A stretch of DNA of 64,000 nt from Nannochloris sp. 'desiccata' (taxonomy: Eukaryota > Chlorophyta > Trebouxiophyceae > Chlorellales > Chlorellaceae): NCBI GenBank assembly GCA_019044685.2, contig JAGTXX020000003.1, positions 1 through 64,000 on the forward strand, written 5' to 3'. The position numbers and the translations under genes were made by a program. Each line of letters starts with the position of its first letter. Within the stretch, counting starts at the first letter, position 1. Of the stretch, positions 1 to 64,000 are shown in pieces. The notes beneath the pieces were generated by a model, which worked only from the letters and a program-made list of their open reading frames with translations, had not been told where the DNA came from and did no database searches.

Positions 1-251
1 CCTAAGCCCTAAACCCTAAACCCTAAACCCTAAACCCTAACCCTAAACCCTAAACCCTAAACCCTAAACCCTAAACCCTAAACCCTAAACCCCTAACCCT
101 AAAACCTAAAAACCCTAAAAACCCCTAACCCTTAAAAAACCCTAAAAACCCTAACCCTAAATAAGACCTTAAAAAACCCTAAATAAGAATTAAAAAAACC
201 CTAAATAAGACCCTAAAATAAAATAAGACCCCTAAAAAAACCCTAAATAAG
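1..251. repeat. Telomere, CCCTAAA repeats, decaying inward
   Basis: Near-perfect CCCTAAA units fill about the first 100 bases. They then degrade into variants with extra A or C and a CCCTAAATAAGA-like form up to about base 250. The C-rich strand reads 5' to 3' into the window, so base 1 is at or close to a left chromosome end. The G-strand unit TTTAGGG is the Arabidopsis type found in plants and many green algae. Confidence 0.97.
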
Positions 252-726
252 AAAAAACATAAGATACAGCAGGTTAATTGCAAGTTGCCATCTAGCGGAC
301 TGTGAAAAAGGCGTCTATGTTAATAGAAAAGAGGGCGCAGCTAATCGAATTGCGTTCGGAAATCGAAGTGATCAGCAAATTACAGGCATGTGAACAGAGA
401 TCAGAGCTTTAATAGCGTATTTTCATGAACAGCGTCTAGCGTAGACTTGGAAATATATCACAAAGTACATTATAAAAAGAGCTGGTGGGTTGATCTACTC
501 GCTTCACCAGCTTGGATCAATCTAGTCAAATTTTCAGCATCATGCTGAGCGCCGGCGCTGGAAGAAATCTCCAAGCCCTTGGGGCGATGCTATTTCATAG
601 GCTTTGGGCTACGCCCCCCCCCCCCCATCCTTCAGCACAACCGCCAAGGTGGCGTGAGCACTGGAAAATTACAAAAATACGTATCTTGTATTCTCTGATT
701 GCCCTTCCACATGACTTGCTCCATCC
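252..726. other. Telomere-proximal spacer, no gene seen
   Basis: This 475-base stretch lies between the telomere and the 176-bp satellite. It contains an 11-base C run near 617-627 and only short, overlapping reading frames on both strands. I see no domain, RNA gene or match to the repeats that follow, apart from the last bases running into the first satellite unit. Confidence 0.6.
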
Positions 727-3510
727 ATGAGCGTCTCGACACAATCTCCAAGGTGGGTGACCTGGCTCAACTGAAAACAGCTGGGAATACCATGCACGCT
801 CTCCTACACATTCAATATAGCTACATGACCGGTAATCACAGCTCCAAGACCGGTCTGAAGACCAGGCTGGACGGGCAGCTGGTGGCATGCCCCATCACCA
901 CAGTGCCCGTCTCAACACAATCTCCAAGGTGGGTGACCTGGCTCAACTGAAAACAGCTGGGAATACCATGCACGCTCTCCTACACATTCACTATAGCTAC
1001 ATGACCGGTAATCACAGCTCCATGACCGGTCTGAAGACCAGGCTGGAGGGGCAGCTGGTGGCATGCCCCATCACCACAGTGAGCGTCTCGACACAATCTC
1101 CAAGGTGGGTGACCTGGCTCAACTGAAAACAGCTGGGAATACCATGCACGCTCTCCTACACATTCAATATAGCTACATGACCGGTAATCACAGCTCCATG
1201 ACCGGTCTGAAGACCAGGCTGGAGGGGCAGCTGGTGGCATGCCCCATCACCACAGTGCCCGTCTCAACACAATCTCCAAGGTGGGTGACCTGGCTCGAAC
1301 TAAACCAGCTGGGAATACCATGCACGCTCTCCTACACATTCACTATAGCTACATGACCGGTAATCACAGCTCCATGACCGGTCTGAAGACCAGGCTGGAG
1401 GGGCAGCTGGTGGCATGCCCCATCACCACAGTGAGCGTCTCGACACAATCTCCAAGGTGGGTGACCTGGCTCAACTGAAAACAGCTGGGAATACCATGCA
1501 CGCTCTCCTACACATTCACTATAGCTACATGACCGGTAATCACAGCTCCATGACCGGTCTGAAGACCAGGCTGGAGGGGCAGCTGGTGGCATGCCCCATC
1601 ACCACAGTGCCCGTCTCGACACAATCTCCAAGGTGGGTGACCTGGCTCGAACTAAACCAGTTGGGAATACCATGCACGCTCTCCTACACATTCAATATAG
1701 CTACATGACCGGTAATCACAGCTCCATGACCGGTCTGAAGACCAGGCTGGAGGGGCAGCTGGTGGCATGCCCCATCACCACAGTGCCCGTCTCAACACAA
1801 TCTCCAAGGTGGGTGACCTGGCTCAACTGAAAACAGCTGGGAATACCATGCACGCTCTCCTACACATTCACTATAGCTACATGACCGGTAATCACAGCTC
1901 CATGACCGGTCTGAAGACCAGGCTGGAGGGGCAGCTGGTGGCATGCCCCATCACCACAGTGAGCGTCTCGACACAATCTCCAAGGTGGGTGACCTGGCTC
2001 AACTGAAAACAGCTGGGAATACCATGCACGCTCTCCTACACATTCAATATAGCTACATGACCGGTAATCACAGCTCCATGACCGGTCTGAAGACCAGGCT
2101 GGAGGGGCAGCTGGTGGCATGCCCCATCACCACAGTGCCCGTCTCAACACAATCTCCAAGGTGGGTGACCTGGCTCGAACTAAACCAGCTGGGAATACCA
2201 TGCACGCTCTCCTACACATTCACTATAGCTACATGACCGGTAATCACAGCTCCATGACCGGTCTGAAGACCAGGCTGGAGGGGCAGCTGGTGGCATGGCC
2301 ATCACCACAGTGCCCGTCTCAACACAATCTCCAAGGTGGGTGACCTGGCTCAACTGAAAACAGCTGGGAATACCATGCACGCTCTCCTACACATTCAATA
2401 TAGCTACATGACCGGTAATCACAGCTCCATGACCGGTCTGAAGACCAGGCTGGAGGGGCAGCTGGTGGCATGCCCCATCACCACAGTGAGCGTCTCGACA
2501 CAATCTCCAAGGTGGGTGACCTGGCTCAACTGAAAACAGCTGGGAATACCATGCACGCTCTCCTACACATTCAATATAGCTACATGACCGGTAATCACAG
2601 CTCCATGACCGGTCTGAAGACCAGGCTGGAGGGGCAGCTGGTGGCATGCCCCATCACCACAGTGCCCGTCTCAACACAATCTCCAAGGTGGGTGACCTGG
2701 CTCAACTGAAAACAGCTGGGAATACCATGCACGCTCTCCTACACATTCACTATAGCTACATGACCGGTAATCACAGCTCCATGACCGGTCTGAAGACCAG
2801 GCTGGAGGGGCAGCTGGTGGCATGCCCCATCACCACAGTGAGCGTCTCGACACAATCTCCAAGGTGGGTGACCTGGCTCAACTGAAAACAGCTGGGAATA
2901 CCATGCACGCTCTCCTACACATTCACTATAGCTACATGACCGGTAATCACAGCTCCATGACCGGTCTGAAGACCAGGCTGGAGGGGCAGCTGGTGGCATG
3001 CCCCATCACCACAGTGCCCGTCTCAACACAATCTCCAAGGTGGGTGACCTGGCTCAACTGAAAACAGCTGGGAATACCATGCACGCTCTCCTACACATTC
3101 ACTATAGCTACATGACCGGTAATCACAGCTCCATGACCGGTCTGAAGACCAGGCTGGAGGGGCAGCTGGTGGCATGGCCATCACCACAGTGAGCGTCTCG
3201 ACACAATCTCCAAGGTGGGTGACCTGGCTCAACTGAAAACAGCTGGGAATACCATGCACGCTCTCCTACACATCCACTATAGCTACATGACCGGTAATCA
3301 CGGCTCCATGACCGGTCTGAAGACCAGGCTGGAGGGGCAGCTGGTGGCATGGCCATCACCACAGTGAGCGTCTCGACACAATCTCCAAGGTGGGTGACCT
3401 GGCTCAACTGAAAACAGCTGGGAATACCATGCACGCTCTCCTACACATCCACTATAGCTACATGACCGGTAATCACGGCTCCATGACCGGTCTGAAGACC
3501 AGGCTGGAGC
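727..3510. repeat. Subtelomeric satellite A, about 16 tandem copies of 176 bp
   Basis: The unit recurs at about 727, 903, 1079, 1255, 1431, 1607, 1783, 1959, 2135, 2310, 2486, 2662, 2838, 3014, 3189 and 3364. Spacing is 176 bases, or 175 where a C has been lost before CCATCACCACAG. Each unit contains two TGACCGGT boxes about 25 bases apart. Two unit starts alternate imperfectly: GAGCGTCTCGACAC and CCCGTCTCAACAC. A second polymorphism is CTCAACTGAAAAC versus CTCGAACTAAACC. The last unit is cut at about 3510. The 60-100 aa reading frames on both strands follow from the periodicity, and 176 is not a multiple of three, so coding is unlikely. Confidence 0.96.
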
Positions 3511-4335
3511 AGAATTAATAACGAGCTGCACCAAACATTGAAGAGAGTGGAAATGGTGCTGGAGCTGTTGAACTATCAATGCACAGAAATGGCATTACAG
3601 CTCAGCTGCGCGGGTCTATAGTCTCACTGACACATAGGAACGACCATTTAGCGCGCTGCACAGCAGCAGCAGCTGCATTTACCTGGTGATCAAGCCAGGA
3701 ATTGCTGCAGCATGAGGCAAGTTGAAGCCGTGAGCAGGAAGTGCTGCCTTGCCGCCGCAGCTGTGTCACCCACATATCACGGCAGTAACTCCAAAGAGGG
3801 TCTCGACCGGTTTTGAATCCAAAGAGAACCAAAGACTGGGATTTGATCTGCGCACAGGGAAATCAAAAAGCTGGTGGGTCAGAACATTAATACCGGGAGA
3901 GAGCGCTGAATTATCGGTCATGAAAGTATGTAGAACATAAAGAAGGCAAGCTAGGGGGCCTAGAGAGCCTTTCTGCAGCTAACGATTTGTGCTGGATGGG
4001 CAGAAATCCCAGCTGAAAAGCGAGGACCGGTTCTTTCGCGGTCAACAGACTTACTTGATGTATGTACATTCCAGAAAATGGGCCCTCGACCGGTTTAGAT
4101 TCCTGGATACCGGTATTTTTTGGCATTACCCGAATTGGGAGGATTTCAATTGAACTTTACAAAGCCAGCTGCAGCCTGGGAGGCCCTGCTAGGGGCTTGA
4201 ACTATAGCTCTACATAATAGGTATCTAAAGGAAATTAAATATGGCAAAAAGAGCAAGGATTTGTCCACTAAAAAGCCGATCTGGCTCCAGACTGGGCAAA
4301 ATGCGCGCCAGCGGATGCGGCTCCAAGACCTTATA
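3511..4335. repeat. Satellite flank, diverged copy 1
   Basis: This block resembles 6190-7020 and 9176-10006 in order and content. Shared landmarks are GGAAATGGTGCTGGAGCTG, CGCGGGTCTATRGT, repeated TCGACCGG boxes, AAAAAGCTGGTGGGT, CCAGCTGAAAAGCGAG and the closing block that ends CTCCAAGACCTTATAG. Its first part is clearly diverged, while the last 200 bases (4136-4335) are almost identical to the other two copies. No gene is supported. Confidence 0.8.
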
Positions 4336-4852
4336 GGTAGCCTCCATCCAACCCCTGCTCCGTCTCCGCCAACTCCTGAGAAATGCTTTTATAGAGTTTG
4401 TAGTTTTGCACCCCAGCTGACGTCCCATTTTGCGCAACCCACTTATCAAGGGCTCTCTGTTGCAGCTCCTTGAGCGCTGCTACGCGAAGTTCATCTCTAT
4501 TGGAAGCCATCGACTCTGTAATGAACTGGGAATGGGTCTGGCTTTCATCAGCAGCGACATCCATAGCTGCAGCTCGCTAGAACGGGTATAAAAATATGCT
4601 GCCAAATCGCTGATAAAGATTAGAGCGTGCAATATTCAAGCGAAGAGAGTTTCTACAATCTCAACCGAAATTCCAACTGAATCAAGAACAAAAGAATCAA
4701 GAAGGTTTAGCTGGAGCACACACCCCAATGAACTAGAGCATACACCTGAAGTAATTCATTTTAAATAATAAATAATAATGCATAATAAATAATAATGAGA
4801 GGTCTCGTTCCTCTTCGTTCCTAACGGAAGTTCCAACTGAAGCTGGCTGGCT

Positions 4853-6190
4853 GATGCCTCTACCAAAACTGCGCCAAACAGGTCATACCCTCGCCAGCAC
4901 ATTTGTTTAAGACGCATGACCGGGAATCCGGCCTCCTTGACCGGGAATCTGGCCATCTTGGAGGAGCAGCAGTGGGCATGAGCTGCTCCACCCATCCCCG
5001 ACGCCGCCCACTCATAATGACAATGTCACCTGCCCCAGGTCAAAACTGCGCCAAACAGGTCATTCCCTCGCCAGCACATTTGATTAGGACGCATGACCGG
5101 GAATCCAGCCTCCTTGACCGGGAATCCGGCCACCCTGGAGGAGCAGCAGTCAACATGACTCTCATTAGGGCCAAGCGCTCAAGAGAATCTCTAAGGTACC
5201 TGTGATGCCTCTACTAAAACTGCCCCAAACAGGTCGTGCCCTCGCCAGCACATTTATTTAAGACGCATGACCGGGAATCCGGCCTCCTTGACCGGGAATC
5301 CGGCCATCTTGGAGGAGCAGCAGTGGGCATGAGCTGCTCCACCCATCCCCGACGCCGCCCACTCATAAAGACAATGTCACCTGCCCCAGGTCAAAACTGC
5401 GCCAAACAGGTCATTCCCTCGCCAGCACATTTGATTAGGACGCATGACCGGGAATCCAGCCTCCTTGACCGGGAATCCGGCCACCCTGGAGGAGCAGCAG
5501 TCAACATGACTCTCATTAGGGCCAAGCGCTCAAGAGAATCTCTAAGGTACCTGTGATGCCTCTACTAAAACTGCCCCAAACAGGTCATACCCTCGCCAGC
5601 ACATTTGATTAGGACGCATGACCGGGAATCCGGCCTCCTTGACCGGGAATCCGGCCACCCTGGAGGAGCAGCAGTGGGCATGAGCTGCTCCACCCATCCC
5701 CGACGCCGCCCACTCATAATGACAATGTCACCTGCCCCAGGTCAAAACTGCGCCAAACAGGTCATTCCCTCGCCAGCACATTTGATTAGGACGCATGACC
5801 GGGAATCCAGCCTCCTTGACCGGGAATCCGGCCACCCTGGAGGAGCAGCAGTCAACATGACTCTCATTAGGGCCAAGCGCTCAAGAGAATCTCTAAGGTA
5901 CCTGTGATGCCTCTACTAAAACTGCCCCAAACAGGTCGTGCCCTCGCCAGCACATTTGTTTAAGACGCATGACCGGGAATCCGGCCTCCTTGACCGGGAA
6001 TCCGGCCATCTTGGAGGAGCAGCAGTGGGCATGAGCTGCTCCACCCATCCCCGACGCCGCTCCCTCATTATGACAATGTCACCTGCCCCAGGTCAAAACT
6101 GCCCCAAACCGGTCATACCCTCGCCAGCAGATTTGATTGATACGCATGACCGGGAATCCGGCCTCCTTGACCGGGAATCCGAGCTGGCTA
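4853..6190. repeat. Satellite B, four units of 351 bp, block 1
   Basis: Units begin with GATGCCTCTAC at about 4853, 5204, 5555 and 5906; the fourth is incomplete. Each unit is a dimer of half-units of about 175 bases. Each half carries the pair GCATGACCGGGAATCC and CTTGACCGGGAATCC followed by GGAGGAGCAGCAGT. This arrangement and half-unit length match satellite A, so the two are probably one family. Plus-strand frames of 100-127 codons arise because 351 is a multiple of three, but each ends at a stop within its unit. Confidence 0.93.
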
Positions 6191-6908
6191 GACCAGAATT
6201 CAAGACCAGCTGCAGCAAGCTCAGGAGATGGTTGAAATGGTGCTGGAGCTGCTGGGCGACCAAGGCACGAAAATGGAATCATAGGTCACATACGCGGGTC
6301 TATGGTGTCGCTGGCACATAGAAACTATCATTCAACGCGCCGGGAGGTAGCAGACGCCGGATTTAACTAGCGTTCAAGCCAGTAATGGCTGCAGCATGAG
6401 GCAAGTGGAAGCCGTGAGCAGGAAGTGCCGGGTTGCTGCTGCAGCTATAATGCCGAGATACTATGACAGTAACTTCAATGAGGGTCTCGACCGGGAATAA
6501 AGAAAGAGGCGATCAAAGACTGGGATTTGATCTGCGGACAGGGGAATCAAAAAGCTGGTGGGTTTGAGAGTAAATCCCGGTCACAAGTACTGAATTCCCG
6601 GTCATGAGAGTATGTAGAACATAAATGAGGCCAGCTACCTGGTCTAGAGAGCTGTTTGGCAGTTACCGATTTGTGCGAAATGGGCAAAAATCCCAGCTGA
6701 AAAGCGAGAACCGGTCCTTTCGCGGTCAACAGACTTACTTGATATATGTACATTCCAGAAAACGGGGCCTCGACCGGGATAAAGTCCTGGAACCCGGGAA
6801 TTTTTGACATCACACGAATTGAGAGGATTTCAATTGAACTTTACAAAGCCAGCTGCAGCCTGGGAGGCCCTGCTAGGGGCTTAAACTATAGCTCTACATA
6901 ATAGGTAT
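6191..6908. repeat. Satellite flank, copy 2
   Basis: This is the same flank as 3511-4335 and 9176-10006. It contains several CGACCGG and GGTCATGA boxes and no supported gene. The block from about 6822 to 7020 is shared almost base for base with 4136-4335 and 9808-10006. The last part (6909-7047) is exon 2 of the minus-strand gene described next. Confidence 0.75.
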
Positions 6909-7550
6909 CTAAAGGAAATTAAATATGGCAAAAAGAGCAAGGATTTGTCCACTAAAAAGCCGATCTGGCTCCAGACTGGGCAAAATGCGCGCCAGCGGAT
7001 GCGGCTCCAAGACCTTATAGATCTTGGAGTCCAGAACAGGAGAAGCCCTGGAGAAACACAAGAGAAGGTGCAGAGATGTGAGCTACCAAGTATTCAGGTA
7101 TTCGATTAATTTTTAGACCCACCGTGCACAGAAAGGGCTGTTTTAGTGGACTTACTTTATAATTCTTGGCGGGGCGACGGTCAAATTTCTGAGCTGAAGC
7201 AAAGAAGGGAAGACAGCTGAGATGGTATCCATATTGGGGTCAACACGAAATCCACCAGCATTTGGTAAATCTTCCAAAACCAGGTGCTTGCCACGGGCAG
7301 GTCCACGCAGCATGGGATACAGGTAGCCTCCATCCAACCCCTGCTCCGTCTCCGCCAACTCCTGAGAAATGCTTTTATAGAGTTTGTAGTTTTGCACCCC
7401 AGCTGACGTCCCATTTTGCGCAACCCACTTATCAAGGGCTCTCTGTTGCAGCTCCTTGAGCGCTGCTACGCGAAGTTCATCTCTATTGGAAGCCATCGAC
7501 TCTGTAATGAACTGGGAATGGGTCTGGCTTTCATCAGCAGCGACATCCAT
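6909..7550 (-). CDS. Hypothetical two-exon subtelomeric gene, 177 aa
   Basis: I do not recognise this protein. Exon 1 runs 7550-7156, starting MDVAADESQTH, and ends at a strong donor (AAA then GTAAGT). An acceptor TTTCTCCAG at 7048 opens exon 2, 7047-6909, ending in TAG. The phases join (395 + 139 nt = 178 codons) across a 108-nt intron. The N-terminal half is polar and helical-looking (ELRVAALKELQQRALDKW); the C-terminus is hydrophobic (LALFAIFNFL). In duplicate copy 1 the same start is present at 4564, but a 301-bp deletion truncates the coding region. In copy 3 exon 2 sequence remains (9895-10006) but exon 1 is replaced by Gypsy sequence. The gene may be a live subtelomeric gene or a fragment of one. 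It is the only non-satellite candidate gene between the telomere and the retroelements. Confidence 0.4.
7021..7321. other. Segment present only in duplicate copy 2
   Basis: About 301 bases sit between CCTTATAG and GTAGCCTCC and are absent at the equivalent junction 4335/4336. The segment contains the intron and parts of both exons of the minus-strand hypothetical gene (6909-7550). That favours deletion in copy 1 over insertion in copy 2. Confidence 0.7.
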
Positions 7551-10006
7551 AGCTGCAGCTCGCTAGAACGGGTATAAAAATATGCTGCCAAATCGCTGAT
7601 AAAGATTAGAGCGTGCAATATTCAAGCGAAGAGAGTTTCTACAATCTCAACCGAAATTCCAACTGAATCAAGAACAAAAGAATCAAGAAGGTTTAGCTGG
7701 AGCACACACCCCAATGAACTAGAGCATACACCTGAAGTAATTCATTTTAAATAATAAATAATAATGCATAATAAATAATAATGAGAGGTCTCGTTCCTCT
7801 TCGTTCCTAACGGAAGTTCCAACTGAAGCTGGCTGGCTGATGCCTCTACCAAAACTGCGCCAAACAGGTCATACCCTCGCCAGCACATTTGTTTAAGACG
7901 CATGACCGGGAATCCGGCCTCCTTGACCGGGAATCTGGCCATCTTGGAGGAGCAGCAGTGGGCATGAGCTGCTCCACCCATCCCCGACGCCGCCCACTCA
8001 TAATGACAATGTCACCTGCCCCAGGTCAAAACTGCGCCAAACAGGTCATTCCCTCGCCAGCACATTTGATTAGGACGCATGACCGGGAATCCAGCCTCCT
8101 TGACCGGGAATCCGGCCACCCTGGAGGAGCAGCAGTCAACATGACTCTCATTAGGGCCAAGCGCTCAAGAGAATCTCTAAGGTACCTGTGATGCCTCTAC
8201 TAAAACTGCCCCAAACAGGTCGTGCCCTCGCCAGCACATTTATTTAAGACGCATGACCGGGAATCCGGCCTCCTTGACCGGGAATCCGGCCATCTTGGAG
8301 GAGCAGCAGTGGGCATGAGCTGCTCCACCCATCCCCGACGCCGCCCACTCATAAAGACAATGTCACCTGCCCCAGGTCAAAACTGCGCCAAACAGGTCAT
8401 TCCCTCGCCAGCACATTTGATTAGGACGCATGACCGGGAATCCAGCCTCCTTGACCGGGAATCCGGCCACCCTGGAGGAGCAGCAGTCAACATGACTCTC
8501 ATTAGGGCCAAGCGCTCAAGAGAATCTCTAAGGTACCTGTGATGCCTCTACTAAAACTGCCCCAAACAGGTCATACCCTCGCCAGCACATTTGATTAGGA
8601 CGCATGACCGGGAATCCGGCCTCCTTGACCGGGAATCCGGCCACCCTGGAGGAGCAGCAGTGGGCATGAGCTGCTCCACCCATCCCCGACGCCGCCCACT
8701 CATAGTGACAATGTCACCTGCCCCAGGTTAAAACTGCGCCAAACAGGTCATTCCCTCGCCAGCACATTTGATTAGGACGCATGACCGGGAATCCAGCCTC
8801 CTTGACCGGGAATCCGGCCACCCTGGAGGAGCAGCAGTCAACATGACTCTCATTAGGGCCAAGCGCTCAAGAGAATCTCTAAGGTACCTGTGATGCCTCT
8901 ACTAAAACTGCCCCAAACAGGTCGTGCCCTCGCCAGCACATTTGTTTAAGACGCATGACCGGGAATCCGGCCTCCTTGACCGGGAATCCGGCCATCTTGG
9001 AGGAGCAGCAGTGGGCATGAGCTGCTCCACCCATCCCCGACGCCGCTCCCTCATTATGACAATGTCACCTGCCCCAGGTCAAAACTGCCCCAAACCGGTC
9101 ATACCCTCGCCAGCAGATTTGATTGATACGCATGACCGGGAATCCGGCCTCCTTGACCGGGAATCCGAGCTGGCTAGACCAGAATTCAAGACCAGCTGCA
9201 GCAAGCTCAGGAGATGGTTGAAATGGTGCTGGAGCTGCTGGGCGACCAAGGCACGAAAATGGAATCATAGGTCACATACGCGGGTCTATGGTGTCGCTGG
9301 CACATAGAAACTATCATTCAACGCGCCGGGAGGTAGCAGACGCCGGATTTAACTAGCGTTCAAGCCAGTAATGGCTGCAGCATGAGGCAAGTGGAAGCCG
9401 TGAGCAGGAAGTGCCGGGTTGCTGCTGCAGCTATAATGCCGAGATACTATGACAGTAACTTCAATGAGGGTCTCGACCGGGAATAAAGAAAGAGGCGATC
9501 AAAGACTGGGATTTGATCTGCGGACAGGGGAATCAAAAAGCTGGTGGGTTTGAGAGTAAATCCCGGTCACAAGTACTGAATTCCCGGTCATGAGAGTATG
9601 TAGAACATAAATGAGGCCAGCTACCTGGTCTAGAGAGCTGTTTGGCAGTTACCGATTTGTGCGAAATGGGCAAAAATCCCAGCTGAAAAGCGAGAACCGG
9701 TCCTTTCGCGGTCAACAGACTTACTTGATATATGTACATTCCAGAAAACGGGGCCTCGACCGGGATAAAGTCCTGGAACCCGGGAATTTTTGACATCACA
9801 CGAATTGAGAGGATTTCAATTGAACTTTACAAAGCCAGCTGCAGCCTGGGAGGCCCTGCTAGGGGCTTAAACTATAGCTCTACATAATAGGTATCTAAAG
9901 GAAATTAAATATGGCAAAAAGAGCAAGGATTTGTCCACTAAAAAGCCGATCTGGCTCCAGACTGGGCAAAATGCGCGCCAGCGGATGCGGCTCCAAGACC
10001 TTATAG
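7322..10006. repeat. Large subtelomeric tandem duplication, copy 2
   Basis: This is the near-identical repeat of 4336-7020 at +2986. It contains the 5' part of the hypothetical gene (to 7550), a TATAAAAAT box at about 7571 (plus orientation), satellite B block 2 (7839-9176) and a flank. The shared sequence continues to ATCT at 10011 and then switches abruptly to Gypsy reverse transcriptase, so 10011/10012 is a breakpoint. Confidence 0.92.
7839..9176. repeat. Satellite B, four units of 351 bp, block 2
   Basis: These are the same four units as 4853-6190, starting at about 7839, 8190, 8541 and 8892. One unit differs from block 1 by CATAGTGAC for CATAATGAC and GGTTAAAAC for GGTCAAAAC (about 8705-8730), which breaks the reading frame seen in block 1. 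Confidence 0.93.
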
Positions 10007-10011
10007 ATCTA

Positions 10012-10790
10012 ATCCCTCGTCTTACTACAGATGAAGATCCTTGGGCTAATATTCATGAAACTTATGAAAAAGAATATTTCGATGTATTTGATTTGCGTAC
10101 TTTCTTCCCTCCTGAAAGGAATGTTCAGCACGAAATTCCTTTGGAGCCTGGTCATGTGCCTCCCTGTCAACGTCCTTATAGGATTTCTCCTAGGGAAATG
10201 GAAGAATTACGAAAGCAAATTCGAGAAATGATCGATGCTGGCATTATTCAACCCTCTTCTTCTCCATATGCTGCTCCTGTCATTTTTGTTCCAAAGCAAG
10301 ATGGTACACTCCGTATGTGTGTTGACTACAGAGCTCTCAATAAAATTACCATTAAGGATAAATTTCCATTGCCTAAAATGGATGAGTTGCTCAATTGCCT
10401 GGAAGGTGCTCGTTATTTTAGTAAGATTGACTTGAAATCTGCTTATTATCAAGTTCGAGTCAAGGAAGAAGACATCCCTAAAACGGCTTTTAATACTCGA
10501 TATGGTCATTACGAGTTTCGTGTTATGCCTTTTGGACTTACTAATGCTCCTGCCACCTTCCAAAAGCTGATGAATAGCATTTTTGCTGACAGCATGGAGA
10601 AATTTCTGGTCGTTTACCTTGATGATATCCTCATTTTCAGTAAAACTGCAGAAGAACATGACAAACATATTCGTTATGTTTTAGATCGTTTGCGTGAACA
10701 TCAATTACATGCTGGTCTGCAGAAGTGTCGGTTTTTCCAAACTGAAATTGAATTTGTTGGTTATTTGCTTACTGCTGAAGGCATTCACAT
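10012..10790 (+). pseudogene. Gypsy pol, reverse transcriptase part
   Basis: This is the N-terminal remnant of Gypsy pol. Visible reverse transcriptase motifs are the VDYRALN block, KIDLKSAYYQVR with a catalytic Asp, the F-R-V-M-P-F-G-L-T-N-A-P block, and YLDDILIF with the metal-binding Asp pair near 10618-10626. An open frame extends upstream to an ATG at 9931, but its first 27 codons come from the subtelomeric repeat, so that start is not the ancestral one. Protease and gag are missing. The frame continues across the LINE insertion into 16398 without a shift. Confidence 0.92.
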
Positions 10791-11129
10791 ACTTGAACTT
10801 GAACTTGAACTTGTTACATAAGTGATCTCTCATGATTTCATATCATTTTATCACTCAGGGCTCTAGCAGTACAACCTCTCAAATTCTGCTACGGAGGTAT
10901 GCAAGTTTCTTTGGCTTCATCAAGGGGGAAAAGGGCAGAGAAAATGAAGCTAAAAAGAGGAAGAAACCGCTCCGTTAATTGAGAACCCCTAGAAGCTACC
11001 CACCACACAGCTTCCACATCACTAAATCATCTATAAAATTAGTCAAAACAAAACAAATAGACCACAATGGTCTAGTAATCACCCTTGAATTATGGGATCA
11101 AATAGAAAAAGGATTTGATGAAAACGATA

Positions 11130-14100
11130 TTACCGCCTCGACAGCGGGTTGAGTTCTTGATGCAGTTCAAAACATTTCTTGCCAAACCTGGTAATTTGGG
11201 TTGGCTGCTGCATTGAGAACTCGTGTAAATTAGTTAGTGTGAAGTCTAAACAAGGAAAATCTGCCCTAATATCATCATAACTAGGACAGTGGAAAAACAA
11301 ATGTTCGGCCGTCTCGACGGTTTTAACTTCTTTTTCAGCACATTGTTTGCATACTCTGTCTTCTTTTGCCAACTGATTCCATCTCCCTACTTCTTCCATC
11401 AGAAAATGAGATCCAGTCATTGCTTGTGTCATTGCTCGCCTGTCACTGACCGCAGACACTCCCAAGTAAGGAGCGGCTTCGTACTCCGGCAGCCCATTTC
11501 TGACTTCATGAACATATTTTTTAATTTTAGTTCCAGTCTCTGTCCGCACTCTATTCAAGTAGAATTCCTTCCACTTGATGCAAACATCATTCACATTTAG
11601 TTCGATAGGCTCCTCCAGAGGTAGTTGCACTTCAAATTTCTTAAAAGCACGCTGCAGCTGTGCTGCCCAAGACTGCTCAGCCATACATTTGGCACTGCCT
11701 TCAGCTGGGTTTGATGTCAATTGGCAATTAGCAATGAAAGCACGTTTTAAAATGCTATCAGCTGGTGCTTTGACTAGTCCATTATAGAATCTAGCTATCC
11801 TTTTGACCCAACGGAAAGCCAAGGGCCAGCGGCCGGTTTCTGCAAGAACAATGCAGCTAGCAGTGCTCTTCCTTACTCCTAGTAACCACTTCAGAGCAAA
11901 TAAATGAACACGTTCACAATCATTGCTTAAAGGATCATTGCATAGGAGCTCAGGAGCCCAGACCTCAGCGCCATAGCCAAGTACAGAGTCAACCATCACA
12001 TCAAAAAGTCTGAAATTAATCTCAAGTCCACCACCGAGTTGCAGCTCAGCCAGCCTTCTTCTGGAAATATGGTATGCTCTACGGCCATTATATGCTCTAG
12101 CAGGTACAGCATGTCTAGATAGCATCTGAGAGCAATGAAAAATAGTACCAAGATATTTAAATCTTTCCACTACCTCCACCACCTCGCCGCCAATTTTCAG
12201 CACAGCTGTTTTTGCTACATGTGGAGAATTGAGTCTGCTAAAAACCATCACTTTAGTTTTAGAAGCGTTAATAGTGAGGCCCCAGCGAGCAGAAAAGTCC
12301 TCCAGCAGTGCCATTTGCTTGCGGAGACCGTCAATCGACGTTGCCGCCTGCATCAAATCATCAGCATACATCAAGCTGCGAAGATCTTCTCCAGCTAAAT
12401 TAGGGAAATCAAACATGTCTGATTCATCATCAGGAGCTTCAGAAGCTGCTTTAAGCTCAGCATCCCAGTCATCTAGGTAAAGACCAAATAAAAGTGGGCT
12501 TAGTGGGCAACCCTGCTTCACCCCTAAATTTGATTGAAAAACTTTTCCTAGACCTGTAGACGACTTCACACACATAGGAACATCAGCATACATGGCTTTT
12601 ATAGCATCCAGAACCCAGCCAGTCACTCCTCTGCGCTCAAGTTTCGCCCAGAGCAAGTGGCGGGGAACTGAATCGTATGCTTTCTTAAAATCAACAAAGC
12701 ATGTGTACAGCCTACCACCTTTCTGGGTTCTTACTTGATCAAATAAAGTGCGCACTATAAAGGACGCTGAGGCAGTTCCTTTGCCTTTTCTAAAACCAAA
12801 CTGACCCTTTGCTCGAATACCGCTCGCCTCCGCCCAGCCATCAATTCTGTGATCAAGCATAGAACCATACAGTTTGGCAGCTAGAGTACCTACTGCTATT
12901 CCACGATATCCATCACACGTTCTATGATCACTCCCTGGCTTGGCTATAGGTGTAATGGCGCTCAGTGCCCAAACTTTGGGCAGCTTGCCTATTGCCACCG
13001 AGGCGTTTAGCAGCTCTACTATAGCTGGACCAAGATGCTCTACTGATGCTTTCAACAGCTCAGGCCTCAATGTACCAATCATACCAGCTTGATTCTTAAT
13101 CTTTTTCAGCACTGGTGAAAGTTCTTCCATTGAGAAAGGAGTTTGTAGCAACCCTTCTATATTCTCTGGAGGCGGAACGGTGCCAGGTACAACTGGAGGT
13201 ACAGGCAGATCAGGTGGTTCAGCACCTAAAAGGTTTTCAGAGTGTTTACTTAATTCACCATTTGACACCAGAGTAGGAGAGGGAGGCTTTCTATAATATT
13301 TATAGAAACGCCTAGGGTCATCTTTTAGCAACCGCTCGAGGCGCTTTACTCCAATTTCCCTTCGAGCTTTTCTGGATTTATCTGTCACTTTACGCAGTTT
13401 CTTTTGTGCATTAGCTAATGCCCCTATATCACACTTTCTCAGCATCCTTTTCCGAGCTCGTTTGGCTGCTCTTGCTTGTTGTCGTATTGGAAGCGGTGAC
13501 TTGTTTATTGATTTTGCCCAGCGATCTTTATCTGTGACAACACCCTTTTTTCTCATTCCAGCATCTGCACATGCATTAGATACTACTCTATTGTAGTCAT
13601 CCACAGCCTTATCCAGCATATCTGCGTCTTTTAATTCAGCAGCGGCCGTTGCTGCAATGCAAATCTGTTCAAGCAGTGGCGCTGCTGCTGCTGCAATTTT
13701 TTCAGCAAACACAGGCAGCAGGGCAGCATCGATAATATACTCATCACCAGTTTCTATTGTTGATGTTGAAGTAGAATCCAACATATCAGTAGTCGCTGCT
13801 GCTTCCTGCTCTTCTGCTCCGATTTCAATGGTTCTTGCCATCGTAAGCGTTACCGCCAAATGATCTGATTTTGCTCTGAGCTTACCACCAACTTTTAACG
13901 ACTCAATGCGTTCAAATACAGTAGGGCAAGCCAAAAATAAATCAATTACTGATTTACTTTTACCATCACCATTACCTAAGCTGGTCACAGCAGCAGGGAT
14001 ATCTCCCGCCACTCTGCCGTTGACGACTCGTAACCCAGTCATCTCGCACATATCAAGCAGAATACCACCTCTAGAGGAAACTGTACCATCTACACTAAAT

Positions 14101-14699
14101 CTTAGATCAGATGTGTTTGATAAATCATTTTCCATGATTGTGGTATCAACTTCAGCGTCAGCGTTAGAACCATCAACATCGAGGCGGTTAAATTCAGATG
14201 CAGCACCGATGCGGGCATTAAAATCACCAGCCACCAGCACTTCTCCTAAATCTTTAGCTTCAGATATTTCTTTTTCGAGCTTGCTAAACCATTCTTCTTC
14301 ATTTTTTGGACGTCCTGTACAGTTATCCGGAGCTACATAGCAGCAACAGAAAAACTGTGCCACCGCTTGCTCCGTCTTCTTGCCGCAGATCCAAATTACT
14401 CCATCTTTTTCTCTTTTTTTCCATATGCTTATTTTTCCAAATAATTCTTGTTTAAAATATACAGCTACACCACCATATCCTGCTGCCGCTGCATTTCTAG
14501 GCCTTGATGCTTTAAAGGAAACATCAAAGCCAGGAATCAGCGGCGGGTCTTCAACGTCGTGTAAATGAGTTTCTGTCAACATCACAATATCTATATCGTC
14601 TTCAATCTCCAAGTATATTGCTTCTTCTTCTCCAAAACCACCTTTTAAATTCTGAAGCACTATCTTTAGATTACCTTTCTCCACCTGATCCCACCCTTC
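11130..14699 (-). CDS. LINE ORF2: endonuclease, reverse transcriptase, zinc knuckle
   Basis: The protein combines an APE-like endonuclease, a reverse transcriptase and a C-terminal zinc knuckle for target-primed reverse transcription. The endonuclease covers roughly residues 5-290, with the QNLKGGF start, the TETH glutamate, GDFNARIG and SDH near 13862. Reverse transcriptase motifs run from TPIAKPGSDHR through FVDFKKAYDSVPR and GVKQGCPLSPLLFGLYLDD to MYADDLM near 12365. A CKQC..H..C knuckle lies near 11345. There is no ATG at the front: the frame opens directly behind the ORF1 stop TAG (14702-14700), in the same frame, with only GTG (14684) nearby. The first ATG, about 34 codons later, would remove endonuclease motif I. 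Translation therefore probably depends on read-through of UAG, or on reinitiation. Confidence 0.93.
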   Translation of the reverse strand, partial: EGWDQVEKGNLKIVLQNLKGGFGEEEAIYLEIEDDIDIVMLTETHLHDVEDPPLIPGFDVSFKASRPRNAAAAGYGGVAVYFKQELFGKISIWKKREKDGVIWICGKKTEQAVAQFFCCCYVAPDNCTGRPKNEEEWFSKLEKEISEAKDLGEVLVAGDFNARIGAASEFNRLDVDGSNADAEVDTTIMENDLSNTSDLRFSVDGTVSSRGGILLDMCEMTGLRVVNGRVAGDIPAAVTSLGNGDGKSKSVIDLFLACPTVFERIESLKVGGKLRAKSDHLAVTLTMARTIEIGAEEQEAAATTDMLDSTSTSTIETGDEYIIDAALLPVFAEKIAAAAAPLLEQICIAATAAAELKDADMLDKAVDDYNRVVSNACADAGMRKKGVVTDKDRWAKSINKSPLPIRQQARAAKRARKRMLRKCDIGALANAQKKLRKVTDKSRKARREIGVKRLERLLKDDPRRFYKYYRKPPSPTLVSNGELSKHSENLLGAEPPDLPVPPVVPGTVPPPENIEGLLQTPFSMEELSPVLKKIKNQAGMIGTLRPELLKASVEHLGPAIVELLNASVAIGKLPKVWALSAITPIAKPGSDHRTCDGYRGIAVGTLAAKLYGSMLDHRIDGWAEASGIRAKGQFGFRKGKGTASASFIVRTLFDQVRTQKGGRLYTCFVDFKKAYDSVPRHLLWAKLERRGVTGWVLDAIKAMYADVPMCVKSSTGLGKVFQSNLGVKQGCPLSPLLFGLYLDDWDAELKAASEAPDDESDMFDFPNLAGEDLRSLMYADDLMQAATSIDGLRKQMALLEDFSARWGLTINASKTKVMVFSRLNSPHVAKTAVLKIGGEVVEVVERFKYLGTIFHCSQMLSRHAVPARAYNGRRAYHISRRRLAELQLGGGLEINFRLFDVMVDSVLGYGAEVWAPELLCNDPLSNDCERVHLFALKWLLGVRKSTASCIVLAETGRWPLAFRWVKRIARFYNGLVKAPADSILKRAFIANCQLTSNPAEGSAKCMAEQSWAAQLQRAFKKFEVQLPLEEPIELNVNDVCIKWKEFYLNRVRTETGTKIKKYVHEVRNGLPEYEAAPYLGVSAVSDRRAMTQAMTGSHFLMEEVGRWNQLAKEDRVCKQCAEKEVKTVETAEHLFFHCPSYDDIRADFPCLDFTLTNLHEFSMQQPTQITRFGKKCFELHQELNPLSRR

Positions 14700-16217
14700 C
14701 TATTTATTATTTCCACCATTTCCAGCCAAGCGAGCGCTCCGCCGCAGCGCTGCTGCATTTGTAGCATTGCTCTTAGCAGCCTCTCTTTCAGCCCTATCAC
14801 CATTTTTGATGATTGTATTCAGTTGTCTCCTAATCGCTTGTGTAATGTAATTCTCAACGTTTGGATTTCTCAGCACTATACGGGCTTGCTCAGCTTGGTA
14901 TTTCAAGAAATTGATCCTTGATTTCTCCAGCATTTCTTCCTTTCTTCCATTCCATTTTATCATCAGGGGTTCCTCTGCCTCGGCAAGACGGAAGGGAATA
15001 AGAGTCTCAGCATCTTCATCTTTTCCATAGTATTCTTCATATACTGCCCAATACACTGGTTCACCCTCTTTAGTAGCCGTTTCCAGCACTATTTCAATGC
15101 ACTTTTGTTCATTGCCATACTCACTTTCTTCTTCACTCTCACTTTCTTCTTCACTCTCACTTTCTTCCACATAGCTTGAAGTAGCTGTTTCAATGACTAC
15201 TCGATTTATTGGAATAAAAGTAGACGTAGAGGGTAAATGGTCAACTTCAACAGCACTGGAAATACTTGTAGGACCAGTAGACCCAGCAACACCGGTGGTA
15301 CCAGCAGCATCAGCCACCAACATCGGTGTCGGAGCTTGGGGGGGAGAATACACTGCATTATCTGACCAAATAGCAGGATCAGCATCTAGTCCATCGGCTA
15401 ATTCATTCAAGAATTCCGAAAATCCAGCAAGGCTTGGTGAAGAAACCACAGCTGAAATAATATTTTCAGCATCGTCGGTGGTGCTTGCAGTCGGCACCGG
15501 TGCTGCTGGTGCTGTGACATCAGGAGCAGAAGCTGTATGCTCTCTCTCCCTTTTGTCTACCATAGCTCTGTAAGCTACCATTTTCTTCATTAGGTCTTCA
15601 AAAGATACACTCCTGCGCATGGAGCCAGTAGTATTTATTCCACAAGGCGTCTCCGCACCGCTCGCACACGCCACCGCCACCGCTGTGTGATTCGTTGATT
15701 GACAACGAGGGGGAGTGTAATCCAGTGATAGTGGTTCAGTGCATAATCTTCTGCCATAAAACTTCACCATGAGAGCACCTTTAGATCTGGGTGTGTCAAT
15801 AGAGATCCCGGAAGGTAATTTATCCTTTAATCTCAATACCGCCATCACCACCGCTCGGTCCATTTGCAGCCATGTGACAGAGCGACTATTTTCAAGTGCT
15901 GGCCTATAATCTCCATAGGTAACGTTTTCACGATGAAACTGTAAGCCTAAATACTTTGAGCAAAGCTCAATAAAAATATTTACTAGACCGGGGCCGAGAA
16001 TGGCGTGAGCGGGAATTGGCAGTCCTAAGACTACAATTTCAGCAAGATCTTTTTGTGGTAACGATGATCGTAATTGATAATACTCATCATAGTAATATTT
16101 ATGAGGTGTAAACCCGTGGGAATAGGAATGATTTGTAGGGTGGTCAAAATTCAGTTTTTTCGGTTGGAGACATGCTTTTCCACCTCGTCCACGCAACAAC
16201 CTTGGTGTTTCGCTCAT
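14700..16217 (-). CDS. LINE ORF1, 505 aa, unknown fold
   Basis: ORF1 starts MSETPRLLRGRGGKAC and ends in a TAG that is in frame with ORF2. The N-terminal third is the most folded-looking part. The middle is rich in Thr, Ala, Val and Pro and probably disordered. Near 15120-15170 there is a repeated acidic ESEEESE tract. The C-terminus is basic and helical (RRQLNTIIKNGDRAEREAAK). I see no RRM or CCHC motif typical of LINE ORF1 proteins, so the nucleic-acid-binding role is inferred from position only. Confidence 0.85.
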   Translation of the reverse strand: MSETPRLLRGRGGKACLQPKKLNFDHPTNHSYSHGFTPHKYYYDEYYQLRSSLPQKDLAEIVVLGLPIPAHAILGPGLVNIFIELCSKYLGLQFHRENVTYGDYRPALENSRSVTWLQMDRAVVMAVLRLKDKLPSGISIDTPRSKGALMVKFYGRRLCTEPLSLDYTPPRCQSTNHTAVAVACASGAETPCGINTTGSMRRSVSFEDLMKKMVAYRAMVDKREREHTASAPDVTAPAAPVPTASTTDDAENIISAVVSSPSLAGFSEFLNELADGLDADPAIWSDNAVYSPPQAPTPMLVADAAGTTGVAGSTGPTSISSAVEVDHLPSTSTFIPINRVVIETATSSYVEESESEEESESEEESEYGNEQKCIEIVLETATKEGEPVYWAVYEEYYGKDEDAETLIPFRLAEAEEPLMIKWNGRKEEMLEKSRINFLKYQAEQARIVLRNPNVENYITQAIRRQLNTIIKNGDRAEREAAKSNATNAAALRRSARLAGNGGNNK

Positions 16218-16392
16218 TAAATCCGTAAAATTATACGTATATTATGTAGGGTACAGCGGGCTTGTTGTTTTAAATGATTTTAAATTTTTTGCAAAATTGA
16301 TGATCTAATGACAAATTGGCAACCTGAATTCGGAAACCCAAGCTATTGGCAGATGATTGGCAGTTAATTGGCAGTTACAATAAAAAATCCTC

Positions 16393-18507
16393 CACATGCT
16401 GCCAAAGAAGGTTGATGCTATTTTAAACTGGCCTGTACCTACTACTGCCAGTCAAGTCAAATCTTTCTTGGGATTGGCTACTTTCTATCGCCATTTTGTT
16501 GAGCATTTTGCTCATAAAGCTATTCCCTTGTATCAGATTACCAGGAAAAATCAGATATTCACGTGGCTGCCTCGTCATCAAGAAGCTTTTGAGCAGTTAA
16601 AGTTGGCTTTAACTACTGCTCGTGTGCTTGCTCCTCCTGATTTCAATCTTCCATTTGAAATTCACACTGATGCTTCTGATTTTGCTGCTGGTGCTGTGCT
16701 TTCTCAAGAAGGGAATCATCCCATAGCTTTTCTTTCTCACGTTTTCAAACCTGCTGAACTCAATTATTCTACTTATGATAAAGAGTTTCTGGCTATTATT
16801 CTTGCTCTGCGTGCTTGGAGACATTACATTCATGGCCATCCTACTACAGTCTACACTGACCATCAAGCGTTGATCTCTATTCAAACTCAAACCTTTGTGA
16901 ATCGTCGTCACAATCGTTATTTGCAATTTCTTGCTGAATTTGGTAATGATCTGATTATCAAATACAAACCTGGTCGTTCAAATGTAGTTGCTGATGCTTT
17001 GAGCAGAATTCCTAACCTGAATTCTATCTCAACACTTGGTCCTTCTCCTGAGCTTCTGCATGAATTTGCTGTAGCTTACGTCTCTGATCCTCTTACTGAG
17101 ACTTTCTTCACTGGAGGTGCTGGTCCAACCAAATGGTCTCTGCACGATGGCTTCATTTATGAAGAGAAGAATGGTGAAAAACTTATTTATGTCCCTGCTT
17201 CTAAATCTTTAAAAGATTTAATTATTCATGATCATCATGATGCCGCAATTGCTGGCCATCTTGGAAGAGATAAAACTATTGCTGCTATTGGTACTACATA
17301 TACCTGGCCTGGTATGAGAGAAGATATTGCTCGTTATGTTGCTGAATGTCCTACCTGTCAAGTGGTCAAATCTTCAAATCAAGTAACTCCTGGGCTGTTG
17401 TCTCCTCTGGATATCCCTTGTAGACGCTGGGAGCAAATTCATATCGATTTGATTGGTCCTTTACCTGTCACCCCTCGTGGTTTTGATGCAATTGTCACCA
17501 TTGTAGATCGTTTGAGTAAAGCTGCTGTCTTTATTCCCACTACTATGACTGTGACTGCAAGGCAATTAGCAGAGCTTTTCTTTAATAATGTCTTCAGACA
17601 TTATGGTCTTCCTTCAATCATTATTTCTGATCGAGATCCTCGTTTTACCAGCAATTTTTGGCGTGCTTTGATGGATCATTTAGGCATTTCTTTGCATATG
17701 ACTGCTGCCTACCATCCTCAGTCTGATGGACAAGCTGAACGCCATAATCGTACTATTCAAGATATGTTGCGTGCTTACGTCAATCCATCTACTAGGGATG
17801 ATTGGGATGAGCATTTGGTTGCTCTTGAGTTTGCTTACAATAACTCTGTCAATAGGGCTACAGGCTTTTCTCCTTTTTTCATGCTGTATGGTCAAAATCC
17901 CAATACTCCTGCTTCCTTGCTGCGTGCTACTGTCAGCCTTTCTCCTGCTGTTGATGATTTTTTAGCTCGAATTACTGAGACTCTGACTCAATCTCGTACT
18001 AATTTAGCTAAAAACCAGGAGCAAATGCAAAACCAAGTTAACAAACGCAGGCGCTTTGTGAGATATGAAGTTGGTGAACGTGTTTTGGTGGATGCTTCCC
18101 GTCTTTACCAGGCACCGCGTGGTAAATTGACTCACAAATGGGTTGGTCCTTTTGAAGTCGCTGAAGTGCTAAATGATAATGCTTATGTTTTACACTTACC
18201 TCCTCGTCTTAAAAACACCTCTTCTACCTTCAACGTTACTCAATTGAAGCGTTATCAGGAAACGGATCGTGAATTTCCTCGCCCACCTCCCATTGGCTAC
18301 GAGAGCGGACAACCACTTTATGAATTCGAGAAAATTTTGGCTCATCGTGGTCCTAAAAACAATCGCTACTACCTCGTAAAATGGAAAGGTTGGCCTGTTG
18401 ATGAAAATCTCTATGAACCTGCTAGTAATTTATCTGGTGTTCAAGCAGATGTTGATGCTTATGAGGCTTCCATCCCTGTGCAGCGCCGCAAGCGCTCTCG
18501 TCGTTGA
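16393..18507 (+). pseudogene. Gypsy pol, RNase H, integrase and chromodomain part
   Basis: This is the C-terminal part of the interrupted Gypsy pol, open through 703 codons from the ATG at 16396. The order is the end of reverse transcriptase (SFLGLATFYRHFV), RNase H (HTDASDFAAGAVLS, then TDHQAL), the integrase zinc finger (H..H, then ECPTCQ), the integrase core with the DLIGPLP, SDRDPRF and GQAERHNRTIQ blocks (DDE residues), and a chromodomain at about 18330-18470 (YYLVKWKGW). The chromodomain places it among the chromoviruses. It is not expected to give full Pol because the 5' half is truncated and separated by the LINE. Confidence 0.93.
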
Positions 18508-18654
18508 TTGTCGCAGCACTCACCTACACATGGATTCAGTACGTCCTGTTTTTGCCCGTTGGGTTTTCAGGTTGCGTCACCGGTAGGACAGATGCGTACG
18601 ACATGTTTAGTTTTTAGCCTCTAGATCTGGGTTCCTCTTTAAGAAAGGGAGGAT

Positions 18655-18899
18655 GTTGCAGGGCGCAAAGTTCATTGCGCCCTCATTTCGCCCACTGGTT
18701 TCTTTTTCCAATATTATTTACTCTGACTTCTCTTTACCTTCGGATTATTCCTATTATTATATAAATAACCACTCTGTAATCTCTTATAGACAAATACCTT
18801 TTAGGGTAGCTTCCTTGAAGCTACATAAGCCTAGCGTCTGCAATACATCAGCCTGCTGCTTGCACATAGGCTGCCTTTCGCCGTCTCTTACCACATCAA
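18655..18899 (+). repeat. Probable 3' LTR of the Gypsy element
   Basis: A polypurine tract (AAGAAAGGGAGGA, about 18640-18652) lies after the pol stop, and TGTTGCAGGGCGC starts at 18655. A TATAAATAA box is near 18760, and a possible terminal CA ends near 18899. No second copy is in the window to confirm the boundaries, so the right edge is a guess from the TG...CA rule. Confidence 0.55.
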
Positions 18900-19513
18900 A
18901 TTAATCAAAATACATTAATACCTTTATAATATACCACACCACGCCTTACAAATACCATTTTACCGCCAATGCCAGCCATCGCATGAATCAATTGACTGGG
19001 TGCCAAGAGTTCACTCTACTGCCTTTTCACCTTATCAACTTATATCAAACTATAGAATATTTTCTCAGGAATTCAATAAATCAAACAGAACTCAAAAAGA
19101 ACGTCTGTAGCTATTTTGATTGACTCTTTTCAATTTTTACTTCTGCCACCTGCAATTTCTCACAACTTGAACCTTGCTTTTGAGCTGTCTTTATCCTACC
19201 AATAGGCAATTTATTCTATACTTCCCAAGATAATTTTATCAATACTATGATCTGCTAGATTACACAACAAACTACCTTGCTATGAAAAGAGAATGCCTTG
19301 GAAAAAGATGCTCGAAGAAAGACCGTTCATTGCAAAAATAACCAACTACGACCGAACGGTTTGCTGTGCTGTGTCGCTCACCCTAATTTTCCGGTGCTGA
19401 TCGCTATCAGCTACCACTATCCACCAGCTCCGCCCTGCCACCAATATCAACGCTCTACTTCTCCCTAAAACAAATTCATCTTTGAAAGCTTCTCTACAAC
19501 ACCAAATACTCCC
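18900..19513. other. Unassigned AT-rich stretch
   Basis: These 614 bases between the Gypsy LTR and the diverged repeat unit show no open frame with recognisable features and no match to other parts of the window that I can see. Confidence 0.5.
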
Positions 19514-20740
19514 CCCAAAACAACCAGCGCAAACTGCAGCTGCAAGTCGCCGGCATCACCATACAAGCTCAAGTAACTACCATACGCGACCTCTCATTAC
19601 CATTATTTCAACGCAGAAGATCTCATCCTAATCCAAGTTAACCTCTATAAAAGCAAGCAAACAATAATGCAGTCTGGAAGACCATCTCAACTTTCTCAAG
19701 CACCTTCCAAAAATTGACGGGAAACACTTCAAGTTTTGCACCACAAAAAAAGCCATCAATTCTACCCGGCAAGCATTTTTAAGCACGTTCTTTTGCATAT
19801 CTTTACTCAGCACCTTCTTTCCCACTGCATTAATGGGTGCGCCGCCATATAAAAACCTTAATTTCGAAAATTGGTCGGCAATTCCTCAAGCTGATCACTA
19901 CCGCTCTGCAAACTGCATTATGGGCTTTTTCTCGTACAGCGAAAACAGTTTCAGGAATTTTATCATCACCAAGATCTACACTTATAACCTGGCAAGCAAT
20001 ATCAGCTCCTCTGAACCCGCCAAAATAGCCACCAGCGAGAAAATGCTCGGCCACAGCGGCACACATTGTCAGCTAAATATATTTTTGGGAGTATTTTAGC
20101 TTCCTTCTCCGCTTCTTTCTAGCCCAGAATATCACTCATATACTTGCTGATTAAAAAGACCATCAGAACCTCCATAAGAGTTGGATGCTGGAGCCTGCGA
20201 TCATTTAAATAGAAGAACTAAATTATCACTTCAATAAAGATATCACTCTGAAATCCCGCCGATTCAAATATAAAATACACACCTAACAATGCACAGATTG
20301 CATCTTCTTAATCTATAGCGCTGTGCTGAAGAAGGTATCAGACTGCTGTGATTGCATATAAATTAAACCTGCTATACGCTTGTAAATGCATTTAGAGCTC
20401 CTGCCGCGCAGTGAATGTCAATTGAAGACATTCTCAAATATGTCATATTAAATAAACACCCTCGCACTAACAAAAACTTTGCTTTATTGGAGCATCAAAT
20501 TTTTTTCAAACTGGGCATCTGCTGCCTTTTCAAGAGAACATCGCACAAATGACTAAAAGAAAGCTCTCCCAGCATCTCAAGATACTATAACAAACCAAAA
20601 AGTTAATTAAAGGTGCCACTTGCTCTTAATTTCCAACATTCTGCTTCCCAGCGCAGCGAAATTGACGCTCATTCAGCATCTTGCAACTCAGTGCGTAGCT
20701 ATTTCATTGCTGGGGCAAAGGTGCCGATTACTGTGACAAC
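19514..20740. repeat. Diverged direct repeat unit, copy 1
   Basis: The unit begins CCCAAAACAACCAGCGC and is colinear with 22183-23410. Shared landmarks are GCAGCTGCAAGTCGCCG, TTAATGGGTGCGCCGCCATATAA (compare TTAATAGCTGCCCACCCATATAA), GCGGCACACA and GCTGTGCTGAAGAAGGTAT. The copies differ by many substitutions and small indels. It contains only short frames. I do not recognise it; it may be the noncoding part of another repeat or a host segment duplicated with the LINE behind it. Confidence 0.75.
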
Positions 20741-20814
20741 AAATGTAAGACAGTGATGGATGTCAGTTTGCGGTAAAAGAACTCGTAAACGGGTACACAA
20801 GTCGGACTGACTTT

Positions 20815-22182
20815 TTGATGTGATGGTGGAATATGTACTTGGCTACGGCGCTGAAGTCTGGGCTCCTGTGCTCCTGCGCAATGACCCTTAAGTAATGAGT
20901 GCGAACGTGTTCACTTATTGGCTCTAAAATGGCTATTGGGAGTGAGAAAAAGCACAGCTAGCTGTATCGTCCTCGCGGAAACCGGCCGCTGGCCCTTGGC
21001 TTTTCGCTGGGTCAAAAGGCTAGCTCGCTTTATAATGGACTGGTCAAAGCTCCAGCTGCTACCATACAGCACCATGCATCTAAAGGTAATTGTCAATTGG
21101 CACCAAATCCAACTGATGGCAGTAGTCCATTTATAGGAAAACAGTCGTGTTTTTTTTGTGGTCTATTTGTTTTGTTTTGATTAATTTTATAGATGATTTA
21201 GTGATGTGGAAGCTGTGTGGTGGGTAGCTTCTAGGGGTTCTCAATTAACGGAGCGGTTTCTTCCTCTTTTTAGCTTCATTTTCTCTGCCCTTTTTCCCCC
21301 TTGATGAAGCCAAAGAAACTTGCATACCTCCGTAGCAGAATTTGAGAGGTTGTACTGCTAGAGCCCTGAGTGATAAAATGATATGAAATCATGAGAGATC
21401 ACTTATGTAACAAGTTCAAGTTCAAGTTAAATAGAGTGCGAAATGAGACTGGAACCAAAATTCACAAGTATGTTCATGAAATCAGAAATGGGCTACCTGA
21501 GTATTGTGCCTCTTCTTGTCTTGGAATCCGTGGGTTCCGCCAAAGACAACGATTAATACAAGCTTGCACAGGATCACATTGGCTGATGGAAGAAATAGGG
21601 AGATGGAGTCGATTGGAGAGAGAACAAAGAGTATGCAAACAATGTGCTAAAAATGAGATAGAAACCGTGGAGACGGTAGAGCACATGTTTTTCTATTGCC
21701 CTAGTTATGATGATATTAGGGCAGAATTTTCTTGTTTAGACTTCACAATAACTACTTTACATGAGTTCTTACAACAGCCACCAAATCAACTTGGCAGTTT
21801 TGCTAATAGATGTTGGCACCGGCACCGAGAACTCAATCCGCTGCAAAGGCGGTAATATTGTTTTCATGAAAACCCTTTTCCATTTGATCCCACAATCTGA
21901 TGGTGATCACTAGACCTTTATGGTCTTTTTGTTTTGTTTTGTTTGATTTTGGATCTAATGATGTGTTGGAAGCTGTGTGGTGGGTAGCTTCTAGGGGTTC
22001 ACTTTACCGGAGCGGGTTCTTCCTCTTTTTAGCTTCATCTCTCCTTCCTTTCTTTTTCCCTTGATGAAGCCCAAGAACCAGCATTCCTCCTGAGCAGAAT
22101 TTGAGAGGTTCTCGTGCTCGAGCCCTGAGTGATAAAATACTATTTGGGTATGAGAGATCACTTATGTAACAAGTTCAAGTTC
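20815..22182 (+). mobile_element. Decayed LINE copy B with a nested 3' UTR insertion
   Basis: Pieces of LINE ORF2 C-terminus lie at 20815-21140 (matching the GYGAEVWAP and LKWLLGVRKSTASCIVLAETGRWPL region of the intact LINE) and at 21428-21855 (open frame from 21391 with HKYVHEIRNGLPEY, CKQC and the final RELNPLQRR, then TAA). Its own 3' UTR and AAGTTC tail follow to 22182. Between the pieces sits a separate 3'-UTR-only insertion. The first piece has a frameshift at about 20890. Confidence 0.88.
21150..21426 (+). mobile_element. Severely 5'-truncated LINE insertion, 3' UTR only
   Basis: This is nearly the exact reverse complement of the 3' UTR of the intact LINE (10797-11067), ending in ACAAGTTCAAGTTCAAG. 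It interrupts the ORF2 remnant of LINE copy B, and ORF2 sequence resumes directly at TTAAATAGAGTGCG. High identity to the intact LINE and a position inside an older copy show recent activity of that family. Confidence 0.87.
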
Positions 22183-23410
22183 CCAAAACAACCAGCGCTA
22201 ACTGCAGCTGCAAGTCGCCGTCATCACCATACAAGCTCAAGTAACTACCATTTGAGACCTTTCAGTACCATTATTTCAAAGCAGAACCTCTCATCCTACT
22301 CCATGTAAACCCATACAAGAGCGAGCAAACGATAATGAAGTCTGGAAGACCATCTCAACCTTCTCAAGCACCCTCAAAAAATTGACGGAAAACACTTCAA
22401 GTTTTCTATCACAAAAAATGCCATCAGATTGTACCCAACAAGCATTTTCAAGCACGTTATTTTGCATACCTTTACTCACTAACTTCTTTTCCACTGCATT
22501 AATAGCTGCCCACCCATATAACAACCTTGATTTCCTAAAATGGCCAGCAAATCCTCAATCTGATCATTACCGCTCCGCAAACTACATTAGGGGCTATTTC
22601 TCGTACAGAGACAACAGTTTCAAGTACTCTAGCGTCAATATATCTATGCTCAGAACCTAACAAGCAATATCAGCTTTTCTATTCCTCTGAACCAGCCAAA
22701 ATAGCCACCAGCGAGAAAACCCTCGGCCACAGCGGCACACACAGCCAGCTAAATGGCATTTTTGGAGGGCTTTAGCTTCCTTATCCACTTTTTTCTAACC
22801 AACAATTATCCCTCTTATAATTGATATTCCAAAATACTATCTGAACCTCAGTAAGAGTTCAATGCTGGAACCTGCGATCAATTTATTAGAGGAACGCATA
22901 TTTATTTAATACATAAATCACTCTGAGCCCCCGCAGATTCTAATATAAATATAATGGATACCTAACAATGCAGTGAACCCATCTCCATAATCTATAACGC
23001 TGTGCTGAAGAAGGTATTAGACTGCTGTGATTGCATAAATTTAACATATTGTAGGCTTCAAAACGCAACTAAAACTATTGCGGACCGAGAGAATATCATG
23101 TCACGATACTGTTTAATTTTACTAATTTAAATGAATACGCTCCTGCTCTAACAAATTTAGCTTTTGTAGAGCAGCTAAATTTCAAACTGTGCAATGCTGC
23201 CTTTTCAAAAGAACATCGCACAAATGACAAAAAGGAAGCCCTCCCAGCATCTCTACGGTACTACAAGAAACCACAAAGTTAAATAAAGGTGCCCACATGA
23301 TCTGAATTTCCAAAATTCTGCTTCACAACGCAGTGAAATTGAGGCTCATTCAGCAACTTGCAACTCAGTGTACCTATTTCATTGCTGGTGCGAGCATGCT
23401 TCATACATCA
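22183..23410. repeat. Diverged direct repeat unit, copy 2
   Basis: This is the second copy of the unit at 19514-20740, beginning exactly after the AAGTTC tail of LINE copy B. Only short frames are present. As in copy 1, it is followed by a LINE ORF2 remnant, so the pair (unit plus LINE) was probably duplicated in tandem. Confidence 0.75.
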
Positions 23411-23504
23411 GAAAGCACTGCATCTGTCAGCTGATCAAGCATTTTTGAATGCCGATATTCCAGGATTGTGGTTGCGCTGTGCAATGTAAACGCATTTGTT
23501 GTAG

Positions 23505-24116
23505 CATAGCTGCTCTCTAGACATGCTGTACCTGATAGAGCACACTCTGGCCGTAAAGCATACCATATCTCCAGAAGAAGACTGGCTGAGTTACAGCTTA
23601 ATGGTCTAGACACTAATTTCAGACTTTTTGATGTGACGGTGAAATCTGTGCTTGGCTATGGCGCTGAAGTCTGGGCTCCTGAGCTCCTGTGCAATGACCC
23701 TTTAAGTAATTATGTGAACGCGTTCTCTTATTTGCTCTAAAATGGCTTTTGGGAGTGAGAAAAAGCACAGCTAGCTGTATCGTCCTCGCGGAAACCGGCC
23801 GCAGGCCCTTGGCTGTTCGCTGGGTCAAAAGGCTAGCTTGCTTTTATAATGGACTGTTCAAAGCTCCAGCTGATACCATACAACACCATGCAGTTAAGGC
23901 TAACTGTCAATTGGCAACAAACCCAACTGATGGCAGCAGTCCATTTATAGCAAAACAGTCGTGGGCAGCACAGCTGCAACGAGCTTTTTTGCAATTTGGC
24001 GTGGAACTATCATTGGAAGACCCTAGAGAACTTAATGTGGGCGTGGTTTGCATTAAATGGTGCTTAAATAGAGTGCGAAATGAGACTGGACTTTTGTTTG
24101 ATTTTAAATCTAATGA
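23505..24116 (+). mobile_element. Decayed LINE copy, ORF2 C-terminal fragment
   Basis: Frames here match the intact LINE ORF2 from SRHAVPARA through the GYGAEVWAPELLCNDPL block, then an open piece 23749-24192 containing VRKSTASCIVLAETGR and SWAAQLQRAF. At about 24090 the sequence jumps into 3' UTR sequence (GATTTTAAATCTAATGATGTGTTGGAAG), showing an internal deletion. Confidence 0.85.
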
Positions 24117-24149
24117 TGTGTTGGAAGTAAGTGTGAGAGTTTTATTAAA

Positions 24150-26712
24150 AGGACAGAAAACCTCCTTCTCCAACCTTGGTATCACAGAATGATTTAAGCA
24201 GTCATTTTGAGCAGCTATTAGGTGCTGAAGCACCCGATCTGCCTGTACCTCCAGTTGTGCCTGGCACCGTCCCTCCAGTGGAGAGTATCAAAGGGTTGCT
24301 GCAAACTTCTTTCTCCATGGAAAAGCTTACAGTGGCTCTAAAAAAGGTCAGAAATGGTGCTGCAATGCTTGTTTTCCATAAACCCCAACTTTTAAAAGCT
24401 ACAGTAGCTGAACTTGGTCCAGCTTTGTTGGAGCTTCTAAATGCTTCGGTGGCGGTAGGGAAGCTACCCACAGTGTGGGCTTTGAGCGCCATTACAGCAA
24501 TACCCAAGACAGGCAGTGACACTAGAGCATATGATGGATATCGTGGAGTAGCTGTAGGTACTCTAGCAGCCAAGCTACATGGCTCTATGCTTGATATTCG
24601 AGTTAGCGGTTGGGCGGAAGAGGCGGAGTTGCGAGCGGAAGGTGAATTTTGGTTTTAGAAAAGGCAAAGGCACTGCACCAGCATCATTTATATTACTAAC
24701 TCTAAGTGATCGAGTGAAAACACAGAAGGGGGGAAGGCTGTACACATGTTTTGTTGATTTCAACAAAGCATATGATTCTGTTCCCCCACATCTGCTGTGG
24801 GTCAAACTTGAGCATAGCGGAGTGACTGGCTGGGTGTTAGATGCCATTAAGACCATTATACAGATGGCTGGGTTCTGGATGCTATAAAAGCCATGTATGC
24901 TGATGTTCCTATGTGTGTGAAGTCGTCTACAGGTCTAGGAAAAGTTTTTCAATCAAATTGGGGGTGAAGCAGGGTTGCCCGCTAAGCCCACTTTTATTTG
25001 GTCTTTACCTAGATGACTGGGATGCTGAGCTTAAAGCAGCTTCTGAAGCTCCTGATGATGAATCAGACAAGTTTGATTTCCCTAATTTAGCTGGAGAAGA
25101 TCTTCGCAGCTTGATGTATGCTGATGATTTGATGCAGGCGGCAACGTCGATTGACGGTCTCCGCAAGCAAATGGCACTGCTGGAAGACTTTTCTGCCCGG
25201 TGGGGACTCACTTTTAATGCTTCTAAGACTAAAGTTCTGGTATTCAGCAGACTACGGTCTATAGAGAAGAAAAGGCAGCTGTGATGTATATCGATGGAGA
25301 GACGATGGAAGTAGTTGAACAATTCAAGTATTTAGGGACTATTTTCCATTGCTCTCAAAGTCTATCACAACATGCTATACCTGCTAGAGCACTGTCTGGA
25401 CGCAAATCCTACCACACCACGAGGAGAAGAATGGAAGAATTAGAACTTACAGGTCTAGAAATAAATTTCAGACTCTTTGAATTTGTTTTCTTACACGGTT
25501 TGGTCTTTGATGTGATGGTTGACCCTGCGCTGGCGTATGGAGCTGAAGTATGGGCTCCAGAACTGCTATGCCAGGATCCACTAAAGAATAGTTGCGAGCG
25601 CGTTCATTTACAAGCTCTTAAATGGCTGTTTGGGCTCCCAAAAAGTACTGCTAGCTGTATCGTCTTGTCGGAAGCCGGCCGCTGGCCATTGGCTCTCCGC
25701 TGGGTCAAAAGATTAGCTAGATTTTACAATGGACTGGTGAAAGCGCCATCTAATAGTAGTTTAAAGAATGATTTTATAGATAAATGTCAGCTTAAAGCAA
25801 ATCCATTACCTGGCAGCATCCCATCAGCAGCACAGCGGTGCTGGGCGGCACAGCTGCAACGAGCTTTCAGTCTTTTTGGAGTAGTGATTTCTTTTGAAGA
25901 GCACTGTGAACTGAATGTGAATCAAGTGTGTAGAAGATGAAAACAATGGTATCTCAGTGGCATTCAAAATGTTGACGAATCTAGGACTAAAACTTACAAA
26001 TATGTTCATGAAGTCAGAAATGGGTTGCCTCAAAAGATTATTGTGCTGCTTCCTGCCTCGAACTCCCTGGATTCCGGTGCATGCAAAGGTTATTGCAGCT
26101 GAGAACAGGATCTCATTGGCTGATGGAAGAAACAGGTAGATGGGGTCACATCGAAAAAGAGGAGAGATTTTGCAAACAATGCTTAAAAAATGAGAGAGAA
26201 AATTGTGAGACGGTAGAACTTATGATTTTTCACTGCCCTAATTACGATAGTTGTAGAGCAGACTTTTCTTGTTTAGATTTTACTAATAATAAATTAAGTA
26301 AGTTCTTAGAGCAGCCAGACACACAAGTTGGCAGTTTTGCTAATAAGTGTGAACAGCGGCACCGAGAACTTAACCCGCCGCCACCACGGCCTCGACGCCG
26401 ACGTCGTTCTTCATGAATTTATCTTTTCTATCTGTTCCGATTATCCAATGGAGGCGGATAAAGTACGTTTAAAATTGAATTATTTTGAACATTTTCTATG
26501 GTACTAGGGAGCTCTCCATGGTCGGAAGCTCCTAGGGCATCAACTTACCGGAACGAGTTCTGCCTACTTTTAGCTTCAGTTTATCTTTTTTTTTTATGAA
26601 GCCATGAGGCTCGTATACCTTATAGTAGGATTTGAGAGGATGCTTTACTGAACCCTGAGTGATGACGCGCTATTTTGTTGCCAGAGATCACTTTAATGTA
26701 ACAGTTTCAGTT
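24150..26712 (+). mobile_element. Decayed LINE copy C, 5'-truncated, frameshifted
   Basis: Reverse transcriptase begins in the linker ahead of the fingers (PPSPTLVS at about 24155). It continues in five broken frames: 24176-24656, 24653-24870, 24913-25284, 25281-25940 and 25957-26412. YADD (MYADDLM) is near 25120. A small duplication disrupts the GWVLDAIK region near 24860, and about ten residues are inserted near 25480. The C-terminal knuckle survives. A diverged 3' UTR follows, with the tail TGTAACAGTTTCAGTTTC at about 26695-26712. It is inactive. Confidence 0.9.
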
Positions 26713-27180
26713 TCGGCCAGACTGAGCGTGTTAATCGCGTCTTAAAAGAAATGCTTCGTTCTTTTTGTGTGCTGGTGCCGGAGAGTTGGGTGAATTTTCT
26801 TCCCAAGCTCGCTTTGCTTATAATACTGCTGTTACTAATTCGACTAAAATGTCCCCTTTTGCAGTTGTACATGGTCACTCTCCACAGTTACCTACTTCTT
26901 ATGTCTCTGGAACCAGCAGTGCTTTTCCTGTTTCAGTGGAGCGGGGCTCGAGAGCGCCATGAACAAACTATCTCACAAGTTACTAAGTTTCTTACAATCG
27001 CGCAAGATAAGCAAACTTTATATGCTAATAAAAAACGTGTTGATGTTTCTTTCGATGATGATGCTGACGTTTTGCTGAACTCCAGAAATTTATCTCTGGA
27101 CGGAACTAATCCTCCAAAGTTAAAACCGCTTTTTGTCAGTCCCTTGAAATTTTTGAAAGAAATTGGTCCTGTTGCTTAAA
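26713..27180 (+). pseudogene. Fragment of a second Gypsy integrase
   Basis: Directly after the LINE tail, one frame reads QTERVNRVLKEMLRSF, then another (26765-26962) gives FAYNTAVTNSTKMSPF. A third (to 27179) gives the region after the integrase core up to a stop at 27179. This is the Ty3 integrase C-terminal part with at least two frameshifts. It is unlike the element at 10012-18899 in detail, so it is a separate old element. Confidence 0.8.
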
Positions 27181-27501
27181 CGTTAAATATGCCTTCCTCT
27201 TTTCAAAGATATGCTACTTTTCATGTTTCTGTTTTGGAAAAAAGCGCCTAACACTGATGCTAGGTTCCCCTTGCGTGCTGCAACTATTAAGCCGCCGCCG
27301 TTGTATTCCCGACACTTTTTCATTAGAGGGGCCCTTTTATTTTTAGTCTCTAGATGATTTATTATATTTACAATTGTAATATACATGCATATAACTGTTG
27401 TCTGCCATACAATAGTGCAGTTTAACTCCAGAAACAGTTAAATATGCCCTTGAAAACATCTATCTCTTATGAATTTTGCAGTTCATGAAATAACAAACTC
27501 T
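27181..27501. other. 3' flank of the PKS gene
   Basis: These 321 bases lie between the Gypsy fragment and the PKS stop codon. On the PKS strand a TGTAA, the usual chlorophyte polyadenylation signal, occurs at about 27372-27368, roughly 130 bases after the stop. Nothing else is recognised. Confidence 0.4.
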
Positions 27502-27920
27502 TCAAAATTGTTCTACTTTGGCGATCCAAACGCCCTCATCGGGGTCCCAATGAACAAAAGTAGCACCCATACGGGAGCAAGCTTGCAGCAAAACTCCTTT
27601 AAATGCCATGATTGCACCTTTACTTGCCTTGGTTCTAGGGAAGATGCGATTAAATGTCAGCAGAGCAGACTGGTTGAGGCCATCGCCAGGCGGTGGTGTT
27701 TTCATTTTGGTACCACTGTAGAGTGTGATCGAGCCTTTTTCAATTTGCACAATCTCGTCCAAGTTTGCATTGGATAGATCAACAGGATACAAGAATGCTA
27801 TCTCTCCATAACCCTGGCGTCCAATAACAAACCGGGATACTTGTATCAACTCTTGCTCGGACATGTGCTGCAGACGTCTTATACTAGGAACTGTGAAGTA
27901 CCCTGGTTTGGTTAGTTTGG
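27502..27920 (-). other. Nup98-type autoproteolytic domain at the PKS C-terminus
   Basis: After ACP6b and a linker of about 80 residues, the same uninterrupted exon encodes a domain of about 135 residues with the signature of the nucleoporin Nup98 C-terminal (peptidase S59) domain: LTKPGYFTVPS, then FVIGRQGYGEIAFL, VDLSNANLDEIVQIE, PPPGDGLNQSA, and the end FVHWDPDEGVWIAKVEQF. In Nup98 this domain cuts itself between Phe and Ser of HFS and then anchors the protein at the pore. Here the frame stops (TGA) directly after the Phe. The Ser nucleophile is therefore absent and Gln replaces the His, so the domain should fold like the post-cleavage form and not cleave. It occupies the place where a thioesterase would be expected. 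Confidence 0.85.
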
Positions 27921-30900
27921 GTGCCAGTGGTGAAATAATTGCTGTAGCAGATGGTAATAAGCGCTTATTTGGATGAGAAATAGGAGCATTCTTATTGCTG
28001 TGCATAATCTCCTCAATGGGTTCCATTCTTGCTTGTTCCACTTCTGCAATTGCCACCGCCACCTCTGCGGCTTCTTGTAAAGATAGAGCGCTTTGCTTCA
28101 AATCATAAGCGATATAAGCCGCCATTGATTCGATTGTAGGGTAGTCAATTGCGAAAGATACAGGAATTTCTATGTCGTCAAAAGCTGCAGCAAGCTCCTT
28201 TTGCAGCTGCGGGACTCCGAGAGAATCCAGCCCTGCGCTCATCAGCAGCACATCGATAGCTGGATCTGAGCCCAGAACCTTGGCTGTACATCTAGCAACG
28301 ATTTCAGTTATCTCTTGTAAGGAAAGCGCTGGTTTTATTGGCAGCACCATCTCAGGAGGAACCGTTGCAGCAACTTCTGGTGCACATGTCATGATTTTCT
28401 CACTAAGCAACCCAATAACGGAGGCTGCTGTGGGGTAATCAAACACCAAAGTAGATGGCAATGACACTCCAGAAGACTTTTCTAAGATTGTAAGCACTTC
28501 CACAGATCCAATAGAATCAAGCCCAGCTGCAAGTAGTGGCTCATCCAGCCCAATTTCCTTGCCAAGCACGTTGGTAAGAGCATCCACGACCAAACCTTCC
28601 AAATCAATGATAGGAGCTGTCTCCTGCTGCTTATTTCGTGTAGCTATAAAGGCAGTAGCAGGTTGTTTTGCAGGATTTTGAGAGACTGGAGCTACTACCA
28701 TGTCTTGATAGAATGCCATGTTGCTTCTGTTACCACCAAGAAGCAATTTATTCCATTGAATACCAGCAGCAATGAAGCTGCTGCTGCCCCGACCATTTCT
28801 TGTCAACAGTCCGTGAATAATTGAGAGACCAATTTCAGGCGGTAGAACTGAAATTCCGACAGCGTTAAGCTTTGATTTAACTTGACTGTTGGCTGCCATG
28901 CCAACACTACCCCAAGCTCCCCAAGCAATATTGATGGATTGAATGCCTTGAGCAGCAGATTTCATAACTACACCCTCTAAATCGCTATTTGCCATTGCAT
29001 AGGGCAGCTGACCTGCGCTTCCAAGCGAGGATGCAATGCTACCATACATTATATGGTGAGAAATAGGCATTGACGCCGCCGTTTTGGTGAGTAATAATCG
29101 TGCTGGGTTTGTTTTGGAAGCAGCAGAACTCCTTACATTTCCCAACGTCTGAGCACGAATTGCAGCATCTTGGAGTACTCCAGAGGCATGATGTATCACA
29201 AGAAGAGCCTTAGTATCACAGAAACTATTGATATCATCGTTGGAAGCTCCATCAAGCTTCATATTTGTCACCATTACGTTTGATGCAGGTGTCGAAGCTG
29301 CTGCAAGACTGGCCATGGTGCCGAGCCCAGCACTGCGTCCAAGCAGGAGTAATTCAGTAGGCGAAAATGTAGAAAGTACCAGAGATCTAGCGACCAACGT
29401 TCCTAATGCGCCTAATCCTCCAGTTATGGCTGCTCTGAAGGGAGAAAATGGAGCTTGAAGCAAACTGTGAGAGGTGGTTGGTGGTGCTGCACTTGGCCGC
29501 TTCAATAAGATAGGGCGCTGAAGTGCGCCTGGTGAGCCATGCTGGCGTGTGCCCCAAGCATCTGAGAGAGCGAGCATATTATACGAACCTTCAGTGTACT
29601 CAATGTTAGCTTGCGGCATTTCCAAGGATAAAACCTTTGACCAGGCATGAGCAACTCCTTTTACGTGTTGTTTGGCTACGCTGATGCCAATAGTACGAGC
29701 ATTAACATGAGCAGCCTGTAGGAAAATGACAGTAAATGTATTAAGCACACGATGCGATGAATACAAAGTTATTTATTTGAATAATGGAAACTAATGTATC
29801 TTACCTGCTGAGCAATGCTCAGTAACTTGGCACTAAGCTCAACGTTGCTGCGGTTTCCGTCGGTGCCAAGGTGAATGCGATGTTCATCTACTAACAATAC
29901 AGTAGACATGTTACCTTCTGGTTTTGCAGCGTGAGCAATGTTATCTGAAGTTTGCCACTGAATGTCGTATGTGCACTCGGTAGAAAAGTCGATATCCTCA
30001 TTTCCACTAATGGTGCCGCCACGAGAGATCGGGCGTGCTACTAGGTCCACGAGCTGATGTTGTGGAAATGCATTGAACCAGCTAATATTGCTTAAACCTT
30101 CATTCAAAGAAATAGTGCGAGCAATAGCCCAGCTAATACTGCTTGAACTTGTTTTATTACTGAATAAAAGGCCTCCAACTGCAGTGGGAACCTTGGTTTC
30201 TTGCAATGGCTCGCCAACACGTGGCACAGGTGCCAGATGGATGCAAGCATCAAGGCTGGCAGGATTAACAAAGAAATTAAGTTGTGGTGCAGAACTTTGT
30301 GCTAACTCAGCAAAGTTATTTCCTTCGCTGGGTAAAGCTGCTTGACTCTTGAACAACACGTGCAACAGAGAACAGCGGCTGTTCGAGGAGGGCGAACCTG
30401 GTGCCAAATTTTCAAATACTGTCGATTCTTTGAAGAGTTTTTTATATAAACCATGAATATAAATTGCACCACGGGATCCACCAATATTGATTCCACCTCC
30501 ATTATGTAAGCTAGCTTTTAAATTACTGTTATCAAGTTCTTTATTCAGGGGCAAAGCTGAATGAATTGTAGCTGCCGTAATCGCTCCCATCGAATTTGAG
30601 TCTACTTGTTCGATACCAGCAGTAGCCACAGCGTGCATTATTTCAAACATACTTGATGCTGGCATAATTGCACGTCCAAATACTTGATGATCCTGTAAAA
30701 ACGCATGCGATCGTACAGAAACTTCAATTATTTTACCGGCTGCGGCAGCGCCTCCAATGAAGGGATGCAGCATTGGCAGTGGCCAGCAACGGGTGCGCTC
30801 CATAATCAGTGGCTTTCCTACCCTTTTAATATAAATAACATCCATTTTATCACTATTGGCCAATGAAAAGATTGCATGGGCGTTTACACCACTCATTCCA

Positions 30901-33900
30901 AAAGAGCTTGTGCCAGCATAAGTATCATAGCTGTGGTGCATTGTTGGTGCTGCTTGTCTTGGAACATGAGCAGCGTTGTTCACTAATGATGGCTGCACGT
31001 AAGGATTTAAAGCTCTCAAATTGACTATAGGTGCAGAAATTCGCTGTTGAAGGTAATGTAATGCAAGCAAACTTCCAGTCATGCCTGCTGTGCCTTCAGT
31101 ATGACCAAAACATGTTTTGCTAGCTCCAATAACGAGTGAAAGATTTCTCTGTTTGCCACCCAGAGCTGTGGTTAAAGCTCCAATTTCAATAGGATCTCCA
31201 AGTGGAGTACCAGTTCCATGTAAAGAGACAGCTACCAAGTCTGCAGCTTGGGTGTGTTGCACACGTAAAGCTTGGCGGATGAGAGCAGATTGAGAGGGTC
31301 CATTAGGAGCTGTTAACCCACTACTAGTGCCGTTTTGCTGCACAGCGCTTCCTTTGATCAATACAGAGATGTCAGGGTGAGTAGAGGAAGCTACCAAACC
31401 GATGCAAAGCCCTTCACTACGCCCATATCCATCAGAACTAGCATCTAAAGCCTTGCATCTGCCTACAATCGACAAGGCTTGCAGCAAGCAAATTCTCGAG
31501 GTAGTTTGAGGAATAAGCATTACATTGGCTCCTCCAGCGAGTGCAAACTCGCTTTCGTGACGCAAAATACCTTGATAGGCAAGATGCAGAGCTACTAAAC
31601 TGCTTGAGCAAGCTGTGTCAGTAGATATACAAGGTCCCTGCCATCCAAATGTGAAGCTCAGCCTGCCAACCATGAAGGAAAGGCCGTGCCCAGTGACGGA
31701 CGAAGCTGAGGAATTTGCAAGGCCAGCAGGGCCTAGAATTCCATCTAAATACTCTGTGTACATGCACCCAACATATACTCCAGTTTGGGGTGACACTCCA
31801 TTAGTAACACTAGAACTTGCTTCAAATGTTTTCTCTAATAGCAAGCGCGTTTGTGGATCCATACCCATAGATTCACTGCAGAAAAATGATTTTGATGTAT
31901 TTATTAGTAAGATTAAGTGTCGGACCTTTCGCATAGGCAAAAATGAAAATAAGAGTTACTAACCTTGGTGATAACCTTAGCAATGTTGAATCAAATAGAT
32001 CAATGTTTTCAAGCCAGCCTCCAAATCGGACGTACATCTTGCCACTTTCAGCTGCAGGGTTGTAGTGAGCATCAATATCCCATCGAGAAGAAGGGACAAC
32101 TTGCTGCACGTCTGTGCACGAATTGAGCTGTGCAGCAGCTTGCATTGGAAACGATGAACCGTTAGGATACATAGACATCATAGAAATAAATCCAGTTGTT
32201 GATGCTGCAGTGGAAGAGTGCTCAACAATGACATTGGCAGCAAACGAGGAGTAGGTGCTACCACCACCACCACCACCACTTCCAAAGCTTTCTTCCAGAT
32301 ATTTTGCCATCGATAAAGATGTAGGGTAATCATACGGGATTGTAGCAGGCAATGAAACTCCGAAATCTGCTTCTAATGCGGAACGCAGCTCAGTTGCGCT
32401 CATTGAATCCATTCCTGCTTGCATGAATGGTTCTTCTACTGAAACAGATTTTCCAAGGACCTTGCCCACAATGCTCTGCACGCTGGAAACAAAGTCTTCA
32501 GTGCTCTGTGAGTGCGTATTAGCTGCTTGGTATGCCTCTTCAACTTCAGACATATTGTTTACTATAGAAGAAATGAATTCTGCAAGCTTGGAAACAGTAG
32601 GGTAGTCAAATGTCACCGTTGCCGGCAAATCAATATTGAACTTTTGAATAAGAGCGTTGCGGAGCTGGACTGCCCCAATCGAATCCAACCCAACAGCCAT
32701 AAAGGTAACATTATCGTATTCAATTGAATGTCCAATCGATTCCTCAACAATCAAACGCACGCTTCCAATGACGTGTTTAATATCTTTCTTCACGTGCTGT
32801 CTTACAGCGGCCGGCTTCTCCGGCAACAATTTTGAATAGATTCCGAGCTCTTTTTGAGAAGGGCGAAGAATTTTGTTCCAGTCCGTAACAAGTACAGCAC
32901 CAAGAATTGGTTGATTTATAAACTCAAACGCTCTTTGCAGGGCACCTAGTCCAATAGCTGGAGTAATGAGGACCATGCCGAGGCGTTCGAGGCGGCGGGC
33001 AACACTCTCCTGCATTGAAGCCATGCCGCTGCCTGCCCATGGTCCCCATTGAAAGCTAGTGCATGAGACACCTTGATTATTAACCATACTGGTAAAGCCA
33101 TCAAGTGCGCCGTTTGCTGCTGCATAGCTGGCTTGACCACCATTTCCAAGCATTGCCGCCGCGGAGCTAAAGTTGACCCATGCTTCAATTGGAGCTGAAT
33201 TGGTCATTTCTCTTGCTACAGACTGTGCACTATATATTTTCGGAGCTAATGCAAAGCGCAAAAAGTTTGGGTTTTGGTTGGATATTGACGCATCTTTGAC
33301 GCTGCCACTTGCATGATAGATCGTTGTGGGGGCCGACCTTATTCCTAGATTTTCAAAAGTAAAATCGTCGCGCTGGGCCACGTCGCACTGCATAGCTTGC
33401 AATTCAGAGGTACTATTCGTATCGTTTTCTGAATTAGGCTTCCATTGAGATGCACTGCGGCCAAGCAAGATAATTTTCATCTGGCCGTCGTCTTGCTGTT
33501 GCATTTGCAGCCACCCAGCCACCAGCTGACCAAGAGCACCCATACCTCCTGTAATGATGGCCATCCGCGTCCTTGTAGAAGGTAATTGGCGAGTTTTGCG
33601 GTGAATATAACTCTGCTTGGTAAGAATTGGAGTTTTCAAGTAACCACGTTCGACCAGCGGCATATTTTGAGCAGAATGTAAAATTGAATTACGTTGGACC
33701 CAACAACAACCAAAGCAGCCGCCAATAATGCCTTCACCAAGCTCTGCATCGCCTACTTTAAGCATGGCATGCAATGCATGACTTAATGACTTTGAAATTA
33801 AGCTAGGAAGAGTGATACGGCATTGCTCAATGTTACGTGATTGAAGGATGCTCAAAGCTGCGCTCAAAGAATCTAATTCAGAACTCTTCGCAATTTCTGC

Positions 33901-36900
33901 TTTGCCGCTGCTTTGACCTTGACTTTCAAATTCGCAAAGCGTCAATCTGGTCACAGTACTTCCAAAAATTGGCATCTCCACTAAATAAGTAGTTTCATAT
34001 ATTAATTCAGCAACGTCATCGGCATTAATATTTCTGGCTGCCATCGCCCCAAGAGGTCTCGATTCAAGCTCTTCGACGACCCAGCAGCTGCTGCTGCCTC
34101 GAGTAGAAGCCAGCATGAGCTTTGCACCCATGACTCCGGCTTGGGTAACCCATACTCGTGGCAGTGCTGCTGCTTCACGATTCAAACTAAAAGCACGCAG
34201 CTTGGAAGGGACATATAGAATATTTCTCGTACCTTCGTTGAAAGTAGCCGCCAAATGCAATGACGCGTCCATGCTGGCTGATACTTGCGTAACTTTGCTG
34301 CAAGCATCCACAGAACCAATTGATTCACGTGTGGAATTGATAAAAGTTTTGGTATTTGCTAGAAGAACGCTTGCTACAGCAGAGCACGAGATCTCATTTT
34401 CTTGAAAAGATCTCTGTACGACCGCCTGGTTTCCAATTGTGGCATTGCAATGCGTCGAAACTTGAACATTGTTCTGAGAAGAGACACTAATTAATGAATG
34501 GCCAAGAGCGCAAACAATTTTGCTGCTTTGTCCAACAGCCAAAATGAGAGCTGATGGGATAGATACGTCTACCAAGCAGACTGAATGTCCATTGCAGAAG
34601 GTAGAAGCAGCCGCTTGGAGCGTATCCAAGAGAGCAGCTCCAGGCAAAACAGACCTGCCATTAACGGAATGCTGCCATAGATACGCACTCTTAGCATGAT
34701 AATACTCTACTTCAAATTGCGCTGATGATCCCGCAGTGGCTAGAACACTAGCAATAAATGGGTGGGGAGCAGGGATGTGCCACAGGCGCCTTTTGCGAAC
34801 TAAAACAACCTTGCTGTGGTGTTTCTGTTGCTGACCCTCCTCTGCAGCTTCTTGAGCATCTGATCTTTGAAGTACTGCATGCGCATTCGTACCTTGGAAA
34901 GCAAACGCACTTATTCCAATAGCTCCTTCAGATATATATGCACCTTCTTGCCTTGCAGGCACAAAATTGAGCTTGCTCTCAGCCAAAACATTTTCCACAT
35001 AAACATTCAACGTCCTGAGATGCATGGTTGGTTGCTGAGTGGAATATTGAAACTGTGCTACTACGCTTGCCAAACCCAAGAGCCCAGCTGCAGTTTCACC
35101 ATGGCCACTCTTAGATTTTGTGGTGCCCAATGTAATTATGCTAGAGCTTGAACCGCGCAGTACAGAGCACAGCGCACCAATTTCAATGGGGTCACCAAGT
35201 GCTGTGCCAGTGCCGTGCATTTCAATTCCAGATATATTTGAAGTCAAAACACCACTAGATTCAGCTGCATGAGCTATGACAGATTGTTGGCTGGGTCCAT
35301 TTGGCGCTGTCAAGGTACTAGAACGACCATCTTGATTGCTTGCAACACCAGAAACAATTGCCAAAGGAGAGGCTGCTTGAATTTGCAGTGCGACTACAAC
35401 GGATGCTTCCGAACGTACATATCCATTAGCTGACACATCTAGAGTTTTGCAACGTCCATCAATAGCCATCATTCCTGCTGCCATAAACATGAAAGAGGTC
35501 TCCCAGTTCATAGGCAAGTTTATTCCACATGCAAGACCAGAAGAACAGTTCGTTGTCATGGCGCTGTGCACGTATCCAAGCCCCACCAGACTACTAGAGC
35601 ATGCTGTATCAATAGCTACACATGGCCCAGAGAAACCAAACGTATAGCTAAGTCTACCTGCTGCAACACTTAAAGCCTTTCCTGTAGCAACATAACCACC
35701 GCCAGCACCGCTGCGCTTACCAGTGGTTGAAGGATAGTACGCAGGTTCACCCAGCTTTGCAATACCCACTGCTACAGCAGTATTAGTAGAGACAAACGAA
35801 AATTCTGTAGCATCTTCAAGTAGCACACGTTGCTGTGGGTCCATGAACATAGCTTCGGGACCAGAGACTGCAAATGCTTCGGTATCAAAATACGCTCCCC
35901 AGTTTTGAACAAATCCTCCAAAACGCCCTGCAACAAATATTTTAGACGTATTTTGGTGATGATCTGCATCCCATCTATCTAGAGGTACAATACCTACTGC
36001 GTCCAGAGCAGCTGCTGAAGCAACATCAGGGGCTCTCTTCTTGATTCCAACAATGCCGACTCGACGATGCTGCCTTGTTTGATAGGAAGAAAGCCCAGTA
36101 TTCTTTGTTGCTTCTATTGAGTCTTCTTCAGCATTTGGTATTATTTGAGACATAATAAAGTTGGATATTGCATCAATACTGGGGTAATCAAAGACCAAGG
36201 TTCCTGGGAGAGAGTACCCGAGCCTTCTACTCAAGTCATTCCGAAGCTCTACTGCACCAAGAGAATCAAGACCTGCTGCTACAAGAGGATCATGCAGACC
36301 TACATAAGATCCAATGATATCCTGCACGGAGAGAGAGATCTCTTCAACAATGGCGTCAGCCGCGTTAAGCTTGCTGGCACTGTGTTTAGATGTAGGAATT
36401 TGGGATGCGGCCGCTCCTGTTCCGGCTTCAGCTTGGCCTTCTTCATCCTGCGAAGGAACTAGTTCTTCGAAAATATGCTCTGAACGGTTAATACGGTCCC
36501 AATAAAACACAGAAGCAACAATGCTTTTGATCTGGAGGTTGTTTTGAGCTTGGCCAAGGATCAAGTAGCCCAGTGCTCCAACACCGTGGTCGGGTTTGAT
36601 AGCGCCAAAACCAAGACGTTTCATGCGATCTAAGCCAACAGCGGCAGCCATTCCAGCTTCTGCCCAAGCGCCCCAATTAACAGTCATAGAAGGGATTCCC
36701 TGTTAAGATCGAATGAAATAAAGGTTAAAAGTTTGAGGAGAAGAATACTTTTTTTTAAGTGAGCGCTTCTGCTGTTCTTTCAAAAATAAACTAAATCTAA
36801 ATTTTCGATCTTACCATTTTGTGCATTGAAGCTGAAATGCAGTCTACCGCTGTATTTGATGCAGCATAATTAGCTTGACCTCCACTTCCAAGCGCGGCAG

Positions 36901-39900
36901 CAACGCTACTAAATACATTGCATGCTTGAATAGGGAGAAATTGAGTCTCTTTTGAAATTGACTTTAATCCATCTACTTTCGGCCCCATGGTGGCTCGGAT
37001 GCTATAAATACTTTGTTGCAGAATAGTCGCGTCTCTCAATACACCGCCTGCATGTAGAATGCCTTCCAGAGGGCGCTCTGTCAGAAGTTGTCGCTGCAAA
37101 TCTGCAGTGCAAGAGGCGTCAGCCATAACATTACGCACTGCTGCATTCATTGACAGCAACCCATCTTTATTACGGCAGTCTCCAAAAGATGGGGCATGTC
37201 CTGAACGTCCAATCAATATGCATTCTTGAGCTCCTATATTTATCAGGTGCTTGGCTGCTAAGAGACCCAGAGCTCCCGTTCCTCCGACGATTGCCCAGCT
37301 GCCAGATGTAGAAGAAAGACGTGAGCGATATGTCCTGGAAGTTACAATTTTACCGACATGTCTAGCTGATGAAAGATGGCGCAGAGCTTGAGCAGCATCG
37401 CCAAACCTGTAGTCCACCAGTGGAGGAGGAGAAATTTTGCCGGCGAGGAGCAATGTTGAAATTCGCACCAAGCCTTTATTAATTACGCTTGGAGGCATAA
37501 AATCAACAGCAACGGTGAAGAAACAAACGTCGGGACGCTCTTGTGCAACGCGTGCAGCACTCCAGATATCACGTTTGGCTACTTCTACAAAGCTGCCGCC
37601 CTGGTTTAAAGTAGCCAGAGACGCTGCAACCATGCCAGGCGATGTTAACGAATTTAGCACCACGTCAGCTCCACTTTGCCATGGTTTTATTTCAAAAGAC
37701 TCTGACGCAAATGCTATTGAGCGACTGTCTAGTGCAGCAGAAATTCCTTGTCCAGCAGTTGAGCTGCTTCGGAGCATTGTTCGCTTCGTAACACCACCTG
37801 CGGTGCCGATAACCTTAGCACCAACTAATTGAGAGATTTGAATCGCAGCCAACCCTAAACCACCAGTGGCTGCGTGAATTAATAGTAAATTTCCACGAGT
37901 TGTATTTGCAGCTCCATTCAAGCATACAAGGGCTGTTAAGAAAACAGTAGGCAAAGAGGCGGCCCCCTCGAATGACACGCCGCCAGGCATGCTTGTCATC
38001 ATAGATTCATTAACTACTACTCTGGACCCTAAAGAACCTGCGGCTTGACCATATACAGCTTGTCCAACCTTGAGCGTTGCGCCACTGCCTGTTTGTACGA
38101 CAAGACCAGCACAATCGCCGCCTGGAGGGCCAGGATCTCCTGGGTACATGCCGAGGACATTGAGCACATCGCGGAAATTTAGGCCTACGGCAAACACATT
38201 GACAGCAATGTCATGTGGTTTTAAGGCGCATTCCTTGATTGAAACCAGCTTCAAGTTTGCTAAACTTCCTCGGGGCTCTGGATAAAGCTGCACATGATTC
38301 TCAAGTGGAGCTATTACAGCTGCAATTTCCCTCAGTAAAGAAGGCTTGACGACGTACCCTCCACAAATCTGTTCCCCAAATGCATCGTTTACAAGTGTTG
38401 TCTCTTGTTTTACTCCTCGAGGAAGCAGATTACTTATTGTAGCATGGCTCCAAGTAAGATCAGGGGCCTCAATTGCAGCAACTTTCACTAGGGAACCCAT
38501 TATGTCCTTGTTCAGAGAAGCGCTAGCGCTGGTTGAAGCAGCTCCCAAGTGTGATACTATACTGGGTTGCAGCAATGCTATATTGGCAGCTGCAAACTCG
38601 GTGGCACTTTTAAGTTCAGCTGGATAGACTGATACAGCATTATCAAGCCTCCATTCTGAGTTGCGTCTGAAAGACAAATCCTCATTCTCCAGATTGTTGC
38701 TGCTGATAGTGCTTTGTTGAGATGCTTGCCAATCGATTTTGTACAACATGTCCTGCGATTCTTTAGCAACTTTCGCTTGACCGTCATTCGGTGTTTTCCT
38801 CTTGACCGGCTTGGATTCAACTCCGTTGCAGCCCATTGCAACATCTCCATCAGCTCGAATAAGCTGGTGATTACAAGAGAACCCGCTGTGAACTTGTGAC
38901 AAAGGAACAGGATGACCAGCTAAACCAGCAAGTGGCCAAGGTGATGAAGACGAGTTTCTATCAAGTCTATTGGCAACTGAAGCTTGAACTTCCACAGGAA
39001 CTAGTGACATCTTTGGTGTGACTAAAGCTCCAAGATGTAAAGCTGCATCAGCAAGTGCAGGGTGTGCGTGGAAACTTGCTTCATTTTCAACTTTGTCACA
39101 TGCTAAAAAGGAGATCAGTTTTGCACTGAAATCTTCTTTTTCAAAGGTCTGTGAGGCAAACAACGACTTTATTGAAGCTTTATTTCCTTTTAAAAGCTTT
39201 GTTTTTAAATTAGCTGTGCCAAAGTGTGCTGCAATGTGCCTGTTCGAAGGAAAAGACGTAATTTCAAGCAGATTCTCGGCAGGGTTGAAAGTGCAAGAGA
39301 CCTTTGAGCTTGTTCCTGCCAATATCAGTGGCGAGAGGATGCTCACACCTAGTAGTACTGGTGTGTACGTTTCATTAAATCTGAAAGTATAGCATGTCGC
39401 ATGCAGTATTTCCAGAAAAGCTGTAGCAGGCATGAGAATCTTACCATGAACAACGTGATGCATCGTAAATCCTGCCATGGCACTATCAACACAGCAATCA
39501 AGTTCTATGATGCTATTGCCATTTGTTTTTTGAGTGAGAACTCTCCTAAGTAATGGATGGGCTTCAGGGACAGGCCAGCAGAACTCATGATTCCAGTACA
39601 GGTAAGAGTCTGTACTTTTAACCATCGAAATATTGATATTGTAAGAGCTAAACAAGCCATGAGCATTGATTCCACTCATACCAAACGAGCTTGTTCCTAC
39701 AAATAATTTCAAACTTAATTTCGCTCACTATGTAACAATCAAAAATAAATGAAGTACTAGTAATATCACTTACCGGCCAGTCCAGAGTCTTGGAAAACAG
39801 AAGCAGCAGCGTGTTGCCTAGGAAGCATTGCTGCTGCAGCCTGATCTAAAGAGCTTGCAACATAGGGATTTATATTGCGTAAGTTCACAATACTGGGGCA

Positions 39901-42900
39901 TATTTGTGACTTCAGGGCATTTATAGCAAGCAACGCTCCTGTGAGCCCTGCTGCACCTTCTGTATGGCCAAAACAAGATTTGACTGAAGCAACCACCAAG
40001 CCTTCCCCACGTTGATCTCTTCCTACTGCTTTCAGTTCTAAAGCTTGACACAACGCCCCAATTTCAATTGGATCACCGAGGGAAGTACCTGTACCATGCA
40101 CAGCTACCATATTTACGGCAGTAGGAGCAATTTCAGCAGCCGCAATTGCATCCACCACAAGCTCACGCTGAGCAGGGCCACTTGGTGCAGTCAATCCACT
40201 GCTTCTGCCAGAAGTATTGACGCTTGTAGAAGCAAGGTACGCAAGAACAGCATTTTCAATGTGCATGCTGCGTGCTTGGCCAAGCATTACCACGGCGAAG
40301 CCTTCTCCTCGTCCATATCCGTCAGCGCTAGCATCAAAAGATTTGCAGCGACCTACCGGAGAGAGAGCTTGCAGAGCACAGATTTTGATTGTGGTGTTAG
40401 AAGAGAGATGAGCATTAACACCTCCTACAGCTGCTGTTTTACACTCATTAGCCATCATAGATAAGCGACCAACATGGGCAGCTACCAAGCTACTGGAGCA
40501 TGCTGTATCCGTCGGCACACACGGTCCTCTCCACCCGAAACTGTAAGCCACACGGCCAGCCAAAAAGGGGAATGTGTTACCTGTGATTGCAGGAGCTGTT
40601 TCTTGAGAAACTCCGAGCTGTGGGAGCATCTCCATATATTCATTAGACCACATGCATCCTACAAACACACCAACCGCCTTACTTGTTTCGTTTTTGACGG
40701 CTAGAGCATGCGCTAGGCTGTCATGATGAGCTTCTCGAACGTGCGCGAGCAACAAACGAGCATGGGGATCCATCATCATGGCTTCATTTTTAGTTACTCG
40801 AAAGATTTCACAGTCAAAGTTGACCTGTGCAGACATAGGAAGCACAGAAGCAAACCTGCAATACGAGGTATTGGCAGTGCCTGCTTCTACTGCATACTTG
40901 GAATCAATGTCCCACTTTGAAATGGGGATTGTTGATATGGTGTCTTTTCCGTTTAGCACAGTCTCCATAAAGCTTCCATGTTGGTTTTGCACAGATGGGA
41001 AACTTGATGCAATGCCAGTTACCACCACCTGCATGTCAAATGCAGTTTCATGCCGCGGCGACAACTCGTGCCAAAAGGCCCCGTGCGAGGTTATCAGAGC
41101 ACCGCTCTGCCGCAACCGTCTTAAAACTTCAACAGCTAATAATTCAATGGTGGGAAAATCAAACACAGCCGTAACGGGGAAGTCTTCGAGGCGGAAATAT
41201 TCCTGGACCGACTTTTGAAATGTTACCAACGTAATAGAGTCAAGGCCACCTTCAGATAAAGGTGTTGTGTTACTTTCCAATCCCAAACCAAATGAATCTT
41301 TCAAAATTGCATGTAGCTTAAATTCAACCTCTTCAAAAGAGATCGCAGCTTGTCCAGAAGAAGAAGGAAGATACTTTTCTGCTTCGCCGTTCCATGCAGA
41401 ATCTGGTGCAGCCACCAGGAGGGTTGTGAGATGTGTGGCAAGATCAATAATACTAGGATAATCAAAGAGAACCGTCGAAGCCATTTTTTCTAATTCGAAA
41501 GTGGACACTATGGCATTACTCAGTTCGACCATACCAATTGAATCCAGACCTGCCTCGAAGAAAGGTGTGTCGAGCGAGATGCTTTGGTTTTCATCAGAGA
41601 TAATTCCACGGACGAGTCCGAGGATATTATCAGCTACAAATTCCTTGCTAATGCTACGCAATTGCCTTGCATCAGCCTTGGTACCGTCATCTGGTCCAAC
41701 TAGCGTACTTTCTCTTGCCGACTTGGCAGCTTGCTCTTTGTCACCAAACAGTACCTGGCGATATTCTTTGAATTGCTTCAAAAATACAGTCCAATCAAAA
41801 GGATTCGCCACAACTACAGGAGCTGTTAAAAAACATAAAATATACTGCATTGCTTGCAAGCCAGCTTGAGGAGTGACAGAGCCGTATCCTTGAACTTGTA
41901 ATCGTTTCAACAAGCTAGGGTGAGAGGCGGCCATGCCTGAGCCGGACCAGGCACCCCACTGAATACTTGCACAGCGGCTCCTCCCTTGCTCCTCCCAGAT
42001 AGAGGCTGCAGCATCTAAAACAGCATTAGCAGCGGCGTAATTTGCTTGCCCTTTTGTTCCAAGTAGAGAAGTGATGCTACTAAAGAGGGCCACGTTCGCA
42101 ACTCTCGTGCAGCTCGAGTTTGATTCCAATTGCTCAAGAGCTCCTACTTTCGGCGCAAATACGTTGCGTGCACCACTCAGAAGCTGGTTTTGAATGCGTC
42201 CATCAACAAGAGTGCCACTGGTGTGGTAAATCGATTCAATAGGCTGATTTGAGAATAATGCTGCCATGTCTTCACGACAAGCAACGTTGGCTTGAGCAAT
42301 AGTAATTGTACTATTTTGTGACGCAGCAGAGATGTCACTAATAAAAGAGAATTTGCCATGATGCACTGTACGTCCAGCAAGCAATAATTCTTGTGGCTCC
42401 TTCTCAAAGGCAGACCATGCTGAAACTAAACTTCCAAGTCCTCCCAAAGCGCCAGTCACCAGAGTAATACCTTGATGGCTCTTTGCAGCATTTGCTGGCC
42501 AAAGAGGTTTCGGCTCAGACTGAGGTTTAAGCGTTAGAGTATACGCAATGCTCGAATGAATTTCAACAACAGGGAAGTCAGTAGGTATATCTTCAGCGAC
42601 GCAAGCCAATTTGCCAACAACGATTTGATGCCGAGTGCTGAGAATCCCTTCGCTTGTAGCTACTTTGAGAGCTCCGTGAGCTGCATGAGACTGCAGGGAG
42701 GTATTTAAATTCCATTTCGAGAATTTTGCAGCATCTTGAGACTTCAATATTTGTAATATAGCTCCAATGCCCAGTGGTTGAGTTCCCAGCATCAAAAAGA
42801 TCCCCGAAGACGACTTTTCTTCTTGTGCACTTGCAAAAGAACATTCTTCTCCCCTTCTTGGTTCGACAATCAAAGGAAGAGAACTTTCTAAATTCAAGCA

Positions 42901-45900
42901 ATACAGCATTGTAATATTATTAGCAGATGCAGTAGAAGATAGGACAGTACCCACGGATGCTTGCCTTGCTTCGAGTCCTGTGGTTGACGAAGTCACCGTG
43001 GCTCCAGAAACAATACGAGCATCTGTGAAAGATTTGAGAGCAATAGTTGATTCTCTCAAAAGTCTAAACGCAACTGAAGTCCATTTATCTTTCACATTAG
43101 ACATCTTTGCATCCCTTGTGAGATTAGAACCTGCTGCAGCGACGGATACCGGCAGCAGTGTGGTCCTGGCTTGAATGGCGCTCAAGTGCAAAGTTGCATC
43201 GCTTTCAGCAGGCTCAATGCTCCCCGTAAACGTAAAAGCGCTGTTTACGGTATGTGTAGACAAGGTAGCAACGCTGAGAGAAGGCGATGTCACACCTAAT
43301 GCTCTAGTATTCAGTAAAACAGAGCGAACATTAGCTCTTATACCGTTGGTAGCAAGAGAGGCAGCCCAAGCGGAACAATATGCAACTCTGCTAGAAGCAT
43401 GCCTATTCGATCTCCCTGATACTAGGACCACCGCTCCAATATCAAGTGCAACCGTCAATTGTAAGGATTTCACACCAATATTGCAGGGAGAAATAAATGC
43501 CGTATCGCAAACTAAAGGAGAGCTTTCTTCTCGCACCAAATACTTTGCAGCAATATCAATGCAGCTCAGGATAGCTGTTCCAGGTAGAATTGCGAGTCCT
43601 GCTACTGTATGATCTGTAAGGTATGCGCAGCTAGGATTGTTTGCATTAAGCTCCATAATAGCTTCTGCGCCATGGTGCCTGCTTGTGAAGTTTCTGATAA
43701 ACCCAGTTTGCAGAGGAGCTGGCCAAAAGCTTTGAAGTTTCCATATCGTTGTAATAACGGCAGGTTCAGGGCATATAGAAGGTCCTTGAACAATCATATG
43801 GGCATTTACACCACTCATTCCGAAGGAACTTGTGCCTGAAACTCTGGTCGCAGCTGCATTGCCAGCACCGCTTGGCCCGGCGGAAAGCTGGCGAGGCATA
43901 AACTTAAGCTGCGGAGAAAACTCCACTGCTGAAGCAACATAAGGATTCATATTGCGCAAACACATAATAGGAGCTAACAAACCATTGATAGCAAAATTGA
44001 GGGCAAATAGAAGCCCAGTAGCGCCAGCAGCGCCTTCTGTATGACCATTGCAGCTCTTGACTGAGGTCAACGCGAGTGGCAACTGTCGGGGATCATTGAA
44101 CACAGCTTGAATAGCCCCTACCTCAATAGGATCCCCTAAAGAAGTACCTGTACCATGTACTGCAATATTTTCAACGGAACCAGGGCTCAAGCCACAATAT
44201 CTTTGAGACTTTGCCAGCAGCACTTGTTGACTCGGTCCATGCGGCGAGGTCAAACTGCTGCTGCGCCCATCCTGGTTCACAGCACCGCCAAGAATAACTC
44301 CAATAGCATCTCCGGTGCTGTTACTACTACTTAAATAAATGGAAGCAAATCCTTCTCCACGACCATACCCATCTGCGCTTGCTTCAAAAGATTTGCAACG
44401 ACCCACCGGGGACAACGCTTGAAGTTGACAAATTCCAACAGTTGTTTCATGCCAAAGCAATGCATTAATTCCAGATGCAATAGCAGCGAAAGATTCTCCC
44501 CCAATAATACCACAGTGTGCAGCATGTGTTGCAACTAAACTACTTGAACATGCAGTATCGATGCCAACACATGGTCCTTGAAGCCCATAAGAGTAAGCGA
44601 CTCGGCCGCTCTGGTACGGGGCTCCGTTGCCGGTCATCATTGGCCCTGTGTGATTTATTTGCAAGCTCACGCGCATATAATCCATGTAGTCTGTGAACAT
44701 GCATCCAACATAAGTCCCTGTGGTTGCTGGATCCAGAGATTGAGCGCCATTTAAAGCATCACCTGTGATTTGCAATAATATTCTTGCTTGAGGATCCAGT
44801 GCCGTAGATTCCGCTCGTCCCATTCGGAATACAGCACTATCAAACTGATCAATATTGGAGATGAAAGCGGCAAATCTAGCATATGATAAACTAATTTTGC
44901 TAATTGAAGGATCATAGCAATGATCTACGTCCCAGCGCTGCATAGGTACCTCTGATTGAGCTGTGCCGCTCTTTTCGGCAAACTGCCAAAATTCAGAAAT
45001 ATTTTCTGACTGAGGGTAGAGGCAGCCAGTTCCAAGAATGTAAGTATTACAGCTTAATGAAATGCCATTGCTAATTCCTCCATAAACAGAGTCGTAGATC
45101 TCTAATGCCCCTTCATTGCTGCCACCGACTGTGCTGCTAGCGCTAGCTTTTTTGGAAATATATCCAGCGACTGCTGCTACTGTAGGGTAGTCAAACGCTG
45201 TTGTTGCAGGCAGTTGGACATTAAATTGCTCGGTTAACATATTTCTTAACTCGACAGAAGCCAAGGAATCTAGTCCAGCCTGAAAGAGAAACGAAATAAA
45301 TATTCAATAAATATTCAAGCGAGAAAGTTTCTGTTCAGTTCTGAAAGATAATTCTTGCTGTGTCACTTACCTCCATAAAGGGTTGATCTTCTTGAATATC
45401 ATCAGTTCCTAAAACTAGCGAAGCAATAGAAAGCACCCGCTGCTTAATACCATTTGCTGTTTCATTTCTTGCTGTAGCTTGTTGCTCCTTTTTGCGACTG
45501 AGGGACTTTTGGGAAGTACCACTGATGTATTTTGATAGAGCTTCAATGGTGGGGTAGTCAAACACCACAGTTGCTGGCAGCTGTAGATTAAATGAAGCTG
45601 TCAAGCTATTGCGCAGCTCAACAGCTCCTAATGAGTCTAAACCAGAGTCCATTAATGGTGCATTTACCTCGATAGATTCTCCAGTAACTAAAGCGACCAG
45701 GGCTGAAATCAATTCAACAGTGCCTTCTTCTTGCATCATACCACGATTGATCTCGTGTTGATGGTTTTTAGCTTCATAATTTTTTAGAATAATTGGTTTT
45801 GTTTCAAGTAGCTCGCTATTGGCAAATAGAGGTTGCTGGCGGCGATGACCACGCAACAGTTCTTTCCAATTGAATATTCCAGCCATCCATGTGGGGGTTT

Positions 45901-48900
45901 CTTTACGATACAGAAGCTTTGACACGATTAAAAGACCTGCATGGGGTTGGAGTGCCCCCAATCCGCTGCGTTCCAGCCTCGCCAATAGATTGCTGCCACC
46001 ACCACCAGCTGCTGCCATGCCAGACTGTGCCCAAGGTCCCCAACCCACGCTTTGGGCAGGGATCCCTGCTTTGTAGACCTCCTGAACGATTGCATCTAAT
46101 GTAGAATTAGCTGCAGCATAATTCGCTTGCCCGGGATTGCCTAAAGGAGCACTGACGCTGGAGAATAGTTGACACGCCGCCAATGGATGGCACTGTGCTA
46201 GTCTTAATAAGGACGCTGTACCATTAACTTTCGGTGCAAAGACCTTAAAAGCTCCAGATACGTTTTGATTTGACAAAACACCGTCTGATAAAACTCCAGC
46301 AGCATGAATAATTGTGTCTAATGGAGAATCCATTGCCAAATTTTGGCTATCCTCTAAAGCAGCAATGTCGCAGAGCTCCATGCGCACACAGGCAGTACCA
46401 CGCATCAATGCAGCAGCAGAGGCGCTGCCTTTTGCAACTTTGCCTGTCCTACCTAGCAAAACAAGTGACGAATCTGGTTGAAAAGTCATCCAAGCTGCTG
46501 CGAGGAGACCAATGCCGCTCAATCCACCTGAGATAAGAGTGCTGCTTTGACTTGACTTTGACCACACAGCTGCAGAGATTTGTGCTTCTATTTGATATGT
46601 GATTTCGAGCCTCGGCGCATATTTAACTCCAGCATGTGCCCTGTTGCTGAAAAATTTAATCTTCCAAGCAGGCGCTGCTTCACTTGCTGCAACGGCACAC
46701 AAGCCATGCAGCGAACGGTGTGCCGAGACTTCAATAGAATTTGCACTACCGCTCGTTTTAATTTGCAGCGCACCTTGCAGAAGGCTGCAGCCAGCAGCGA
46801 ATGAATTTAGAGTAGGTTTGGCATGCTTCCATTCAAATTCCACACCTTCATAAGTGAGTAGATTAATATTTACGGGTTCTCTAGTGGAAACTTCACAATC
46901 GTCTGCTTCTTCTGTTGTCAAGTAAATCAAGGGACTTTCCTTGATGGCGGCAGGAAGGGAAGCATTGCTGCCGGCAGCAGCAGTCAGGAATTTAGAATGC
47001 AAAGTACTCAGTGAAGTTGCCTTATCAATAACGAAGGTAGCACTGCGGTCTCCATTTGACAGCACAGCCACGTTAGCCATACTCGCCGTTGAAGACGTTT
47101 TTCTCGTTTTTGCTATTCCAATAGCGCGTAGGCAGCCTAGAAGTACAGGCACACGTGGGCGAGACCCGTGTTTAAGATCAAAAAGAGCTCCTAAATGCGT
47201 TGATGCATCTGCAACAGCTGGGTGGATGCTATAATTTTCCAGTGCTAAATGATTGCCAGCTGCCTCGAGGTGAGCGACGCTTAATTTTCCTGCCAACACT
47301 GCAGATGACGATGCTGTCCTGCCAATTAAGTTTCGGTTGCTTTTACGTTTTTTAGTCATCGAACGCGGTACTGTTGTAATTTTGTGCTCCGAAGCTATAT
47401 TCTGGGTTGTTGCATGGACCTGTTTTCCGAATTTCGAGACACTTTCCAGCTCCACATTGCCTTGGCTTCTATTTACCTTGGATCTAAGTACAGTGCTTGT
47501 ATTTAGTAACAACAGTGGTGCATGCAAAGCAGTATTTATAAGCGATGCGTCTGCATGGCCTAAAAGACTCACCGTGCTGGCATTTATTGCTTCAAACATA
47601 GCTGTTCCAGGTAAAATTGATCGCCCATTGACCTGATGTTGCCATAGATATGCCAGACTTGGGTGTTGAAGATCGCTCTCAACAATTGCCAGAGGTGCCG
47701 ATTGATTCCCAACACGCGCCCGTACAGAGAAACCACGAGTAAGTGGAATAAACCATTGCGCTGTTCGACGCCAGATTACTGCTTTTGCTTCGATATTTAT
47801 ATTGATACCAGAGCAATGCTCAACTTCACTTGACTGTCCACCTACTATAAGATGTGCATTGCTGCCTTGGAAAGCAAATCCACTGATGCCAATATTTGTT
47901 ACTGCGTGCTGTGCACTAGGCGTTCTAGGCATCCATGCAAGTGGGATCGTGCATTGATCCAACGCTCCAACAATGTACGGATTCACTTCGCTTAAATGAA
48001 GCGTGCCCAGGGTAGCTAGGCATCCAATAGAAGCAAGGGCTCGCTGTAATCCCACCCCCCCTGCAGCAGGCTCAGCATGCCCCATGTGACTTTTGGCAGC
48101 ACTAAACTCGAGATGATTAGTGCGCTTGTCAGCGCCCAAAACAGCAGCAATTGCTCCTACTTCGATCGGGTCCCCAAGCGCAGTGCCAGTGCCATGCATT
48201 TCTACAGCAGAAATCTCAGCAGGGCTCAAATCAGCATTATGCTGTGCCAAAGTCAGCACTTCTTGCTGACTAGGCCCATTGGGAGCAGTTAAAGAACTCG
48301 ATCGACCATCTTGATTCACTGCAGATCCAGCTATAACTGCCAAGGGATTTGTACTAAACCGCCTCATCGAAATTGTGATGCAGGCTTCCCCGCGAACATA
48401 TCCATCTGCGCTGGCATCCAGAGTCTTGCAACGACCATCAGGGGCGAGCATAGATGCTGCTGTGAGCATACCAATAGTTGCAGGATCCAATGTCAGCAGG
48501 GCAGCAGTAACCAAGCCTACTCGGCAGCGCCCTTCATCAATCATTTGTCTTCCCAAGTGCACTGCGCTTAAGTAAGAGCTACATGCAGTATCTACACTAA
48601 CAGAAGGTCCTTTTAACCCATAACAAAAGCTAATGCGGCCTGAAGCTACACTAAAGCACCTTCCTGTTGCTTTATATGCTTCTCCCGCTCCAACAAGGTG
48701 GCGGTCGGCTTGAATCGAATAATCCCAAAAAGAAAGTGCCGCAAGGACTCCAACCTGTGCCTGGTGCTCTGAGGGCAAAGGCAATACTTCATACGCACCC
48801 TCCAACATAATGCGTTGCTGCGGATCTATAAGAACGGCCTCAGATCTAGCAATACTGAATGCTTGAGTATCAAACATTTGAATATTATCTAAGAATCGAG

Positions 48901-51900
48901 CAAAGAGGGAGCCAGGCCCATGGGGAATATGCGGCGCAGAAAGGCATGTATCCCATCTTTCAAGTGGAACAGCACGGCATGTATCAACCAATAGATTAGT
49001 TATAGCAAGAACATCCGGTGCAGGCGCAGTAAGACGATGGGCAATGCGGTCAATTGAAATTGGAGCTGCAGTGCGGATATGCCGCTGGGCAGTCAACGTA
49101 TTTACTACTGGTGAATCGAACAACGCACTACTTGATAAAGCATTGAAGGCTCCAAAAACATATTTAGAAATTGAGGTTACGGTAGGGTAATCAAATACCA
49201 AGGTGCTGGGCAAAGCTAAATGGAAGTGGCGAGAAATGTCATTACGAAGCTCCACAGCACCCAAAGAATTGAGGCCCATGGCTAGCAGAGGAGCCTCTGC
49301 TTCTATTGCTGATTCGTCAATACCTGTGCACTGAGTGATCATGGGGATGATATCTGTAACTATATCTTCCAATGACCGCATGCTGGTGGACTTGTTTTCG
49401 CCGGCAGCAGCGGGCCGGGTGTTCTCGAGCTTACCAAAAATAAATTTAGCAATATCAGTGGCTGTAGGGTAGTCAAATACCAGAGTGCTTGGAAGTTGAA
49501 CTCCAAACGTAGACTGAATTTTATTCTTCAGTTTAACAGCGCCTGTAAGGAGGAAAGATAAAAAGAAATTAAGTTTAGTTTATATTGACAGGGTTGTGCA
49601 CACAAAAATTGAACTCAACCACTGCATTCACTACCTAAAGAATCAACTCCTGCCTGAATTAACGGCATATTGGCATCTATACAAGTTCCCTGGGTAGACT
49701 TAATGCATTGTAAGATTTTCTCGAGGACTTGAAGAGGAAGGAAAGCTGGCTTTTTAGCTGTAGCCCCGCCAGTACCTTCAAGACGTGGTCCGGTTGCCTC
49801 AGTTTCAGGCAGATATTTTGTATAAATGCTAGCTGCCTTATTTCTAGAAAGTTTCATAAATGTATTCCAATTAAAAGGAATAGCAGCAAGCACGGATGCA
49901 GGACTCGATTGTTGGCTGCTAATCAACGTTGATATTACCATCAAGCCAGATGACGGAGAAACCATGCCAACGCCAGAACGTTTCATTGCTTGTTGAACAG
50001 CATGGCTGTTTGATACCATGCCAATTTCAGCCCAAGCACCCCATTGAATAGCTGTGCTCCCTATCCCTGTTGTTGTTAAAGAGCTTGCTGCAGCGTCAAG
50101 CACGGCATTTGCTGCTGCATAGGTAGCACTTCCAGCCGGGCCAGTTAACGAAGCAATGGAACTAAATAGGACGATTTGATCCAACGGTTGAATATTGATA
50201 ACTTCCTGCAGGACATTAATATCGCGAGAAATCAATGAGAGAGCTGCGCAAGGACTGAACTGAGCCACTGCAGCCAATAGAGGTTTAAATTTTGAAGAAC
50301 AAAACCCTACCTTTTCAATATTTACCGAACCATATGCTTTAGACGCATAAACAGCTCTCACTCCAGTCATATTGCAACTTAAAATTGATCCATCCCTGAG
50401 AACTCCTCCAGCGTGCATAATTCCCTTGACAGGAGTTGCAGCTGTTGAAGCGTGTACGTCGGCTGAAGAGGCCAAGTCGCACCTGCAAAGAGATGGGAGA
50501 AATGATTGAATAACATTGCTATCGACTGAACTTATAAATTGATAATAAACTTACTGTTGGATTGTAATTGCTCGTTGAGAGATTGAGTCAAACACGCCAT
50601 CTAGAGCAGAGTTGGCGTTGAAGCGACCAGATCGGCATAACAGCATCTGATGTGATGCGCCCTGCTGAGACAACCAATCTGAAGACAGTTGTCCCAGTGC
50701 ACCATTACCTCCACTAATTGCCCATGCCTTTGCAATGGGCGCAGCTAAAGTTGATTTCAGCCCAGCAGCAGGCAGCAGCCGCGGTACGAGCTCCACCCCA
50801 CCAGCGATTTCAATTCCGAAAGCGTCATTTGAAGCAGATGTGTCTGTAAAGCTCCATTTAGGTTCATATTCTACACTAAATAATGCTGAGCCTTTCAGTT
50901 CAGAGCGTTCGTTAACAATACACCGCAGCGCAGCAGCGACAGTGCCAGCTGATCGTCTGTTGCGCCCTGGCACAGGTGTCTTAGTAGACGCAGCACGGCT
51001 TGAAAATGATTTAACATTAATAATGCCTCTTTGGGGATATATTGCGCAGCTGGATTGAAGTAGCGCGAGAGTTTGAGGGAAATCGAGCATCGACGTTGGA
51101 TCGATCAAAGCAGAGTTGAAAAATTCTTGTTTATGAAATTGTCCTGCTGATACTTCAAGACCTTCAAATGTTGGAGATTTTGCACCATTTAGCATAGATG
51201 TATTGTGATGCGCTTGCCAGCTTATTCTATATAAGTCTGTAGGAGTCTTTGAGTTGAGTTCTTGCATGGCTGGTTTTATTTTTTCTGCAGACTTATATTG
51301 CACACCCGCAACATGCAACATTGCTCCAGCTCCGTACTCGGCTCCATTGCATGCATTAATAGTTAGGGTTGTATTTTCTTTCACATCTGCGGAAACGTGC
51401 ATGCTGGAGAAGGCAGCTAAGGTTTTCCCATCAGTCGCAGGGCCGATGTTGCTGAGTTGCACGCAATGCTCTAAATGCCCAGCAATCCTTAGATCTACGC
51501 CTGGTAAAGTCGACGATGTTCCACTTGGCATATTCCACTTAATCGAGTCTTCATAAAGAGAAAATTCGTCGCCTAGCAGAATAGTTGCCAATGTCGTTGA
51601 TGGCGACAATGGTTTACGGAAGTCTCCATATTCATTCGGAATGTGAAAATGGCCTATGCTGCTTGTGAAAAAATCAATTATGGATTTGAACTTAAGATTA
51701 GTGAGCGAAATAGAAATGCTATATAAATCCATGCTAGCCTCCACGCGAGAGGTAGAAGACAGTGCGGTCGGTGCCGGGAGAGTTAAGCCATTAATTAACA
51801 AAGGGCTTTCTTTGGCACCTTGATGCACCATAGCAATACACAGCAAAGCAATCTGCAAATGAAAGGTACGAAATAAAGGAAGTGTTGGTCTGCAGAACTT

Positions 51901-54900
51901 AAAAAAAAAAAAAAAAAAAAAAAAAATTAACAGAAAAGGCCACTTACCTCGGTAGCGACGCCCCACCCCACAACATTTTGCGTAGCCGCTGCTAAAGTAG
52001 GATCAATTTCAGATTCAAACTTCAAATATGTTTTACTCCCGGTGATGATGTTTCCCAAACTACGCTTCAGAAAACTGAAACGAGGAGCGGCTGCCCACAA
52101 CGCCTGTCTGCGCCATGCAAGAGCTGTTCCGGTGTTCTCAAAGACAGAAGCAGCGCATACATCAACACCATGCACGGCTTGAATAATCGCGTGTGCGTTC
52201 GTTCCTTGAAAGGCAAATCCACTAACGGAGGCAATAGGCTTGGCGCGATAAGTAGTATGAGAAGGCTCGGGAGCTCTCGTGCGAGCTACAAAAGGCGCAG
52301 CTACAAAAGACCCAAAGCTACTAACTGATTGAGACACGTAAGCATTCAAATTTCTTAAATGCATCTGCTGTGGCAATTCGTAGTTTTCCAGAGAAAGCGC
52401 AGCAGCAGTAAGTCCCACAGCACCCGCGGCAGGCTCAGCATGGCCAAAAGCTGCCTTGGCAGCACACAATACAAGAGATCCATCTCTCGCAGTACGTCTA
52501 CTCATCAGTACGCTAAGAGCAGCATTGACTTCTATAGGATCTCCCAAGGCTGTACCAGTACCGTGTAGCTGCACAGTTCCAACTTCCGCTGCGGCCAAAT
52601 GTGCAACGTGCAACGCTGCTTTGATTAGTTCCTGCTGTGCCGGACCATTAGGAGCAGTCAAAGAACTGGATTTTCCATCCTGATTTACTGCAGCTGCTAA
52701 TAAAACCAGTGCGCTATCAGGCGATGACGCTGCGGGGTCGTGAAGTCCAACAGTGCGGAGGAGTGATGCTGCGGCTGCTTCAGATCTGACATAGCCATCA
52801 GCTGCAGCATCCAGAGTTTTACACCTACCATCTGGAGTCAACATACCAGCACTCTGATACATTGCTGTAGTATTTGGAAGCAGCATTAAATTAACAGCTC
52901 CTGCCACTGCCATACTAGCCTGCCCAAGTCGCAAGCCATTATGAGCCCCACTCAAAGCTACCAAACTGGAACTGCAAGCAGTGTCTACGAGTGCACTGGG
53001 TCCAGAAAAGCCAAATACGTAGGAAATACGTCCAGCAATGACACTTAAACTCCCTCCACTGGCAGTATAGGTAGAAGTATCCTTGTTTGCTCTTGCCGCC
53101 AACTGCATATATTCAGGATAAGAAGCCCCAACGTAAACACCCACCCGAGTATCCTTGACATTGTGTTTCAAGTTCTGAGGTGATGCAATTTGAAATGCTT
53201 CAAACGTGCATTCTAATAAAAGGCGTTGCTGCGGATCCATATAGATAGATTCAGATGGGTTGATTCCAAAAAGTTCAGGGTCAAATTCTGAGACAGATTC
53301 TCGAAGAAATCCACCAAAACGGGCAGGAAGAGAAATTCCTGCATCTTTTCCAAGCAATTCAATATCCCATCGTGAACAAGGAACGCGCGTAAGTACATCA
53401 ACGTCCAGAGTGCTGAGTTGTTTGCAAGAGGTATTGTCAACGCCAGGCAGACGCACAGCAGAAGCCTCGATCAGAATTACTTGCATAGCATTCACTGACT
53501 GATTGCCAGAAAGTACAGTAGTACGGAGCTCCCCGTGGCTGAATAAACTTGCTCTTCTCTTCCCCATGGTGGCAATATTCAGCATGCCTGCTGGACGAGG
53601 TGATGCCACACTGGTTCCGACACCTTTCTGCAAACTAAAGCTACCAGTCCTGCCACGGCGCATAGGATCCAACGCAGGCCCAGCTAACCTCCCATAACTG
53701 TAGGTACGAGCTCTGCTTCCAGCAGCTGGAAAGTAGCGCGCTACACTCGACTTGCGCCGTGCAGAACTTGACGCTGCGCCAACACCAGCCACCTGCATAG
53801 CATTCGCAATGCCTTGCACAGCCACCACATAAGCACAAAGAGCATCTACAGAGGGATAATCAAACAAGATTGTAGATGGCAGAGCAGTAGATAATGCTTC
53901 TGACAGCAAACTCGCCAGTTTGAGCATATCAAGCGAGTCCATGCCAGCATCTCCGAGAGGAGTGGCAGAAGTAAAAGAATCAGTGCTCAAATCAGAGGAG
54001 ACGAGGTAATCAGTGACAGCAGACATGATGGTTTGTAAAGTTTCCTCTGCTGCGGCATCAGCACCTGAAGAACAAAAGAAAGTATGCAAGTTGGTGTTTA
54101 AAAGGAAACCGGATCCGCTCTATGTTTATTTAACCGTTCATCACATACAATAGTACTTACTTGGATCATTAAAATCAGCTGAAGATGTCAATCTTCGTGC
54201 TTCTTCTACAATAGAAACAAGCTTCGAGCGACGACGTCCAGCAGCAGCAACATCTGTAGTCCTTCTGTCGCCTTCACTACCATCCTGCTTATCACCATTT
54301 CCAGACTTTCTTCCTTTTACAAAAGGAGCTTCAAATTTAGCAACAGATGTTACCTGTCCAATAATCCAGGCTATATCATCCACAGAAATGCCAGCAGTAA
54401 ATATGGCTTCACGTTGGCTGATGCCAGTTTTGCTGCTTTTTGTAGTATTCATCTGCACAGGGAAACTAAAAGGGCAAGAAGATTGGGTCTCTTGGGATGT
54501 ATCAAACTTACCTGAAAATTTGATAGACCAAAATTTAGCTAGCACACCACCAGGGCCTATATTAGTACTGATAGAAGCTGCTCCAGCTTCAAAGCCGCTG
54601 GTACCGCCACTTACACTGCTCTTTCCCCCTTGCAGCCCGGACATCAATAAATTGCCTTGACGCAGCTCACTAACACCAGATTCGGCAACAAGTAACTGAA
54701 CAACAAAGTTAATTAGGGCAAAGAGCACCTCTGCACGTTCTTCCAGTGCAGGATGAACGACAACCAGCTTAAATTCCAACGCTGATGTGTTGAGATCATC
54801 CCCGGCACCACCTCCGAGTAAAATAGCAGCAACCAAAGTGCCATCCACTTCTGCCACCCATTGCCAAGGGTTATTCTTGGGGTTCAACACCAATTTCCTA

Positions 54901-56156
54901 ATTTTATTAATTGACAACCTGCTGCGCAGTGCATTGTCAGGCAAATGCCCTTGAAGACGGTGCAATGCAGCAGCGTCATTGATGCTGGCAGGCCTTACCG
55001 TGAAAGGAACTCTGTCCAGATGCACTGCAGTGAGCCCAGATTTATTAGATTGTTGAAAAACATGAAAGCATCCATCGGGTCTAGGTAATAAACCTTGGCG
55101 AGCAAAAAATTTCAAAGGAGGAGAAGCATCAGCGTCTTTGACAACAGTATCAGTCGAAACATCGGCTTTGACTCCAGAAGGATCATCGCTTTCAATTATC
55201 TGAGAACTTTCTTTATCAGATTCATGATCGTCTTCTTCCTCCTCCTCTTCTTCCGCATCGTATTCTTCGTCGCTTTTGCTTTCTGGTACCATGGAGAGAA
55301 CCCTGGCCAGCTTTGAGGCAGGCTTGGACGTTGCCAACACTGACGTGTCGACAAGAGCAACAGGGGTGTCATTCACAGCATGAACATCCAAAGAAATGAC
55401 ACCGTGATCGTTAGAAACATCTTGTAAAAAAGAAAATTGTGATTGCAATGGTGTTGCAACGTGGCTCAGCTGTATCAGATAAAAAGAAATATAAATTATT
55501 TTGTCAATTATTTTGGACGGGGTAGGAGCAGCAAGATTGAAAATTCTAGAACATTCAAAGTCGTTAAGAGAAGCCATGCACTAAACATTTAACTCACAAG
55601 TGATTGTATAAATAGAAATTCATGCAGATCATGTACTCCAGCACGGTAGATTGCTTGCAAAAGCTCCTTTGGTTTGTCATCAGAGCCGACAACGGCGATG
55701 TGAGGCACACCTTCCTCAACAAGGGACTCCGAAATTGTTGCTAACTCATCGGGATCAGGATGAACAGCTAAAATACGCAATGGTTGATCCAGATCATTTG
55801 CTTCAGAGCGGCTGCAAACAAATGAATGCGATTGGTCAGAAGTGAATTGTTTAAAAGCAGCTGTAATGTTTGGGACGTAAAATTAGCGCTGAGGATTGAG
55901 AATTTCCATCCAGAACCGTATATGATTTAATGGATACCCCTGTATTATTTATCCCAAACCAAGGGCTTAATTCTAATTCTCACCTGGCTTTGATCGACTG
56001 AAAGATCTTCGCAAGGAGGACCGCATCGTTACCGTCCTTGGCATGGCAGTATTTTGCAATGCCTTTCGGAACTGGTTCCCCTGGCTGGGGCTCGAAGATG
56101 GGCAGAATAAGTGCTTCAAGAGCACTCAAGCCAGCATGAGCTAGCGTGTTCTGCAT
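27502..56156 (-). CDS. Giant modular type I PKS ending in a Nup98-type domain
   Basis: This gene makes a polyketide on carrier domains. Exons on the minus strand: 56156-55984, 55811-55598, 55469-54161, 54064-51948, 51852-50555, 50482-49635, 49542-45371, 45279-39774, 39696-36815, 36699-31964, 31875-29805 and 29715-27502. All eleven introns are GT-AG, 72-172 nt, and every phase closes: 27,540 nt, 9179 residues, roughly a megadalton. A further in-frame 105-nt intron (50310-50206) probably splits the sixth exon, giving 9144. Domain order: GNAT-like region-ACP; then six modules, 1-3 and 5-6 as KS-DH-KR-ACP-ACP and module 4 as KS-DH-ER-KR-ACP; then a Nup98 autoproteolytic-type domain. No acyltransferase, methyltransferase or thioesterase is visible. 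AT-less modular PKSs are known in green algae, with the AT acting in trans. The start MQNTLAHAGL at 56156 is the first ATG after the divergent FKBP gene; an acceptor-like TTTACAG just upstream leaves an earlier exon possible. Confidence 0.93.
28110..32200 (-). other. PKS module 6: KS-DH-KR-ACP-ACP
   Basis: KS6 begins before and continues after the intron 31963-31876; joining AG to T there restores LSPSESMGMDPQTRLLLE. It shows DTACSSS near 31615, HGTGTPLGDP near 31215 and FGHTEGTAG near 31105. DH6 has HQVFGRAIMPA (about 30690) and LDACIH. KR6 has TGGLGALG near 29420 with the active-site segment YGSIAS and YAMAN, slightly divergent from the other KRs but with Ser, Tyr and Asn kept. ACP6a (GLDSIGS) is near 28525 and ACP6b (GLDSLGV) near 28230. 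Confidence 0.87.
32290..36070 (-). other. PKS module 5: KS-DH-KR-ACP-ACP
   Basis: KS5 shows DTACSSS near 35610, HGTGTALGDP near 35210 and SGHGETAAG near 35095. DH5 has HSVNGRSVLPG (about 34670) and MDASLH. KR5 has TGGMGALG near 33545 and FSSAAA with YAAAN. ACP5a (GLDSIGA) is near 32690 and ACP5b (GMDSMSA) near 32405. A nine-residue SGGGGGGST-type glycine linker follows (about 32265) before KS6. Expected output: a double bond. Confidence 0.87.
36150..41040 (-). other. PKS module 4: KS-DH-ER-KR-ACP (fully reducing)
   Basis: KS4 shows DTACSSS near 40500, HGTGTSLGDP near 40090 and FGHTEGAAG near 39960; its last part lies in the next exon (from 39696). DH4 has HVVHGKILMPA (about 39440) and LADAALH. 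This is the only module with an enoyl reductase (about 38290-37370), with NFRDVLNVLGMYPG and the NADPH loop HAATGGLGLAA. KR4 has GGTGALG near 37285 and FSSVAA with YAASN, and its C-terminus crosses the intron 36814-36700. It carries a single ACP (GLDSLGA, near 36270). Expected output: a saturated two-carbon step. Confidence 0.88.
41110..45050 (-). other. PKS module 3: KS-DH-KR-ACP-ACP
   Basis: KS3 shows DTACSSS near 44550, HGTGTSLGDP near 44150 and NGHTEGAAG near 44040. DH3 has HTVAGLAILPG (about 43600) and DATLH. KR3 has TGALGGLG near 42440 and FSSITS with YAAAN. ACP3a (GLDSIGM) is near 41540 and ACP3b (GLDSITL) near 41240. All three reductive-cycle motifs needed for an enoyl product are present. 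Unlike KS1, KS2 and KS5, whose C-termini read AFQGxNAH, KS3 ends SFGMSGVNAH, as KS4 and KS6 do. The KSs thus fall into two visible subtypes. Confidence 0.87.
45150..49080 (-). other. PKS module 2: KS-DH-KR-ACP-ACP
   Basis: KS2 shows DTACSSY near 48585, HGTGTALGDP near 48190 and MGHAEPAAG near 48075. DH2 has the intact HQVNGRSILPG (about 47630) and the second-half VADASTH. KR2 has SGGLSGIG near 46530 and FSSVSA with YAAAN. ACP2a (GLDSLGA) lies near 45640; ACP2b (GLDSLAS) is split by the intron 45370-45280. Expected output: an alpha,beta-double bond. Confidence 0.87.
49150..53460 (-). other. PKS module 1: KS-DH(inactive)-KR-ACP-ACP
   Basis: KS1 has the full triad: DTACSSS near 52980, HGTGTALGDP near 52565 and FGHAEPAAG near 52440. 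The DH that follows, across the exon 4/5 junction (51948/51852), lacks both the catalytic His and the Pro of HxxxGxxxxP, reading QNVVGWGVATE, so it should not dehydrate. KR1 has GGNGALG (about 50720) and FSSIAS with YAAAN, so it looks active. Inside KR1 a 35-codon insertion (50310-50206) with GT-AG ends is probably an intron. ACP1a (GVDSLG) spans the exon 6/7 junction and ACP1b (GLNSLGA) lies near 49280. Expected output: a beta-hydroxyacyl chain. Confidence 0.85.
50206..50310 (-). other. Probable in-frame intron inside KR1
   Basis: On the coding strand the segment starts GTAGGG after AAAAG and ends GTCCTGCAG. It is 105 nt, has no stop, and inserts 35 residues between SVNIEK and EVINIQPLDQIVLFSS, where other KRs in this protein have none. 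Removing it brings KR1 to the spacing of KR2-KR5. It is annotated separately because the frame is open either way, and gene finders may keep it as coding. Confidence 0.7.
53470..56156 (-). other. PKS loading region: GNAT-like domain, ACP0 and linkers
   Basis: Exons 1-2 encode about 130 residues I do not recognise (RILAVHPDPDEL, then GVPHIAVVGSDDKP). An acidic stretch with about nine Glu/Asp in a row follows near 55240. At about 55030-54660 the sequence FTVRPASINDAAAL, then WQWVAEVDGTLVAAILLGG, then LEFKLVVVHPALEERAEV follows the GNAT fold. It resembles GNAT-type PKS loading domains (known from CurA), which decarboxylate malonyl-CoA and pass acetyl to the next ACP. The glycine-rich CoA loop is not conserved (EERAEV). 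ACP0 has its phosphopantetheine Ser in GMDSLDM near 53936. The linker to KS1 holds three basic Ser/Thr clusters (RRKSS, RRGRTGS, KRRAS), which could be kinase sites. Confidence 0.65.
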
Positions 56157-56367
56157 TTCTGTAAAGCTCTTAAGGCTCTACTTTTGAAATACTCAAATCC
56201 TACGTATATTTTTGAATGTCATAGATGGGGTATTAGGCTTTATATCTGAGCGCATTCAGTACATTGCAGTAAGTCAACTTTTCAAAAGTTTTCTTTAGCC
56301 AATTTTGTGAAGCAACCAAACAAATTGATTCTGGCTGCTTCAATGCATTTCGTAAACTATATTAATC
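56157..56367. promoter_or_regulatory. Shared divergent promoter region, PKS and FKBP
   Basis: Only 211 bases separate the start codons of the PKS (minus) and the lumenal FKBP (plus). Both 5' leaders and promoters must lie here. The sequence is AT-rich with no clear TATA box at a fixed distance. Co-regulation is possible but nothing in the sequence proves it. Confidence 0.5.
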
Positions 56368-57018
56368 ATGGTTGCTCAATTCGTAGCTCGCGCTGACGTG
56401 CACGTTGTGCATCGTCGACACCATTGCGTCGCTCAAATGAAATCTGAAAATATGCCACATGTTTCACCTCGACAAATTTTCTTTCTTGCAAGAAGAGAGA
56501 GTCTTGCTGTCATGATTGGAGCTATTGCATCAATTCCGTTCGTCCCAGCTTCTATTGCTGCACCCTCTAAAGCTGCTACGGACTGGGCCGCCGCTGACGA
56601 CAGTGCACCTAAATTTTTCAAGACTCCCAGCGGCGTGCCATACCAGCAACTTTCAGAAGGAAGTGGTAGAGAAGCTCGCCATGGTAATAAAGTCCTTGTT
56701 GATTTTGTTCTCAGACGAAGCAATGGATATTTTATTTATGGCACTGTTGAAGGAGTTAGTTTCCAACCTCAAGACGTACCGACGGGGGCAATCTCATTAC
56801 AACTGGATGAAACTTCAACCGTAGCAGGGCTTGTAGAAGCAATGGAAGGAATGAAAGAAGGTGGTAAGCGACGAATCTTAGTCCCGCCTCAATACGGCTA
56901 TGTTACTGGATACACACAAGAACCAAAGATGCCTACGTTTGCAACACAGCGGCAATTACAAAATCATTCTTCAGAACCGTTGATGTTTGAATTGCAATTA
57001 CTGAGAATAATCAAGTAA
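56368..57018 (+). CDS. Thylakoid-lumen FKBP-type peptidyl-prolyl isomerase
   Basis: A single-exon gene of 216 residues for a cis-trans prolyl isomerase of the FKBP fold. The N-terminus looks bipartite: a basic plastid transit region, then a twin Arg (ARRESLAVMIG), a hydrophobic stretch and an AAP-type cleavage site (SIAAPSKA, residues about 62-69). That is the pattern of Tat-imported lumen proteins. The FKBP domain begins at TPSGVPYQQLSEGSG, continues with GNKVLVDFVLR and VAGLVEAMEGMKEGGKRRILVPPQYGY, and ends MFELQLLRI. The middle is shorter and more divergent than in canonical FKBP12, as in plant lumenal FKBPs, so isomerase activity is uncertain. It starts at ATG 56368, divergent from the PKS. 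Confidence 0.88.
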   Translation: MVAQFVARADVHVVHRRHHCVAQMKSENMPHVSPRQIFFLARRESLAVMIGAIASIPFVPASIAAPSKAATDWAAADDSAPKFFKTPSGVPYQQLSEGSGREARHGNKVLVDFVLRRSNGYFIYGTVEGVSFQPQDVPTGAISLQLDETSTVAGLVEAMEGMKEGGKRRILVPPQYGYVTGYTQEPKMPTFATQRQLQNHSSEPLMFELQLLRIIK

Positions 57019-57360
57019 ATTTATTAAAGTGCGAGCTCCTATATTGTGGTATTTTTAAACTCTTGTCTAAAATAGACGAATCTAATATACATAATAAGAG
57101 AGACACAAAAGATTGATACTTGTATCATATATCTATCTGCTCAAGAAAAAAAGGGAGAAAGAATACTTGAACGCCTCGGCAGGGAAATTATTCTTTAGAA
57201 AAATAGGAAATACACAAACAGAGTATGTAACTCATTCTTTGGCTTGCATGGAAATGAGTTTATATTAATTGACTATAGCTTATTATTAGCTTGCAGCTTT
57301 AGGTACTGTGCTTATCATCAATTTATTTTTAATAAATGCAACTGCTGCGTCGTCTCTCTC
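57019..57360. other. Convergent 3' ends of FKBP and SBP genes
   Basis: An AT-rich 342-base interval between the stop of FKBP and the stop of the minus-strand SBP gene. TGTAA at about 57225 could serve FKBP polyadenylation. No gene or RNA is seen. Confidence 0.5.
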
Positions 57361-60070
57361 TCAACCTCGGAATAATTGGGCAGCGACAGCGACAGCTGCA
57401 CAGCCCAGAGAAATCGACGCAAGAGACTTCCATCCTTGACCTTTATTTTGATTGGCAGCAGCAGTAACGGTTAACCCCTTGAAATCTTCAATTAATGGAA
57501 TACCAGTGCTGGCAACAAATCCATCCGCAAGAGCTTGCCCAACACCAACAGTGGTAGTGGTGTCACCATCACCCTCAGCAGCAAGATGCCTCTCTACCTT
57601 CTCTTTAGCAGTACCTTCCAACATTTCTGCCATTTTTGATGCTGTATCATCACTACCAATGGCACGGCGCAAAGCATTCTGTGCACGACGGAGCAATCGA
57701 CCCAATGCAGGGCACCCAGCTTCCATACAATACGCAGAAGTACGAATAGCAAGAGCCTCAACAAGATCACCGGGAAGTCTCGCAGCAGCCCCTTCACTAC
57801 AAATATGAGATACAACAACTCCAGCATCACGTAAGAAAGCATCCAACCACAGTGCACGACGTGCACGACATGCCAACTGTTCAACTTCAGCTGCAGCTGC
57901 AGCATCCGGCAATACCAGTATAGGACGAGGAGCAGACATTGCACCTCCTGCTTGAACCTCAACTTCAGCTACACCGCAGCGCAGACCCAACAGCCTGACG
58001 GACGTAGGCATGCATCCCGCTTTTGAAGTTGTACTGCCATTAGCCTGAGTAGGATCCCATCCAGAAGTACTACTTGTACCAGATCTGACTGAGGAAGAAG
58101 CATAATCAACATCCAATACACCAGTTGCTGATCTATCATCTTCTTCTTCATTATCTGCATCGCTATTGGTACCACCACCATCATCACCACGGCCATTCAG
58201 CTCTTGTTCATTCTCTTCAGCAACAACAGCAGCAGCTATATTTTCTTGGTGTTCTTCTTCCTCTTCTTTTTCAACAACCATATTCCATGCAGGCGTATCC
58301 AACATTTCAACAGTCACATGCTCACCATGTTGCCTACACAAGACCAAATCTCCGGGCCTACCGATATTTGCACCATACAAATCAACGCGGATAGACGCAG
58401 CCTCATCTACAGAAACACATACTCGAGATAATGCAGCTACATGGGGACCACGTGGACCGGATGCATCAATAACATCACCCAAATTCTTTCCAGATTTAAT
58501 AGCAGCGACGTGTTTGCCCAGTTGCACTAATAAACCCTGATTGTTGGGTAATTTTTTAGATAGTGCTCTTAAAATGATATCCAAGGGGGTTGCCTCAACA
58601 CGTGCAGCTACATCTGCTGGTAAACGTAGATCAACAGTGACATGTGTACACCCAGGTCTGGCGTATCCCTCAATCATAGAAGCGCTTGTTTGCAACGTCT
58701 GCTCCAACTCTTCACGCAACGTCGGCGGCAGATCTGATGGCATGCAAGAGAAGAATTTCATAGACATCCGCACTACGACATCTGGAGAGGTATAGACAGG
58801 TGGAGGAGGCAATGATGGGTCGACTACAGGGTCTAAGATACCAGCCAATGCCAGATCCAGATCTGCGTCGCTGAAAATGTCAGCATCAAGAAAAGCGAGG
58901 GCATCGTCAGTCAGATCAGGACCTGGAATACTTTGCGGAGCAGAAGCAGGGCCAGGAGCAAAAGCGGGATTTTCAATGAAAGTGCTTTGCGGAGCGATAT
59001 TACAACTGAGATTTAATGCTGATCCAAAGGGTTTAGCAGAAATCATCATTGAATCTGGATCAGTAAGGGGAGCTGGGTGGTGCGGTGGTTGCATCGGGAA
59101 TTGAGGAAAATGTTCTTGTTGCAATGGTACAATTTGATTCATAGAATGCAAACAAGAGGCCAAAGGACCAAGTAGAGCATCGATATTGAAATCCATAGGT
59201 AAATTAGCAACAGCAGCAGCTACATCTGGAGGGAGAGAAGATAAAGACTGGGCACGTTCTGTGTCTGTCATTGCTGTTGCGGTCCTGTGGGAGATGTACG
59301 AAGGGGTGGTGCTGTCGCTAGGGGTGTGGTAGGAAGAGAGAGGAACGCTGTCATCCTGGCTCTCGTAGTTGGCACTCCCCGTGGGTTTGCGGACGCTGGT
59401 CATCGCTCTGCGACGGCGATTGTGTTCAGCCAGGCGTAGACGGCAACTACGCCGTTCCAAATCAAATTCTCCAAGGTCATGGAAACGAGCGCACTGCAAA
59501 TAGGAAGTAGATTGTTTACTAAAATACTCTTTCACATTGCACATCAGTGGCAAATAGATTTCAGAGATTAGGGAAACAGGAAAAATTTAGTAAGGCCTCC
59601 TTACCTTTTGGCAGAATCTTACGGCTTGCCCAGAGATGATAACTGCAGGGGATTTTGCATGAATCTGGCACACACGATATTTCTGCAGAGAAAGAATGGA
59701 GGTTAGGCCAGAATGTCGAAGCGATTGTAGATGCTAGTTTAAGGATGAACAGGAGTTGGGAGATTCAAAAAAGACATACCCGATAGTACGGGGCATCTAG
59801 CTTTAAGCCGCATCCATCAATTTGGCAGATAACTTTAGGGAGATTCTTTCTATTGCGTATTTTCTTATTTTTGCCAGCCTTGTGACTTGCTCCAAAATCC
59901 ATGCTGGGCGAAGATTCCTTCTGGCGAGTTGCCACAAGCGTCTCTGCGTCCCAAGTATAGTCCTTTGGACTCCACTCTGGTTCCATGATGCGTTTCCGGT
60001 CGGTCGCTCGGGCGAATCGCAACGTAAAACAAACTAGGTGAAGGATGTCGATGTTTAACTTAAATTGCAC
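57361..60070 (-). CDS. SBP-box transcription factor with C-terminal hydrophobic tail
   Basis: Exons 60070-59780, 59682-59605 and 59493-57361 (291 + 78 + 2133 nt) give 833 residues; a second ATG at 59986 is also possible. The SBP domain is assembled across all three exons: CQIDGCGLKLDAPYYR, then KYRVCQIHAKSPAVIISG and RFCQKC, then ARFHDLGEFD and RRSCRLRLAEHNRRRR. All eight zinc ligands and the basic nuclear signal are present. SBP proteins bind DNA with a GTAC core. Farther on, a stretch near 58750-58520 (MIEGYARPGCTHVTVDLRLP) matches the large plant SPL proteins and the algal copper regulator type. The last 20 residues (LASISLGCAAVAVAAQLFRG) are hydrophobic, like the C-terminal segment thought to hold SPL7-type factors at a membrane. 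The copper role is inference. Confidence 0.88.
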
Positions 60071-60694
60071 CCAATTTGAAGGTGGTAGAGAAAACCTCAG
60101 CCTTTTGGTAACACGAAATTGCTAAGTTGTGTGCATAGAAATAGAGTATTTTTAAAGGTGCTAAATTTTCGCCTGCGTCGCGCTTTGGGTGCCTCGTGAT
60201 CTTCGAGAGCATCTGCCAGAGCGCCAGAGCAGCCCGGCATCACCAGTGGACCACTGAGTGGCGACGGCACCTGCGATAGGCCGCGGATTTTAAATTGCGA
60301 ATTTCATTGGGATTGCGGCATTCTGACGTGCATTGAACATTGCTGTCCTGACACGCGCAACATTCCAAGAGCTTTCGGGAGCAACTTGTAGCAAGTGCTT
60401 TAGGGCGGCGCTTGAGGCGGGGCGTCAGCGACGGCACTGCCTCTGCTGACGATATTTACTGCATTCTGACGGGGGCTCTTTGAATTTTTATTGCTATGCA
60501 ATGCATCTTTTGGCTGAAAGTTTCGTCTGGCTCTATCCGAATTTGCCTGGGGGAAATGCCCGCCCAGCTCTTCCATTCAACCGCCATTTGAATACTTCTT
60601 GACAGTTACTTGCAGGGCGAACATTTGCTTCAAATATTCAATCGATGAAAATCAGCGAGAACTTGGCTCTAGGTCACACGATTGTATTGAAGCT
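60071..60694. promoter_or_regulatory. Divergent intergenic region, SBP and GH47
   Basis: These 624 bases between two divergent start codons hold the promoters of both genes. The part 60170-60440 is richer in GC than its surroundings and has a chance minus-strand frame of 65 codons. I see no convincing core promoter element or RNA gene. Confidence 0.4.
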
Positions 60695-63123
60695 ATGCGC
60701 AATAAAACTTTACTGATCATTCTCTGCTGTAAGTTTTGAATCGATTGTACTGTCCAGCTTGATTTCTACAGCCATGATGCCATCCATATTTAAGCATTAG
60801 TATTGTGGGTCTGCACGTCTTATTTTCTTTTGCAGGCTTTAGCCTTCTAGTTCAACTGGAGGCTTCAAATGCACAATCTGACCCAAATCTAGCAACTGAA
60901 AAAGAAGAAGACGATAGTGCTCGGTGTCGCCATTCTGGCATTTGTGAAGGTCGACCTACCCCAGAAGAATGCCACAAATTTCGCTTTGATGATGGAAAGT
61001 TAGCAAAAAAAGCGGGTAGCATCCCCTCTTATGATTTTGCCGCCCGCCGTGACGCAGTCCTCGCTTGCAAGTTCCCTTCAGTAGATAGAGCTGAGCGCGT
61101 ACGCGATGCTGCTCGATGGACATGGAAGGGATACAAAGATTGTGCCCATGGCTGGGATGAACTGCGCCCTGTATCATGTAAAGGACAAGAATGGCATAAA
61201 CTTCAATTGACGCCAATTGATGCCATGGATACATTAGCACTTATGAACCTACATCAAGAATTCAACGAAGCTTTACAACTTGTCAAAGATCAGCTGAACC
61301 CGACTGAGGAATGCAATGTATTTGAAACCACTATTAGGATTTTAGGTAGCCTTCTATCGACTCATCATATTGTCTCCGCTCATTACAACAAAGACATTGA
61401 TGGTGGTGCACATGAATCTACTTCACTCGATCTACTAAATGCAGCCATAGATGTGGGATCTCGACTCTTCCGCGCATTTAATTCACCTTCTGGAATACCC
61501 TATTCAGATATCAATCTCTCTACAGGGTCTACAGAACGCAGTGTTTATCACAGCTCCATGGCCGAGGCCACTACACTTTCTTTAGAATTCACTTTCTTGG
61601 CACGATTAACAGGAGAAGAAACTTTTGAAAAAGCAGCTATGAAGGTGCATCAAGTACTCACTCCATCAGTAGAGAAATATGAGGGGTTATTACCTCAATT
61701 TGTGTCCCCCTCTGATGGTTCCTGCAGTGGTAATTACTTCATGCTTGGTGCTCGCAGTGACAGTTATTATGAATATCTATTGAAACAATGGATACTAACT
61801 GGTCAAACCGATGAAGTAATGCTACAAAGATATACACAAGCTATTCAAACAGTACGTAGAAAGTTATTACGACGTAGTACAGGTGGATTATTGTACATAG
61901 CTGAAGAGATGGGGAATGTGGTGAGCCCTAAAATGGATCATTTAGTGTGTTTCTTACCTGGAGTACTGGCTTTGGGCGATCTTTATAATATTAGTACACG
62001 GATAGTAAGCAATAGCGGAAATGAGGAGATTAATGCTAAGACTACTTTCTTTAATTCTCATGACGCTACCGACTTGGAAATTGCTGAACAACTTATCGAG
62101 ACCTGTTACCAAATATATCGAAGAACGCCCACAGGCTTGGCCCCTGAAATAGTATTTTTCAATGAAAACACTAGTGATACTACTACCAATACAGATGGCG
62201 GTGACTTTATGATCAAAGAAAATGATGCTCATAATCTATTGAGACCAGAAACGGTAGAAAGTCTATTTATATTGTGGAAAGTAACTGGAAATAAGAAATA
62301 TCAAGAGCAAGCGTGGTTAATATTTAGAGCGTTTGAGAGGTGGACGCGGGTGGAAGGAGTGGAGCAATGTTTGGCTGTGGATGTGGAAGCTGCAGCAGAG
62401 ACGGCAAGTAGAGAAGTTGCTCGAGTCGCAGCACTTGAGGCAGCACGAGCACTTCTTGGAAGAGGAAAATCAGCCGCAGAGCAAGCAATTAAGCAAGGTA
62501 TCGATGCAGGAAAGGCTGCATTAGAAGCGATGCGACTGCCAGCAGCACGCACTGAACAACCAGGTCCAAGCGAGGGAGCAACACGAACAGAGCTGATTGC
62601 CAACGCATGTTTAAGTGCTGCTGAAGCTGCTGCGAGAGCTACTGTCCAGATGTTCGTGTCTTCGAATGCTACTCTCACTTTAGATGATATCCCTGATGTC
62701 TCTAAACTAGAGGAAAAGACTGCAAGTACAGATAGTGAGCGAAAAGCAAGGGTGTGTGATTTTTCAAATCAGCCTGGCGGTGGCTATTCAAATTTAGAGT
62801 CTGTAAAATCAATACCACCGCCCCGTAGAGATAAAATGGAGTCATTCTGGATAGCAGAGACACTTAAATATCTCTACTTGATATTTACAGATCCACCGGA
62901 TCGGTGTCTAGCCCCTGGTTGTGTCGATTTATCAGTTGATGGGCAGCAGGCGGTGCTGCCATTGACTAAATTTGTGTTTACTACAGAGGCACATCCATTG
63001 CCAATAGTGGGACCAATGGAAAGTTCTCTTATTAAACCGGTAGATGAGATAGATAGAAAGCTGTTGAACCCGTTTGTACAGCCCGTGGACGGAACTGAGG
63101 ATGAACAACATATTGAACTGTAA
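60695..63123 (+). CDS. GH47 alpha-mannosidase family protein, secretory pathway
   Basis: A glycoside hydrolase family 47 protein that trims alpha-1,2-mannose from N-glycans in ER or Golgi, or marks glycoproteins for degradation. Exon 1 is 60695-60728 and exon 2 is 60836-63123 (GT-AG intron), giving 773 residues. The short first exon supplies the ATG and completes a signal peptide (MRNKTLLIILCCFSLLVQL). Family motifs are WTWKGYKDCAHGWDEL, LTPIDAMDTLALM, VFETTIRILGSLLS, HLVCFLPGVLALG, NLLRPETVESLF, ESFWIAETLKYLYLIF and FTTEAHPL, including the catalytic acidic residues and the calcium-binding Thr. An Ala- and Glu-rich insertion of about 140 residues (62350-62770) interrupts the catalytic domain before KMESFW. 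The length and lack of a clear membrane anchor leave open ER mannosidase I or an EDEM-like role. Confidence 0.9.
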
Positions 63124-63304
63124 TTAAATAAATCTCTGGTGCTGTTCATCAACTGTCTGACATCCATTATCGTTATTTTGTTCACATTAAAAGAAAATGT
63201 ATTCTTGTGGCATATCTAGAAAGTTTAAAAATTGAAACACACCCAAAGGTAACTAAAAAACATATTATTTTCCATCTATCTGTCTGACTGGCTAACAAAG
63301 CAAT

Positions 63305-63827
63305 TTACTGGAGCTTGGCATATGGGAGGCAGCCCTTGATGTTGGCGGTATGAGCTTCGGGAGCCAGGTGCATCATGCTAAGCTTTGACCTGCGCTTGGA
63401 AGACTTCTTTTCTTGGAAATGGTTCTTTCCTGCATGTCTAACAACGACACGGCCGCTACCAGTAACCTTGAAACGCTTAGCAGCAGACTTGCGAGTCTTC
63501 AACTTGCCACCTCGGCGGCCATCGGCACACTCGATGACAAGACCTACTGCGGCCACTGCCGGCTGCTGCTGCTTTTGGAAAGCTACCAGCTTAGGAGCGG
63601 CAGAAATTCCATTGACCTTAGAGGACAAAGAGCGGGCTGCTACGAAAGGCTTGGGCACCTGAACATGGGAAAATTGCACAATAGGTTAGATTAATTTCCA
63701 CAGCATTAATTCAATTGCGCTTAATTGCGCTCTCTCTGCGATCGTATTTAACGTCAATCAATTGATCAATAATTACCTTGGCAGCAGACACCCGGAGGGT
63801 GCACATGGAGTGGCATAAAGCCTGCAT
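63305..63827 (-). CDS. Plastid ribosomal protein bL35, nuclear-encoded
   Basis: Part of the large subunit of the plastid ribosome. Exon 1 is 63827-63777 (17 codons, MQALCHSMCTLRVSAAK) and exon 2 is 63658-63305, joined in phase 0, giving 134 residues. The N-terminal half is a transit peptide rich in Ala, Val, Ser and Lys. The mature bL35 begins near GGKLKTRKSAAKRFKVTGSG and keeps the RRHAGKNHF-like block (VVVRHAGKNHFQEKKSSKRR) and the final IKGCLPYA segment. An alternative in which exon 2 alone is coding has only a GTG start, which is why the upstream exon is preferred. Confidence 0.92.
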
Positions 63828-63916
63828 TATGTTTCTTATCCCACGAAGAAGAGCCGGCGGCCTCTCGTTTCACGCTCCCAACAGTATTTCTTTTAATTCG
63901 AAGTAGACAATGTGCG

Positions 63917-64000
63917 GTGAGTGAGCATCATAAATGTTGAAAACTTTTACTACTTGTTTTTTCTGAGGCTTTGAACTTTACTAGACCCTGGCAACCGAAA
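63917..64000 (+). other. Possible first exon of a truncated plus-strand gene
   Basis: ATGTGCG followed at once by GTGAGTGAGC could be a seven-base first coding exon and donor on the plus strand, divergent from bL35. A protein starting Met-Cys-Gly would fit class II glutamine amidotransferases such as asparagine synthetase. The gene body is beyond the window, so this is a hint only. Confidence 0.15.

What the first reader, a model, noticed from the sequence alone, without database searches (positions are those of the whole stretch)
27502..28330. A modular PKS fused in frame to a Nup98-type nucleoporin domain
Seen: one uninterrupted exon carries the last KR and two ACPs, a linker of about 80 residues, and a domain with the motifs of the Nup98 C-terminal autoproteolytic domain (GYFTVPS, IGRQGYGEI, LDEIVQIE, PPPGDGLN, WIAKVEQF). 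It ends at the Phe that precedes the scissile bond. Known: this domain docks Nup98 to the pore scaffold after self-cleavage. Inference: the megasynthase may be tethered at the nuclear pore or nuclear envelope, or the fold may have been reused for chain release or for docking a partner. I know of no such fusion described.
Basis: partly seen in the sequence, partly recalled or inferred. Interest (0 to 1): 0.95.

Follow-up and report, generated by a model that had tools for sequence, protein, structure and literature searches.

The report
Giant algal PKS ending in nucleoporin domain
A green alga's giant polyketide-making enzyme ends, where a product-releasing domain would be expected, in a domain borrowed from a nuclear-pore protein that has lost its self-cutting site yet is well conserved in related enzymes, so it probably does a job there that nobody has described.

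Summary
The last exon (29715-27502, minus strand) of a six-KS, roughly 9,100-residue, trans-AT-type polyketide synthase (PKS) encodes KR-ACP-ACP-linker and a Nup98-type autoproteolytic domain (APD; PF04096, E 3e-30), in one open frame ending on the Phe equivalent to human Nup98 F863. Fifteen database proteins on other contigs carry the same fusion, 57-90% identical, so it is no assembly accident. The 16 fused APDs form one clade (100/99); the host's canonical Nup98-96 lies elsewhere, 37% identical. The self-cleavage motif HFS, in 20 of 20 canonical sequences, is in 0 of 16 fusions; 15 of 16 end within four residues of the Phe position. Twelve residues are invariant in fusions but rare in Nup98. 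Both other giant PKSs of this genome have a thioesterase after the last carrier domain; this one has the APD. Best reading: a once-only capture of a Nup98 APD, now a non-cleaving, tethered docking module recruiting a partner in trans. A nuclear-pore tether or new release activity is not excluded. Four literature searches that could have shown such a fusion found none.

The parts
27502..29715 (-). last coding exon of the giant PKS gene: last KR, ACP, ACP, linker, APD, stop codon TGA
   Evidence: open frame and GT-AG intron 29804-29716; Pfam
27505..27924 (-). Nup98-type autoproteolytic domain (PF04096), lacks HFS, ends on the Phe of the scissile position
27925..28110 (-). variable linker between ACP2 and APD; part of it has model confidence under 50 (model residues 123-146)
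28111..28299 (-). second acyl carrier domain (GLDSL), followed in the model by one long helix
28408..28581 (-). first of the two terminal acyl carrier domains (GLDSI)
28909..29427 (-). last ketoreductase domain
   Evidence: exon residues 96-268
27502..55578 (-). body of the PKS gene: ten coding exons joined in frame give 9,087 residues from 55578 (start codon not located; the first residues may be non-coding, and further 5' exons are likely), with six KS, no AT-type GHSxG and no TE-type GxSxG motif
   Evidence: splice sites inferred from sequence, several junctions had more than one candidate; Pfam domains
27368..27372 (-). TGTAA, the chlorophyte-type poly(A) signal (motif recalled), about 130 bases after the stop; no other TGTAA between the one at 29137 and here

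Best explanation
A Nup98 APD was fused once, long ago, behind the terminal carrier domains of a giant trans-AT-type PKS in a green-algal lineage, and it took the place that a thioesterase holds in the sister megasynthases. The captured APD lost self-cleavage and was cut back to the residue where Nup98 itself is cut, so its tail-binding groove should always be free. It has since been kept under strong constraint as a tethered docking module that binds a partner protein in trans, most likely the enzyme that takes over or releases the finished chain, or a subcellular anchor. Shown: the fusion, its conservation, one clade, loss of the cleavage motif, the near-constant end point, the altered invariant residues. 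Inferred: that the linker is flexible, that the groove binds a partner, and what the partner is.
For: Same ACP-APD fusion in 15 further proteins on other contigs. The fused APDs are one side of a branch with support 100/99 and a stem of 1.51 changes per site. Among the six full-length exons (window, P0001-P0005) the APD is the most conserved part, mean identity 86.2% against ACP1 83.9, KR 78.1, ACP2 74.2, linker 57.0; in all 15 relatives it is closer to the window than ACP1 is. HFS absent in 16 of 16 fusions, present in 20 of 20 canonical; nine of the 16 end exactly on the Phe position (one of them with Trp there), six more within four residues, and P0011 has 13 more. Twelve fusion-specific invariant residues. 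The two other giant PKSs have a thioesterase match after the last carrier match in the same open frame, C6:661967/662318 and C6:2358283/2358697; the window gene has none and no GxSxG motif. In Nup98 the APD's second job is docking: it binds the N-terminus of Nup96 or the beta-propeller of Nup88 (PMC11148069, passages read). Part of the linker is modelled with confidence under 50.
Against: No partner is identified. The genome search gave one Nup88-family match (30.1 bits, cut-off 24.4) and one Nup96 match, the canonical one, so no duplicated docking partner of those families was found. Newly invariant His, Lys, Glu and Arg could equally make a catalytic or ligand-binding site. No coordinates could be inspected to see whether the new invariants line the groove. 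The margin of APD over ACP1 in conservation is small (86.2 against 83.9), and the relatives were found with the APD as query, which favours APD conservation.
Confidence: 0.5

Rival explanations
1. Nuclear-pore or nuclear-envelope tether: the APD binds the alga's own Nup96 N-terminus or Nup88 propeller and holds the megasynthase at the pore.
For: The fold and 28 of 51 canonical-conserved positions are kept; the model's matches include the APDs in the Nup88 complex 7mni and the Nup82 complex 3tkn. The genome has a Nup96 match and a Nup88 match.
Against: 17 of 51 canonical-conserved positions are lost, four of them beyond the Phe, and 12 new invariants have appeared. Identity to green Nup98 averages 36.2%, below that of green Nup98 to an insect Nup98, 39.8%. 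A 1 MDa enzyme would compete with essential Nup98 for the same sites (inference).
Confidence: 0.2
2. New release or cyclisation domain: the fold of a self-cleaving protease was rebuilt around new invariant residues (exon residues E637, Y642, R714, T718, H721, K732) and frees the chain from the terminal ACP.
For: It occupies the thioesterase position; no other release domain was seen in the scanned exons; E637, T718, H721, K732 are invariant in 16 of 16 fusions and rare in canonical APDs; the ancestor did acyl-shift chemistry (recalled).
Against: The ancestral catalytic His is gone in 16 of 16 and the Ser is at most a last residue in two; no nucleophile of proven geometry was identified; the APD fold has no described hydrolytic activity on other substrates (recalled). 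Chain release in trans is a known alternative (recalled).
Confidence: 0.2
3. Structural cap only: the APD stabilises or dimerises the megasynthase end without a specific partner.
For: A folded C-terminal domain after a low-confidence linker.
Against: Conservation above that of the KR and twelve new invariants exceed what a mere cap needs (inference).
Confidence: 0.08
4. Assembly or gene-model artefact joining a PKS to a stray Nup98 piece.
For: No transcript evidence was available.
Against: Fifteen fused relatives on other contigs at 57-90% identity; open frame with no GTRAG sequence in linker or APD; host Nup98 is 37% identical to it, so it is no recent stray copy.
Confidence: 0.02

Closest known systems
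Nup98 C-terminal autoproteolytic domain (Pfam PF04096, peptidase S59)
   Different: No HFS, no Nup96 behind it, no GLFG, follows acyl carrier domains, own clade with 12 new invariant residues
Giant chlorophyte trans-AT type I PKS (Chlorella variabilis 1.2 MDa PKSs, PMC4661987; Chlamydomonas PKS1)
   Same: Multimodular KS-DH-KR-ACP organisation, no integrated AT found, huge size
   Different: Ends in an APD; the word nucleoporin does not occur in the main text of PMC4661987
The two other giant PKSs of this genome, C6:625-662 kb and C6:2307-2361 kb
   Same: Same genome, same KS and carrier domains
   Different: A thioesterase match (PF00975) follows the last carrier domain; no PF04096 match there
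Docking domains of modular PKSs (recalled, not searched)
   Same: Small element at the polypeptide end that would bind a partner
   Different: Known ones are helix pairs or short beta elements, not a nucleoporin fold (recalled)

Membership tests
Nup98 APD (PF04096) | Profile match over curated cut-off | tested here: met
   101.6 to 107.4 bits against 28.4
Nup98 APD (PF04096) | APD fold | tested here: met
Nup98 APD (PF04096) | Catalytic His-Phe-|Ser motif | tested here: not met
   QF then stop in the window; HFS in 0 of 16 fusions and 20 of 20 canonical
Nup98 APD (PF04096) | Self-cleavage activity | not testable with these tools
   Sequence predicts none, as no residue follows the Phe
Nup98 nucleoporin (whole protein) | FG/GLFG repeats before the APD and Nup96 after it | tested here: not met
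   0 GLFG; 32 FG in 9,087 residues against a shuffled mean of 24.6 (range 13-37, 200 shuffles); stop codon after the Phe. The canonical gene with FG repeats and Nup96 is at C4
Nup98 nucleoporin (whole protein) | Binding to Nup96 N-terminus or Nup88, location at the pore | not testable with these tools
   No interaction or localisation data
Type I modular PKS | Several KS with Cys motif, KR, ACP with phosphopantetheine Ser on one polypeptide | tested here: met
   Six DTACSS and nine GxDS-type motifs in the joined translation; Pfam KS, KR, DH, ER and carrier matches
trans-AT PKS | No integrated acyltransferase | tested here: met
   No AT family in the Pfam scans of the exons from 55580 on, no GHSxG; exons further 5' were not scanned
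PKS with integrated thioesterase release | C-terminal TE | tested here: not met
   No PF00975 match on C3 among the 7, no TE in the exon scan, no GxSxG

The most novel reading that the evidence does not exclude
A self-cleaving nucleoporin domain was turned into a new kind of chain-release or cyclisation domain of a megasynthase: the old catalytic His and Ser were discarded and a new invariant set (E637, Y642, R714, T718, H721, K732 of the exon translation) acts on the acyl-ACP in the slot of the thioesterase.
Probability: 0.2. Interest if true: 0.95.

Novelty: new variant of a known kind. Interest (0 to 1): 0.82.

Why it matters
The products and roles of algal type I PKSs are almost all unknown (PMC4661987, section 5). 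Here a nuclear-pore domain sits in the release position of one of them and is conserved in 15 further sequence clusters. That gives a single 140-residue domain on which product release, hand-over to a partner and localisation can be tested by removing it. It also shows that the Nup98 APD, otherwise a nucleoporin anchor as far as I know, has been recruited for another job.

Tried and rejected
Assembly or gene-model artefact: rejected. Recent stray copy of the host's Nup98: rejected, 37% identity. Search for full-length annotated fusions in the length class of about 4,800-15,200 residues: 10 candidates, none at E 1e-3; this says little about named genomes because giant gene models may be missing or split. 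Relatives in IMG/VR (19 pattern matches) and GTDB genome contigs (42 pattern matches): none confirmed. A second Nup88 or Nup96 that might serve as private partner: not found (the searches are exon-wise). Published interface residues of the APD with Nup82/Nup88: the passages read gave none and one search found no paper, so the docking groove could not be checked residue by residue. N-terminal piece 55580-54144: no match in Pfam, NCBIfam or PDB sequences.

Cautions on sampling: the 15 relatives were found with the APD as query, so they say nothing on how many related PKSs lack an APD. P0031 was left out of the tree and of the site counts because its model lacks part of the domain; it is in the 20. 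Several relatives are short pieces (P0011 is 406 residues on a contig of 1,850 bases), so their last residues may be set by the contig end. In the alignment, five of the 16 (P0009, P0012-P0015) seem to have one carrier domain, not two. In the tree P0033 and P0015 have long branches and P0011 an unusual composition, and the three non-green canonical rows belong to neither counted group.

Full report
What is there. The window is the first 64 kb of contig C3 of a 21.55 Mb, 18-contig genome. Its own canonical Nup98 is closest, among named records, to Micractinium (72-74%), Chlorella vulgaris (67%), Auxenochlorella (56-63%), Coccomyxa (61%) and Prototheca (61%), so the host is most likely a trebouxiophyte green alga; the genus was not determined. 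On the minus strand a PKS gene runs from upstream of 55.6 kb to 27502. Nine introns with usable splice sites join ten coding exons in frame; several junctions had more than one candidate, and for the second intron I took the acceptor at 51853 over one at 51898 because it continues the domain better. The joined frame from 55578 gives 9,087 residues with one stop, at the end; its first residues may be non-coding, and more 5' coding sequence seems to lie between about 56155 and 55580 (sequence). It has six DTACSS motifs, nine GxDS-type carrier motifs (Pfam counts 12 carrier matches on C3 between 28.1 and 54.0 kb), KRs, DH-like regions and one ER, no AT and no TE motif.

It is not an accident. A search of about 5.8 billion proteins with the APD part of the exon gave 15 proteins at E 1e-3 or better among 217 candidates. 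All 15 carry both a carrier domain and PF04096 in their precomputed Pfam list, at 57-90% identity. They come from four source collections (jgi, lgn, ena, ncbi). Alignment shows the same order: KR where covered, one or two ACPs, variable linker, APD. Of the relatives whose ORF covers the whole exon, P0002 lies on a contig of 32.9 kb and P0005 on one of 12.4 kb. In the window the GTRAG sequences of the exon start at 29136 and 28403, not at the junction, and the only TGTAA after 29137 is at 27372, beyond the stop (that TGTAA is the chlorophyte poly(A) signal is recalled).

It is old and of one clade. The host has PF04096 in two places: this one and C4:502429-502869. The latter lies in a 2,060-residue open frame that also holds Nup96, has 22 FG in the 485 residues before the APD that were held and reads VEHFSKYG. 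The two APDs are 37% identical. In a tree of 35 APDs the 16 fusions are one side of a branch with support 100/99 and length 1.51; the other side holds all 19 canonical ones, 16 green and 3 not. Mean identity is 66.7% within the fusions, 69.0% within green Nup98 and 36.2% between them. The long stem means that the Nup98 donor lineage cannot be told.

It is constrained and has changed its job. Among the six full-length exons the APD is the most conserved segment: 86.2% against 83.9 (ACP1), 78.1 (KR), 74.2 (ACP2), 57.0 (linker); the lead over ACP1 is small there, but in each of the 15 relatives the APD is closer to the window's than ACP1 is, for example 76 against 61% in P0006. Finding them by the APD favours this. 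HFS is in 20 of 20 canonical sequences and 0 of 16 fusions; its His is missing in 16 of 16. Nine of 16 fusions have nothing beyond the Phe position, six have one to four residues and one (P0011) has 13. Of 51 positions conserved in at least 17 of 19 canonical APDs, the fusions keep 28, keep 6 partly and lose 17, four of these beyond the Phe. Twelve positions are invariant in all 16 fusions and found in at most 3 of 19 canonical APDs: R613, R627, E637, A639, F640, Y642, L684, A711, R714, T718, H721, K732 in exon numbering. By cross-strand register (inference from the DSSP line; no coordinates were seen) H721 and K732 may lie on the same face of the last hairpin.

Where it sits. The genome has two more giant PKSs, on C6 at 625-662 kb and 2307-2361 kb. 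In each the last carrier match is followed in the same open frame by a thioesterase match (661967 then 662318; 2358283 then 2358697; the second has a further thioesterase match at 2361361). That these are the gene ends is inferred. The window gene has the APD in that place and no other release domain was seen in the scanned exons. A second model, of ACP2 to the end, has mean pLDDT 79.4 and pTM 0.47: a folded ACP, a long helix, a stretch below pLDDT 50 (model residues 123-146), then the APD, which suggests a flexible tether.

How it most likely works. In Nup98 the APD has two jobs: self-cleavage, and docking to the Nup96 N-terminus or the Nup88 propeller (PMC11148069, passages). The fusion has dropped the first and is trimmed to what the first would have produced, so the second kind of job, docking through a free groove, is the one most easily kept. 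I put 0.5 on a docking module that recruits a partner in trans, 0.2 on a pore or envelope tether, 0.2 on a new release activity, the rest on a structural cap or an artefact. The partner, the location and any activity are not shown.

Against what is known. Ten literature searches were run. The four that could have found a PKS-Nup98 fusion returned none: 23, 24 and 54 held no paper, and 61 listed three papers on other topics, judged from titles and abstract starts. In PMC4661987 (section 5 and passages read) the domain abbreviations of the Figure 2 legend include no nucleoporin and the word does not occur in the main text. 'Nucleoporin' also has no occurrence in the main texts of PMC7073580, PMC6972661 and PMC12633428 (passages only). 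Only open-licence papers are held, so a subscription paper could have been missed. By fold and profile the domain is a Nup98 APD; by the catalytic motif it is not an autoprotease; the whole protein is not a nucleoporin.

Noticed in passing
G000:C3:406-424 kb (+), 434-480 kb (-), C5:357-364 kb, C9:1020 kb: Many phosphopantetheine carrier matches in long open frames without KS matches nearby, probably large NRPS genes, which PMC4661987 calls rare in algae
   Followed up: no
window 55580-54144 (-), with upstream exon(s) near 56155-55620: N-terminal part of the PKS with no Pfam, NCBIfam or PDB-sequence match; by eye it resembles a GNAT-type acyltransferase, as in some loading modules (recalled)
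   Followed up: partly
window 9871-18507 (+) and 11130-16241 (-): A Gypsy-like element (reverse transcriptase at 9871-10821, RNase H/integrase-like at 16384-18507) seems split by a LINE-like element on the other strand, by reading of the translations only
   Followed up: no
window 25233-25940 (+): Second, truncated LINE-like reverse transcriptase fragment beyond the 3' end of the PKS gene, by reading of the translation only
   Followed up: no
window 1-10000: G+C is 49-54% with positive AT skew, against 40-49% G+C in the rest of the window
   Followed up: no
window 51947-51853 (-): Intron with a run of more than 20 T
   Followed up: no
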